Assembly (NCBI RefSeq): GCF_965363235.1
Contig: NC_134846.1
Location: forward strand, 74,064,724 to 74,128,723
Source: Mytilus galloprovincialis
Lineage: Eukaryota > Mollusca > Bivalvia > Mytilida > Mytilidae
DNA length: 64,000 bases
Direction of reading: 5' to 3'
Part shown: piece after piece, positions 1-64,000 of the stretch
Numbering within the stretch: the first letter of the stretch is position 1
Layout of the letters: every line of letters begins with the position of its first letter
Notes under the pieces: model-generated
The model's database searches: none
Seen by the model: only the letters and a program-made list of their open reading frames with translations
Told to the model about the DNA's origin: nothing
Translations under genes and position numbers: made by a program

Positions 1-370
1 CTGTGTACAGAGTGCCATAAGGAGATACTAGGTAAATATGGACTATAAATTGACAATGATGTTTAAAAAAGCAACATATGTTAGATATCAACGACAGTAT
101 TACAATAACTAAGTTTATATTATGCCTATTTGAATTAAAACAATAGTCTTCCGGTAGATGAAAACTAAACATGCAGTAGTCATAACGAGTAAACATCAAA
201 ACACAGGCAAAGTTGACTTTTATTGACGGCTTTCGTAATTTCATTATAAGCTTCTCTGGTTTTGGTATTATTAATTATAAGCTTTTCTAATCTTGTTTCA
301 GATTTCTTTATACCCTCTTCTGGTTTTGATACCCCAAAAATGTTTAAAAGATCTTTTTTTAAAGATATAT

Positions 371-856
371 TTATACCCCCGCTTTCAAAAAAGGGGGGTA
401 TACTGTTTTACCTCTGTCTGTCAGTCAGTCCGTCCGTCAGTCCGTCCGTCAGTCCGTCCGTCCGTCAGTCAGTCAGTCCGTCCGTCAGTCAGTCCGTCCC
501 ATGAAACTTTCGTCACATTTTTCTCAGGAACTACAATACAAGGATTTCTGAAATTTGGTTTCAGGGTTTATCTAAGTCAGCTATACCGTGTGATGCGTTT
601 TCAGATTGATCACTTGACAACTTCCTGTTTACCGAACACGTGTATGATTTTACACATGATAGCCAAGTTGAAAATTTTCGTCACATTTTTCTCAGGAACT
701 ACAATACAAGGATTTCTGAAATTTGGTTTCGAGATTTATATAAGTCAGCTATACCGTGTGATGCGTTTTCAGATTCATCACTTGACAACTTCCTGTTTAC
801 CGAACACTTGCATATTTTTACACTATTAATATTATCCACTTGCGGCGGGGGTATCA
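371..856. repeat. Dispersed element with inverted ends, microsatellite and two internal tandem units
   Basis: The ends carry the same motif in inverted orientation: ATACCCCCGC at 373-382 and GCGGGGGTAT at 845-854. A (GTCA/GTCC)n microsatellite fills about 417-500. It is followed by two near-identical copies of a unit of about 165 bp, beginning at about 507 and 674, each with the same run around a CACATTTTTCTCAGGAAC segment. Inverted ends, core tandem units and a tetranucleotide-type microsatellite together match the plan of pearl/HINE elements of bivalves. The open frames across it only reflect the repeat and are not genes. Confidence 0.7.
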
Positions 857-3150
857 TCAGTGAGAAGTAGCTCACAGTTTCACTTGTTTTATATGTTTAC
901 CGTACCTGATTTAAGGTTCTTAAAAAACAGGTGTGAAGCAAGTCCCATTATTTAAACATTTGAAATTTTGTGTTTTATGCTTAGTTTCGACGAGTTGCAG
1001 TTTTATTTTCAAATACCAAGATTTCGTTTCATTTGTATTAAACATTTTTATCTAAAAAAAACAAATCTTTTATATTTTAATTCTTTTTCAGACTGTAGGA
1101 CGGGAGACAACTCTGTTTTACCCTTTATAATGTGACACAGCCAGAGAGTGAAGAAGACTGTTTATATAGTTACATGTGAAGTGGACGAATTGATTGAGAA
1201 CGTTCATTAATTTATTGGACTATTTATTTATTTTTTTATTCAAATCAAGAGTATAGTTTTATATAGTGATCACTGACATGTAAAAATGTAATTATAGTCC
1301 GTGTGATCTTTCTAGGATTTGTGTTACAGATATATTTTTTTCTCTTGTTATTCCCTGCAAATAAATATATGTGCTCAAACCTTTGTGTTCTTGTTAAACA
1401 ACGACGTGGTGGAATATCTGAGGAATCAACCATATCTAGCAATGGCATTGTCACAAAACAAGAACGGTTGTGTATGGATTATACTACTTTTATGTGAAGA
1501 TACCATTAAAGAATCTTCTTATGACAATGGTATGCAGTTAATTGTCAAAATAACGGTTAAATACAGTTTGAGACCAGCTGTCACAAGCTAGTCGACAACA
1601 CATTTTTTAGTCGGCTTTTCAATCATTGGTTTCTATTTTAAAAGATCGTTGGTTTTTATTTTAAAAGATCGTTGGTTTCTGTTTTTCTCCACAATTCAGT
1701 GGATTTGGATTAACAGTAAGTTGCTTTTGGTGGTTAGTTTTTGTAGCTTTCGCAATTTAGAATAGATGGATAGTTCCTCGAAATCAGAAAAAGCAATTAA
1801 AACTTTGAAGTCAGGCTACAAGAACAGATTAAAAAATACAATGGCTTACAAATAAGAACAACACGCCTCCTTATATCTCAAAGCGTTCTCTAGATCTATC
1901 TTCAGCAGGAACACATATAACAACAACAAAAAAGAGAAAGAAAAAAAGAGGGAATGAATAATTTTGTTGATTCTTCGTTGTGGTACCGTTTGCTTTTATA
2001 TGAAATGAATCTGCCTAAGAAATCTGCAATTGTCTGTCATTTGAATAATTCAAATATATCAGGAATCTGAAAATAAAATGTGATAGGAAAAAAACATAAT
2101 TCAAGACATCTATAGTGATCAACATACGATCTTTAACATTTTATGTAAAAATAAGCCAACAACTTATTCTAGTCGGTGAATACAGGAACCATTTATACCT
2201 GGTTCAAAGATTATTAAATAAAACATAAACGGAATCACCCAACATTTTATTCTGAAATGTTGCATATACAGTTATATGAGGGTAGAAACGGACATCCAAT
2301 TATAGTCGGCGAAAAATGAAGATTAAGACAGATATTTTCTTAACCGCAGAATTGTTTGCAAATTCTTTCATTTATCAATATCTATCCAGCTTTCGGGGGT
2401 GTAAAATGTTATCATACTAGGAAGCTTGCCAATTCCATTAAAAATAGATAAAATCTGCCTTCCTCATTATCACACACGCTTACATACACCAATGAATATT
2501 TGCTGCTATACTTAAATATTATGATAAAGCATTTCTTGTTTTCTGCTTGATTATTAAACTAATAGTCGTATATAAATAATTTTATTTATTAGAAATCTTC
2601 GAATAAAACAACGCTCAAAACTTTCTTACGATATTGTCAATACACTTAAGTTCTTTGCGGCAAAGCAACGACATAGTTAGGACAGTTTTGATTTGGTTTT
2701 AAATATTAAAATTTCAAAATCTAATAATTTCTTTTCTTAATTTTTAAATCTATTTCTTAATTAGCCCCCTCCCCCCTGGAATACTTTCTCTCTTTTACCT
2801 TTCGAATGATTTCTCGGCTGATTCCAGTCTTGTCTGACAATGAAACAATTAAAGCATTTGTACTGATACAAATCCCCAGTATTTATGGTTTATCAGATGA
2901 AATACACTTAATATTTATATACCTCGGTTTGTCTTATCAAGATGCAAGAAATATAAGATGAAAGATGATCATAAAACTGATGAGCCTACACAATGCAGTA
3001 ACCAGGAAACGGCTGCTATGTCCAAAAGTAGCTGCCTGTTATCGATATACATTTATATAACGAAAATTATAATTGGTTCAGGAAGTAATTTACTTGAAAC
3101 TTTAACCAACCAAAAATCTCGAAACAAAACAATAAGATTTTTCTAACTTT
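857..3150. other. Non-coding stretch, nothing recognised
   Basis: I see no conserved coding segment, RNA gene or clear mobile element here. A short tandem duplication of about 28 bp occurs near 1625-1680. An acceptor-like run (TTCTTTTTCAG, 1082-1092) is followed by no recognisable exon. One perfect match to the MEF2 consensus (TTAAAAATAG, 2438-2447) is present, but such matches are expected by chance in AT-rich DNA. Confidence 0.4.
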
Positions 3151-3159
3151 TTGGGCGAG

Positions 3160-3208
3160 TATATATAAAGAATTTTAAAGTTTTGTTACACAGAACCGCT
3201 GAAGGAGT
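3160..3208 (+). promoter_or_regulatory. Candidate upstream promoter and short non-coding first exon of the myosin gene
   Basis: A TATATATAAA box (3160-3169) lies about 35 bases upstream of a GTAAGTATG run (from 3207), which is an excellent splice donor. A transcript starting near 3185-3195 would give a tiny 5' UTR exon ending at 3206 that could splice to the acceptor at 7176. Non-coding first exons are common in muscle myosin genes. This is inference: there is no transcript evidence, and a second TATA-like element sits right before the first coding exon. Confidence 0.28.
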
Positions 3209-3209
3209 A

Positions 3210-6099
3210 AGTATGTTTGAACCTTGTGTGATTTACCTCTATCCTTTACCTTAACCAATACTAGAACCTACTATAGAATTTCTCAATAAACTAATTATGC
3301 CTTTGAGTTTTCCTTTCTTCTTTCTTTCCTTATCCTCTACATACCTTTTTCTCGAACATATATTTGTCATCTGTCGTCATATTTCTTGGATTTAGTGTTC
3401 ACAGGATTTATCAAAGTTGGAACTTAAGTGTCAATTATAACGGTAGGTGCCGGTTGGTTCTATTTAGCATAGGAGTAGTGTGACTTTTGTTAACAGTGAA
3501 ACTCAATCATGTGGATTTTTAACTGTCATCGTGTAAATGAAATATCGTTTTCAATAAATAATACATATAACGTACGACAGATTAGATTAAAGCAATATAG
3601 AATAGACAAATAAATTAATAAAACAAAACAAATAAATTAATATTTCGAAATGTAACTACATTTAGTTAATTCATACCAGAGACATATGTCTCTGTTGATA
3701 CGAATAACAGCATTACTCAATTATTGTATTTGTAAGCAAATACGACAGATTAGTCGAACAAATATTAGATACACAAATACAAAAATACAAAAATAATGCT
3801 AATGGTAAAAATAAAAAATCTAAATAAAGTTTAAAAAAATGGAGGAACTATTAGAGATTAACAAATATTTTCACATTATAATTACACTAATGTCACATTA
3901 TGATTTTATTCAGTGTACTGTTGATCGTTGAGCATAAACTTCATCCAATCAAAAAAAGCTCCTGGAATATGTAGTTTACACAATGCCAGTTTGTTTGGAA
4001 TGCAATTGTAATACATCTCTACCATTTAAAAAAAAAACCGTTAAAGAATATCAGGAAATTTCCAAACCAAAAAATTTAGTATCCAAAAAAAAGTTCTCAT
4101 CTCTAATTTTGCGTTGGTAATGAAATTTTTTAGTTGATGATATGTTATTGATATTAAATTCAATATCTGGTTTAAACTATTAAAACAAACAGGTGAAAAA
4201 GTACCTAAACAAATTAAATGATAAAACAGAAAAAAAAAATAAGTCTTTTGATTTAGGAGGTACAGGCTAACAGGCAGTTATCACTGTACATATATTGGTA
4301 TATATAATGGTTAATGATTATACATGTAGATTATTAAATAATGATAAAAAATAAATAGGATTTTCGGAATCTAAACAATAGGCAAATTTTCGAAAATAAG
4401 TAGTACCTGAATATTTTTAGTGTATTAATGCTGGTTGTTCTTTGAAAGTCTTTATCTTACACTTTTCTCCGCTATACAACGCTTAATCAATCACGGAATC
4501 GTTTTGAAGTTAGCATTTTTCTTTCGAATCAGTTTTCTCCTTATTTGACCTTCCCCGCCCATTAACAGGGTTCTAACAAGATACTGATGAACGTGAAAGA
4601 TACATCATTCACAGCATCATTTACACAAAGATGTAACTAAATACAATAGAATTTCTGTTGCATTTATCGTATTTTTCCATAACATAAGATTAAAGAACCA
4701 TCTCATACATTTTAAAACGTTGTAATTTGCATTAGCTTGGTAGTACCTTGGAGTAAATTATATCCACCCAATCGTGTTAACGCCCTCGTGATGTTTCATT
4801 ATCATAAATTTTCACGAAATTTAAAAACAATTCAATCTAGGCAGGTAATTTTTTACAGTTATTTCGTTTTCTTTATCATTTTGGCACTAGTAAAATGGTA
4901 GTATCACATTTCAAGAAACAAAGTCAAAATTATCTTTTGCCGGGAGACAAAATATTTATTGATATTTTGTCATATAAATAACTTAATCTTAGCTTTCCGC
5001 CACTCCCTAAAATCAAAGCCGTGTCCATATTGAGGTTTAAAGTAAACATGATATACATGCTTATACTAAAAATGTTCACTATTTGTATAAAATATTTGTT
5101 TCTCTTTGGTGCATCCTCCGGGATGACCTAATATGGTATATCCGCCGACAGGAGCAGTCTTAACTTATTACGTCAATCAGAGTCTTAGATAACACTCTGC
5201 ATAAATCAAGACGTGCAGGATGAAATGTGAATCACATAACTTAAGAGTATCTTTAGTTTAACCTTGTGTTCCTTCCATATCATTGATCTCCATTGCTTAA
5301 TCAAGTGAAATAGAGATAGCGACTTATCGTATTGTTGTCTGCTTTCTGCTTTCGACGTTAACTGATCACACGAAACATACATTTGTGGTAAATAAGCTGT
5401 AGCTGATTAGTCAGTTGTTTAACCTTGGAATGACTTTTGGAATTTTTTAACCTTTTGGGTGTGTGCTATTTTTGAATATACATAAAAGTTTGATTGTTTG
5501 TTAGGAGAACCATGTTTAATTTACTGGTTTTTATTTTTGTAATGACTTACAATATAAACTGTTTAAAACAAAAACATAATGGTCCACCTAGCAAAAATAA
5601 TTTCATTCTACATTGTACACACTCAAATACAACTGCTGTTGCCCAAACATTTTTTATGTGGGTGGGGTTAAGCTTGGAGAAAATAAAAATATAGTTTATT
5701 ACATGTAAAGAGAGGAACACTTCCTCATGCAGTAGTTGTCATCAGTTATAGCATTATTAATTTTGTAACTTAGGGAATATTTGGAGTTGATGTAATATTT
5801 TTCTGTTCACATCTTTTATACTCAATCGTTTAAAGTAAATACCTATTTATAGTTTGAGACCGTATGTTAACGTCTAGATAATTGTTTTTTGAGGCGAGAA
5901 AAAGGGGGGTCTAAAGTCTTATTTCGTGGTATAGATGCTGGATTTTTTTGTTGAAACAAAAATCTAATATTGTTTATTGTTTACTGTCCTATGGATTTAG
6001 ATTATTGTTTACTTTTTCTTGTAAAAATTATATTTTCGAAATTCTGCCCATCTGACTTTGAAGAGTGTGTTTATAGTAATTATGATTTAATGGAGATTT
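3210..6099. other. Non-coding stretch, nothing recognised
   Basis: This is AT-rich sequence without recognisable genes. A short open frame (5494-5694) begins with a hydrophobic run resembling a signal peptide, but it has no recognisable family, cysteine pattern or splice context. One more perfect MEF2-consensus match occurs at 5843-5852. Confidence 0.4.
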
Positions 6100-6261
6100 G
6101 CAGTGGCGGATCCAGCCATTTTAAAAAGGGAGCGTTCCCAACCCAGAGAAAAGGGGGGGGGGGGTTTCCAACTATATGCTCCCATTCAAATGCATTGATC
6201 GGCCAAAAAAAAGGGGGGTTCCAACCCCCCGGACCCCCCCCCCCCCCTGATCCGCCACTGC
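6100..6261. mobile_element. Small MITE with GCAGTGGCGGATC terminal inverted repeats
   Basis: The left end reads GCAGTGGCGGATCCAG and the right end reads CTGATCCGCCACTGC, a 13-bp perfect terminal inverted repeat. The interior holds several poly-G and poly-C runs. Ends of the form CAGTGGCGGATC are typical of hAT-type non-autonomous elements in animals. I could not find an intact 8-bp target duplication, so the superfamily is tentative. Confidence 0.65.
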
Positions 6262-7150
6262 TTTGGTGTTCATATCAATATGACAGCCACCCGCATGTAT
6301 AACCACAAGAATACACTAGTACTTTAGCTAATCAGACCCCTCTCCCATAAACTTATATTGGTAAAGCTGAGGATCCAAATGAGCTACTTGTATGTTGTTT
6401 GTACGGTTAATGAGTGCATTCCATAAAAATGAGACAACTATTCACAAGGACTAAAGGCTGTTAACAAATGTAGGTCTTTAACGTTTAAATACATATTTTT
6501 TTCTTGTAAATATAATATTTTCGTAATTTTTCATGTAATTTGTACTTGAAAATAGAATAGATCTATATTAATTAGGAATAAACGAATATATGGAATAAGC
6601 ATCAATGACACAGAAAACCCGTGTATATACATGTGTTACTATTAGGCAACCGTTTTGTCATATCACGATAAAAAAAATCAAAATTAAGCATGGTAGCTTA
6701 GTTAGGGAAATAATAGAAAAACGTTTGGTATCTATTCATGACACAAAATCAATATATGCACAGAAACAACAACAACCCCCCCCCCCCCCCCCCCCCCCCC
6801 CCACACACACACACTCAAAGCAAAGGAGCAGCGCTTTTATTGCTGTTCTTTTTCTTCATCTCAAAATCACAGTGAGGCCTTTTTATTTAATATTTTTATA
6901 CCTTTTCAAATCAAGTTCATAATCATTTTAAATATATATATATATATAGAGTCTATAAGAATCTACCAACCAGTAAACTTAATAGGTATTGGATCATCAA
7001 AATTGACAATACTACACAAACAGGAAAAAATTATTGCGTTGGATAAAAACCGCAATTTTTATACGTGTGCATGTAAAACAAATTTCGTTGTAGAAGGGTC
7101 TAAAAACAGCACAAAATATATACATATTTATTTCTTCTTTCCTTTATTTC
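6262..7150. other. Non-coding stretch with simple repeats
   Basis: It contains a poly-C run followed by (CA)n at about 6777-6814 and a (TA)n run at about 6932-6949. An open frame across the poly-C run encodes polyproline and looks like an artefact. Nothing else is recognised. Confidence 0.5.
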
Positions 7151-7292
7151 TATATATATAAATATTTCTTATTTAGAGTAGGTTCTGGCCTTGTGTAGTA
7201 GTTTGTCCAGAGCTCAGACGATCTTCACATTTCTCCAGTTTCGGTTATTACTATTCCTGTATTTTGGAGAATTGTCACCTTAAAAAGTCAAG
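7151..7292 (+). promoter_or_regulatory. Myosin 5' leader: TATA-like run and/or splice acceptor, then 5' UTR
   Basis: A TATATATATAAATA run (7151-7164) and an acceptor-like TTCTTATTTAG ending at 7176 lie just upstream of the first coding exon. Either transcription starts here, about 25-35 bases after the TATA run, or 7177-7292 is the 5' UTR part of an exon spliced from an upstream leader. The sequence cannot decide between these. The start codon context CAAGATGTC is acceptable. Confidence 0.4.
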
Positions 7293-7493
7293 ATGTCGTA
7301 CATGGGAGTACCCAAAGATGACCCGGATTTCCAGTACTTGTGCGTGGACCGGGTCAAGTTAATGAAGGAAATGAAGGAATTCGATGGTAAAAAAGCTTGC
7401 TGGTGCCCAGATGATAAAGAAGGATTCATTGGTGCTGAAATTCAGTCTTCAAAAGGAGATGAACTTACAGTTAAAATTACTGAATCCCAACAG
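7293..7493 (+). CDS. MHC: Myosin coding exon 1 (residues 1-67)
   Basis: It starts at the ATG at 7293 and encodes the N-terminal segment and first half of the SH3-like subdomain ([11 protein letters not shown], then [15 protein letters not shown]). The scallop protein starts at nearly the same point, which supports this start. It ends in phase 0 before GTATAA. Confidence 0.95.
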
Positions 7494-10400
7494 GTATAAA
7501 TAACAGTATTTTTGTACTTATTTCTGAAAAATATACATAGTCTTATAAGGGTTTTCTCGTGTTTTAAAAACAAATATTTACAGACAATTGAAATAATAAG
7601 CATGTCGTATATGATATACGTCAACAATATGTACAAGTCCATAAACTGACCCTGTCCGTTCTGGATTGATATTGGTAATAAAAGGGTTTGAATTGCCTTG
7701 AATATTTAATGAGTGAAAAGAGAGAGTGAACAATCGGTAGAAAATACTTAGTACCATTTCCAATAAAAGTATATAAGATTGCAATTGTTGAGGGCCCTCA
7801 TGGGGTTTTTGATTATGTGATTACTTGGCCGTTTTTTTAATGATTATTTGATTATTAAGCCAAATATTTCATGATTATTTGATTACCTAGGACTGTATTT
7901 TTAGTTTATGATTTTTTGATTACTAAAGATAAGCAAATATTTAATGATTATGTGATTATATTGGCAAAAAAATGGTGATTATGTGATTACTAGGACCCCC
8001 CCATGAGGGGCCTCATTGTTCCAATGATAAGCATTTACAAAACATATACAAAACATGTACAAGCGTACAATTATCCGTATTTTAAAACTATAAACTTAAT
8101 GATTGCTACAATTAAAAAACTTTCATCGAAGTAAATGTTTTTCTACCACAGAACAGGACAGTAAAGAAAGATGACATCCAACAGATGAATCCACCCAAGT
8201 ACGAAATGAGTGAAGACATGGCTAACTTAACATATTTGAACGAAGCTTCTGTATTGCACAACTTGAGAGCACGTTATAAGGCACAGCTTATCTATGTAAG
8301 TAATCAATATAAAGATGTGTCCAACGATTTATATATATTGTCCATGTTTATATTTAGCACTTTACGCAATGAAAACAAAAAAGTTATAACCAGTCGTGGT
8401 TGCTTGGACTAGTTTTAGACAGTTTTAGGATGTCAAAGATACTAGTACCTGTCATCGTTTACCTAAGGATTAAGGTGTAAACTTTTATAACACAACGACA
8501 CTTGCTTATAGAATTGTTTGTTTTTATTTTTTAATGGAATAAAATTTTTAAGATTACCTGTTATAGTGAATGAGCTTTTTCAACACGCAGAAAACTCACT
8601 GAACAAGGACTGACACTGATGAAGGCATCTGTTGTGCCGAAATATCTGTCAAAACGATATCATTTCATCTTGTTCGAATTTTTTCTTTTGTCAGGATCTT
8701 TACACAAATTTGCCAAATCGTCCTTAGGCCATTTGATGTATTGAATTTGCTATCTAGTTGTTTCTATAGACTCTTCTTATCATATGCCAAGACGTATGTT
8801 AGGGTCAAACTTCAAATGAACAAATATTGCAAAACGCTTGTTAAAATAAATGCTGAAAAAATATTATAACCAAACACAACACTACATTATCTTAGCATTG
8901 TAAATTGTGTAATAAAAGATTGAAACCAATTTGGTTTTAATCATTTTTATGATCGATTTTGCAAAGTATGCTTCTTTTTTAGACCTACTCTGGACTTTTT
9001 TGCGTTGCTATCAATCCTTACAGACGTCTACCAATCTACACCGACAGCGTCATCAGTAAATACAAGGGAAAGAGGAAGACTGAAATGCCTCCCCATCTGT
9101 TCTCCATCGCTGACAACGCCTACCAGTTCATGTTGCAAGATCGTGAAAACCAGTCTATTTTGATCACGTGAGTATACATATATTTACAATAGATTCGAGT
9201 TTTGTTAGATCGTTATTTTGCCTCTTTTGATTTTTTTTTTTGGAGGGGGGGGGGTAGTTAAATTTTGTTGTTTGTGTCGATCTTTGCGGTTAGTTGATAT
9301 GTTTTGTTGCACTAAGTACATTTCACGATTTTATTTCTTCAAATTTCACATTTATTTTAACCAGTGGCGAATCTGGAGCTGGAAAGACTGAAAATACGAA
9401 GAAAGTAATCATGTACTTTGCCAAAGTAGCTGCTTCACTCGGTAAAAAAGATGCATCCGAGGAAGAAAAGAAACCTGATACCAAAGTGGTAAATATACTG
9501 ATAAACAATATGTATCAGGAGAACTGTTATAACTGTGACATGACATGAATCATTAGAAAAATCTTAATAGCCTTAATATTTTACCAAGGTAAAACGTAAT
9601 AAAACGGGTTACATCCTGGTAAAGTTATTAGATACTATATGTTGGGAAACGACAAGGGCTTGGGGGATCTTAACATACACATTTGTGTACAGACGCCCAG
9701 TTTAGTTCAGCTCTCCTTTTATTACTCATACACTTTCTATGAGAATATATGCATCTGCTACCAGACAAACTAGGACATTAGTTTAGGTGTTAACCTTATA
9801 GAGAATTCATGTTATCACATAATAAGATCACTAAACATTTTTTGAAAAGCATTGTTTTAAAATGTTTACCGACAGAGATATTTGTCGTGATAGTTAGTAT
9901 ATTTCATTTCAAAGTGCCATATTCGAATAAATTTAGATAATGTTGTTTTAATTTCCTTTTTAAGGGTTCCCTAGAAGATCAGATCATTCAAGCTAATCCT
10001 GTACTTGAAGCCTATGGTAATGCTAAGACTACCAGAAATAACAACTCGTCTCGATTCGTAAGTATTGAAAACAAATTGATCATTCACCATTCATATCATC
10101 AAGAAACTGTCACAATTTTCATTGCACTCCTTGTGTGAAACTAATTCTTTACAAAGCTCATTATGTTTTACGAACAAAACCTTTGTGTTATCTTTTATCC
10201 TATGAAACCCTATATATTATGATGTACATTTACTACTATAAACCGATAATGTAAGTGTAATTTAGCATATACTTTACACAGTCATTCATTCATAAGTATA
10301 CCCAGACTTTGAACCAAAAGTTTACTAAATTACTCTTGATTTTTCCTTTTAATTAATGAGCAATTTATTTTAACAAATTAGAAGTAGCCATTTCCAATAC

Positions 10401-13400
10401 CTTTTTTCCAGAGTTATCCGTTTGCATGCTCCATATTGTTTGAACAGATTTGACCAGTTATGTGTGATCCCTTCCTTTTTTTCTAGATTTGTCATTGGAA
10501 GTCACTAGAAATATCAATTTTATCATACTTTAAATCTTTTACAACACTAAATTTAAAAAAAAAAGTTTTTATTTATATTTCTCGTGATTTCCACTTTAAC
10601 ATTTTGTTTATTAATTACACAGTAAAAATTCGCTTATAATTCACTTTAATTATTTGGATCTATATGACTTTATCTTATGTAGAATTATAAGCGAGTTTTA
10701 CTCAATTTGATTACACTGTGACCTCAACCTTTACCTTTTCGTTGCCTTGGTGTGTTTAGGTGTGATATGATATGGTCACATAGGAATTGTTATTTACACA
10801 GACGATGAAATGTAAGTATTATATATTGATAAATATTTTCTTCAAATGTAGCCCTGTTGCCACTGTCAAAGTTTTCCATAAACAACTTGTCCAAAGAAAA
10901 CTTTAAAACAAGCCTTTTGAGAACTTGGCACTATCAAAGTTTTTCCGGAAATTGCCAACGAAAAGGGGGCTTTCAAGGTATGCAGTGGCTCTTATAAACT
11001 CCTCACGGAAATAAAATGTATTACTATTTTATGTGATTCAGCTTTTGATTTGGACATTTGATTAGAGACTTTCCTTTATGAATTTTCCTTGGAGTTCAGT
11101 ATTTTTATTTTTGTGATTTTACTTTTTACTACATTGTCTAAGTAATACAATAAGTAGGAGGCAGTTTAAAACAACTGTTTTATTTTTACAGCAAATGAAG
11201 TATTGCAAGTTTATCATTCATGCAATTTGTCCATAACAATTTTATTTAACTTTTACTGGAAGTCATCATACTTATTCAACTCCTCTTTTTTCATCAGTTT
11301 TACCAGTACATGTATATGCTTTTGATTTGTAAACATATTTGTATCATTCTTAAACTCATCTCTGATTGGTTAATATCCTTTAAAGACTGTCTATCCAAGT
11401 TTTTATTTCCAATAACATGAAATTCTAATCCATCAAAGACAGTCTGTCAATTTTATTATCACCTTTCTTTTATTAAGATTCCTTCAAAAACTTTAACCGA
11501 GTTTTCTTGGTGAAATAAATCTTTAACAATGACAACAGGGCTTCAATGACAGCGCATGGAACATCTTAATATTAGGCCAACTAAACAATAATATGTGTGG
11601 TTCCAGTTCTATCTAAAAAAAATAAGTTCAGGTAGGTAGGACGTTTTTTTTTTTGTTTTTTTTTTTTGTTTTTTTAACTGGAACCACACATATATTTTTA
11701 TTTGGCCTTTGGTTTTCATTGATTTTTTTGTAGAAACAAATACATCTTTTATATGTTTTATTTTTAAGCTTTGTGACTGAAAAGTTATTCTTATAAATAA
11801 AACCTGTTGATCACATTAAGCAGTTTTCAAAAAGAAAAGGAGCATGGTTTGAAAACGACAATAGCATTATATTATTTCTATGAAATTTTAGTAATTGAAG
11901 TAGTTCAATTAGATGTACATAACAATTGTGTTTTAAAATTTACTTACTATTGTAGGGAAAGTTCATCCGTATTCACTTTGGGCCAACTGGAAAAATTTCT
12001 GGTGCCGACATTGAAACATGTGAGTATTTACCATTGTTGCCATGGTCACCATATTGTCCAGGTTTACGTCGAAATGAAAATCTATTCTATATTGTGAAAT
12101 AATGAATAAAAATGAATATTTTCATGGCAAATTACGGAACTAGAGATTTCTTGAAAATTGTAACTTGAATTTGAGAGTCATAAATTTACGAAAGTCATAT
12201 GAAAATAATTTTTATTGCAGATCTGCTGGAGAAATCTCGTGTAACCTTCCAACAGTCAGCTGAGAGAAATTACCACATTTTCTACCAGTTGTGTTGTAGT
12301 GCCATTCCTAAATTACATGGTACGTAATCTCATTCCAGAACATAGACTTTATTTTATCAGTTTTGAGCACCGGAATACATATTAAATACTACATTTTTTT
12401 CAAATTGCGAATTTTGAATAAATCATAGTAGCTCACAAAACGCTACTTTTTAATTCGGGTTTGACCAGCTTACATTTTAATGTTTTGACTTTGTTTATAC
12501 TAATTTACATCCTACTTGATAATTTTATACCTTGATCTTTAATACCTGTAGGAATTTGCTGTCCTTTTCAGAAATATGTTTGATCCAACCAGATGCTGGT
12601 CTATATTCTTTCATCAATCAAGGCGCTCTAACTGTTGATGGTATTGATGACGTAGAAGAAGCATTGCTTTGTGATGTAAGATTTAAAACGTACCTCTTCT
12701 AATAAAACTGTTACATTAGATTGCTGATTCCACTAGTAGATCTTTCTACTTACAAAACCATGCAATTATAATGTTTAGAAGTTATAATCTTATCAGTAAT
12801 GAAAGTAATTCTTTGGTATTGTTTTCCATTATATTGTTGTTGTTTTTTTAAATTATACGTCTTTCCATCGTGTTTTTTTTGTAGATTTTTTTTAATGATA
12901 AAGATCAATCTCAGCTTTTCCAATTCCAAATGTATTTGGATGTCTATATTAAATTAAGATTGCATAAGACGTCATTCTCCATTACCAGATATCATTGTTT
13001 TGCTACTTTATGGTTCTATACCACCGACTTCTTATCAGAGTCAATAAAACATGAAACCGGTTTCTCTCTATATTTAAAATATAAAGGATGTAAACTGATC
13101 AGTGGTTTATTTTTCTTTTAAATACAATTAGAAATAAAGTTTCAATATGGTTTTGCAGGAAGCTTTTGATATCTTGGGATTCTCTGAGACAGAAAAGATA
13201 AGTGCATACAAGTGCACTGCTTCCATCATGCACATGGGTGAGATGACCTTCAAACAAAGAGGTGAACAGGCTGAGGCTGATGGTAGTGCTGAAGCTGAGA
13301 AAGTTTCCTTCCTGTTGGGAGTTAACTCTAATGATTTCATTAAAGCTTTGGTCAAACCTAAGATTAAGGTTGGAACAGAGGTTGTCGTCCAGGGACGTAC

Positions 13401-16400
13401 AAAGGAACAGGTACATATCTATGGTCCTTACAACCGATAGCTTTACAAAACATTGGTTTGATATAAATCTTTGCAATTTCTGATGATCAACATAACTTGA
13501 ATTAGAATATATTTTAAACTTTTAAGAAAAACCTCATGGAAAAAAAAGTCAAAATCATTTTGAGTAGATTTTTTTTTGTATTGAGACAAAGTTGATAAAT
13601 ATTTGGAAGGATTGAAAAGATATTTGAGCGGCAAATGCCCCTTTAAATCGTGCCATGTACAAACACTTATGAAATCTTTGTTATTTTATTAAAGGTTGTC
13701 TACTCAGTTTCTGCCATGAGCAAATCTCTCTATGACAGACTATTCAACTGGCTCGTAGTAAGAGTAAACAAAACACTCGACACCAAAGCCAAGAGGAACT
13801 ATTATATTGGTGTACTGGATATCGCTGGGTTCGAAATTTTCGAGGTGAGTGCCTGATTAATATGGAACCAAATAATTACGTAGATTTTGAAATAATAAAC
13901 AGCAAACCCTTCATGATAGTTTGTTCTAATATATGTTAGATTAAGTATTCGAACAAAGTATGGAAAAGTAAGTTGATAAAAAATGCGTTTTAATTACTAG
14001 TATACTGCATATGAATTATTGTATTTGCAAAAAAACGTTAAATTCATGGCCTTGTCAGAATATATCAAACAGTATTGCATGGTTTGTTTTACCTTATTTG
14101 TTGTAACTATCGAATTTATATCTATTATAGTACAATACCTTCGAACAATTGTGCATCAACTACACCAATGAAAGACTGCAACAGTTCTTCAACCATCACA
14201 TGTTTGTTCTGGAGCAAGAAGAATACAAGAAAGAAGGAATTCAGTGGGAGTTCATCAACTTTGGTATGGACTTGCAAGCCTGTATCGATCTTATTGAGAA
14301 GGTATGATATTCCCGTCAGTTTGCAATTTGCAAATAAGCCTGAAATTCATTAATTCACTCTGTTCTACACAAGGAAATGTCTGTACCAAGTCAAGACTAT
14401 GACAGTTGTTTTTCATTCTTTTGATGAGTCCAGCTTTTGTTTACAGGCACTTGTTTCTATCCATGAGAAATTCCATATCAACGTAAATATTCGTAAATAT
14501 ACGTTGATAGTGGATCTTCCCGTGGATAGAAACAAGTGCCTGTGTTTTGATTTTGGCATTTTGGTAAAGGACTTTCCATTTTGAAATTTCAATAAAGTTT
14601 GGTATTTTTGTTATTTTACTTTTAACGACAGCCGAGTCATTTCGCTTAGCTTATTTGTATCAAATAAGTTATCAACTTTGTACTTGTTTGGATTTATAAA
14701 TATTTTGATATGAGCGTCACTGATGAGTCTTATTTAGACGAAAAGCGCGTCTGGCGTACTAAATTATAATTCTGGTACCTTTGATAACTATTATCATATA
14801 ATGTTGATACAAAATTTAATAGATAAGTACACGCTATTCAGATAATTACACGTTATTCACATACCTTGAATAGAATAGTTTTGTTATGAATTAATGTTTG
14901 AATATCATATTTTTCTCTTTTTTTTTACAGCCCATGGGTATTCTATCTATTCTTGAAGAGGAATGCATGTTCCCCAAGGCTTCAGACAAATCTTTCAAAG
15001 AAAAGCTTTACTCAACTCATATGGGAAAATCACCTAATTTCAACAAACCAGGAAAAGCCTCAAAGGGAAAGAAATCCGACTTCGAACTTGGTCACTATGC
15101 CGGAGTTGTAAGTATTTTACTCTGAAACACATATGTATCAATATAACAAACCAAAAGATCTCAAAATAATTATTTTTATATTTCAACAACAATACAGTTT
15201 ATGATAAATGTTGCGATGAATAGACAAATTATATATACATTTTTATAAATAATAAATTAGATCATTAGTTTTTCCTATTTAAATTATTTTACACTAGTCA
15301 GTTTGGGGCCCTTTATTGCTTGCCTTTCGGTGTGAGCCAAGTCTCCGTGTTGAAGGCCGTACTTTGACATATAATTGTTCAATTTTTATACATTGTAACT
15401 TTGACGAAGAGTTGTATATTTGGCATTCATACCACATCTTCATATTTATATTGATGCATTTTCTTTCTTCATAAAGGTTCCATATGGTACTGAAGGTTGG
15501 TTAGAAAAGAACAAAGATCCCATTAACGAGACTGTTGTCGAATTGCTAGCTAAATCTAAGGAGCACCTTGTAGCTACCCTATTCCAACCTCCAGCAGCTC
15601 CAGGTTTGCATAAATTTGGATAGTTACATTTTCAAAGTTATTTTTGTTCCTTTTGTCATATTCCTCAATGAAAAGGTGTTACTGAAATATACTTTTTTTG
15701 TATTGTGAACTTTTGTTTACATCAATATGGACAAAAAAGTTCCATTATGTACAGATTATTAATTTCTTCACACAAAAGAAAGTACAGTGAGATAAAATCA
15801 CTTTATAACTACAAAATATTTAAAAAAAAATATCAAGATAAAATTAAGAAAGAATGTCTTTTGTTAACAGAGGGAGGTACTCACAAGAAAAAGAAGTCTT
15901 CTGCCTTCCAAACCATTTCTGCTGTGCACAGAGTATGTATATTTATTATAGTATTTAACAATGAATAAGTTTATAAGACAGCATTCAGGTTTTTTTTCAA
16001 GTTTACATAATTTCATAAACCAATGTAAATTAATATGTTTTATATTCTTGTAACTTAATCATTGCATTTTAATATATTAATTTTTTATTATGAAAATATT
16101 CTAGATAAGTACAAAACATATTGTGCTATTGAAAATTTATCCATTTCATTTTTATTTTTTAGGAATCTTTGAATAAATTGATGAAGAACTTGTACAGCAC
16201 ACATCCTCACTTTGTCAGATGTATCATTCCTAACGAATTGAAACAACCAGGTAAATATGCTTCTTTCCCATTGTCGCAAAATAATATAGATAAAGCCAAT
16301 AAGGTGTTTACTTTTTTCCAATTAGTGAGAGAACTTGTATAAGAAACACATGCTGAACCGGTTTTGGTGGATATCAATTAAAATGTCTAATTTTTTCCAG

Positions 16401-19400
16401 GTATGATTGATGCTGCATTGGTATTGAACCAGCTCCAATGTAATGGTGTACTGGAAGGAATCCGTATTTGCCGTAAAGGATTCCCCAGCAGAATCATATA
16501 CTCTGAGTTCAAACAAAGGTAGTGTGTTATCCATTTTCTAATTGTAATATAAATTTATTACACCTATGCAAATTGGTGGGAATAATGTTTTCGTTTGATT
16601 ACCAGAAAATATTGAATTGGTAAACATTTAATATTTGTTAACCCAATATCAATAGCAAACGTTATCTTTCCTTTGGTTTTGAAAAATATTACAAACAGAA
16701 TATCACATCATAACTTTACGATGGTGTTGTTTTTTGAGCATCAAAGTATAAATACGATATTTGTAAACGTATCAATCCTCTCAATTATTTAAGGGTATCA
16801 ACAATACACCAGAGAACGTTATAATTTTCGGCCAGATTGTTTTACTTATATAAGCGGGAGGTTTTGCTAGCCATAACACCAGGTTCAACCCACCATTTTT
16901 CCTTAAAATGTCCTGAAACAAGACATGAATATGGCATTTCTATGCATGTTTGCGTGCATTTTGTTGCACTTCAGTGTTCCTGTTATTCATTTTTTCCCAC
17001 TAATAATTGATTTGTTTCCTAAGGTTTTATGAATTATGAACGGCGGTATACTACTTTTGCTTTTACATTGTTATTTTCTTTTTTAGATATTCTATTTTGG
17101 CTCCAAACGCTATCCCACAGGGATTCGTTGACGGCAAAGTCGTCTCCGAGAAAGTTTTGTTGGCTCTACAATTGGATCCAGCAGAATACAGACTTGGCAA
17201 CACCAAAGTCTTCTTCAAAGCAGGTGTTGTCGGTAATCTTGAAAATATGCGTGATGAACGTCTTAGTGCAATCATTTCCATGATGCAAGCTCACATCAGA
17301 GCCTATCTTATCAGAAAATCCTACAAAAAATTGTGCGATCAAAGGTATGTATAACTTGACGATTTCTTTGTAAACCATGACACCTGCTAACAAATAATAT
17401 TGGATTGATGAAGCTTTAATTGTCAATGTTCTTAAAGATTTCACGCATATATTTCTTTTTTATTAAATACATACTTATCTTTGCTTTTTGTTGTTTTTGT
17501 TGATGATTCGTAAAGACTCTCAACATTTTAATTGTCCTAGTTGAAAAATGCCTTCGAGAATTTCAATCCTTTGTGTTTATTTAAACTAGATTCTGGTGCT
17601 AATCAACAATGTCATTATTAAACAACCAGTCATTTTTAAACAATATAATAACAAGATATATTCTTTAGTTATATAGATAATATATTGTATGCATCACATG
17701 TTATTCCAGAGTTGGTCTTTCTGTCATCCAACGTAACATCAGAAAATGGCTTGTTCTCAAAAACTGGCAATGGTGGAAGTTGTACGCCAAGGTCAAGCCT
17801 TTGTTGAACATTGCTAGACAGGAAGAGGAAATGACAAAGAAACTCGAACAACTGAAGAAACTTGAAGAAGATCTAGCTAAATGTGAAAGATTAAAAAAAG
17901 AACTAGAAGTACAAAACGTCACTCTACTCGAGCAAAAGAATGATCTCTTCATTCAGTTGCAGACAGAGCAAGACAATGTGATTGACTTGGAACAGAGAGT
18001 CGAACAGCTCGTCACACAGAAAGCTGATTATGAATCTCAAATCAAAGAAATGGAAGAACGTCTCCTTGACGAGGAAGATGCTGCAGCCGAATTAGAAACT
18101 ATTAAAAAGAAAATGGAAGGAGAGAATGATGAGCTCAAGAAAGATATAGAAGATTTAGAAAGTTCTCTTGCAAAGGTATGTTAATTTTGTATTGTCTTTA
18201 TACAGTAAACTGTCTTGTATATTATGAATTCACTTGAACATGTGTTGATGTTTTTAATATGACGAATGGGCATGTTTGTTCTTTTTTTTAAGGAAAAACA
18301 CCTTGATAGAAGCTTCATAGATAAACCTTTTTGTCTAAGCATTCAAACACGTCATAACACATGTCTACTTTTTAGTTTATTTGTCTTATTTATTCATAGG
18401 CTGAACAAGAAAAAACTACAAAAGATAACCAGATTAAAACACTCCAAGATGAGATGTCACAACAGGATGAACAAATATCTAAGCTGAACAAAGACAAAAA
18501 AGCTATGGATGAAGCTCATAAGAAAACTACTAGCGATTTACAAAAGGAGGAAGATAAAGTGAATCATCTTAACAAAATTAAACAGAAATTGGAATCCACT
18601 TTAGATGAGGTAAGTTGTTATTGATGTTGTTGTTGAGTTTTTTATTGTTGTTGCTGCTGCTGATGATTAAAGTCATATAAAACAAATTTCATGTGATTAT
18701 AAATTTTAAGGAAATTATTGAACCAGTGTACTCATATATACTTAACTGGGACCTCTATTAATGTTTTTTCCTAATCATTACGAATCTTTTACGTAAAATA
18801 TATATGATATTTCATAACTTGATTGTTGATACAAAAATATGGCTGCTAATTAACGTTCTGGTATTGCTCAAATATTGGTACTCGGAGACACCAATTCAAT
18901 AGCAGTTGGACGTTTGGAGAAAAATAAAGGATTTTGATTAAAATTTAAATAAGACTATGTACACATGTTTTATAGTGATAGTTTGCTCAAGTATACAACA
19001 CATATTCAACTTTTATGTTAAATCTAAAGTAAGATATATCTTTAACTTGAAATAAAAGAAACCATAGTAAAAACTTTTATTGGTTTACCTTTACACATTA
19101 TCATGGTAATAAACAAATAGTAATATTACAAACCTTAACTATCTTGATTTCTAATCATGGTTTTAATTTTATGCATATTTGTTTTCTTTTTTGTGATAAA
19201 ATGTGGAGTTAATTGGAAATTGATATAAAAAATTCTGATGTATTTCTGATGTTTTTAGCTTGAAGATGGTTTAGAGCGTGAGAAGAAGGTCAGAGGTGAC
19301 GTAGAGAAGGCCAAACGAAAACTAGAACAAGATCTAAAGGCCACACAAGAAGCTGTTGAAGACTTAGAACGTGTGAAAAGAGATCTAGAAGATGCCAATA

Positions 19401-22400
19401 GGAAGTACGTGTCGTTAGCTATGTTTAAGATTATAACACAATGTTGACTGCTGTACCCCTAATTTTTGACATTTTTACCCATTATGTCTGTTTGTTTTGT
19501 TCAGCATCATTGTCAATATACTGGAATTTGATGCGATTGTCGTACAAGATAGAGGTTTAGCGCTATAAAACCAGTTTAAGTCCACCATTTTCTACATTAG
19601 AAAATGCCTGTTCTAAGTCAGGAATATGACAGTTGTTATCAATTCGTTTGGTGTGTTTGAGCTTTTGATTTTGCCATTTGATTAGGGACTTTCCGTTTTG
19701 AATTTTCCTCGGAGTTCAGTATTTTTGTCATTTTACTTTTAACTATAATACAATGAACTTAAAAGGAAGACACATCTGTACAGCTGGAAATAATAGAATT
19801 TTGAATATTTTTTTGAAGTTCTTTAATATTAAGCGTACGTTATAGGGTACAATATGTCAAAGCATACCAGAAAAAGTTCAATTATTAGATAATTGAGGTA
19901 TAAAACAATTCTTAAGTTCGTATTGATGCATTTTATCAGGAATAATACAGCTGTTATCTATTTTTTTGATGTGTTTGATCTTTTGATTTTGCCATTTGAT
20001 TAGGGACTTTCCATTTTGAATTTTCCTTGGAGTTCAGTATTTTTGTGATTTTACTTTTTATCCGTATCAATAGAATAAGAGCATTTTGCTATAATTCTTG
20101 TACTATTGCAGAAAAGATGCTGAAATTGGCAGTCTTCATTCACGTCTTGAAGATGAGCAAAGTCTTATAGCTCAACTTCAAAGAAAGATCAAGGAATTAC
20201 AGGTAAATTTTTAAGCTGAAATAGACAAAACATGTGAATAACGTAAACCATAATTGTTGGAAGTGTATTTTGCGATACTGTATAGTTTGGCATTATACAA
20301 CTTCATGCGTTCCTAAAATGATTTATGACGTCATCATGCAAAATTCATTTGATATGTACCGATTGATACTTAAGTCTGGGATAACATGATGTAATTGGCT
20401 TCGAATTAGCTTTCAAAAACTACTTTTGATACTGTTTACTTATAAAATGGTATTGTACAAGTTCAGGCGTTCCTCAAACGTCATTATACTAAGTCCATCG
20501 GATGTGTTGTGATTGATACTTTAGTCTGGGATAAAATGATTCATTAGTTAGTTGTATTTGGCTTTGAACTAGCTTTCACAAACTACGATTACGTTTATGT
20601 CTGTGCTTTGTGTCTAATGTTCAAAAATCTTGTACTAGTCGTTTTTGTTCGTCGTACCTATTTGTTTCAACAACTGTTTTTAACAGTTTGTTCTAATGAT
20701 GTGACGCTACACTACTGTGCCAGGTTATGACAGGGCTGAGCATAAATATATTTTACTCCAACCTATTCTTGTTGTGCCTGTCCTAATTCAGGAGCATGTA
20801 GTTTTCGTTGGTTTGTTTTGTTTAGTTTTCTTTAATTGTTTTGTTATAATTTCGGCTGCTATTTTTTTTCATTTGGATTGATAGCCCTTTTTTATTATGT
20901 CGGGGTCTTTTTAGCCTTTATACTTTATATTGTGGTAATTGACACTCGTGCAACATCTACCCTTTTTTATATCTCAACTGGATATAGAGCAAAACTTGTA
21001 ATTATGAGTAATATAATTGCAGGCCAGAATTGAGGAGCTAGAAGAAGAGTTAGAAGCAGAAAGATCAGCTAGAACAAAGGTTGACAAACAACGTGCTGAG
21101 ATTTCTAGAGAATTGGATGAACTTGCCGACAGATTAGACGAGGCAGGAGGAGCCACACAAGCACAGCTCGACTTGAATAAGAAGAGAGAACAAGAATTAG
21201 TAAAAATGCGTCGTGATTTGGAAGAATCAGCACTTCAACATGAGGCTCAGGTTTCATCTCTACGCAAGAAACAGCAAGATGCAGCCAATGAAATGGCTGA
21301 CCAAATAGACAATCTTCAGAAAGTTAGAAATAAGTTAGATAAAGAAAAGAAAGACATGAAACGCGAGATGGATGATATGCAATCCAACTTCCAACACCAG
21401 TTGAAGAATAGAGTAAGTATATTTATCTATGTTTTAAGACCTATGACTGTAAAGAAAAGATTGTTTTCCTCTATTGCAAAACATAGCCTGGTTTGATAAC
21501 GGTATACAATTGAGAATGAAAATGAGGAATATGTCAAAGAGACAACAACCCGAATGTTTGGTTTTATAATTTCGAGGATGATTTTTTTAACGATAATTTC
21601 AATGTATAATCAGAGCCTTAAGTCTTTTGTCGTGTTGGTTTTTTTTTTTTGATAATTGAAAATTACAATAGTAAAGTACACTATGCCTTAATATTTATGT
21701 TTCAGGGGGCATCGGATAAGGTTGTCAAACAGTTCGAATCACAGATTGCTGACCTCAACGCTGAATTGGAGAAAAGCCAAAGAAATCTTGTTGACATGAC
21801 AAACCAGAAGGCTAAGTTTGAGCGTGATGCATCTGGCTTGATGAGTCAGCTTGAGGAGGCTGAACATAACGTTGGAAGTATGTCGAAGGAGAAATCACGA
21901 TTGGCTCAACTTCTAGAAGATGCCAAAGCTGCTTTGGAAGATGAAACAAGGGTTTGTTTTTCCCCACTATGTTCTAATATTAAAAAAATCTAGTAATATA
22001 TTTATAACCTTTCCTCATTAAAGATAGAAATGTTTAACTACTCTTATATTGGGTTAGGAGTCATTTGAAGTTAAATTGAAAAAATATTTATTTATACCTT
22101 AGATATGCATTTATTCTAATTCGTTAACATTTTTTATATTTGTATTCTACTATCAAATGACTAGTGACAATAATGAACTGCGTTAAGCTCTGTAAAACTA
22201 GATGGTATTTAATCATTTGAAAGCTATTTCAAATTATAAAAAATGAGGTTGAGTAAAGACTATATTTTTACTGGAACTAAATTCTTTACAGGCAAGACAG
22301 AAACTCCAGAGTGAATTGAGAAATTTGAGTAATGACTTAGATGGTGTTCGTGAACAACTTGAAGAAGAACAAGAAGGCAAGAATGACCTTCAACGACAGC

Positions 22401-25400
22401 TTGCAAGGGCAAATGCTGATGCTCTAGCATGGAAAGCCAAATACGAAGGTGAAGGAGCAGCGAAGGCTGAGGAACTTGAAGAATCAAGGTAAATAAAGCT
22501 AACGTGTATCAACAATTTACAAACAAGTACGAAACCATATTTCAATAGTTTTATAAATATTATCTTAATCCTGAAATTATTTCTGAAATTGTGGATATTA
22601 TGAATAGTTATTAATGAAACCCTTTCATTGCATCCGTAAAATTATTTCGAATATATTTTCATGTCCATTTGATCATTGTAGACGTAAACTTCAAGCTAAA
22701 TTAGCTGAAGCTGAACAGAATGCTGAAGCTGCAAACCAAAGAGCAAACCAGCTAGAGAAGGCTAAAAACAGGCTCCAGGGAGAACTGGAAGACATATCAA
22801 TTGAAGCTGAAAGAGTGAGTATTCTCTGAATCATGTTGATTCCAAATTATAACAAACTACCATACTTGTGGCTCAAACTAGTCACCATTTCGAGTAATAA
22901 TGTAAGACAACGATACTATCATTCTAGGTAGTGCAATTATTTAAAATGTGCTTAAAAGTTATATAGTTTTCGAAGATTATAATTAATTGTAGAAACTAAT
23001 ACTGTGTTTGTCTGTGGTATCTAAAACAAACACCGTTTCAACAAATTGAACAGTACAGGATGCTAAAATATTGTTGTGCATATTTTGTGACATTTAGTAA
23101 GTATTTAATTTATACATTCTGTATAGGCAACTGCCAATGCCAACGCTATGGAAAAGAGACAGCGTGGATTTGACAAGACGATACAAGAATGGAAGGACAA
23201 GGTCTCAGAACTCCAAGTTGAATTGGAAGGAGCCCAGAAAGAAGCCCGAAGCTACTCAGCAGAGCTGTTCAGAGTTAAAGCCCAGGTTGAGGAATCACAG
23301 GACTCCATTGAAGCTTTGAGGAGAGAAAATAAGAATCTAGCAGGTACGAATTTACAATCAATATTCGAAAGGTATTTAATTTATTGTTTGTCCTGTATTG
23401 CAACATTATAATTTGACATAATAGTAACAAAATTGTATATGAAACAAAAGAATATTTAACAAGAATGTGTCCACAGTACACGGATGCCCCACTCGCATTA
23501 TCATTTTCTATGTTTAGTGGACCGTGAAATTGGAATAAATTCTCTAATTAGGCATTTAGATTAGAATGATCATATCAAATGGAACATGTATACTAAGTTT
23601 CAAGTTGATTGGATTTCAACTTCATCAAAAACTACCTTGACCAAAAACTAAACCTGAAGCGGGACAGACGGACGAACGGACGGACAGACGAACGGACGGA
23701 CAGACGAACGGACGCACAGACCAGAAAACATAATGCCCCTCTACTATCGTAGTCGGGGCATAATAACAAAATGGCTGTTTTTTTGTTTTTTTTTTATATC
23801 TGACACGTATTTACTGTTTCGTCTTACAGAGGAGATCCACGAATTAACAGACCAGCTTTCTGAAGGAGGACGAAGTGTACATGAGGTTGAGAAAGCCAAG
23901 AGACGTCTTGAGATGGAGAAGGAAGAGCTGCAGGCCGCTTTGGAGGAGGCTGAATCTACCTTGGAACAAGAGGAGGCTAAAGTTGCAAGATCACAGCTAG
24001 AAATATCAGCAATCAGAAACGACATCGACAGAAGAATTCACGAAAAAGATGACGAATTCGAAAACACACGGTAAGAAGAAACTTGTCACAACAGCTATTC
24101 GTGCAGATAGTCATAATACATTGTACGTTATATAGATGTTTATTAAAAGTATAATAATAATAAAAATGAATAAGATGTTTACTTTCATATGGCAGAAGCT
24201 ATTGATAAATATAAGTAAAACAAGTTTTCATTAATTCGACTGGTTGATACAGTTTGAATTTGTCAGTATTTATGAACCTCCATATTTTAAATTAACATTG
24301 AAGTTCGGTATTTTTGTTATTCTTTTGGTTCTCAATAGTAACATATAATGAATGCGTACAAATCATAGTTTATTTTCTAAGATATAAGATTTATAAAATT
24401 TTTACTTTTTTAAAAGTCGCAACCACCAGAGGGCCTTAGACTCGATGAATGCAAGTCTTGAAGCAGAAAGTAAGGGTAAAGCTGAGGCATTGAGAATCAA
24501 GAAAAAACTAGAACAAGATATAAACGAATTGGAGGTAGCTGTTGACGCTTCTAATAGAGCAAAGGCCGAACTAGAAAAGAATATCAAGAGATATCAACAA
24601 CAAGTTATAGTAAGTAATTTTATAGACCCTACTGAATAAACAACATCTTGGTTATAAATGAAAGAACCTTCATTTAAATATTCTGTTTGAATTAATAATG
24701 TTTTCAACAGTTTTTTTCTAGTTCTAGTTTGGTTAACTATTTGTTCTTTTAATAGGAAATACAAGCACAGCTTGAAGATGAACAACGCCAGCGTGAAGAA
24801 GCACGTGAATCATATAGCATGGTAGAAAGACGATGCAACATGCTCCAGGGAGAAACAGAGGAATTGAGAACAGCCCTTGAACAAGCAGAGAGAGCAAGAA
24901 AGAACGCAGAGAATGAACTTTATGAAGCCAGTGATAGAGTCAATGAATTATCTGCTGAAGTTAGTTCTGCACAAGGACAGAAACGTAAACACGAATCTGA
25001 TATGCAGGCTATGCAGGTAAGTTATATAATGAAGATAATAAATAAAAAAGAAGCAATTTGTCCCATGCAAAATTACATTTTTCAAAGTTTAAATACAGCG
25101 TTGAAGAGAAGTGTAAGAGGAATAGAAACTGAGATAAATAGAAAAACATAAAATATCGAGAAACAACCATGTATCCCACTTTTTCATTCTAATCTTTGCA
25201 AATTATTTAAAACCTTCATGCCACACTTGATCTTATCAGGAAGATGTTCCAAACACCACGAGTAGCATCGTATTTCCCACTTGCATTCACATCATCATCA
25301 TTGCCAATTTTGCAAAAAAAAAACTTTAATCTTCTTTCTAGCTCGAAACAAACTAGTAAATTATTGTATATGTTGAAGAAGAAAAATCATGCTGGTATTA

Positions 25401-28029
25401 ATTCAGAGTATGATTAACAACTTGAGATCAATCCCTTTTACGTTGACTAAGTGTATTTGTTTAAACTAATTCATATTGCTAGAAAAGTCTAGAAGCAATA
25501 AAAATGAGCAATATTATTATTTATTGACGACAATCCATGATAGTATGTTTTCTTTATATTACAAGACTGATCTTGATGACATGAGTAATGAGATTAAGGC
25601 TGCTGATGAGCGTGCAAGAAAGGCTACAGCTGATGCTGAAAGACTTGCCAATGAATTAAGAAACGAACAAGAGCACAGCCTGCAAGTAGAGAAACAACGG
25701 AAGTCTATCGAATCTACAGTTAAGGACTTACAGATTAGACTAGATGAGGCTGAAGGACAGGCCCTAAAGGGAGGAAAGAAGTTGATTGCCAAATTAGAAC
25801 AGAGAGTGCGTATATCTGATATTTCACCATAAGTATTTTCTAAAAATATGTAATTGAACTTAGAACCTACTATAGAATTACAAAAAAAATATGATGAGAA
25901 GCAATAGCTAATAATTGTTGTTTAAAACTCTGATTAAAAGTCTCAGTGTTTATAGAAGTATGGTATATTTTTGTATTTTTCATTTAAAAATACATAAGGG
26001 TTCCGCGGAACCCAGTGTCTCGCCTACTTTTGCTGTAAATCGCAGGCTCAACAAAATTGAGGAAAAACATAAATAAAATATTCCTCTTGATACTATCTTT
26101 TGATTGTAAGAAGCTTCTGTCAAAGTTTGGCAAAAATCCAGGATAGTTTACGAATCTAATAAATGTTTTAAAGGTACAAAATATTAACAAAATTTCCATC
26201 TAGATACTAATTTTTGATCATAAACAAGCTTCTGTCCAAATTTGGTACAAATTAAAAATAGTATAAGAGAGTCATTAAAATTTTTAAAATTTAACCACAG
26301 AGTGAATGTGTTGTTTCCTGGCAGAAAAACTAAGTCCATTTAAAAGAAAATACGGAATAAATTTATTTATTTTTTTACAAAATTTACTTCTGGATACTAT
26401 CTTATGATAATAAACAAGCTTCTGTCCAGGTTTGGTACAAACCCAGTATAGTTTAAGAAAGTTATTAAAACTTTTAAAACTTTAACCACAGAGTGAATGT
26501 AATGGTTCAACGCAGAAATACTAAGTCCATTTATAAGTAAAATACGGAAAAAATGGAATTTTATTTTTACATAATTTACTTCTGGATACTATCTTATGAT
26601 CATAAACAAGCTTCTATCCAAGTTTGGTACAACCCAGGATAGTTTAAGAAAGTTATTAAAATTTCAAAAACTTTAATCACAGAGTGAATATTTGTGGACG
26701 CCGACGACGACGGAATGTAGGATTGCTTAGTCTCGCTTTTTCGACCAAAGTCGAAGGCTCGACAAAAATTAGTGTAAAATAATGTTTTTTTTATAGGTAA
26801 CTGAACTGGAAGGTGAACTTGATAATGAACAACGTCGTCATGCTGAAACTCAGAAGAACATGCGAAAGGCTGATAGAAGATTGAAGGAAATCGCCTTCCA
26901 GGCTGATGAAGATAGAAAGATCCAAGACAGACTCCAGGAAATGATTGATACACTCAATGCTAAAATCAAAACATACAAACGCCAAGTTGAGGAGGCTGTA
27001 AGTAGAATAGATAAAAAGAATTATTTATAAAATAGTTTAAACAAAAACCCTTAAACATCTACATGAGCGATAGTAGAATAGATAAATAGAATTATTTATA
27101 AAAAATAGTTACAAAAATCCTTATACATCTACACGAGTCGTAAGTAAAATAGATAAATAGAATTATTTAGGAAATAGTTTAAACAAAAACCCGATTACAT
27201 CTTCACAACTAAAACTAAAAAAAATCGTAAGGGTTCCCTGGAACCCAGTGTCTTGCCTACTCTTTCTGTTAATCGCAAACTCAAAGTAAGATACGGAAAA
27301 ATGGATTTATTTTTTTACAAAATTTACTTCTGGATACTATTTTAAGATCATAAACAAGCTTTTGTCAAAGTTTGGTACCAACCCAGGATAGTTTAAGAAA
27401 GTGATATAAAACTTTAAAACTTTAACCACAGAGTGAATGTAATGTTTCCCCGCAGAAATACTAAGTCCATTTATAAGTAAAATGCGGAAAAAATGGAATT
27501 TTATTTATACATAATTTACTTCTGAATACTATCTTATGATCATAAACAAGCTTCTGTCCAAGTTTGGTAGAAATCCAGGATAGTTTCAGAAAGTTATTAA
27601 AATTTCAAAAACTTAAACCACAGAGTGAATATTTGTGGACGCCGCCAACGACGACGGAATATAGGATCGCTTAGTCTCGCTTTTTTGACTAAAGTCAAAG
27701 GCTCGACAAAAACAGTGATAGACAAGTTTCTTGCAATTTGTCGCTGATATTTTTTTCTTAATTCAATTCTATGGTTTTTTTTATTACAAGAGAACATATT
27801 TGTTTTTAATTTTGTTCATTTTCAATTTACCATATATTTTCTATCATAACAGGAAGAAATTGCTGCCGTTAATCTGGCTAAATACAGGAAAGTACAACAA
27901 GAATTAGAGGATTCTGAAGAACGTGCTGACAGTGCCGATACCGCTCTACAGAAACTTCGTGCAAAGAACCGTAGCTCTGTATCAGTACAACGTACTAGTA
28001 TATTGTCTTCTAGTATGAACTCTCAATAA
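7293..28029 (+). CDS. MHC: Muscle myosin heavy chain (class II), complete gene, 32 coding exons
   Basis: This encodes the actin-activated motor and rod of sarcomeric or smooth-type molluscan muscle thick filaments. Joining 32 exons at GT/AG sites gives 1,941 residues with every phase consistent. Visible landmarks are the P-loop GESGAGKT (178-185), switch I NNNSSRF (243-249), switch II DIAGFE (464-469), a lysine-rich loop 2 (about 624-641), reactive cysteines C694 and C704, and two IQ-type light-chain sites (about 783-805 and 806-834). The invariant head-rod proline is P836, followed by an uninterrupted heptad coiled coil to about 1921 and a serine-rich non-helical tailpiece. Length and motif spacing match scallop striated myosin almost residue for residue. 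Only one version of each exon is visible. Individual exons are listed separately. Confidence 0.97.
7494..8151 (+). other. Myosin intron 1, contains a TIR element
   Basis: A 658-base intron with GT/AG ends. Its only notable content is the inverted-repeat element at 7789-8015, listed separately. Confidence 0.85.
7789..8015. mobile_element. 227-bp MITE in myosin intron 1
   Basis: The ends are inverted copies differing by one base (TGAGGGCCCTCATGGGG and the reverse of CCCCATGAGGGGCCTCA). The same four bases, TTGT, flank both ends and may be a target duplication. The interior is a degenerate tandem of a TGATTATTTGATTAC-like 15-mer. Confidence 0.7.
8152..8295 (+). CDS. MHC: Myosin coding exon 2 (residues 68-115)
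   Basis: Encodes [18 protein letters not shown] and then the segment around [20 protein letters not shown], completing the SH3-like subdomain and entering the motor core. Phase 0 at both ends. The acceptor is CTACCACAG and the donor GTAAGT. Confidence 0.96.
8616..8642 (+). other. Hammerhead-like CTGATGA...GAAA hairpin in myosin intron 2
   Basis: CTGATGA (8616-8622) is followed by an extra A, then a GGCA/TGCC stem with a 7-base loop, then GAAA (8639-8642). This is the order of a hammerhead core but with one extra base before stem II and no convincing stem I. Hairpins of this form are common at the 3' ends of some animal retroelements. Activity is doubtful. Confidence 0.3.
8983..9167 (+). CDS. 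MHC: Myosin coding exon 3 (residues 116-176, part of 177)
   Basis: Encodes [20 protein letters not shown] and the conserved [13 protein letters not shown] segment up to the base of the ATP site. It ends in phase 2 inside the threonine codon preceding the P-loop. Confidence 0.96.
9365..9488 (+). CDS. MHC: Myosin coding exon 4 (residues 177-218): P-loop and loop 1
   Basis: Encodes the nucleotide-binding P-loop GESGAGKT (178-185) and the surface loop 1 (about 201-218), rich in lysine and glutamate. In scallop, loop 1 is one of the alternatively spliced segments that tune ADP release. I find no second version in the flanking introns. Phase 0 at the 3' end. Confidence 0.96.
9965..10057 (+). CDS. 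MHC: Myosin coding exon 5 (residues 219-249): switch I
   Basis: Encodes [19 protein letters not shown] and the switch I loop NNNSSRF, which contacts the gamma phosphate. Phase 0 at both ends. Confidence 0.97.
10620..10703. repeat. Inverted repeat (hairpin) in myosin intron 5
   Basis: The left arm, around AGTAAAAATTCGCTTATAATTC, and the right arm, around GAATTATAAGCGAGTTTTACT, are near-perfect inverted copies about 22-24 bp long separated by about 36 bp. It is probably a small fold-back or MITE remnant. Confidence 0.55.
10852..11540. mobile_element. TIR element of about 690 bp in myosin intron 5
   Basis: The left end (AGCCCTGTTGCCACTGTCAA) and the right end (TTAACAATGACAACAGGGCT) are inverted copies with a few mismatches, continuing more weakly inward. 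A partial copy of a dispersed repeat (about 11036-11130, ending in a GGAGTTCAGTATTTTT block) lies inside, so insertions are nested. No coding capacity is visible. Confidence 0.55.
11573..11706. mobile_element. MITE of about 134 bp in myosin intron 5
   Basis: The ends form an imperfect inverted repeat of about 35 bp whose inner 18 bases (ATATGTGTGGTTCCAGTT, 11591-11608) are perfectly inverted at 11676-11693. The interior has a long T-rich run. Confidence 0.65.
11956..12019 (+). CDS. MHC: Myosin coding exon 6 (residues 250-270, part of 271)
   Basis: Encodes [20 protein letters not shown], the strand after switch I. It ends in phase 1 inside a tyrosine codon completed by the next exon. Confidence 0.96.
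12221..12319 (+). CDS. MHC: Myosin coding exon 7 (residues 271-303, part of 304)
   Basis: Encodes [20 protein letters not shown] and the start of the following helix. The ERNYHIFYQ motif is invariant in class II myosins. It starts in phase 1 and ends in phase 1. Confidence 0.96.
12572..12675 (+). CDS. MHC: Myosin coding exon 8 (residues 304-338)
   Basis: Encodes an upper 50K segment around [20 protein letters not shown]. Homologous to the scallop [10 protein letters not shown] block. Ends in phase 0. Confidence 0.95.
13159..13410 (+). CDS. MHC: Myosin coding exon 9 (residues 339-422)
   Basis: Encodes [20 protein letters not shown], then the [15 protein letters not shown] block and the segment leading to the cardiomyopathy loop ([15 protein letters not shown]). 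Phase 0 at both ends. Confidence 0.97.
13695..13844 (+). CDS. MHC: Myosin coding exon 10 (residues 423-472): switch II
   Basis: Encodes [20 protein letters not shown] and the switch II motif DIAGFE (464-469), then IFE. Most muscle myosins have IFDFN across this boundary. Here the junction with the next exon reads IFEYN. Confidence 0.97.
14131..14301 (+). CDS. MHC: Myosin coding exon 11 (residues 473-529): relay helix
   Basis: Encodes [20 protein letters not shown], the [16 protein letters not shown] block and the relay loop, which transmits nucleotide state to the converter. Phase 0 at both ends. Confidence 0.97.
14440..14544. mobile_element. 105-bp palindromic insertion with TTTTG target duplication
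   Basis: The outer 21 bp at 14443-14463 are perfectly inverted at 14523-14543, and an inner 10-bp arm (TATCAACGTA / TACGTTGATA) is also perfect. TTTTG occurs immediately on both sides (14435-14439 and 14545-14549). Other copies of the surrounding dispersed repeat (for example near 19650) lack the 105 bases and have only one such site, so this is a clean insertion. Confidence 0.75.
14705..14790 (+). ncRNA. Hammerhead-ribozyme-like motif in a dispersed repeat
   Basis: CTGATGA (14720-14726) is followed by a perfect 4-bp stem (GTCT/AGAC) with a TATTT loop, then GAAA (14740-14743), then a short minimal stem III candidate and a GTA cleavage-type triplet (14756-14758). This matches the type I hammerhead core order. 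The pair next to the A-U closing stem III is mismatched (A44/G56 in the local numbering), so this copy may be inactive. A more decayed copy occurs at 29636-29716. Hammerheads with minimal stem III are known in animal retrozymes and Penelope-like elements. Confidence 0.5.
14931..15107 (+). CDS. MHC: Myosin coding exon 12 (residues 530-588)
   Basis: Encodes [20 protein letters not shown], then the lower 50K actin-binding segment ending in HYAGV. In scallop this region is one of the alternatively spliced exons; only one version is visible here. Phase 0 at both ends. Confidence 0.96.
15297..15445 (+). repeat. Dispersed repeat tail in myosin intron 12
   Basis: The segment from TTTGGGGCCCTTTATTG through the CATACCACATCTTC end resembles a retroposon 3' tail that I recall as abundant in mussel sequence. 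Only this copy is obvious in the window, so family status rests on memory. Confidence 0.4.
15477..15603 (+). CDS. MHC: Myosin coding exon 13 (residues 589-630)
   Basis: Encodes [18 protein letters not shown] and the helix up to the 50K/20K junction. Ends in phase 1 after FQPPAAP. Confidence 0.96.
15871..15932 (+). CDS. MHC: Myosin coding exon 14 (residues 631-651): loop 2
   Basis: A 62-base exon encoding the lysine cluster of loop 2 ([20 protein letters not shown]), an actin-binding surface loop. Starts in phase 1 and ends in phase 0 before GTATGT. Confidence 0.95.
16163..16250 (+). CDS. MHC: Myosin coding exon 15 (residues 652-680)
   Basis: Encodes [20 protein letters not shown] and IIPNELKQP, a near-invariant block of the lower 50K domain. 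Ends in phase 1. Confidence 0.97.
16401..16518 (+). CDS. MHC: Myosin coding exon 16 (residues 681-719): SH1/SH2 helices
   Basis: Encodes the two reactive thiol helices: C694 in [10 protein letters not shown] (SH2) and C704 in IRICRKGFP (SH1). Ends in phase 2 inside an arginine codon. Confidence 0.97.
17087..17344 (+). CDS. MHC: Myosin coding exon 17 (residues 720-805): converter and IQ1
   Basis: Encodes the converter ([12 protein letters not shown] through [20 protein letters not shown]) and the essential-light-chain IQ site [16 protein letters not shown] (786-801). Starts and ends in phase 2. Confidence 0.97.
17710..18175 (+). CDS. MHC: Myosin coding exon 18 (residues 806-961): IQ2, hook and start of rod
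   Basis: The largest exon. It encodes the regulatory-light-chain site ([20 protein letters not shown]), the head-rod proline P836 in KVKPLL, and the first S2 heptads ([20 protein letters not shown]). Molluscan muscle is regulated by calcium binding to the light chains seated here. Phase 0 at the 3' end. Confidence 0.97.
18400..18609 (+). CDS. MHC: Myosin coding exon 19 (residues 962-1031): S2 coiled coil
   Basis: Continuous heptad coiled coil ([20 protein letters not shown] through KLESTLDE). Phase 0 at both ends. Confidence 0.96.
18610..19258 (+). other. Myosin intron 19 (649 bases)
   Basis: A short GTT/GCT-rich run lies near 18615-18668. No duplicate exon, alternative start exon or recognisable element is visible. 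Confidence 0.6.
19259..19404 (+). CDS. MHC: Myosin coding exon 20 (residues 1032-1079, part of 1080)
   Basis: S2 coiled coil ([20 protein letters not shown], then the [13 protein letters not shown] run). Ends in phase 2 inside a lysine codon. Confidence 0.96.
19425..19745 (+). repeat. Dispersed composite repeat in myosin intron 20
   Basis: The segment from ATGTTGACTGCTGTACCC to the GGAGTTCAGTATTTTTGTCA end recurs at about 33750-34130 with an additional internal segment. Its second half (from GACAGTTGTTATCAATTCG) also recurs alone at several places in both orientations. Confidence 0.6.
19935..20062 (+). repeat. Second copy of the dispersed repeat in the same intron
   Basis: It has the same GACTTTCCATTTTGAATTTTCC and GGAGTTCAGTATTTTTG blocks as the copy at 19650-19745, about 300 bases away in the same orientation. 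Confidence 0.6.
20112..20202 (+). CDS. MHC: Myosin coding exon 21 (residues 1080-1110)
   Basis: S2 coiled coil ([20 protein letters not shown], then [11 protein letters not shown]). Starts in phase 2 and ends in phase 0. The following exon is where the rod shared with catchin would be expected to begin. Confidence 0.96.
20203..21022 (+). other. Myosin intron 21 (820 bases) with a tandem duplication
   Basis: A roughly 175-base segment at about 20275-20440 is repeated, diverged, at about 20447-20590. Both copies carry CGTTCCT, GATTGATACTT and GTCTGGGATAA blocks. About 20735-20985 resembles another retroposon tail. I looked for a long open frame that could be a catchin-specific first exon and found none. 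Confidence 0.6.
21023..21412 (+). CDS. MHC: Myosin coding exon 22 (residues 1111-1240)
   Basis: Begins [20 protein letters not shown], a highly conserved rod block, and continues as unbroken heptads for 130 codons. Phase 0 at both ends, so it could serve as the first shared exon of an alternative rod-only product. Confidence 0.97.
21706..21951 (+). CDS. MHC: Myosin coding exon 23 (residues 1241-1322)
   Basis: Rod coiled coil, [20 protein letters not shown] through [14 protein letters not shown]. The donor is the unusual GTTTGT. Confidence 0.94.
22292..22488 (+). CDS. MHC: Myosin coding exon 24 (residues 1323-1387, part of 1388)
   Basis: Rod coiled coil, [20 protein letters not shown] onward, with the conserved [10 protein letters not shown] block. 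Ends in phase 2. Confidence 0.96.
22682..22814 (+). CDS. MHC: Myosin coding exon 25 (residues 1388-1432)
   Basis: Rod coiled coil, [20 protein letters not shown] through [10 protein letters not shown]. Phase 0 at the 3' end. Confidence 0.96.
23127..23343 (+). CDS. MHC: Myosin coding exon 26 (residues 1433-1504, part of 1505)
   Basis: Light meromyosin coiled coil, [20 protein letters not shown] onward. The FDK.I.EWK block is diagnostic of class II rods. Ends in phase 1. Confidence 0.96.
23457..23764. repeat. Dispersed element with GGACGGAC microsatellite in myosin intron 26
   Basis: It starts at the AAGAATGTGTCCACAGTACAC segment with an ATGCCCC motif and ends at CTATCGTAGTCGGGGCAT, so inverted ATGCCCC/GGGGCAT motifs mark the ends. 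A (GACGGACGAACG)n tract fills about 23662-23718. A second copy in the same orientation is at 50398-50724. Confidence 0.7.
23830..24070 (+). CDS. MHC: Myosin coding exon 27 (residues 1505-1584, part of 1585)
   Basis: Light meromyosin, [20 protein letters not shown] onward. The LTDQL.EGG.S.HE block contains the skip-like glycines typical of myosin rods. Starts in phase 1 and ends in phase 2. Confidence 0.96.
24417..24609 (+). CDS. MHC: Myosin coding exon 28 (residues 1585-1649)
   Basis: Light meromyosin, [20 protein letters not shown] through [10 protein letters not shown]. Starts in phase 2 and ends in phase 0. Confidence 0.96.
24756..25016 (+). CDS. MHC: Myosin coding exon 29 (residues 1650-1736)
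   Basis: Light meromyosin, [20 protein letters not shown] onward, including the conserved [15 protein letters not shown] block. Phase 0 at both ends. Confidence 0.96.
25566..25805 (+). CDS. MHC: Myosin coding exon 30 (residues 1737-1816)
   Basis: Light meromyosin containing the assembly-competence region, [20 protein letters not shown] through LIAKLEQR. The donor is GTGCGT, weaker than its neighbours. Confidence 0.95.
25998..26769. repeat. Dispersed element with palindromic end and internal tandems in myosin intron 30
   Basis: It begins with the perfect 16-bp palindrome GGGTTCCGCGGAACCC (25998-26013) and then GTGTCTCGCC. It ends with TTAGTCTCGC, a TCGACC..GTCGA hairpin and GGCTCGACAAAAA. 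Inside are diverged tandem units of roughly 195 bases, each with an ACTTCTGGATACTATCTTATG block and an ACAGAGTGAAT block. A GACGACGACGG tract lies near the right end. Confidence 0.7.
26797..26997 (+). CDS. MHC: Myosin coding exon 31 (residues 1817-1883)
   Basis: Light meromyosin, [20 protein letters not shown] through TYKRQVEEA, the last conserved rod block. Phase 0 at both ends. Confidence 0.96.
27231..27713. repeat. Second copy of the palindrome-ended element, in myosin intron 31
   Basis: Same architecture and orientation as the element in the previous intron. The end palindrome is degraded (GGGTTCCCTGGAACCC), and the GGCTCGACAAAAA right end is retained. Confidence 0.7.
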
Positions 28030-28032
28030 ACT
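27853..28032 (+). CDS. MHC: Myosin coding exon 32 (residues 1884-1941) and stop
   Basis: Encodes the end of the coiled coil ([20 protein letters not shown]) and the non-helical tailpiece [20 protein letters not shown], then TAA at 28027-28029. Serine-rich tailpieces of molluscan catch-muscle myosin are phosphorylated. A good donor (GTGAGT) begins at 28033, three bases after the stop. Confidence 0.95.
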
Positions 28033-28516
28033 GTGAGTTGATTATATTTTAGATTATGAAGAGTAATAATTTGTTTATAGATGATTAAAAGTAAACAAAC
28101 TACCAATGTAATGTCAGCCGTTTCAGAACAAGTCTGGAAAATTGCAATCAAATTCAGCTTAAAAAGTGAAATTCCTAAAGATCCTGTAGGTACACTTTTT
28201 CCAAAGTAAAATAAACCACATGGACTAAACATGCTATAAAGATATTTCATTTGTACAGGTACACCATTCACATATACATCGGTCGGAAATATATACATGA
28301 AACATACATTTTTTATATTCGGATTTTTTTATATAGTTATTTCTCAAATCTCAAAGAAATACGAAGAGAATAAGAAAAATATCACAACTATATATTGAAC
28401 CTGTATTTCATATTAGATTAAACTGAACTCGTATTAAATTTTCAATTTTCAATCTCACTTACAAAGCATACCCTTGAAAGTACATACTTTACCTTTATAA
28501 TATTCTTCTTTTTCAG
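28033..28516 (+). other. Candidate 3' UTR intron of the myosin gene
   Basis: ACT|GTGAGT directly after the stop and TTCTTCTTTTTCAG ending at 28516 form a plausible intron of 484 bases. The stop lies too close to the junction to be expected to trigger decay. If unspliced, the same DNA is simply 3' UTR. Confidence 0.55.
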
Positions 28517-28850
28517 ATACTTTATAAACAAACTTGTTGTCGTCCTGCTGAGGTGACTTGGACATAGCATTTATTTTAACAGCCTGTACCATCAGCTACT
28601 ACACAAGACGTTTTAAGACTTTAATCTGGCCGGCTCTATCCTAGACTCTGAAAAGATAGCTCTATATTAGTCCAGTGTTATAGTGTTAATAGATTTTTAT
28701 TTGTTATTTATTAATGGGCTATGGTAGAGCTCGCAGAGACATTTAATAAATGTTAAGTACTGCATGATCCTTTGCTAGGACAGTGTGACAAGTGATACAT
28801 TTGTGATGTTCCTTTATAATCCTTGAAATAAATTATATTTATTGTTTTTG
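28517..28850 (+). other. Myosin 3' UTR
   Basis: The candidate last exon runs from the acceptor at 28516 to about 20 bases after the polyadenylation signal. It has no long open frame. Confidence 0.6.
28827..28832 (+). terminator. Polyadenylation signal AATAAA
   Basis: A canonical AATAAA about 800 bases after the myosin stop, followed by a T/G-rich tract (ATTGTTTTTGTGTTTCG). Confidence 0.7.
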
Positions 28851-28951
28851 TGTTTCGATTATCTAGTAACAAACTAATACTATAAAAGAGTTTGGGCACA
28901 TGATTAAAGATGAAAGACAACAATTATATCGATGTACCTTGAAAGAGAGAT

Positions 28952-29080
28952 TCGGAAGATACCAAAGGGACATTCAAATCAATGAGTCTAAAGCAAACTG
29001 ACAACACCATGGCAAAAAAAAATGAACGAGGACATTCCACAATACACCTAACAAAACATATTAAACAAAAGATTGAAATA
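28952..29080 (+). repeat. Dispersed repeat fragment (GATACCAAAGGGACATTCAA type)
   Basis: Related segments occur at about 33868-33935 and 41190-41345 and, inverted, at 38535-38697. All share a GGGACA-TC-AAACT-AAACTGACAAC-CCATGGC core, so this is a dispersed family. Confidence 0.55.
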
Positions 29081-29289
29081 TATAATTATAAGTCTGATTT
29101 AACTCTACGCTCTGTTGAAGCTTATTATTTCAGTAGAAATCAAAAATCGATATCTATGATATTAATTTTTAAATGCTTGCCTCATATTTCTCATAATTCA
29201 TCCAATGAATCAATGAGAGTATCGTTCCTTAATCAGTTGTTTTCTAAATGATGCTTTAGGCAAGTGATTTTATCTTTAAATTTATCTTG

Positions 29290-29460
29290 AAAAAGTAAAA
29301 TCACAAAAATACCGAACGCAGAAAAAAATTCAAAACGGGAGGTCCTTTTTCAAATAGCAAATTCAAAAGCTCAAACACATGACTTCTGGATAACAACTTT
29401 CATATTCCTGAGTTGGTACAGGCATTTTCGTATGTCGAAAATGGTGGATTAAATCATATC
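29290..29460 (-). repeat. Dispersed repeat copy (inverted)
   Basis: Reverse-orientation copy of the repeat at 19560-19745: AAAATCACAAAAATACCGAA, then AAAACGGGAGGTCC and the TTTCATATTCCTGAGT block. Confidence 0.6.
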
Positions 29461-29635
29461 ATTAATATGTTCTTATTATAAAATAACTGTTTACAAAACG
29501 TTTTTGAAATACTAAGGCTTTTTTTATACCTCAGGAATAGATTGTCGTAGCTGTATTTTGCAAAACTTTTAGGAATTGTTGGTCCTCTCTGCTCTTCGAC
29601 TTCGTATGTTAATTGGCCTTTTAACAAAAAATTGA

Positions 29636-29716
29636 TTCGAGCGTCATTCATGAGTCTATTGTAGACAAAACACGCGTCTGGCGCAAATATAAAATTTCAA
29701 TCCTGGTGTCTATGAT
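29636..29716 (+). repeat. Decayed copy of the hammerhead-like repeat
   Basis: It aligns with 14705-14790 (GAGCGTCA, then TGAGTCTA..GTAGAC, then CGCGTCTGGCG), but the core reads TTCATGA and AAAA instead of CTGATGA and GAAA. It should be inactive. Confidence 0.5.
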
Positions 29717-30164
29717 GAGTTAAATTGCAGGATGATGGGATAAACTGTATTATTGCAGTTAGATTTAAGAACGAAAACATCTATGCTAATAGATGTTTTC
29801 TAAATTTTATATAGATTAGAGATTAGATAAGAGAGTTATTTAACTTTTCCTACATGGATTCTCGAAATGTATTTAATTCCTCCTTCATCCTTTTTGGTAA
29901 TTTATCTTATATCAAAAAATAAATAAAATGTATGTATATTAAAATATTAAAATCAATTGAAGGAAACTTAATTTGGATGCTGCATTTTTTCATACAAAAA
30001 TGATGTAATTTTCAACTGTTATTTAAAAGGTCGATGATCCATTGAGTTATTGAGATGTTTTAAACGGTTCTTCATTTAAAAAAAATTATATGCATTACAC
30101 AAGTTCATCGCGAGAATAAATTATGAAGTTGAAGAGCATTATGAACACCCGAAAGGTTTTGCAA

Positions 30165-30325
30165 AATATAACAAGGAAAATTCAAAACGGGAAGTTATTT
30201 ATCAAATGACCAAATCAAAAGCTCAAACATACCAAACAAATGGGAAACAACTGTCATATTGCTAACTTAGAACAGGAATTTCATTATGTAGAATATGGTG
30301 AAGTAAACCTGATTTTATAGCTAGC
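30165..30325 (-). repeat. Dispersed repeat copy (inverted)
   Basis: Same family as 19560-19745. Contains TTCAAAACGGGAAGT, CAAATCAAAAGCTCAAACATACCA and AACAACTGTCATATTG blocks. Confidence 0.6.
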
Positions 30326-30434
30326 TAAACATCACAGTTGTACGACAGGCGCATATAAGTTCATTATATTGACAACAATGGGTTAACAAAACAAACAGAC
30401 ATAATAGGTACGAAAGTCAAATTTCGGGCTACAG

Positions 30435-30565
30435 CAGACAAAAGTAAAATCACAAAAATACTGAACTCCGAGAAAAATTCAAAACGGAAAGTCCCTAATC
30501 AAATGGCAAAATTAAAAGCTCAAACACCAAACGAATGGATAACAACTGTCATATTCCTGAAACAT
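30435..30565 (-). repeat. Dispersed repeat copy (inverted)
   Basis: Same family: AAAATCACAAAAATACTGAA, TTCAAAACGGAAAGTCCC, then the AACAACTGTCATATTCCTGA end. It lies only about 110 bases from the previous copy and in the same orientation. Confidence 0.6.
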
Positions 30566-31041
30566 TCTGTTATAATCTTAATCATTGTATAATCAAATAA
30601 CTATTTCAACAATTAAAGACAAACAAAATGGCATTGCAACAATCTATAGACAAACTACATAAGCAAAAATGAAAGACAAGAACACTAAAAAGGGTCCATA
30701 GCACAATAACGCAATGGCACGCCACGCCAAAAGAATATACAAGAAGGGCTAACGTAGATATTTCTCGTCTTAGAGAGGAATAAATCCAGCTTGAAATTAT
30801 ATGTTAAGTTGGAGGATGTGTTTTTCAACAAACAATCGGCTTTCCAATGGGAAAAAACTGTGTCCCTCTTCTTGTCGATTTGTTCCTTTATTAATATGAG
30901 GCTGACTTCATATAGGAAGAAAGAAAATAAGTTAGCAGTATTCTAACGCTATATAGAAAATTTTTTCTTACTGAATAATTCAAAATTTTGAAGGCACCTA
31001 TCCCATCGAACTTAAAGTAAAGGATACAACAGATACAGTTA

Positions 31042-32766
31042 AACTAGAGGCTCTAAAGAGCCTGTGTCGCTCACCTTGGTCTATGTGAATATTAAACAAT
31101 GGACACAGATGGATTCATGACAAAATTGTGTTTTGGTGATGGTGATGTGTTTGTAGATCTTACTTTCTTGCTGCTTACAATTATCTCTATCTATAACAGT
31201 ACTTTCTGTGGAAAATGTTATTGAAAATTGACTATGAAGGGCAATAACTCCTTAGGGGGTCAACTGACTTATTTTTAGTTCTTACTTTACTGTACATTAT
31301 TGCTGTTTACAGTTTATCTCTATCTATAATAATATTCAAGATAATAACAAAAAAACAGCAAAATTCCCTCAAAATTACCAATTCAGGGGCAGCAACCTAA
31401 CAACCGATTATCCGATCCATCTGAAAATTCCAGGGCAGATAGATCGTGACCTGATCAACAATTTTACTGCCTGTCAGATTTGCTCTTAATGCTTTGGTTT
31501 TTAAGTTATAAGCCAAAAACTGCATTTTACCCCCATGTTCTATTTTTAGCCATGGCGGCCATCTTGGTTTGTTGGCCGAGTTACCGGACACATTTTTTCA
31601 ACTAGATACCCCAATGATGATTATGGCTAAGTTTGTTTAAATTTGGCCCAGTAGTTTCAGAGGAGAAGATTTTTCTAAAAGATTACTAAGATTTACGAAA
31701 AATGGTTAAAAATTGACTATAAAGGTCAATAACTCCTTAAGTGGTCAATTGACCATTTTGGTCAAGTTGACTTATTTGTAGATCTTACTTTGCTGAACAT
31801 TATTGCTGTTTACAGTTTATCTCTATCTACAATAATATTCAAGATAATAACCAAAAACAGCAAAATTTCCTTAAAATTACCATTTCAGGGGCAGCAACCC
31901 AACAACCGATTATCAGATTCATCTGAAAATTCCAGGGCAGATAGATCGTAACCTGATCAACAATTTTACTTCCTGTTAGATTTGCTCTAAATGCTTTGGT
32001 TTTTGAGTTATAAGCTAAAAACTGCATTTTACCCCTATGTTCTATTTTTAGCCATTGCGGCCATCTTGGTTGGTTGGGCGGAGCACCAGACACAGTTTTT
32101 AAACTATATACCCCAATGATGATTATGGCCAAATTTGGTTAAATTTGGCCCAGTAGTTTCAGAGGAGAAGATTTTTCTAAAAGATTACTAAGATTTACGA
32201 AAAATGGTTAAAAATTTACTATAAAGGGCAATAACTCCTAAAGTGGTCAACTGACCATTTTGGTCATGTTGACTTATTTGTAGATCTTACTTTGCTGAAC
32301 ATTATTGCTGTTTACAGTTTATCTCTATCTTTAATAATATTCAAGATAATAACTAAAAACAGCAAAATTTCCTTAAAATTACCATTTCAGGGGCAGCAAC
32401 CCAACAACGAAATGTCTGATTCATCTGAAAATTTCAGGGCAGATAGATCTTGACCTGATGAACAAATTACACCCATGTCAGATTTGCTCTAAATGCTTTG
32501 GTTTTTGAGTTATAAGCCAAAAACTGCATTTTACCCCTATGTTCTATTTTTAGCCAAGGAGTCATCTTGGTTCGTTGGGCGGGGCACCGGACACATTTTA
32601 TAAACTAGATATCCCAATGATGATTTTGGCCAATTTTGGCTATATTTGGCCCAGTAGTTTCAGAGGAGAAGATTTTTGTAAAAGTTAACGCAGGACGACG
32701 ACGAACGACGCCGGACGCCTAGTGATGAAAAAAGCTCACTTGGCCTTTCGGCCAGGTGAGCTAAAA
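31042..32766. repeat. 1.7 kb element with three internal units of about 495 bp
   Basis: The left end is AACTAGAGGCTCTAAAGAGC followed by GTGTCGCTCACCTTGG. The right end is AGCTCACTTGGCCTTTCGGC followed by CAGGTGAGC, so GCTCACCT motifs are inverted at the two ends. The internal unit recurs at a spacing of about 485-500 bases, marked by CAATAACTCCT at about 31242, 31728 and 32229. A GACGACGACGAACGACG tract precedes the right end. Minus-strand open frames in it are repeat artefacts. Confidence 0.75.
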
Positions 32767-33004
32767 ATGAAAACACGTTACTAATTAATACGTCCGAAGC
32801 GCTTTTTTGGATTTACCTTTATCAGAAATACTCAAAGCCAAGGGTTAATATGAACCGAAAATGTTGAAGAGCTATAAACATAAAAAGATCTTAAAATAGG
32901 CAAACCTATCTAAGACCAACAATGCCTGAGGGAGTTGAAACCTTAGTTGTTTTATAATTTCTAAATTTATAAGGCCATTTTTTTTAAAATCATGTCAGTA
33001 TCGA

Positions 33005-33560
33005 TGTAAAGTCTGTCTCAGATCTTGACTCACACAAAACATCTAGAAATTGACAATGAGGGTTGGTTAAAAACAAACTTTACGACAAAAGAGATGATTT
33101 CAGATTCCAAATTGTCAACTTTTGATTTCTATGTAGCAACAACAGAGCCTGCATACGGAGTATATTCTAGCCGACACGATTTACAGGGCTTGTATTTCCT
33201 GGTTTCCTTGATTGAGGGTTGACGTTCACAAAAAAGCTATTAAACCAGAATTGAAAGTGTTGAAGTTAAAATTATCACTTCATTCTTACGGAAGTCATCA
33301 CCAGTTGGTTGACCGTCAGGGAATATTCGTTTCAAAGCTGGTAGCTGATATATAACGTCCCCTTTTCTCGAATGTCACCTACCAAATAAGACGAATTACT
33401 GGACTTGTACTAAAATTGGCAACACGATGGGTGCAACATGTGGATTGTTAATGGACCGATCATAAACAATATCAGAATGTGTAAGAAAATGATATGGCTT
33501 CTTTGATCTTCATTTTTTTTTAAGTATACAGTTCGTTCCCACAGGAATGCAGAACATTTT
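33005..33560 (+). pseudogene. Decayed reverse-transcriptase-family fragment
   Basis: Frames read HLEIDNEGWLKTNFTTK, PAYGVYSS and, further on, LKLSLHSYGSHHQLVDRQG. These blocks resemble the C-terminal region of a reverse-transcriptase-type protein common in mollusc and lancelet genomes (LEIDNEGRLKTKLYDKRDDF ... PAYGVY ... HHELVDR). They are split by frameshifts and stops. The family is recognised from memory only. Confidence 0.45.
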
Positions 33561-33749
33561 CGAAAAGTCTACCTTCAAATTTACAAATATGTTTTCAATA
33601 AGAAAATACAACATATTGATCACTCGTTCGGTATGGTAAATTCTTCTATTTTTCTTCTCTCATTTTTACTAATGTCCTTTTTCTATATGGCTTTTTGTTT
33701 TTCTTTGTTACATATTTCTTTGTTATTATAGTGATTAAGATTATAAAAA

Positions 33750-34130
33750 AATGTTGACTGCTGTACCCTAATTTTTTACATTTTTATCTATTATGTCGGT
33801 TTGTTTTGTTCTTACATCGTTGTCAATATAATGGAATTGTATGCGACTGTCATACTAAAGAGGGGCGAAAGATACCCGAGGGACAGTCAAACTCAAAGAT
33901 TGAAAATAAACTGACAACGATATGTCGCTCATACAAGTGAGAGGTTAAGCTAGCTATAAAACCAGGTTTAATTCACTATTTTCTACATAAGAAAATACCT
34001 GTACCAAGTCAACAATATGACAGTTGTTATAATTCGTTTGACGTGTTTGAACTTTTGATTTTCCATTTGATAAGATACTTTCCGTTATGAATTTTCCTCG
34101 GAGTTCGTAATTTTTGTGCTTTTACTTGTT
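33750..34130 (+). repeat. Dispersed composite repeat
   Basis: A longer copy of the repeat at 19425-19745. The same start (ATGTTGACTGCTGTACCC) and end (GGAGTTCGTAATTTTTGTGC) flank an extra internal segment with GATACCCGAGGGACAGTCAA. Confidence 0.6.
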
Positions 34131-34492
34131 TCTCTGTGTTACATGTTTTAATTTTTTTGTGCGCTATTAGTTTGTAAAATGACAATACATACACTGCTAA
34201 ACAAAGGAATGATGTATTGACAATTACTTTGGAAGCTTAACATATACTACAACGACACTTATTACTGAGTCCTGAATAATTTTAGGTCTTTTTTTATGTT
34301 CATTGGAATCTCAACCGGAAAAGAAGAACTGGATCTGCGTTAACTGTTTGTGGATAACTCTATTACTTTTTAATCTTGCATGCAAAGTTATATTGCTGAG
34401 TAACTCAACTGCTCAACGATTTTTTTCAAATTTTATACCTGTTCGTCTTATAGACGACAATTTGTTGATAGTTGATTTTAGAACCAATACAT

Positions 34493-34643
34493 AGACAATA
34501 ATTGTTTAGTGTCTTTACATATCAGCTGTATTTGTACGAGGCTAGGAAACAAGGTGTATGCGAGCTTTTAGCGAGCTACTACACCTGTTTCGAGCCGAGT
34601 ACAAATACAGCTGATATTTGAAGACACTAAACAGTTATTGTCT
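34493..34643. repeat. 151-bp fold-back element
   Basis: The whole segment is a near-perfect palindrome: AGACAATAATTGTTTAGTGT at the left is inverted as ACACTAAACAGTTATTGTCT at the right, with ATCAGCTGTATTTGTAC/GTACAAATACAGCTGAT further in and a short AGCTTTTAGCGAGCT centre. Probably a fold-back transposon or MITE. Confidence 0.7.
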
Positions 34644-34864
34644 TTATCCTGTAAATTGTTTGTGTTTTGAAAGACACAAAAACTAACATATTTAGCATTT
34701 ATTTTCGGTTTGTAATCCCTTGAGGCCCGCATAGTAATATCAAAATCACACATTACGCTGAAGACAGGTTCGCAAAAAAGAATCTCGAATGGTGAACAAT
34801 AATACATCGCTCAAGGTGAATAATTATCTATCTTAACATAACAACTAATTTCAACAGTAAAAAC

Positions 34865-35197
34865 AAATAACAAGACATTGTCAAATTTGAGTAGAAAGGG
34901 CCTAGCTTTATGAGTTGAAATTTCACAAATCTGAAGCAAGAGCCTCCATAGCTCAGTGGTTAGAGCACTGGTCTTGTAAACCAGGGGTCGTGAGTTCGAT
35001 CCTCACTGGGGGCTTAGGAGATAATATTCACAACTCCCCAAGTTTTTGCTGCCGTTGTATCAGTTCTCGTTCATTTTCCACGAGAAGTGCAACTTGATTT
35101 GATGTAACAGTCTGATGCCAAGTTTTGACATGCATAGTCGGATAGTTGAGAGCGAAATACGTTTACCGAAAAAATAACAAGACATTGTCAAATTTGA
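34865..35197. repeat. 26-bp perfect direct repeats flanking the tRNA gene
   Basis: The 26 bases at 34865-34890 (starting AAATAACAAGACATTG) are repeated exactly at 35172-35197. The 281 bases between them contain the tRNA-Thr gene. This could be an unusually long target duplication or a recombination footprint. Confidence 0.8.
34942..35014 (+). tRNA. tRNA-Thr: tRNA-Thr (anticodon UGU)
   Basis: All arms fold. The acceptor GCCTCCA (34942-34948) pairs with TGGGGGC (35007-35013) with one G-T wobble. The D arm carries the A box TAGCTCAGTGGT. The anticodon stem CTGGT/ACCAG encloses the loop CTTGTAA with anticodon TGT at 34975-34977. The T arm GTGAG/CTCAC encloses TTCGATC, which is the B box. It has 73 bases, no intron and no encoded CCA, as expected for a nuclear gene. 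Confidence 0.93.
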
Positions 35198-35779
35198 AAC
35201 AGAAGTGTACGAGTTGTCCTACGCTTCAGACTTGACATTCACTAAACATGCATGCTGAAATTGACATGGTTGATTTTGTAACACAATCATACACATTCAT
35301 GTTTTGCAATCGACAATTGTCATCGTCATTTCCCAATTTGGAATGCAACTGGAATACACATTCTGAGGTCACACAGGTTCAAACAATACTCAGTCCGGCA
35401 GTGGGCGGCGATTTAAAGCGATATCTGTATAGTATACAGATACAGCATAGCGATATTTGTAGGGCTGTATCTGTATAGTATGATACCCAATTGCATGATA
35501 AAAACGTATACCAACCACTGTTACCTCATGTTGTATTGGTGAGTATGCCAGTATCGTAAATAAAACTTGTCACACATGATTCAGTTGTGTATTTCAATTC
35601 AAAACATCACACAAAATTCAATTATAATGGATTATTGAAATGCTTAAATAAATTACAAGTAACCCGTCTTATGATACAAAAAGGAGACTTTGCGTCAACC
35701 AAGAAACAATATAGTAGGCGGTGTGAGTGTTCAATATTTACGTTTAGTGCAGTAGAATTATTCTGAACGTTTTGTTTGT

Positions 35780-36115
35780 TATAAATTTTTTGTCAATGCT
35801 TGGTTCATGTTGGTGTCGGTCTGGTACTGTGTTTGATCTAATCGAGAAGAAAGGTTCTCACCTATTGGCGAACACATGTCAATATGTATACTACATTATA
35901 CATTCATTCATACACCCTCTGGTGTATTTTAATAACATTAACGGTACCACTTTTCCTGCACCAGATCCGTATTTCGACAATACATGTTTCTTCAGTGATG
36001 CTCGTGGCCGAAATATTTGAAATCCAAAGCTTATATAAAAGATGAAGAGCTATAATCCAAAAGGTCCAAAAAGTATAGCCAAATCCGTGAAAGGAATCAG
36101 AGCTTTGCATGAGGG
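35780..36115 (+). repeat. Dispersed repeat (CATTAACGGTACCA family), longer copy
   Basis: Includes ACATTAACGGTACCACTTTT, CCTGCACCAGAT and GTATTTCGACAATACATG blocks. The same blocks recur at about 37586-37645 in a shorter copy. I recall this sequence as common in mussels. Confidence 0.5.
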
Positions 36116-36177
36116 AGATACATTCCTTAATTTATCATAATTTCTTACATTTTGTAACAGGAAATTTTAACAAAACA

Positions 36178-37485
36178 AAACTAGAGGCTCTCAAGAGCCT
36201 GTGTCGCTCACCTTGGTCTATGTGCATATTAAACAATGGATACAGATAAATTCATGACATAATTGTGTTTTGGTGATGGTGATGTGTTTGTAGATCTTAC
36301 TTTACTGAACATTCGTGTTGCTACAATTATCTATATCTATAATGAACTTGGCCCAGTAATTACAGTGGAAAATATTTTCTAAAATTTTACAAAAATTTAT
36401 GAAAAATGCTAAAAATTATATATAAAGGGCAATAACTCCTTAAGGGGTCAATTGACTATTTTGGTCATAAAACTTATTTGTAGATCTTGTTTTGCTGAAC
36501 ATTATTGCTGTTTACAGTTTATCTCTATCTATAATAATATTCAAGATAATAACAAAAAACGGCAAAATTTCCTTAAAATTACCAATTCAGGGCAGTAACC
36601 TAACAACGGGTTTTCCGATCCATGTGAAAATATCAGGGCAGATAGATCTTGACCTGATAAACAATATAACCCTGTCAGATTTTCTCTAAATGCTTCGGTT
36701 TTTGAGTTATTAGCCAAAAACTGCATTTTACCCCTATGTTCTATTTTTAGCCGTGGCAGCCATTTTGGTTGGATGGCTAGGTCACCGGACATATTTTTTT
36801 AAATAAGATACCCCAAAGATGATTGTGGCCAAGTTTGGTTTAATTTGGCCCAGTAGTTTCAGAGGAGAAGATTTTTGTAAAAGATTTCTAAGATTTACGA
36901 AAAATGGTTAAAAATTGACTATAAAGGTCAATAACTCCTAAAAGGGGTCAAGTGACCATTTTGGTCATGTTGACTTATTTGTAAATCTAACTTTGCTGAA
37001 CATTATTGCTGTTTACAGTTTATCCATATCTATAATAATATTCAAGATAATAACCAAAAACAGCAAAAATTCCCTAAAATTGCCAATTCAGGGGCAGCAA
37101 CCCAACAACGGATTGTCGGATTCATCTGAAAATTTAAGGGCAGAAAGATCTTGACCTGATAAACAATTTTACCCATGTCAAATTTGCTCTAAATGCTTTG
37201 GTTTTTGAGTTACCAGCCAAAAACTGCATTTTACCCTTATGTTCTATTTTTAGCCATGGCGACCATCTTGGTTAGTTGGCCGAGTCACGCCACACATATT
37301 TTAAACTAGATACCCCAATGATGATTGTGGCCAAGTTTGGTTTCATTTGGCCCAGTAGTTTCAGAGGAGAAGATTTTTGTAAAAGTTAACGACGACGACG
37401 ACGACGACGACGACGGAGGACGGACGACGGACGCCAAGTGATGGGAAAAGCACACTTGGCCCTTCCGGCCAGGTGAGCTAAAAAT
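36178..37485. repeat. Second copy of the AGAGGCTCT/GGTGAGC element, two internal units
   Basis: Same ends and orientation as 31042-32766, with two units of about 500 bases (CAATAACTCCT at about 36430 and 36929). A perfect (GAC)n tract of about 27 bases at about 37390-37416 precedes the right end AGGTGAGCTAAAA. Confidence 0.75.
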
Positions 37486-37489
37486 CCGT

Positions 37490-37660
37490 ATTTTCATGCC
37501 AGTACCGAAGTACTGGCTACTGGACTGGTGATACCCTCGGGGACTAACAGTCCACCAGCAGAGGCATCGGCCCAGTGGTAGTTATAACATTAACGGTACC
37601 AATTTTCCTGCACTAGATGCGCATTTCGACAATAAATGTCTCTTAATATACATGTCTAAA
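37490..37660 (+). repeat. Short copy of the CATTAACGGTACCA repeat
   Basis: Contains the CATTAACGGTACCAATTTTC, CCTGCACTAGAT and CATTTCGACAATAAATGTCT blocks shared with 35930-36000. Confidence 0.5.
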
Positions 37661-37663
37661 GTA

Positions 37664-38190
37664 TGAAATCATAACAGTTCTCAAGATATGGAGCGGACAC
37701 AATTGATAAGGGACGGGCGGACCTTTGACCTAGGACGTTGTACACACATTATGACCTACCCTCTAGTGTTGGTTCATATGCATGTCGATCAAGTTTTAAC
37801 TTTTAAAATCATGAGCAATAGAGCGGACATAACAACCCCATAAGACATGGGGTTGTCAACTGAGACCAAAGTTTTTTTACCTTGACCTTTCTTGTTGGTT
37901 AATATACATGTCAAGTATAAACTTTGAAGTCATAGCGATCAAGATATAGAGCGGACACAATCTTTACCATAGAACATGGAGTTGTCAACTGAAACAAAAC
38001 ATGACCTTGAACTTTGACCTCGGAAGTTGTACACGCATTATGACATCTCTGGTGTTGGTTACGATACATGTCAAGCATAAAGTAAGAAATAATAACGGTT
38101 CTCTAGATATATAGTGGAAGCAATTTGTTACTGACGGACGGACAGTCTAATCACTATAGGGCGACCGCCACAAGGACAATAGCTGCACTC
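37664..38190. repeat. Element with diverged tandem units and a GACGGAC end
   Basis: A GAGCGGACA-AA block recurs at about 37692, 37817 and 37950, each followed by related text (GTTGTCAACTGA, GTTGTACAC, ATACATGTCAAG). A GACGGACGGACAG run and CACTATAGGGCGACCGCC mark the right part. Same general plan as the other internally tandem elements. Confidence 0.55.
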
Positions 38191-38221
38191 CAGGGAAAAA
38201 TAAACTTACTATTCCACTCAT

Positions 38222-41148
38222 ACCTAGCCAATTAAGTATTAAATATATCACCTGACCAATAAAGTATTAAATATATCATACCTGGACTAATTAGTTTTTT
38301 TTAACACAGGTATACTACCTTTTACTTTATACATAGACTGATGAGATTATCTAAACATCGGTTAACTACCTTATACTTTGTACCTGGACTAATTAGATTA
38401 CATGAACATTGGTAAACTACCGAATTCTTTATACCTAGACTGATTAGATTACATTAACAGTGGTAAACTACCGAATACTTTATACTTGGACTGATTAGAT
38501 TACATGAACATTGGAAAACTACCGAATACTTTATAGTTTTTTGGTAGGGTGCGTGTTGTTTATTCTTTAGTTTTCTATGTTGTGTCGTGTGTGCTGTTGT
38601 TTGTTTGTCTTTTTCACTTTTAGCCATGGCGTTGTCAGTTTGTTTTAGATTTATGAGTTTGACTGTCCCTTTGGTATCTTTCGTCCCTCTTTTATAGCTG
38701 GACTGATTAGATAACATGAACAGTGGTAAACTACCGAATACTTTATACCTGGACTGATTAGATTACATGAACATTGGTAAACTACCGAATAATTCATACC
38801 TGGACTGATAAGATTACATGAACATTGGTAAACTACTGAATACTTAATACCTGGACTGAATAAAAAAAAAAGATCATTGGTAAACTACCGAATACGTTAT
38901 ACCTGGACTGATTAGATTACATGAACATTGGTAAGCTACCAAGTACTTTAAACCTAGACTGATTATATTACATGAACATTAGTGAACTACCGAATACTGT
39001 ACACCTGGACTGATTATATTACAGGAACATTGGTAAACTACCGAATACTTTATACCTAGACTGATTAGATTACATTAACAGTGGTAAACTACCGAATACT
39101 GTATACCTTGACTGATTAGATTACATGAACATTGGTAAACTACTTGACACTTTATACCTGGACTGATTAGATTACATGAACATTATTACACTACTGAATA
39201 TTGTATACCTGGAATGATTAGATTACATGAACATTAGTAAACTACCGAATACTGTATACCTGGACTGATTATATTACATGAACAATAGTAAACTACCGAA
39301 AACTGTATACCTGGACTGATTAGATTACACGAACATGGGTAAAACTACCGAATACTTTATACCTGGACTGATTAGATTACATGAACATTAGTAAACTACC
39401 GAATACTGTATACCTGAACTGATTAGATTACATTAACATTAGTAAATTACTTGACACTTTATACCTGGACTGATTAGATTACACGAACATTGGTAAACTA
39501 CCGAATACTTTATACCTGGACTGATTAGATTACATGAACATTATTACACTACTGAATATTGTATACCTGGACTGATTAGATTACATGAACATTAGTAAAC
39601 TACCGAATATTGTATACCTGGACTGATTATATTACATCAACAATAGTAAATTACCGAAAACTGTATACCTGGACTGATTAAATTACACGAACATTGGTAA
39701 AACTACCGAATACTTTATACCTGGACTGATTATATTACATGAACATTAGTAAACTACCGAATACTGTATACCTGAACTGATTAGATTACATTAACATTAG
39801 TAAATTACTTGACACTTTATACCTGGACTGATTAGTTTACATGAACATTATTACACTACTGAATATTGTATACCTGAACAGATTATATTTCATGAACAAT
39901 ACAAAAACTACCGAAAACTGTATACCTAGACTGATTAGATTACACGAACATGGGTAAAACTACCGAATACTTTATACCTGGACTAATAAGATTACATGAA
40001 CATTAGAAAACTATCGAAAACTGTATACCTGGACTGATTATATTACATGAACATAATTACACTACCGAATACTGTATACCTGGTATGATAAGATTACACG
40101 AACATTGGTAAACTACCGAATACTTTATACCTGGACTAATTAGATTACATGAACATTAGAAAACTATCGAAAACTGTATACCTGGACTGATTAGATTACA
40201 TGAACATTATTACACTACCGAAGACTGTATACCTGGTCTGATTAGAATACATGAACATTAGTAAACTACCGAATACTGTATACCTGGACTGATTATTTTA
40301 CATGAACAGTAGTAAATTACCGAAAACTGTATACCTGGACTGATTAGATTACATGAACATTAGTAAACTACCGAATACTGTATACCTGGTATGATTAGAT
40401 TACACGAACATTGGTAAACTATCGAATACTTTATACCTGGACTGATTATATTACACGAACATTGATAAACTACCGAATACTTTATACCTTGACTGATTAT
40501 ATTACATGAAGATTGGTAAACTACCGAATACTTTATACCTAGACTGATTTGATTACATTAACAGTGGTAAACTACCGAATACGTTTTACTTGGACTGATT
40601 ACATTACATGAACATTGGTAAATTACCGAATACTTTAAACCTGGACTGATTAGATTACATGAACATTGGTAAACTACCGAATATTTTATACCTTGACTGA
40701 TTAGATTACATGATCATTGGTAAACTACCGAATACTTTAAACCTGAACTGATTAGATTACATGAACATTGGTAAACTACCGAATAATTTATACCTGGACT
40801 GATTATATTACATGAACATTGGTAAATTACCGAATACTTTAAACCTGGACTGATTAGATTACATGAACATCGGTAAACTACCGAATACTTTATACCTATA
40901 CTGATTAGATTACATTAACAGTGGTAAACTACCGAATACTTTATACTTGGACTGATTAGATTACATGAACATTGGTAAACTACCGAATAATTTATACCTG
41001 GACTGATTAGATTACATGAACATTGGTAAACTACTTTACACTTTATACCTGGATTGATTAGATTACATGAACATTGTTAAACTACCTGATACTTTATACC
41101 TAAACTGATAAGTTGACATGAACATTGATAAACTACCTTATACCGTGT
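38222..41148. repeat. Minisatellite, 51-bp unit, about 57 copies
   Basis: A diverged tandem array of a unit beginning CTGGACTGATTAGATTACAT, with CATTGGTAAACTACCGAATA inside and CTTTATAC at the end. Copies differ by several substitutions and 1-base indels, so the array is old. The left part is interrupted by an unrelated insertion at 38535-38697. Confidence 0.85.
38535..38697 (-). repeat. Dispersed repeat inserted in the 51-bp minisatellite
   Basis: Reverse copy of the GATACCAAAGGGACA family (read on the minus strand: AAAGGGACAGTCAAACTCAT, AACTGACAACGCCATGGC). Array sequence resumes on its right side with CTGGACTGATTAGAT. Confidence 0.6.
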
Positions 41149-41184
41149 ACCGCGCGACTGGTGAGATTAGCCGAATGAGAGGAG

Positions 41185-41345
41185 AAAGATACCAGAGGGA
41201 CATTTAAACTCACAAGTCGAAAATAAACTTGCAACGCCATAGCTAAAATAGGAAAAGACAAACGAACAATAGAACAGAAATCACAAAATAGAAAATTAAA
41301 GACGGAGCAACACGAACCCCATCAAACACTGGGGTAATATCTGTA
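41185..41345 (+). repeat. Dispersed repeat fragment next to the minisatellite
   Basis: GATACCAGAGGGACATTTAA, AAATAAACTTGCAACGCCAT and the ACGGAGCAACACGAACCCCA block belong to the same family as the insertion in the array. Confidence 0.5.
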
Positions 41346-43512
41346 TACTACCCTATACTTTATATCTCAAAATCGGTATACTAGCTTATTCTTCAAACTT
41401 GGAATGTATCTGTACGTTACACAGTGCAGGATCCGATCGTAGGTATATCCTCAATTGGCGGAGAGCTGGTTTGTTAGTCCAACTGTTGTAGGGCAGCCGT
41501 GTATCCCTCAACTCTCTTTTGACATGCGATGTTCTCTTCCAGATGGTTCAAGTGCACTATCATTTTAGGAAAAAGGGAATTCTTTCGGATGTCTGTTTTG
41601 CTGTCTATCAATTAGAATGATCTTCTATTTCGGGTTTCTTCTCTTTCTACGATGTTCCTGTATTGGAAATCACTGATCTTTTTTTGCTTGACTTTACGTT
41701 TGTTTCTGATTTCTTGCAGGTAGTTAGATGGTTCAATAGCCGATTCTCAACTACTTCATAGTCCGTCTCAGGTGTTATCTCCGTTTTTGAAGATGTGGTA
41801 GTTCCTGCTTAGAGTGCATATTCGTAAGAAATCCAATATCTCTGGAAGGATGAAACGTGCACCTCTTTTTTGTATGCTTTCTATCTTTTTTATATTCCTG
41901 GTGGTGAATGGGTCCTAAATGTCAGAACCGTATTCCAGTACCGATATGACCATGGCTACAAATGCCAGCTTTTAACACCTTGGGGGCACTGGCATAAGTT
42001 CCTAGGAATCCTAGTGTACAGCTTGCCTTGCTTGTAGTTTCCCCTCTGTTGCTGGTCCTTTACAAGTCATCGTGTCTAGGTGAGGATTTATTTGGACTTG
42101 CTCTTATATATGTTGTCTAGTTAGTATAAGTGTGTTATATTTGTTTAAAGCTCATTATATAGTATTGTGGCATTAAATTTAATTCCCAAATTTAATGACC
42201 ATACTTCCAGAGCTTTTAGATCTTCTTGATAATTTGGTGGTCTTTGTAATATTACAATTCCTGAAATGAAATAGTAGTGATGCTGGGTTTCATTTAAAAT
42301 TCAGGATCTACTTCAATTGGAATTACTGTTTAAATTATTATCGATATATCAGAAAAAGTACAAATGTCTTAGTGAATAGAAATTTCAGTGCTTTATTTTG
42401 TATTATGAAAGTGGGATTTACCAGCAATGATTTATTTGTGATTGTTAGCAAAATAAATACAATAAATATCTTTATTAGAAAGAACAAATTGTGCATTAAA
42501 TGTAAAATGTCCCATACCTAAATAGAAAAGTCCATTCAGGACATTGGACATGAGGAAAGTAAGCTAGCTATCAGTCATTTAAATAAGCTCTGTCAAAAAC
42601 ATCCAGGTAAATATACAGGTAGTTAAATGACCACCTGTTGATAATAGCTCTCACAATACCTATAGTACAATTTAAATGGACAAATTGTATTGACAATTTT
42701 TAAACTGGTCAGGAAAAGGGTAATTCAATACCACAAAGGTTATTGGATAAGCACAGTAAATGCCTTTGAAAAGTCTAGTATGGTCATGTCGAGTTGTATG
42801 GTAGTATCAAAACTCTTCTGTTGTGACTAACAACTGGGTTGTACATGAGTAACCTGATCTGAGATAGTGTTATACATTGTCAGTATTGTGCTTTTCCAGG
42901 TGTTCGAGGATGTGTTTACAGATAGTGTGATCCAAAAGGTTAGAGGATACATAGGTCAGTGATATTGGTTTGTTGTTTACTTCAGCGTGGACGTCACCCT
43001 GCTTTAATAATGAAGCTATGCCTGCACTCAGCAAATCTTCAGGTAGGATCCCGGTATCAATTGATTTTGAAAGATGGCGATGATATTATGTGCAGTTCTT
43101 CAGCACAATATTTATGACAGTGTTCCAATTCCAATTCCGTCCGGTTACATGGCTTCTGATGGATTTACATTTTTCAATAATTTCTGTACGCCTTCTGATG
43201 TTATGTCCAAAATTGAAATTATTCTCTTTTTTAGCACTGGTTTTTGTGACTTTTGATCTCATTCTGTAAATACGGATTTGAACTGGTTGTTTAAAATTTC
43301 TGTCTTTTCTTTGTTGGCATATTCAGGCCCCCGTTTGACTTTCGTGTTGCTACTCCGATGTTGTCTTGTTTGTTTGATTTCATATAGTTCCAGAATGGTA
43401 TAGAACAATTCTTTTTTAATCCTGCATTTATGATGTCATTTATGTAATTCCATCTAATTTATGTCTGATTTCGTTTGCTCTTCCAATGATGTATCGTTTT
43501 TGTGTAAGTTGC

Positions 43513-43780
43513 TTATAGTAGTATTATTTTAGAAACGAGTGTAATAGCGATGTCATGATTTAAAATGCATTGTGCCTTTCCAGTTGATATAAGAGAAGGG
43601 TTGTTTGTGAATACAAGTTTCAATAGATTTCCCCTTCTTGTTGATTTTTCATGGATTTGGACACAGCCGTGTTTAATAGATAGACCCATTTGTGCTTGTT
43701 CTACTCGTTTATCGGGAGCACCTGTTTGTATTTCCATATTTATCCAGTCAATGTCACGGCAGTTGAAGTCTCTAGCAATA
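43513..43780 (-). pseudogene. LINE endonuclease remnant, longest surviving frame
   Basis: The longest open stretch of the LINE. It encodes the end of the APE-type endonuclease: RDFNCRDIDW, then GAPDKRVEQAQMG, STRRGNLLKLVFTNNPSL and LNHDIAIT, which correspond to the GDFN..DIDW, LLDLV.TNNP and SDHD.I motifs of the family. Confidence 0.75.
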
Positions 43781-43843
43781 ATAATGTGTTAAGGTTTTCC
43801 TGTTGTTATCTCTTCTAGTGATAGTTTAAGATTGTTGTCATTC

Positions 43844-44291
43844 ATAGAATGAAATTCAAAACAGTGTGGCTGTGGCCATTGATTGACACATTAAATTCAT
43901 CAATTGACTGGGACAATTTAGGTGAACGTTTGTATGTAATGACACTGCTCACTATGTACTTTTTAAAGACACTTAAACTATGGGGTCACCAAAGGTTCTC
44001 AACACCTTAATAAAGTAATTCGAAAAATTAATCAGAAATAACACGATGTTTTGATTTATATCAATTATATAAATCAAAACATAAAGGTTATTCCTGATTA
44101 ATTTTTCAAATTATTTTATAATTAAAGGCGTTAAGAAACCTTTGCTGACCCCACAGTTTAAATGTCTATCGTAGGTACGTCGTGAACAGTGGTCGTTACA
44201 GACAAACGTTCACGTAAATTGTCCCAGTCAATGGATGAATTTTATGTGTTAATCAATGGCCACAGCCACACTGTTTTGAATTTCATTCTAT
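43844..44291. mobile_element. 448-bp fold-back element inserted in the LINE
   Basis: The entire segment is a long imperfect inverted repeat: ATAGAATGAAATTCAAAACA at the left is the inverse of the right end TGTTTTGAATTTCATTCTAT. Inner blocks (AGTGTGGCTGTGGCCA, GGGACAATTTA, AACTATGGGGTCA) are inverted too, with a centre near 44070. It separates LINE codons for MPHR from NDNNLKLSLEE, which are contiguous in related LINEs. Confidence 0.75.
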
Positions 44292-44789
44292 CTCTGTGAG
44301 GCATGTAATTTGATGCGATGTAGAGGTCTTCGCTGATTTTCAATTTTATTTTGGACCGTTTGTTTCTAAGTCTGTGAAGGGATCAATGAATTCAGTTGAA
44401 ATGAGATCTTCATGTATTCCAAAGAATACTCTGCCCAAAGAGTGCCTCTGTCATTTTTGAAGTTATCTAGAAAGACTCCAGGTGATTTAATTACATCTTT
44501 CTTCATTTGATTCTCTGGTTTCATTCCTTTGAGCTAATATTCAGTACACATATGATATCTGGTTTGATGTAGGTTATGGAAGTAGAAAGTTCAGCTTTAT
44601 CCATGATACTGCGGCAGTTATACGTAGGTTGCCTTTGGGTGGTAATTTTATTTTAAGTACATTTAATTTGGTGGAGTTGGTACTTTTTGTAAGGTTACAG
44701 CTGTTTACTGTTTCTACTGTGTCTACTTCTTTCAAAGGATGTTTGGGCTTCTAGTGTGCAATGGACTAAATATAAACTATCTATTCAAC

Positions 44790-45715
44790 AAGAGGCTGTC
44801 AGAACGACAGCAAACCGGATTTATTAACATTTATTTGTGTCCTGGCAATATCACAAGAACCATTACTGATGAATGGTGAAAGTGAAAATCGTCAATATCA
44901 AATTTGACCTCCATTTTGTCATCAGTATCAACATATTAAAATTTGAAAAGCTTAGATTGAATGGTTCATGAGTAAATGCAACAAGGTGAATGGAAACACC
45001 ATTTTACGATCTTTCAAGAACTATAACTCCTGAACGGTAAAAGTCAAAATCGTTCTTGACCTCTATTTTGTCATCAGTAACAACATATTAAAATTTCAAA
45101 AGCTTTGGTTGAATGGTTCATGAGAAAATGCACGGACACGACGGGAAACACCATTTTTCAATCTTTCAAGAACCATAACTCCTGAACGGTAAAAGTCAAA
45201 ATCGTCATTATTGAACTTGACCTCCATTTTGTCATCAGTAACAGCATATTAAAATTTCGGAAGCTTTGGTAGAACAGTTCATGCATAAATGCACGGACAC
45301 GACTGGAAACTCCATTTTTCAATCTTTCAAGAACCATAACTCCTGAACGGTAAAAGTCAAATTCGTCATTATTGAACTTGACCTCCATTCTGTCATTAGT
45401 AACAACATATTAAAATTTGGGAAGCTTTGGTAGAACAGTTCATGCGTAAATGCACGGACAACTCCATTTTTCAATCTTTCAAGAACCATAACTCATGAAC
45501 GGTAAAAGTCAAAATCGCCATTATTGAACTTGACCTTCGTAAAGTTGTCAGTAATAACATATTAAAATTTTAAAAGCTTTGGTTGAACAGTTCATGAGTT
45601 AATGCACGGACAACATTTGATTGCCGCCCGCCCGACCGCCCGGCCGCCCGCCCGCCCGCCGTACATCCCCAAATCAATAACCGACATTTTTGTCACAAAA
45701 ATCCGGTTAAAAATC
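44790..45715. repeat. Element with five 155-bp units and a CCCG-type tract
   Basis: AACCGGATTT (44813-44822) and AAATCCGGTT (45699-45708) are perfect inverted end motifs. Between them a unit of about 155 bases with CAAGAACCATAACTCCTGAA and ATATTAAAATTT blocks occurs about five times. A (CCGCCCGC)n tract lies at about 45624-45660. Open frames across the tract are artefacts. Confidence 0.75.
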
Positions 45716-46107
45716 GGTTCTGGAGAGTGGTGGGAACATGTAAGTAGTATACAGTTCAAATCTGTGGTAGGTAAACGAGTCCACATTTATGGATTCACAT
45801 TTGTAGCACTTTTGATCTATGTTGTAATTTAGAGTCCTGACTACCTTATAATTTATACTTAAACTGATGAAATTGCATAAACATAGCTTAACATAGATAC
45901 AGTACCTTTTATTCTATACCTGATCTAATAAGATTACCAGAAAATCTGTATACTAGTATCTCTATATTATATTCGCCTTTCTAAAAAGTGAAGGGGTAAG
46001 AGAAACAAATGGGGAAATGAAAAACTACAAGTGGCAGATAAAACACAGACCATCTAATGGCTTAACAAAAAACCATGCAAAAGAAAAACAAGAGTGCACA
46101 CACTGAA

Positions 46108-47126
46108 ATGTCTCGCCTTCTATACTAATCAATTATATCATGTTGATAATCCTAAGTATAAAGCTAAGCTTTATTACAACTGTCACATAAACTTAATGAG
46201 GTCAAGGTCAGATGAACCATGCCAGGCAGACATGTACAGCTAACAATGCGTCTATACAACATATATAGTTGACCCATTACTTATAGTTTAAAATAGACCA
46301 AAACACAAAAACTTAACACTGTGCAATGAACCATGAAAATGAGGTCACGGTCAAATAAAACCTGTGCGACTGACATAAAGATCATAAAATATTTCCATAC
46401 ACCAAATATAGTTGACCTATGGCATATAGTATTAGATAAAAAGACCAAAACTCAAAAACTTAACTTTGACCACTGAACCATGAAAATGAGGTCAAGGTAA
46501 CATGAAATCTGTCCGCTAGACATGTACACCTTACAATCATTCCATACAACAAATATAGTAGACCTATTGCATTTAGTATGAGAAAAACAGACCAAAACAC
46601 AAAAATTTAACTATAACCACTGAACCATGAAAATGAGGTCAAGGTCAGATGACACCTGCCAGTTGGACATGTACACCTTACAGTCCTTCCATACACCGAA
46701 TATACTACCCCTATTGCTTATAGTATCTGAGATATGGATTTGACCACCAAAACTTAACCTTGTTCACTGATCCATGAAATGAGGTCGAGGTCAAGTGAAA
46801 ACTGTCTGACAGACATGAGGACCTTGCAAGGTACGCACATATCAAAAATAGTTATCCTATTACTTATAATAAGAGAGAATTCAACATTACAAAAAATTTG
46901 AACTTTTTTTTCAAGTGGTCACTGACCCATGAAAATGAGGTCAAGGACATTGGACATGTAACTGATGGAAACTTTGTAACATGAAGCATCTATATACAAA
47001 GTATGAAGCATCCAGGTCTTCCACCTTCCAAAATATAAAGCTTTTCAGAAGTGAGCTAACACCACCGCCAGATCACTATCCCTATGTCGAGCTTTCTGCA
47101 ACAAAAGTTGCAGGCTCGACAAAAAT
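46108..47126. repeat. Element with six units of about 147 bp
   Basis: The AATGAGGTCA-GGTC block recurs at about 46195, 46337, 46482, 46630, 46778 and 46930. The left end has GTCTCGCC and the right end GGCTCGACAAAAA. These are the same subterminal motifs as the palindrome-ended elements in the myosin introns, although the cores differ. Confidence 0.7.
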
Positions 47127-48029
47127 CAATCAATGAAACCTTACATAGAAGGTAAAGATACAGCACAAAATACCAACAAGGTGATATGGAAGGGGTACAT
47201 TGTTACTCCACTTTTGTCAATTATGCCCTGCTTTAGTGTCATGGGAATTTCAATTCAGTGCAAGCTCTATTCCATATTATACCCTAGCATACATGAAAAA
47301 TCTGAAACTTTTATGGTTTATATTCAAAAACTTAATAAGTTATTTATTGGTGGATGCTACAGATTTTCATTTTTTTTTTTTATAACAACAATAATCTCTG
47401 CTTTTTCTTCAAATTCTTTGAGCAGAGTCTCTGTTTTAATACAATTTCCATTCAATCTTTTTTATTGCCACCATAATGCCCTAATTCCACTGTCCAGTCC
47501 TACAAATATCTTTATGTACACTAAGACTTTTTAAGTATTTGTTTTTGTTTTAATATTTACTGACTGGCAAAGAATCAAACTTTTATATGAAGACAAGCGT
47601 TTTACAAAGTATTTTTAAAATAAAACCATGAAAATGGAAATAGCAGTTTCCCAAAATTCATTCTATTATAAAATCTATTCAGAATACACCATGGTTAAAT
47701 ACATAGTACCAAATGATATAGGGCTCTGTGGAGACCACAATCTATTAGTACTTCAATGTGTGTACCTTCAATAATCTATATAATGGCTACCTCTGAATAT
47801 CAACTTCAGTTAGGAGCTATCTTACAATTCCTTACTTTTAAATGATTTCCTTTTGCTGCAAATTATTTAAAACAGCATTCATATTTTGATAGAAATACTG
47901 AGCAAATGGGCTGGTGCTAACCTCACCAACTTAGTCCGCAAGCAGAGGTATAACCAGGTGATAATGATAACAATACACCAGATGTTAAGTTAGAATGTTT
48001 CTTCGATGACATAAATATCAGTTATTAAA
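47127..48029. other. Non-coding stretch, nothing recognised
   Basis: It contains a 133-codon open frame (47133-47534) that resembles nothing I know and lacks a recognisable domain. It lies downstream of the convergent XPO6 end, and I see no splice or promoter support. Confidence 0.35.
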
Positions 48030-48250
48030 CTATACTTTCCAATACTGTCAAAAAAGCAACTTTCCAATACTGTCAAAATAAAAAAAACTTTCCCAATATT
48101 GTCAAAATAAATAACTTTCAAAACTGTCAAAATAAAAAATAAATTACAATTTATGTACTGTTAAAATGTTTCTTTCCAATACTGTAAAAATTAAAAACAT
48201 TCTGAATCTTTTTAATGGTTTTAATACTGTACATAATAAAAAAAACTTTC
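48030..48250. repeat. Short tandem repeat of about 31-35 bp
   Basis: About five or six diverged copies of a unit containing ACTTTCCAATACTGTCAAAA followed by an A-rich run. Confidence 0.6.
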
Positions 48251-48429
48251 CGCTAATGTCATTTTTTCTCATGGTATGTTATCACCCAGAATATTTGAAG
48301 AATGACATCTCATGTTGCATTCATCTCCATTTTCAAGCCAAGAATGTTATCTCATGTGGATCCATCCCATACCCCATTTGAAGCCATGAATTTTTGTGTT
48401 AACAAAAAGGTGAAGGTCAAATTATATAG

Positions 48430-48435
48430 TTTATT
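48430..48435 (-). terminator. Candidate XPO6 polyadenylation signal
   Basis: The first AATAAA I find on the minus strand after the XPO6 stop, about 610 bases downstream. AT-rich context makes chance occurrence likely. Confidence 0.3.
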
Positions 48436-49042
48436 TATAGCTATATTTATCACAGTAATACAAGCACATGATATCAACAAACTTTTCTCGTTCATGTTAC
48501 AAGGCTTCTAGAGGATACACTAATAAAAACGTCAACAAAGCTTTGCAATATACAAATAAATATAGCTGTAATAAGGATTCAGTACTATTAGAAAAAAAAA
48601 GTACTCATAAATGTAAATGTTTGGCACAGCAGGTGCAATGATAAGTTGATTCTTTCCCTCCTATAGTATAAAATCCACTTTGCTTTTAGCAAATATTCAA
48701 TATAAAAAAGTCAGACAAAACATGAGAAATAATGATATATTCCATAAAGATATTGTGCTGACTCATCTGTTTAAATATTTCGTAACCTTTTGATCTCAAT
48801 CTATCTTAGAAAAGGTAGAATGAATAAAATGTGAAATTTATGTTCACCAGTCTATGACAAGAGCTACAGCAAACCTGTTGTTTAAAAAATAAATCTGATG
48901 GCACTCAGTTTTTTATATGGTTTGGTCTAAACTCAAACTGCTATCAATGTTCTGAATATGTCCCTGATGTTCAAACTGGTTATCATCAATCATCAATGGC
49001 AGCATACTTTATGGTAATCATTACTGATTACATTGCATATTT

Positions 49043-49144
49043 TCAGAATTTAACAGATCCTTCTGGTAGACTACTGTTCACTTGTCTGTAATATCTCAGA
49101 TCATTAACTAATCTCTGTATACTTTGACTGAATGATGGCAAGTC
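49043..49144 (-). CDS. XPO6: XPO6 last coding exon
   Basis: Encodes DLPSFSQSIQRLVNDLRYYR, then QVNSSLPEGSVKF and TGA (complement of 49043-49045). The final residues match human ...NDSLPPGTVKL closely, which fixes the end of the protein. Acceptor TTGTGCTTGCAG. Confidence 0.95.
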   Translation of the reverse strand, partial: DLPSFSQSIQRLVNDLRYYRQVNSSLPEGSVKF

Positions 49145-52100
49145 CTGCAAGCACAAGAAACAACCAATCAGTGACATCATGAACATAGATTTATTGTAAA
49201 TGCAACCAAATTACTGTAAATTATTGCTTGCATTTATTATTGTGATTTAATAACTTTAGACCAAAATGCAATTTTAATTTTAGGGATTTTGAAAAAATCC
49301 AGTTTAATTTATCTAAAAAAAATTAAAAATGCCGGTTTAACTTATTGCAATTATAACCCTGTTGCAATTTTCGCAATGATTCATAGATGCCAACCCCCTT
49401 TTGACACAATCAGTAACAAACTATCAAATTTTCCGTATTTTTGAAAAGTTTTCAGTAATCATTCAAAAACGTGCATTTACCAATAAAAATTACTGACGAG
49501 TGCTTGCAAAGTGATGTGCAGTAACATATTTTGTTAAACATTGTAGTATGTATTCCATTCATTGATTGTTCGTACATTTTGGTTTTGTCAAGGAGAAGTA
49601 GTGATTGGGGGAAAGCTACTTCATAAATTGCAAGTTTGCCTCTTCGGAAGTCAGTTAGTTACCCAACAATAGGTCGATAACTCCCGAGAAACCGGAAGCA
49701 TTATATTGGCGTTTTCTAAATACCGGACCAAGACGGAAAAGTAATGATAAAAATCTGTGGTTTACAAAATTGAACGGCGATGATTGGGAATCGGTAACAA
49801 TTCAACTTTGACTGTAATAGCGTAGTTTTTATCGCAAAATTGGAAAAATTACGGAAAAATCATAATGGTTGGTATCTATAAATGATTTCTGAATTTACAA
49901 AACCTGCTTTATACATAAATTGTCTCATTACATGTTACATATTAAGTAAATTTGTCATTCTATATTTAGTATTTGATTTATTATCTGGAAACACAGATTT
50001 CTGACAGACTGCCATATATATATATACCCTACTTTGTAGTGTGGGGTAGAAATTATTTAAAAATTCAAACATACCTTTTCTGTTTTGAAATTTTGTTGTA
50101 AAACACTTTTCTGATCAGGAGTAAGCCCTTCACAATCTGATAGGAACTGATGTAGGAAGTCATTATAAAATCTTTCAAAATCTACACATGCCATATTGTG
50201 AATAGTCACAGTTATCTCCTCTTGAAGAAGGTCATGTGATCTATGTACAAGAACTTGTAATAATACATTGAGAAACTGTGTCAACATTCCTTGTGCAAAG
50301 ATTGTCTGAAAAAGAAAATTAACATTTAAACAATACAGATAAACAAAAAATCACGAAAAATCCTTCTTATATCAGTCGAGGTATTTATATAAAAAACAAG
50401 AATAACAAGAATGTGTCCATAGTACACGAATGCCCCACTCGCACTATCATTTTCTATGTTCAGTGGACCATGAAATTGGGGTCAAAACTATAATTTGGCA
50501 TTAAAATTAGAAAGATCATATCATGGGGAACAAGTGTACTAAGTTTCAAGTTGATTGGACTTCAACTTCTTCAAAAACTACCTTGACCAAAAACTTTAAC
50601 CTGAAGCGGACGGACGAACGGAGGCACAGATGGACGGACGGACGAACAGAGGCACAAACGGACGAATGGAGGCACAGACCAGAAAACATAATGCCCCTCT
50701 ACTATCGTAGGTGGGGCATAAAAATATGTCTTTGGTGTAAATTTGGATATATACTGTAAAAGCAGAAATTTTCGTGGAGGATTTAATTTCGTTTATTTCG
50801 TGGAAAGAATATATCCACGAAATTAAAACCCCCACGAAAATTTAACTTCCATATAAAACCACTTCCAGTTTAAGGAAACCACGAAATTAAATCCCCATGA
50901 AATCTTACAGAGAGACAAAACCACAAAATTTTAACCCCACGAAAATTAATGTTTCTACAGTATATATATATAATTGGAGTTTAAAATAAAAATAATTAGA
51001 GTAAGTAAGAGCTGTAAATATATTGTGGTCATGAAGTTAACAAGAGTTATTATTACTTTCCTATTGGTAGCATTTTTTGAACAACCTTACTAAAGGAGTA
51101 CACTCTTTAAAATAACTATTATCTTAGTGGAATTTTAATAAATAAAACATTTTCAGTAAATCAAGTGGAATAATATAATTATTATTAAGTACAAATATGT
51201 AAGCTTGGAAAAGGTTACTTTATACACATTTAATGCATTTTTACTTTTATAAAAATCCCTATTCATTTTTAAACAGATCAAGCATTAGGTATTATGCATA
51301 AAATACCAAGTAAATATCACTTAAATTTCAAATTAGAATGAAGGAAGTCAAAGGGAAATACATGTCTAATCCATATTAAGAAGAAGTAATTCCTTAATAA
51401 AAACATTAAATACAAATAGGAAGACTCACTACATCATCATTACCACTCTGCAATAGCCCTTAATGTAAATTACACAAAGCTTAGTGTTTATATATTTCAA
51501 TGTATTACCTTACTGTAGAGTTTCCATTTGAAGTTGAGATTTTCTAATGATTCTAAATTCTGTCTGAAGACATCAATATCTGGCTGCAGAAAAGATTGGC
51601 CATATGACTGAAATAAGAAAACAATAAATATTTGTCTGCAGAAAAGACAGGCCATATAACTTATATGACAAAACATTAATTATTGACTTGTTAAGATGTG
51701 CTCTATGACTAAAATCTTACATCAGTACTGTAAATAAAATGTCCTATCAAAATTAGCACTCTAAGCTTTTGACTTGAATAATTTTTATACTTTTAAATCA
51801 AATGCCTTGCAGAATCTTTTCTAAACAAAGGAATAGTTGCCTGTAGCAAAATTCTGTTTCACTGGGAAAGGAGTAAGTCGGTAAGGGCCATATTTGGCCC
51901 CGATTTTAAAGTTCAATGTTACAAAATAAAAATTGTTTTAAGTTGACTTAAAGACATGTGAGAAAGTTAAATAGAACTATTACTGTCGAATTTTTATTTC
52001 TTAATTGTTTATTTTTACATCCCAAATAGGTCAAAATAAGAGCCAAATTTAGGACCAGGAAACAGAGCGCAGGCGTCGACAAATTAAATATTCAAACTGG

Positions 52101-55100
52101 ACATGAAAATGTTATTATGAACATTATGTTCAAAGATCTTTTTTGTCGACGTTGTTTCTTGTCCAATAACCAATGAAAATTTACCCATTAATGAGTACTA
52201 TTTGTGATGCATGAACAAAATGCAGGAATGTAAATTTTCAACAAAAAGGCTTATTTCTTATCTAGTCAAAGCATTAACTATGATCCATTGTGATATTGGT
52301 CAATAAATCCTCAAATTTAAGCTAAATAAGGGGCCATTTAAGGGCCTTATTGAACCTACTCCTTTGCACACACAAATCTATGTCCACAGAAAAATCTTGT
52401 ATTCCTTTTCAGTTATGTTGATGTTTATAAACTTTTGGCCTAAGCTTTACTGTTTTCTTCAAATATTTTTTATTCCCTTTGCATCATTGTATCTCCATTG
52501 ATGTTTGGATTTTGAACATGTGGTCTTTGACATAGCTGTTGTAAGAAGAACATGCAATTTCGTTAAGAATCATGAACAGCTGAGTGTTCACTCTCATGTT
52601 TTTTCAACTTTTATAAGGTCGAACTTGCTGAACATTTTTCTGAAGTAACCCTATTTTGAACTACACAATAAGATGAGTTACCTGTAAAACTGATGTGAAC
52701 TGTTGAACATTCTCGACTTGTTCAGGCTCGTTGTTCATCTTCATTAGTACGTTACTTTTAAAGAAATATCTCCAGTTATGAACCAGAAGTTCATGAAGTA
52801 GATTGTACAGGACTAGTTTCATATCTGGTGATGGTCTCTGTAACATAAAAACTCATCTTGTACTAAATATTGTCATGTTTTGTTTCAAATCACAAAATTT
52901 TCTTGAATTTGTCCTATCAAAGTTGCATCATATCAATTACTACAGGCATGATGAAATACACTTAAAAAAACAAATCTGGTGGGCAATATTTTAGAAACAT
53001 GGATCTACTATGGAAAAAGTTGATTGAAAATATATGTAGTAAGCATATGTCTTCAATATCCCCATTTATTTTCTCAAATCCTTCAGAACCACATAACAAC
53101 TTCATGGTGTTATAGCTTCCAATAGTTTGTTACTGTAGTCTTACATATTTTAACTTTCTTTTTAGTCTCTTATTTATTTACATTTGGGGAAAAAATACTT
53201 TTTTATGATATGAAACATTAAAATAAAAGTTCATTTTTTCATGATTACTACATCTTTCATGATTACTAATCTGAATAATACAGTACCTGAGCAATGATAG
53301 GGTAGATTTGATCTATACATATGGATATAATACAGTACCTGAGCAATGATAGGGTAGATTTGATCTATACATATGGATATAGTACAGTACCTGAGCAATG
53401 ATAGGGTAGATTTGATCTATACATATGGATATAATACAGTACCTGAGCAATGATAGGGTAGATTTGACCTATACATATGGATATAGTACAGTACCTGAGC
53501 AATGATAGGGTAGATTTGATCTATACATATGGATATAATACAGTACCTGAGCAATGATAGGGTAGATTTGACCTATACATATGGATATAATACAGTACCT
53601 GAGCAATGATAGGGTAGATTTGATCTATACATATGGATATAATACAGTACCTGAGCAATGATAGGGTAGATTTGATCTATACATATGGATATAATACAGT
53701 ACCTGAGCAATGATAGGGTAGATTTGATCTATACATATGGATATAATACATTACCTGAGCAATGATAGGGTAGATTTGATCTATACATATGGATATAGTA
53801 CAGTACCTGAAATGATAGGGTAGATTTGACCTATACATATGGATATAATACAGTACCTGAGCAATGATAGGGTAGATTTGATCTATACATATGGATATAA
53901 TACATTACCTGAGCAATGATAGGGTAGATTTGATCTATACATATGGATATAGTACAGTACCTGAGCAATGATAGGGTAGATTTGATCTATACATATGGAT
54001 ATAATACAGTACCTGAGCAATGATAGGGTAGATTTGACCTATACATATGGATATAATACAGTACCTGAGCAATGATAGGGTAGATTTGATCTATCCATAT
54101 GGATATAGTACAGTACCTGAGCAATGATAGGGTAGATTTGATCTATACATATGGATATAATACAGTACCTGAGCAATGATAGGGTAGATTTGATCTATAC
54201 ATATGGATATAATACAGTACCTGAGCAATGATAGGGTAGATTTGATCTATACATATGGATATAATACATTACCTGAGCAATGATAGGGTAGATTTGATCT
54301 ATACATATGGATATAGTACAGTACCTGAAATGATAGGGTAGATTTGACCTATACATATGGATATAATACAGTACCTGAGCAATGATAGGGTAGATTTGAT
54401 CTATACATATGGATATAATACATTACCTGAGCAATGATAGGGTAGATTTGATCTATACATATGGATATAGTACAGTACCTGAGCAATGATAAGGTAGATT
54501 TGATCTATACATATGGATATAGTACAGTACCTGAGCAATGATAGGGTAGATTTGATCTATGCATATGGATATAATACATTACCTGAGCAATGATAGGGTA
54601 GATTTGATCTATACATATGGATATAATACATTACCTGAGCAATGATAGGGTAGATTTGATCTATACATATGGATATAGTACAGTACCTGAGCAATGATAG
54701 GGTAGATTTGATCTATACATATGGATATAGTACAGTACCTGAGCAATGATAGGGTAGATTTGATCTATACATATGGATATAGTACAGTACCTGAGCAATG
54801 ATAGGGTAGATTTGATCTATACATATGGATATAATACATTACCTGAGCAATGATAGGGTAGATTTGATCTATACATATGGATATAATACATTACCTGAGC
54901 AATGATAGGGTAGATTTGATCTATACATATGGATATAATACAGTACCTGAGCAATGATAGGGTAGATTTGACCTATACATATGGATATAATACATTACCT
55001 GAGCAATGATAGGGTAGATTTGATCTATACATATGGATATAGTACAGTACCTGAGCAATGATAGGGTAGATTTGATCTATACATATGGATATAGTACAGT

Positions 55101-58100
55101 ACCTGAGCAATGATAGGGTAGATTTGATCTATACATATGGATATAATACATTACCTGAGCAATGATAGGGTAGATTTGATCTATACATATGGATATAATA
55201 CAGTACCTGAGCAATGATAGGGTAGATTTGATCTATACATATGGATATAGTACAGTACCTGAGCAATGATAGGGTAGATTTGATCTATACATATGGATAT
55301 AGTACAGTACCTGAGCAATGATAGGGTAGATTTGATCTATACATATGGATATAATACATTACCTGAGCAATGATAGGGTAGATTTGATCTATACATATGG
55401 ATATAATACATTACCTGAGCAATGATAGGGTAGATTTGACCTATACATATGGATATAGTACAGTACCTGAGCAATGATAGGGTAGATTTGATCTATACAT
55501 ATGGATATAGTACAGTACCTGAGCAATGATAGGGTAGATTTGATCTATACATATGGATATAATACAGTACCTGAGCAATGATAGGGTAGATTTGACCTAT
55601 ACATATGGATATAATACAGTACCTGAGCAATGATAGGGTAGATTTGATCTATCCATATGGATATAGTACAGTACCTGAGCAATGATAGGGTAGATTTGAT
55701 CTATACATATGGATATAATACAGTACCTGAGCAATGATAGGGTAGATTTGATCTATACATATGGATATAATACAGTACCTGAGCAATGATAGGGTAGATT
55801 TGATCTATACATATGGATATAATACATTACCTGAGCAATGATAGGGTAGATTTGATCTATACATATGGATATAGTACAGTACCTGAAATGATAGGGTAGA
55901 TTTGACCTATACATATGGATATAATACAGTACCTGAGCAATGATAGGGTAGATTTGATCTATACATATGGATATAATACATTACCTGAGCAATGATAGGG
56001 TAGATTTGATCTATACATATGGATATAGTACAGTACCTGAGCAATGATAAGGTAGATTTGATCTATACATATGGATATAGTACAGTACCTGAGCAATGAT
56101 AGGGTAGATTTGATCTATGCATATGGATATAATACATTACCTGAGCAATGATAGGGTAGATTTGATCTATACATATGGATATAATACATTACCTGAGCAA
56201 TGATAGGGTAGATTTGATCTATACATATGGATATAGTACAGTACCTGAGCAATGATAGGGTAGATTTGATCTATACATATGGATATAGTACAGTACCTGA
56301 GCAATGATAGGGTAGATTTGATCTATACATATGGATATAGTACAGTACCTGAGCAATGATAGGGTAGATTTGATCTATACATATGGATATAATACATTAC
56401 CTGAGCAATGATAGGGTAGATTTGATCTATACATATGGATATAATACAGTACCTGAGCAATGATAGGGTAGATTTGACCTATACATATGGATATAATACA
56501 TTACCTGAGCAATGATAGGGTAGATTTGATCTATACATATGGATATAGTACAGTACCTGAGCAATGATAGGGTAGATTTGATCTATACATATGGATATAG
56601 TACAGTACCTGAGCAATGATAGGGTAGATTTGATCTATACATATGGATATAATACATTACCTGAGCAATGATAGGGTAGATTTGATCTATACATATGGAT
56701 ATAATACAGTACCTGAGCAATGATAGGGTAGATTTGATCTATACATATGGATATAGTACAGTACCTGAGCAATGATAGGGTAGATTTGATCTATACATAT
56801 GGATATAGTACAGTACCTGAGCAATGATAGGGTAGATTTGATCTATACATATGGATATAATACATTACCTGAGCAATGATAGGGTAGATTTGATCTATAC
56901 ATATGGATATAATACAGTACCTGAGCAATGATAGGGTAGATTTGACCTATACATATGGATATAATACATTACCTGAGCAATGATAGGGTAGATTTGATCT
57001 ATACATATGGATATAGTACAGTACCTGAGCAATGATAGGGTAGATTTGATCTATACATATGGATATAATACATTACCTGAGCAATGATAGGGTAGATTTG
57101 ATCTATACATATGGATATAATACAGTACCTGAGCAATGATAGGGTAGATTTGATCTATCCATATGGATATAATACATTACCTGAGCAATGATAGGGTAGA
57201 TTTGATCTATACATATGGATATAGTACAGTACCTGAGCAATGATAGGGTTGATTTGATCTGTACATAAGGATATAACACAGTACCTGAGCAATGATAGGG
57301 TTGATTTGATCTATACATATGGATATAATACATTACCTGAGCAATGATAGGGTAGATTTGACCTATACATATGGATATAATACAGTACCTGAGCAATGAT
57401 AGGGTAGATTTGATCTATACATATGGATAAAATACAGTACCTAAGCAATGATAGGGTAGATTTGATCTATACATATGGATATAACACAGTACCTGAGCAA
57501 TGATAGGGTAGATTTGATCTATACATATGGATATAACACAGTACCTGAGCAATGATAGGGTAGATTTGATCTATACATATGGATATAACACAGTACCTGA
57601 GCAATGATAGGGTAGATTTGATCTATACATATGGATATAATACAGTACCTGAGCAATGATAGGGTAGATTTGATCTATACATATGGATATAATACATTAC
57701 CTGAGCAATGATAGGGTAGATTTGATCTATACATATGGATATAATACAGTACCTGAGCAATGATAGGGTAGATTTGATCTATACATATGGATATAATACA
57801 GTACCTGAGCAATGATAGGGTAGATTTGATCTATACATATGGATATAATACAGTACCTGAGCAATGATAGGGTAGATTTGATCTATACATATGGATATAA
57901 TACATTACCTGAGCAATGATAGGGTAGATTTGATCTATACATATGGATATAATACAGTACCTGAGCAATGATAGGGTAGATTTGATCTATACATATGGAT
58001 ATAACACTTGGTATGAATGACTTGAATGCTGAACCTGGTTCCTGTACCACTAATTCTAATATCTTTAAAAATCTACAAGATACAACCAAGACAATCTTTA

Positions 58101-61100
58101 TATCATTTCAAAAAGGTATTATATGCTATCCTGATCCAATCAATTATCTGTTAGAAATGGAACTTGGCATCTTTAATGTAAGGTGCTTATGCAAAATCTA
58201 AAATCTATGTGATAGATAATAACTGTAGAACATTCATAAACATTTCAAACATTGCATATAGTTTATATCAAAATCAGGCTGCAGATGAATAAAAACTTTA
58301 AAATCCTATATATTTAATTATATTTTTTTCATGGCAGTATAAAAATATTCTTACTTTTCTACAACTCTGTGGGCAGCACTACTTTCTTGGAAAATTGTCT
58401 CTGCCAACTGTTGTCTGAAATGATAAATAGATTGATGTTTATATCAAAATTACAAAATGACACACCCATCTAAACCTCCAGTGAATGACGCACCCATCTA
58501 AACCAGGAGTGAATGACACAACCATCTATACCTAGACAGAATGACACAGCTCTCTTTACCTTAAGTGACTGACACACCCATCTTAACCTTGAGTGAATGA
58601 CACACCCATCTATACCTTGAGTAAATGACACAGCTCTCTACATCTTGAGTGAATGACACAGCTCTCTACACCTTGAGTGAATGACACAGCTCTCTACACA
58701 TTGAGTGACTGACACAGCTCTCTACACCTTGAGTGAATGACACAGCTCTCTACACCTTGAGTGAATGACACACCCATCTATACCTTGAGTAAATGATACA
58801 TACATGTGTACATTGAAGGAATGACAATGCATCTTTACCTTTAGAGACTGATGCATACATTCACACAACTGACTATTGTTACAGGGATAAAATAAATAAC
58901 TTACTGTGTAAAAAGTGACATAAATGTCGTAATTGTCTGTTGAGTGAATGCAACACCCATCTGTACTCTCAATCCTTGGAACAGGGATAAAAAGAAACTC
59001 ATCATTGCTTCTATAACTTCTACCTCTGAAACAAATTTGTCAGTTTTTTCATAAACATGTTGTACAAAAGATGTTTCAATTCTATTTCAAATAGACTTAT
59101 AATATAATCAGCATTGTATATATTTGTCCTTTAGGTTTGTGGAGTTAAATAAGTGATGTGGAAAGAAACCATCAAACTAAATAGAAATTAAATATGTGCA
59201 GTGATATAATTGTCCTGATTCAAAAACAATTCAATTCCTGATATGACTTTTAAGGGCTAAATTGTTTCTCACTAGCTAAAGAAAAATTAAAACCAGATGC
59301 CCTGCAGGGCGCAGCTTTATACGACCGCAGAGGTTGAACCCTGAACGGTTGGGGCAAGTATGGACACAACATTCAAGCTGGATTCAGATCTAAATTTGGA
59401 TTGTGATTAAATAGTTGACACAGCATAGGTTTCTGACACAGAATGAATGTGGTCTAATGAACTTAAAATATTTTTTTTGCCTTTGAGCAATTCACTATGC
59501 TGTTGAAAAAATGTTTGAAGAAATTTTCTTTTTATTTATGAAATCTGAAATAAGAAAAATTTAACCCCCCCCTCATTTTTTTTTACATCCCCCTTTCCCT
59601 TTTTCTAAAACTGATCTCAATTCAAATTTCTAATGGAGTTTGCAACAATAACTACTCATTTAAATACATCATAAAATAAATTTAAAACTACTATTCTGGA
59701 CAAAGAAAGATAACTCCAATTGAAAATTTCTTGCTACTGCACAATATTGTGCAATTAGATATTTCTTGCTATTGCGCAATACTGTGCAATTGAAAATATT
59801 TGCTATTGCACAATACTGTGCAATTAAAGATTTCTTGCTATTGCGCAATAGTGGCAATTGAAAATTTCTTGCTATTGCACAATACTGTGCAATTGAAGAT
59901 TTCTTGCTATTGCTGAATACTGTGCAATTGAAAATTTCTTACTATACTTTATGTAATAATTTTGGATCCTGATTTGAAACAACTTGAAAACTGGGCCCAT
60001 AATCAAAAATCTAAGTACATGTTTAGATTCAGCATATCAAAAAAGCCCAAGAATTCAATTTTTGTTAAAATCAAACTTAGTTTAATATTAGACCCTTTTG
60101 ACTTTAATGTAGACCAATTTGAAAACGGGACTAAAAATTAATAATCTACATACAGAGTTAGATTTGGCATATCAAAGAACCACAATTATTCAATTTTTGA
60201 TGAAATCCAACAAAGTTTAATTTTGGACCCGGATTTGGACCAACTTGCAAACTGGGCCAATAATCAAAAATCTAAGTACATTTTTAGATTCAGCATCTCA
60301 AAGAACCCCAAGGATTCAATTTTTGTTAAAATCAAACTAAGTTTAATTTTGGACCCTTTGGACCTTAATGTAGACCAATTTGAAAACGAGACCAAAAATT
60401 AAGAATCTACATACACAGTTAGATTTGGCATATCAAAGAACCCCAATTATTCAATTTTTGATGAAATCAAACAAAGTTCAATTTTGGACCCTTTGGACCC
60501 CTTATTCCTAAACTGTTGGGACCAAAACTCCCAAAATCAAAGCCAACCTTCTTTTTATGGTTATAAACCTTGTGTTTAAATTCCATAGATTTCTATTTAC
60601 TTATACTAAAGTTATGGTGCGAAAACCAAGAATAATGCTTATTTGGGCCCCTTTTTGGCCCTTAATTCCTAAACGGTTGGGACCTCAACTCCCAAAATCA
60701 ATCTCAACCTTCCTTTTGTGGTATAAACCTTGTGTTTAAATTTCATTGATTTCAATTTACTTATACTAAAGTTATTGTGCGAAAAACAAGAATAATGCTT
60801 ATTTGGGCCCTTTTTTGGCCCCTAATTCCTAAACTATTGGAACCAAAACTCCCAAAATCAATCCCAACCTTCCTTTTGTGGTCATTAACCTTGTGTCAAA
60901 ATTTCATAGATTTCTATTTACTTAAACTAAAGTTATAGGGCGAAAACCAAGAAAATGCTTATTTGGGCCCTTTCTGGCAACTAATTCCTAAAATGTTGGG
61001 ACCAAAACTCCGAAAATCAATCCCAACCTTCCTTTTGTGGTCATAAACCTTGTGTTAAAATTTCATAGATTTCTATTTACTTTTACTAAAGTTAGAGTGC

Positions 61101-63664
61101 GAAAAACTAAAAGTATTCGGACGACGACGACGACGCAGACGACAACGCCAACATCATACCAATATACGACCAAAAAATTTTCAATTTTTGCGGTCGTATA
61201 AAAATTAGAACCGAAGATTATTTAAAATTCTTAAAACAACTGACTATAGTTTGACTTACAAATTATGCAGTTTTGCTCATTGCTGAAGGCCTCATCTTGA
61301 CCTATAGTTTATTTCTTCTACACCATTGGGTCTCTGATGTAAACTCCTCTTATTGGAAATCATACCACAACTTCTTTTTAAATATAAGTATTTTGGCATA
61401 TACAAATATAACAATACAACCATTCTATTAGATGTTTTATGTTTTACATACAATAAAAGTATACTTGATGTCTTTTTTGTAACAAATTCAAACCTAGTAT
61501 CTTAAAATAAACATATGACATGTTATTGATGTGTCACATACTATAGTAACCATTATCACATGAATTACCTGGTGGATGCAGATATATTGGAAACAGTGCT
61601 ATTGATACTTGGATGACTTCTTGTAATGACTGATAACAGATCTGTTTACTTTTCACAACTTCTCCAGAAACAGCCTCAATCCAATCCTGGAATATACTCA
61701 ATGCCTTTCTTATCACTTGTTTACCTATAATAAAAGAGAATATAAAATCTTCTAAGAAAGGTATGAGTATTGAGCATGCTTTTATACATTGATAACTAGA
61801 AACTGTTCAATTTAGTTCATATTTAAGTTTCATACAACTTTTGTTATTTGCTATAAATATTTTAAAAATACTTTGACTTCATCCATGGCGTCTTGCAAAT
61901 AATGGAGATGTTGGTCATACATCAATGGGCAGCAACCCAATGACATAAATAACAGAAAGAAATAAAGAGGCAAACGCCTTCAAACACGGACAAACGAGAA
62001 AGCCACAAGGGTCAAAATAATATCAGTGCAGTTTTTTAATTGTAATTACTAATATGTTACTCAGTAATTTTGCAGCATGGTATATTTGTGATGTGCACAT
62101 TTGTTATTCAAAATTTACAACATTATAATTGTTGTCATGTATTTCTGTGAGTGAAAAGTATTTTATTCAGTTGAACAATTGTAGATCCATAACTTTGAAA
62201 TTGCTTTATTGAAAAAAAGTGTAGTTAATTATTTTTGCTCACAGCAGCATGTGATAAAATCAATGAGCACTTACTTGTAGAATCTTCCCTCAGATGTTTG
62301 TGATTACCAAGTTCAGACTTCAATAGGAGCACGTTCCTAGCTATCTGTTGTACATAAATCTGGTGATGTGAAGCTCTCTCTGTCCAGTTCTGACCAGCAT
62401 CAGACTCATTTGGCCATGGAAGAATTAAGGCATTTGACATTGATCTGTAGACAAGAAGTTGTACCTGTTGATGCAAAATTAATATCCTTCATTTAATTGA
62501 TGGACCTAAAAAATGTTTTCATCAGATTATGCTTTTTTCACTTTATTGTGGTTAAATCTTAGTAAATATGTTATTATGGAATTTTTTCGTGTGTGTATTA
62601 TTTTTTATATGGTTCTAATGTTCAAGGTTATTCTGAATCTAAGCCACCAAATCATTGATGCGGAATGCTTGGTGGAGAAGCAGTAAATACCTGTCCTTGG
62701 TCTGGGATCAAACCATAACCTCCAGCACTTGAAGTGACCACCTTGAAACCACCAAATATTTTATGCTTGTTCAGACTAAAGAGAATAAATAGAAATTGAA
62801 CATAGGTTTTTATCTATGTAGATGTGGTTTTTAAAATGTTTCACTTTTAGCAGATTATAAAACAAGTATTATATTTATTACAATTATTTATACTGACCTC
62901 TGTTGTTAGACTGTCCAGTGTACCTTGTGTTACAGATGATAACAAATTCTGTATACATGGAAGCTGGAGCAGAAAGGCAGGTTTTACTGTAGTTGTTATG
63001 GATAAAACAACATGTGCTGCAGAATGTACTATTCTTTCTGGTACCTAAAATATACCAACATGAAATGTAGGTCAGTGTGACACCAATTTAAAAAAAATAA
63101 CATTATCATGAAAATAGTAAACGTGATAAATTATCATCTATGTAGTGCTGTAGATTAATGAGAAATGGAGTTAATAAACTAGTCACATTTTTTATATAAT
63201 ATAAAATCACAGTAGTCACCAATTCATTTTCCATACTGATTTCAAAATTTGAAATAACTGCTGAAATTTAACTATTTTTAATCTAACTTTGCTAACTTAT
63301 CCAATACATAAAGGGCTTCAAATGGTAGCAATATATGTTACCTTTGCACAAAGTTTAATATTACAAGCTATGAGAATGTAACAAGGATCTTGACAGTGTC
63401 CTGTAATGGTATTTTTCTGCTATATAAAGTCAACTTGTCAGGTAGTTTGGACTGTAAATTATTTTCATATGACCTTTAAATATTTCAAGGAAACTCAACC
63501 CTTGTGTTATTACCTGACTAGAAAATAATGGTGTAACAGCTTCTAACAATGTAGTCATCATAGATATAAACTTCTGCTTCATCTGTGGTTCTTTGTTAAC
63601 TTCATTGTAATACTGTGATAACCAGTGACAAAATGCTTTAACTGATGCTATGGCTTGTGCTTGT
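49043..63664 (-). CDS. XPO6: Exportin-6, C-terminal part (12 exons), partial at the right edge of the window
   Basis: Exportin-6 is an importin-beta-family receptor that exports profilin-actin complexes from the nucleus with RanGTP. Twelve exons join in frame to give the last 524 residues. The vertebrate protein is about 1,125 residues, so roughly the second half is present and the rest lies beyond 64000. Recognition rests on blocks shared with human XPO6: LILPWPN, SKQICYQSLQE, SLFQGLRVQMG, FLKILELVVQEPG, IDQIYPIIAQ, RPSPDMK, NWRYFFKS, YGQSFLQPDID, NVLLQVLVHRSHDLLQEEI and RLVNDLRYYR. All are HEAT-repeat helices with no catalytic residues. The intron after the exon ending at 57961 contains the amplified exon-end minisatellite. 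Individual exons are listed separately. Confidence 0.95.
49376..49886. mobile_element. TIR element of about 510 bp in the last XPO6 intron
   Basis: The ends ATGATTCATAGATGCCAACC and GGTTGGTATCTATAAATGAT are inverted with three mismatches. No coding capacity is visible. Confidence 0.6.
50075..50305 (-). CDS. XPO6: XPO6 exon with the NVLLQVLVHRSHDLLQEE block
   Basis: 77 codons, phase 0 at both ends, TIFAQGMLTQFLNVLLQVLV through DQKSVLQQNFKTEK. This is the most conserved part of the protein visible here, nearly identical in order to the human C-terminal region. Confidence 0.96.
50398..50724. repeat. Second copy of the ATGCCCC/GGGGCAT element
   Basis: Same orientation and blocks as the copy in myosin intron 26: AATGTGTCCATAGTACACGA, then CTACCTTGACCAAAAACTTT, a GACGGACGAACGGAGGCACA tract and a GTAGGTGGGGCAT end. 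Confidence 0.7.
50750..50963. mobile_element. TIR element with TACTGTA ends in an XPO6 intron
   Basis: The left end TACTGTAAAAGCAGAAATTT and the right end AATTAATGTTTCTACAGTA are imperfect inverted copies. The interior repeats CACGAAATTAAA-type blocks in both orientations. Confidence 0.55.
51509..51607 (-). CDS. XPO6: XPO6 exon (YGQSFLQPDID block)
   Basis: 33 codons in phase 0, SYGQSFLQPDIDVFRQNLES then LENLNFKWKLYSK. Two donors are possible (GTAAGG, and GTAATA four bases downstream). The downstream one keeps frame with the next exon and matches the human spacing, so I used it. Confidence 0.93.
51867..52365. mobile_element. TIR element of about 500 bp in an XPO6 intron
   Basis: The left end AAAGGAGTAAGTCGGTAAGG and the right end AAGGGCCTTATTGAACCTAC followed by TCCTTT are inverted copies of about 35 bp with several mismatches. 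The inner GGCCATATTTGGCCCC and GGGGCCATTTAAGGGCC blocks are also related. Confidence 0.6.
52682..52837 (-). CDS. XPO6: XPO6 exon (RPSPDMK...NWRYFFKS block)
   Basis: 52 codons in phase 0, RPSPDMKLVLYNLLHELLVH and the NWRYFFKSNVLMKM block through FTSVLQ. It is the next exon after the one ending IYPIIAQ, 5.1 kb upstream in the gene. The intron between them holds the 52-bp array. Confidence 0.95.
53277..58003. repeat. Minisatellite of about 91 x 52 bp derived from an XPO6 exon end and its splice donor
   Basis: A highly homogeneous tandem array. On the minus strand each unit runs TATATCCATATGTATAGATC, then AAATCTACCCTATCATTGCT, CAG, then GTACTGTAT. The first 43 bases equal the last 43 bases of the XPO6 exon at 57961-58072, and the next 9 equal the start of its intron. 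The highest-coordinate unit is the real exon end. Variants (TAATACATT, TAGTACAGT, GACCTATA, a 2-base deletion, GATAAGG) recur in fixed order, showing higher-order repetition. Confidence 0.95.
57961..58072 (-). CDS. XPO6: XPO6 exon whose 3' end seeded the minisatellite
   Basis: 112 bases completing a lysine codon and then FLKILELVVQEPGSAFKSFI with PSVISICIDQIYPIIAQ, matching human FLKILQVVVQEPG...YPIIAE. The donor CAG|GTACTG begins at 57960. Reading past it, the frame hits a stop in the third array unit, so splicing at this first donor is required for a full-length product. Confidence 0.96.
58355..58414 (-). CDS. XPO6: XPO6 exon (QQLAETIFQESSAAHRVVE)
   Basis: A 60-base exon starting in phase 2 and ending in phase 2, equivalent to human EQLAESILHEGSTGCRVVEK. 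Confidence 0.93.
58455..58865. repeat. Minisatellite, 28-bp unit, about 14 copies, in an XPO6 intron
   Basis: Diverged tandem copies of GAGTGAATGACACAGCTCTC followed by TACACCTT. The central copies are near-identical and the outer ones more diverged. Confidence 0.8.
58905..59025 (-). CDS. XPO6: XPO6 exon (SLFQGLRVQMG block)
   Basis: 121 bases, EVEVIEAMMSFFLSLFQGLR and VQMGVAFTQQTITTFMSLFT. It starts in phase 1 and ends in phase 2 before GTAAGT. Confidence 0.94.
59291..61206. repeat. 1.9 kb element with 12-bp inverted ends and several internal tandem arrays
   Basis: TATACGACCGCA (59318-59329) and TGCGGTCGTATA (61189-61200) are perfect inverted end motifs. Inside are a short array of an ATTGCACAATACTGTGCAAT type unit (59735-59945), diverged units with GGACC-TTTGGACC-TTAATGTAGACC (59960-60490), and about four units of about 160 bp with TTCCTAAACTGTTGGGACCA (60505-61100). 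A GGACGACGACGACGACGCAG tract lies just before the right end. Confidence 0.75.
61569..61724 (-). CDS. XPO6: XPO6 exon (SKQICYQSLQE block)
   Basis: 156 bases, KQVIRKALSIFQDWIEAVSG and the KSKQICYQSLQEVIQVSIAL block ending in FPIYLHPP. It starts and ends in phase 1. Human has STKSRQICYQSLQESVQVSL here. Confidence 0.95.
62275..62464 (-). CDS. XPO6: XPO6 exon (LILPWPN block)
   Basis: 190 bases, VQLLVYRSMSNALILPWPNE then SDAGQNWTERASHHQIYVQQ and further to HKHLREDST. It starts in phase 0 after TGCATCAACAG and ends in phase 1 before GTAAGT. Confidence 0.95.
62691..62741 (-). CDS. XPO6: XPO6 small exon (probable)
   Basis: 17 codons, VVTSSAGGYGLIPDQGQ, with phase 0 on both sides. The end aligns with human RLVDKAQ just before VLVCRALSN. 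The acceptor (GGTGGTTTCAAG) has a weak pyrimidine tract, so the 5' boundary is the least certain of the set. Confidence 0.6.
62898..63044 (-). CDS. XPO6: XPO6 exon (VPERIVHSAAHVVLSITTTV)
   Basis: 49 codons, phase 0 at both ends, continuing KPAFLLQLPCIQNLLSSVTQ. Equivalent to human ...TTVRPVFLISIPAVQ. The donor is GTCAGT. Confidence 0.9.
63514..63664 (-). CDS. XPO6: XPO6 exon, most upstream in the window
   Basis: 151 bases starting in phase 2 after TTTCAG, QAQAIASVKAFCHWLSQYYN then EVNKEPQMKQKFISMMTTLL and EAVTPLFSSQ. Earlier exons lie beyond 64000. Confidence 0.92.
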
Positions 63665-63863
63665 CTGAAATGATATGCAACCTAATATAGAATTTATTTT
63701 TTCTAAGAGTAAAATATGACATAAAAAAAACATGGATCCTCTGAAGGTTTCAATGGAATCTATCCACTGGACTATAAGGAATTGAACGTTACTATACTGT
63801 TTCCATTACATATAATTATTTGATAACAAGTTCCATATTTTGCACTTTTAAAAAAATTTGTAA

Positions 63864-64000
63864 GGGTTCCGCGGAACCCAGTGTCTCGCCTATTTTTGCT
63901 GTAAATTGCAGACTCAACAACAATGAGGGAAAAAATCAATAAAAATATTCCTCTTGTTACATGTACTATTTTATGATTGCAAGAAAATCTAAGTCCATTT
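63864..64000. repeat. Third copy of the palindrome-ended element, cut by the window edge
   Basis: Begins with the intact palindrome GGGTTCCGCGGAACCC (63864-63879), then GTGTCTCGCCTATTTTTGCT, as in the two copies inside the myosin introns. Confidence 0.7.

What the first reader, a model, noticed from the sequence alone, without database searches (positions are those of the whole stretch)
53277..58072. An XPO6 exon end and its splice donor amplified about 91-fold into a 4.7 kb array
The 52-bp unit is not random satellite DNA. On the coding strand it is the last 43 bases of the exon encoding SICIDQIYPIIAQ plus 9 intron bases including the GT donor. The intron therefore presents about 91 near-identical copies of CATTGCTCAG|GTACTG. 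Each copy also looks like a juxtaposed 3'/5' splice site (pyrimidine-rich, CAG|GT), the form used in recursive splicing. Because 52 is not a multiple of 3 and a TAG appears in the third unit, only the first donor gives full-length protein. The gene must therefore either favour the exon-proximal donor strongly or produce many unproductive isoforms, and copy number could tune exportin-6 output.
Basis: partly seen in the sequence, partly recalled or inferred. Interest (0 to 1): 0.88.

Follow-up and report, generated by a model that had tools for sequence, protein, structure and literature searches.

The report
Exon-edge repeat array in exportin-6
In an animal's exportin-6 gene, the last 43 letters of one exon plus its splice signal are repeated in tandem 91 times into the next intron; such exon-edge repeats are known from lancelets and probably do little, but this one is unusually large and easy to test for effects on splicing.

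Summary
On the minus strand, 91 tandem units (88 of 52 bp, 3 of 50) begin inside an exportin-6 exon (58072-57961). Each unit is the last 43 exon bases plus 9 intron bases; unit 1 is the real exon end, and units 1 and 91 are identical. The gene is collinear with human XPO6 (sequence recalled). Origin from the exon is well supported: one duplication at a TTAT microhomology, then expansion. Only donor 1 of 91 gives full-length protein. New: the exon's own donor scores lowest of ten in the gene, while 26 copies, unit 2 included, score better. The kind is known: lancelet 'mirages', boundary-spanning minisatellites reported not to disturb splicing; human IFI6 is a contrary precedent. Passive tolerance is most likely; isoform control and recursive splicing are untested. 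Long minisatellites are common here. A side test found arrays bearing a donor word about five times as often as arrays bearing matched words on part of one contig, but not for an acceptor word: a lead only.

The parts
57961..58072 (-). exon g of exportin-6 (112 nt, encodes KFLKILELVVQEPGSAFKSFIPSVISICIDQIYPIIAQ with the preceding exon's last bases)
   Evidence: tblastn of recalled human XPO6, 63% over 38 aa; canonical AG/GT edges and an open frame across 11 joined exons
57952..58003 (-). unit 1 = last 43 exon bases + first 9 intron bases; identical to unit 91
53278..58003 (-). minisatellite of 91 units (88 x 52, 3 x 50 bp)
57959..57960 (-). authentic splice donor CAG|GTACTG, lowest-scoring of the 10 donors scored in the gene (3.99; the other nine 6.76-9.46)
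   Evidence: recalled human-like weight matrix
57907..57908 (-). donor of unit 2, CAG|GTAATG, higher-scoring (7.34) and out of frame
57883..57885 (-). in-frame TAG in unit 3 that ends any read-through from exon g
52838..57960 (-). intron g-h, 5123 nt; 449 nt if only one unit were present
52682..52837 (-). next exon h (RPSPDMKLVLYNLL...), phase 0 junction
55510..56443 (-). units 31-48, an 18-unit block repeated exactly as units 61-78 (53952-54885)
   Evidence: coordinates derived from the unit table
53239..53277 (-). downstream breakpoint; TTAT shared with the exon-side breakpoint
51572..51684 (-). second boundary duplication: 52-bp period, 2.1 copies across the acceptor of exon i (51607); the upstream copy reads ATAAG where the exon's acceptor reads TTCAG
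58456..58841 (-). 28-bp array in intron e-f whose unit resembles bases 58966-58940 of the adjacent exon e (24 of 27)

Best explanation
This is a 'mirage': a minisatellite seeded by a tandem duplication across an exon-intron boundary, here the donor side of one XPO6 exon. Shown from sequence: the unit is the exon end plus the start of the intron, the first and last units are identical, the breakpoints share TTAT, and a block of 18 units recurs exactly. Inferred: slippage or unequal exchange at TTAT made the first copy, and further unequal exchange expanded it to 91. The duplication leaves donor 1 joined to the intact exon and places every extra copy downstream, so all copies leave with the intron as long as donor 1, the first one transcribed, is the one used. 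The array is therefore most likely passive intron growth, tolerated rather than selected, with at most a low level of unproductive splicing to donors 2-91 that nonsense-mediated decay would remove.
For: Anatomy and terminal units. Conserved XPO6 exon, the exon pair being found only in this gene among the 8 candidates scored genome-wide. Only donor 1 of 91 is productive. Lancelet mirages in Adh3 and globins are reported not to interfere with regular splicing (PMC3087553: passages and section 16), nor Adh and TnC mirages to generate aberrant mRNAs (PMC3902484: one passage). Large minisatellites are ordinary in this genome: 3 of 20 evenly spaced 10-kb stretches of C9 hold one over 1 kb with a 30-40 bp unit, and 8.5% of those 200 kb lie in TRF arrays, against 2 of 46 XPO6 coding-exon ends (the ends of 12 N-terminal exons are approximate). 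A second, more diverged boundary duplication lies in the same gene. Three units folded as RNA show no special structure (z +2.0).
Against: No RNA was available, so use of donor 1 is inferred. Donor 1 scores lowest of the 10 donors scored, and unit 2, 52 nt away, scores within the range of the other genuine donors, which predicts competition. In human IFI6, repeat-unit donors are used (PMC4526556, one passage). Passivity is a default, not a demonstration.
Confidence: 0.7

Rival explanations
1. Splicing rheostat: downstream donors compete with the weak donor 1 and yield frameshifted or stopped, decay-targeted XPO6 RNA, so copy number and donor type tune exportin-6 output.
For: 26 of 91 units, including unit 2, have a higher-scoring donor than the exon's own; all 90 alternative donors are unproductive; IFI6 precedent.
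Against: Lancelet mirages reportedly give no aberrant mRNA. The scores come from a recalled human-like matrix. Most units (64 of 91) carry the same weak donor as the exon.
Confidence: 0.2
2. Stepwise or intra-array splicing: because every unit carries AG|GT, splicing from donor i to the AG of unit j removes whole units and regenerates a donor, so the array can collapse at RNA level without altering the protein.
For: AG|GT in 91 of 91 units. The unit's crude acceptor score exceeds those of 4 of 11 real acceptors of the gene, and 5.2% of 1346 background AGGT sites reach it; unit 41, whose sequence units 71 and 81 share, scores higher.
Against: Recursive splicing is described for very long fly introns, commonly over 40 kb, with nearly all detected segments over 1 kb (PMC6110457 passages); this intron is 5.1 kb. 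By eye I saw no good branch-point match in the unit.
Confidence: 0.06
3. Copy number is an assembly product: the array exists but its length or exact repeated blocks are mis-assembled or specific to one haplotype.
For: Exact 18-unit duplicate blocks; raw reads could not be seen.
Against: Repeated blocks are also what unequal exchange gives; 4.7 kb is within the reach of one long read; no N in the stretch.
Confidence: 0.04

Closest known systems
Lancelet (amphioxus) 'mirages' in Adh3, globins, TnC (PMC3087553, passages and section 16; PMC3902484, one passage; the original Adh paper, NAR 2002 30:2871, is not held and was seen only as a citation)
   Different: There 3 and 6 units in two haplotypes of one globin gene, with 10-72 or 150-160 bp units; here 91 units over 4.7 kb. 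The lancelet cases have RT-PCR and instability data; this one has none.
Human IFI6 (6-16) minisatellite that provides multiple splice donors (Turri 1995, title seen in reference lists; paper not held)
   Same: Tandem repeat in which units carry splice donors.
   Different: Two downstream repeat units there are used as donors, giving three mRNAs (PMC4526556, one passage); here no use is shown and the alternatives are out of frame or stopped.
Intron gain by tandem duplication of an AGGT-bearing exon segment (Rogers model; fission yeast 24-bp repeats, potato RdRp; PMC4974935 and PMC3443670, passages)
   Same: Tandem copies each carrying AG|GT.
   Different: Here the duplicated segment already contained a real donor of an existing intron, so an intron was lengthened, not created.
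Tandem repeats at exon-intron boundaries of human duplicated genes (PMC2812944, passages)
   Same: Boundary repeats linked to gene structure and alternative splicing.
   Different: There about 4 repeats of about 30 bp on average, in segmental duplications; here 91 repeats, in a gene found once.
Recursive splice sites (ratchet points) of fly introns (PMC6110457, passages)
   Same: Juxtaposed AG|GT.
   Different: Intron length, spacing and origin differ; no intermediates seen.

Membership tests
mirage (boundary-spanning minisatellite) | tandem repeat of minisatellite type | tested here: met
   91 units of 52 or 50 bp
mirage (boundary-spanning minisatellite) | unit spans an exon-intron boundary of a real gene | tested here: met
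   43 exon + 9 intron bases; exon identified by similarity to recalled human XPO6 and canonical AG/GT edges; no RNA
mirage (boundary-spanning minisatellite) | splice signals in the copies | tested here: met
   AG|GT in 91 of 91
mirage (boundary-spanning minisatellite) | homogenisation within the cluster | tested here: inconclusive
   an 18-unit block is repeated exactly at offset 30, which suggests it; but the run length was not tested against shuffles, and the same-unit fraction at that offset, 0.39, was below the highest of 1000 shuffles (0.44; mean of the shuffle maxima 0.29)
mirage (boundary-spanning minisatellite) | regular splicing undisturbed; length and somatic instability | not testable with these tools
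   needs RNA and several individuals
recursive splicing site | juxtaposed 3'/5' splice motif | tested here: inconclusive
   2.5% of 1346 background AGGT sites do as well on both crude scores, but the donor score is weak
recursive splicing site | very long intron, segments over about 1 kb | tested here: not met
   intron 5123 nt, units 52 bp; criterion from PMC6110457
IFI6-type alternative-donor minisatellite | repeat-unit donors used in mRNA | not testable with these tools
   no RNA held
exportin-6 (XPO6) | collinear full-length similarity to XPO6 | tested here: met
   23 exon matches in order on one strand to recalled human XPO6, two of them with E about 0.1; against: Pfam Xpo1 gave 13.7 bits for exons g-h, below its 22.7 cut-off, none of 7 genome-wide Xpo1 matches lies in this gene, and no convincing PDB relative

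The most novel reading that the evidence does not exclude
Splice donors are hot spots that seed minisatellites in this genome, and the donor side tolerates them because the exon-proximal donor is transcribed first, whereas on the acceptor side the wrong copy is transcribed first and is purged. XPO6 would be one large example of a genome-wide class of donor-bearing arrays that lengthen introns, some of them with copy-number effects on splicing.
Probability: 0.2. Interest if true: 0.75.

Novelty: new member of a known kind. Interest (0 to 1): 0.48.

Why it matters
Mirages were described in lancelets. My searches showed me none in a mollusc or in XPO6, but they cover only open-licence PMC text, show capped lists, and I read passages of few of the papers (for example the gastropod haemocyanin intron paper PMC7931591 was seen as a listing only). 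Ninety-one near-identical donors starting with a weak authentic one, all others out of frame or stopped, make a natural test of how a spliceosome picks the right donor, and of whether array length alters gene output. If donor-bearing arrays are a genome-wide class, they would tie minisatellite birth to intron growth.

Tried and rejected
Chance resemblance of a satellite to an exon: rejected (continuous array starting inside a conserved exon). XPO6 paralogue or processed copy: none seen; the 89-residue exon pair gave 2 matches, both in this gene (8 candidates scored), and the DNA search with 101 bases gave 87 matches, all in this array (counts are lower bounds). RNA structure hiding the donors: no sign in the three units folded (z +2.0, 197 of 200 shuffles fold at least as well). 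A premature polyadenylation signal in the array: none (0 AATAAA, 0 ATTAAA). Purifying selection on array donors: not readable from copies that are nearly identical (11 variable sites in the 88 units of 52 bp, 3 of them in the 9 intron bases; the 3 units of 50 bp were left out of that count). Solved-structure and Pfam support for XPO6 was negative or below cut-off. An exon survey with kinase loci failed because loci could not be cut.

Donor-word survey, results against as well as for. Whole-genome matches: donor words CAGGTAAG 411+498 and AAGGTAAG 748+651; non-splice words CAGATAAG 174+238, CAGTTAAG 75+131, GATGACAG 61+223; acceptor word TTTTCAGG 183+106. The same six patterns read backwards gave 410, 192, 163, 295, 476 and 121. 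By my reading of the lists, which are capped at about 100 places, distinct arrays on C1 up to 108.13 Mb are 9 and 11 for the donor words, 4, 2 and 0 for the three non-splice words, and 4 for the acceptor word; one of the 4 CAGATAAG arrays (8.95 Mb) adjoins a CAGGTAAG one and may be the same array. Donor words against the three non-splice words: binomial p 1.4e-4; match totals of 2 donor words against 8 control totals: rank test p 0.022. An earlier Poisson figure (1.6e-5 for a mean of 3, 0.002 for a mean of 5, for 13 arrays up to 123.6 Mb) is superseded. Word abundance was matched on only 324 kb (11 and 9; 9, 12, 9; 16). Against the idea: in the 13 CAGGTAAG arrays on C1 whose letters were printed the next base is T in only 2 of 13, whereas 6 of 10 XPO6 donors have T there, so many may not come from real donors. 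None of those arrays could be tied to an exon. A planned control AGCAGTAG was dropped because its abundance was not comparable (1 in the sample); GAATGGAC as its own query was not repeated, and only its total is used.
Full report
What is there. The minus strand of the window carries the 3' part of an exportin-6 gene. Eleven exons (63664 to 49043) join in one open frame with canonical AG/GT edges. Sub-threshold Pfam Xpo1 similarity for exons g-h, no Xpo1 match in this gene among 7 found genome-wide and no convincing solved relative mean that the name rests on that recalled sequence. The exon pair around the array was found only here (2 matches, both in this gene; 8 candidates scored).

The array. 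TRF finds 91.1 copies of 52 bp at 53275-58004 with 96% matches. Parsing gives 91 units, 88 of 52 and 3 of 50 bp, each with AG|GTA[AC]TGT. The first unit is exon bases 58003-57961 plus intron bases 57960-57952. Units 1 and 91 are identical over 52 bases; the flanks differ from the unit, and the two breakpoints share TTAT. The simplest history is one duplication at that microhomology, then expansion. Inside, variants at intron positions +4 (26 of 88), +8 (4), +9 (27) and exon position -26 (9) have multiplied, and units 31-48 recur exactly as units 61-78, which suggests later block duplication; the length of that run was not tested against shuffles, and the overall same-unit fraction at offset 30 was not beyond the shuffle maxima. 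Reduced to one unit the intron would be 449 nt in place of 5123.

Coding consequences. Each of the 91 donors was joined to exon h in a script: donor 1 alone gives full length, donor 2 shifts the frame and stops in exon h, and donors 3 to 91 stop at the TAG in unit 3. The matrix is a recalled human-like one, so only the order should be taken seriously. This predicts competition, which RNA would show.

How it most likely works. A duplication that spans a donor leaves the first donor on the intact exon and every extra copy in the intron. If the first donor made is the first used, the array is invisible in the mRNA. Lancelet boundary minisatellites ('mirages'), many of whose units carry AG/GT, are reported not to disturb regular splicing (PMC3087553; PMC3902484). 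The contrary precedent is human IFI6, in which two repeat-unit donors are used (PMC4526556). I put passive tolerance at 0.7 and a splicing effect at 0.2.

Recursive splicing. Any exon ending in pyrimidines and CAG|GT resembles a ratchet point. On crude scores the unit's acceptor is reached by 5.2% of 1346 background AGGT sites, and both scores together by 2.5%. The intron is far shorter than those in which fly recursive splicing is described (PMC6110457). One property is nevertheless worth stating: any splice from a donor to a later AG inside the array removes whole units and restores a donor, so it would leave no trace in the mRNA.

How ordinary it is. Of 20 evenly spaced 10-kb stretches of C9, 3 hold a minisatellite over 1 kb with 30-40 bp units, and 16,945 of 200,000 bases lie in TRF arrays (my sum). 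Of 46 coding-exon ends of this gene, 44 of them splice boundaries, 2 lie in or within 3 bp of TRF arrays (the ends of the twelve N-terminal exons are approximate), while 28% of the gene, or 14% without the big array, is array. So, in this gene, a boundary falling in an array is not more frequent than for DNA at large.

Other repeats in the same gene. The acceptor edge of exon i lies in a 52-bp duplication with 2.1 copies at 80% identity over 61 bases; the upstream copy reads ATAAG where the exon's acceptor reads TTCAG. The 28-bp array of intron e-f resembles 27 bases of the adjacent exon e (24 of 27); its score of 21 was reached by 0 of 60 dinucleotide shuffles, 0 of 400 Markov shuffles and 0 of 40 genomic stretches. 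Counting TRF arrays of 100 bp or more in the gene and leaving out those that blastn shows to be dispersed, these three remain and all are exon-related; that count was made after the fact.

A genome-wide side test. Triplets of a donor word spaced 30-60 nt mark donor-bearing arrays. CAGGTAAG and AAGGTAAG give 909 and 1399 matches; CAGATAAG, CAGTTAAG and GATGACAG give 412, 206 and 284; the acceptor word TTTTCAGG gives 289; the six patterns read backwards give 410, 192, 163, 295, 476 and 121. Distinct arrays on C1 up to 108.13 Mb, counted by eye from capped lists, are 9 and 11 against 4, 2 and 0, and 4 for the acceptor word; for the donor words against the three non-splice words p is 1.4e-4, and for match totals against eight control totals 0.022. 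Two AAGGTAAG arrays 28 kb apart at 16.2 Mb may be related, and one CAGATAAG array adjoins a CAGGTAAG one. Against the idea: only 2 of 13 visible CAGGTAAG arrays have T as next base, fewer than real donors would suggest; no array could be tied to an exon; the words were few and chosen by me. It is a lead, not a result.

Novelty. The structure is a known kind, the mirage, in a gene where my searches showed none (open-licence PMC only, capped lists), with many more units than the lancelet globin cases.

Noticed in passing
51572-51684: 52-bp tandem duplication (2.1 copies, 80% identity over 61 bp) across the acceptor of XPO6 exon i; the upstream copy reads ATAAG where the acceptor reads TTCAG.
   Followed up: partly
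58456-58841 and 58940-58966: 28-bp intronic array whose unit resembles 27 bases of the adjacent exon e; 0 of 60 and 0 of 400 shuffles and 0 of 40 genomic stretches reach its score.
   Followed up: partly
59700-61206: Dispersed element of about 1.5 kb carrying 35-, 135- and 160-bp tandem repeats, 92% identical to L011 3092-4594 and L031 7471-8973; bivalve Helitron-like elements with central repeats come to mind (recalled, untested).
   Followed up: partly
26187-27630; 63984-64000 and on into L009: 192-bp repeat blocks found again in L009 (two places) and L023, apparently dispersed.
   Followed up: no
38278-41137: 51-bp array (about 48 copies in its main part) whose consensus on the minus strand reads CAG|GTAT; not tied to an exon.
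   Followed up: no
whole genome, C1 4.8-123.6 Mb: At least 13 distinct arrays on C1 with CAGGTAAG in consecutive units; by eye some units read like acceptor plus mini-exon plus donor (C1 at 108.30 and 70.79 Mb).
   Followed up: partly
C1 114.72/114.75, C4 18.17/18.19, C4 25.99/26.00, C4 66.15/66.17, C5 20.72/20.73 Mb: Pairs of CAGTTAAG matches in opposite orientation, about 11-25 kb apart, at several places: perhaps a large element with repeat-bearing inverted ends.
   Followed up: no
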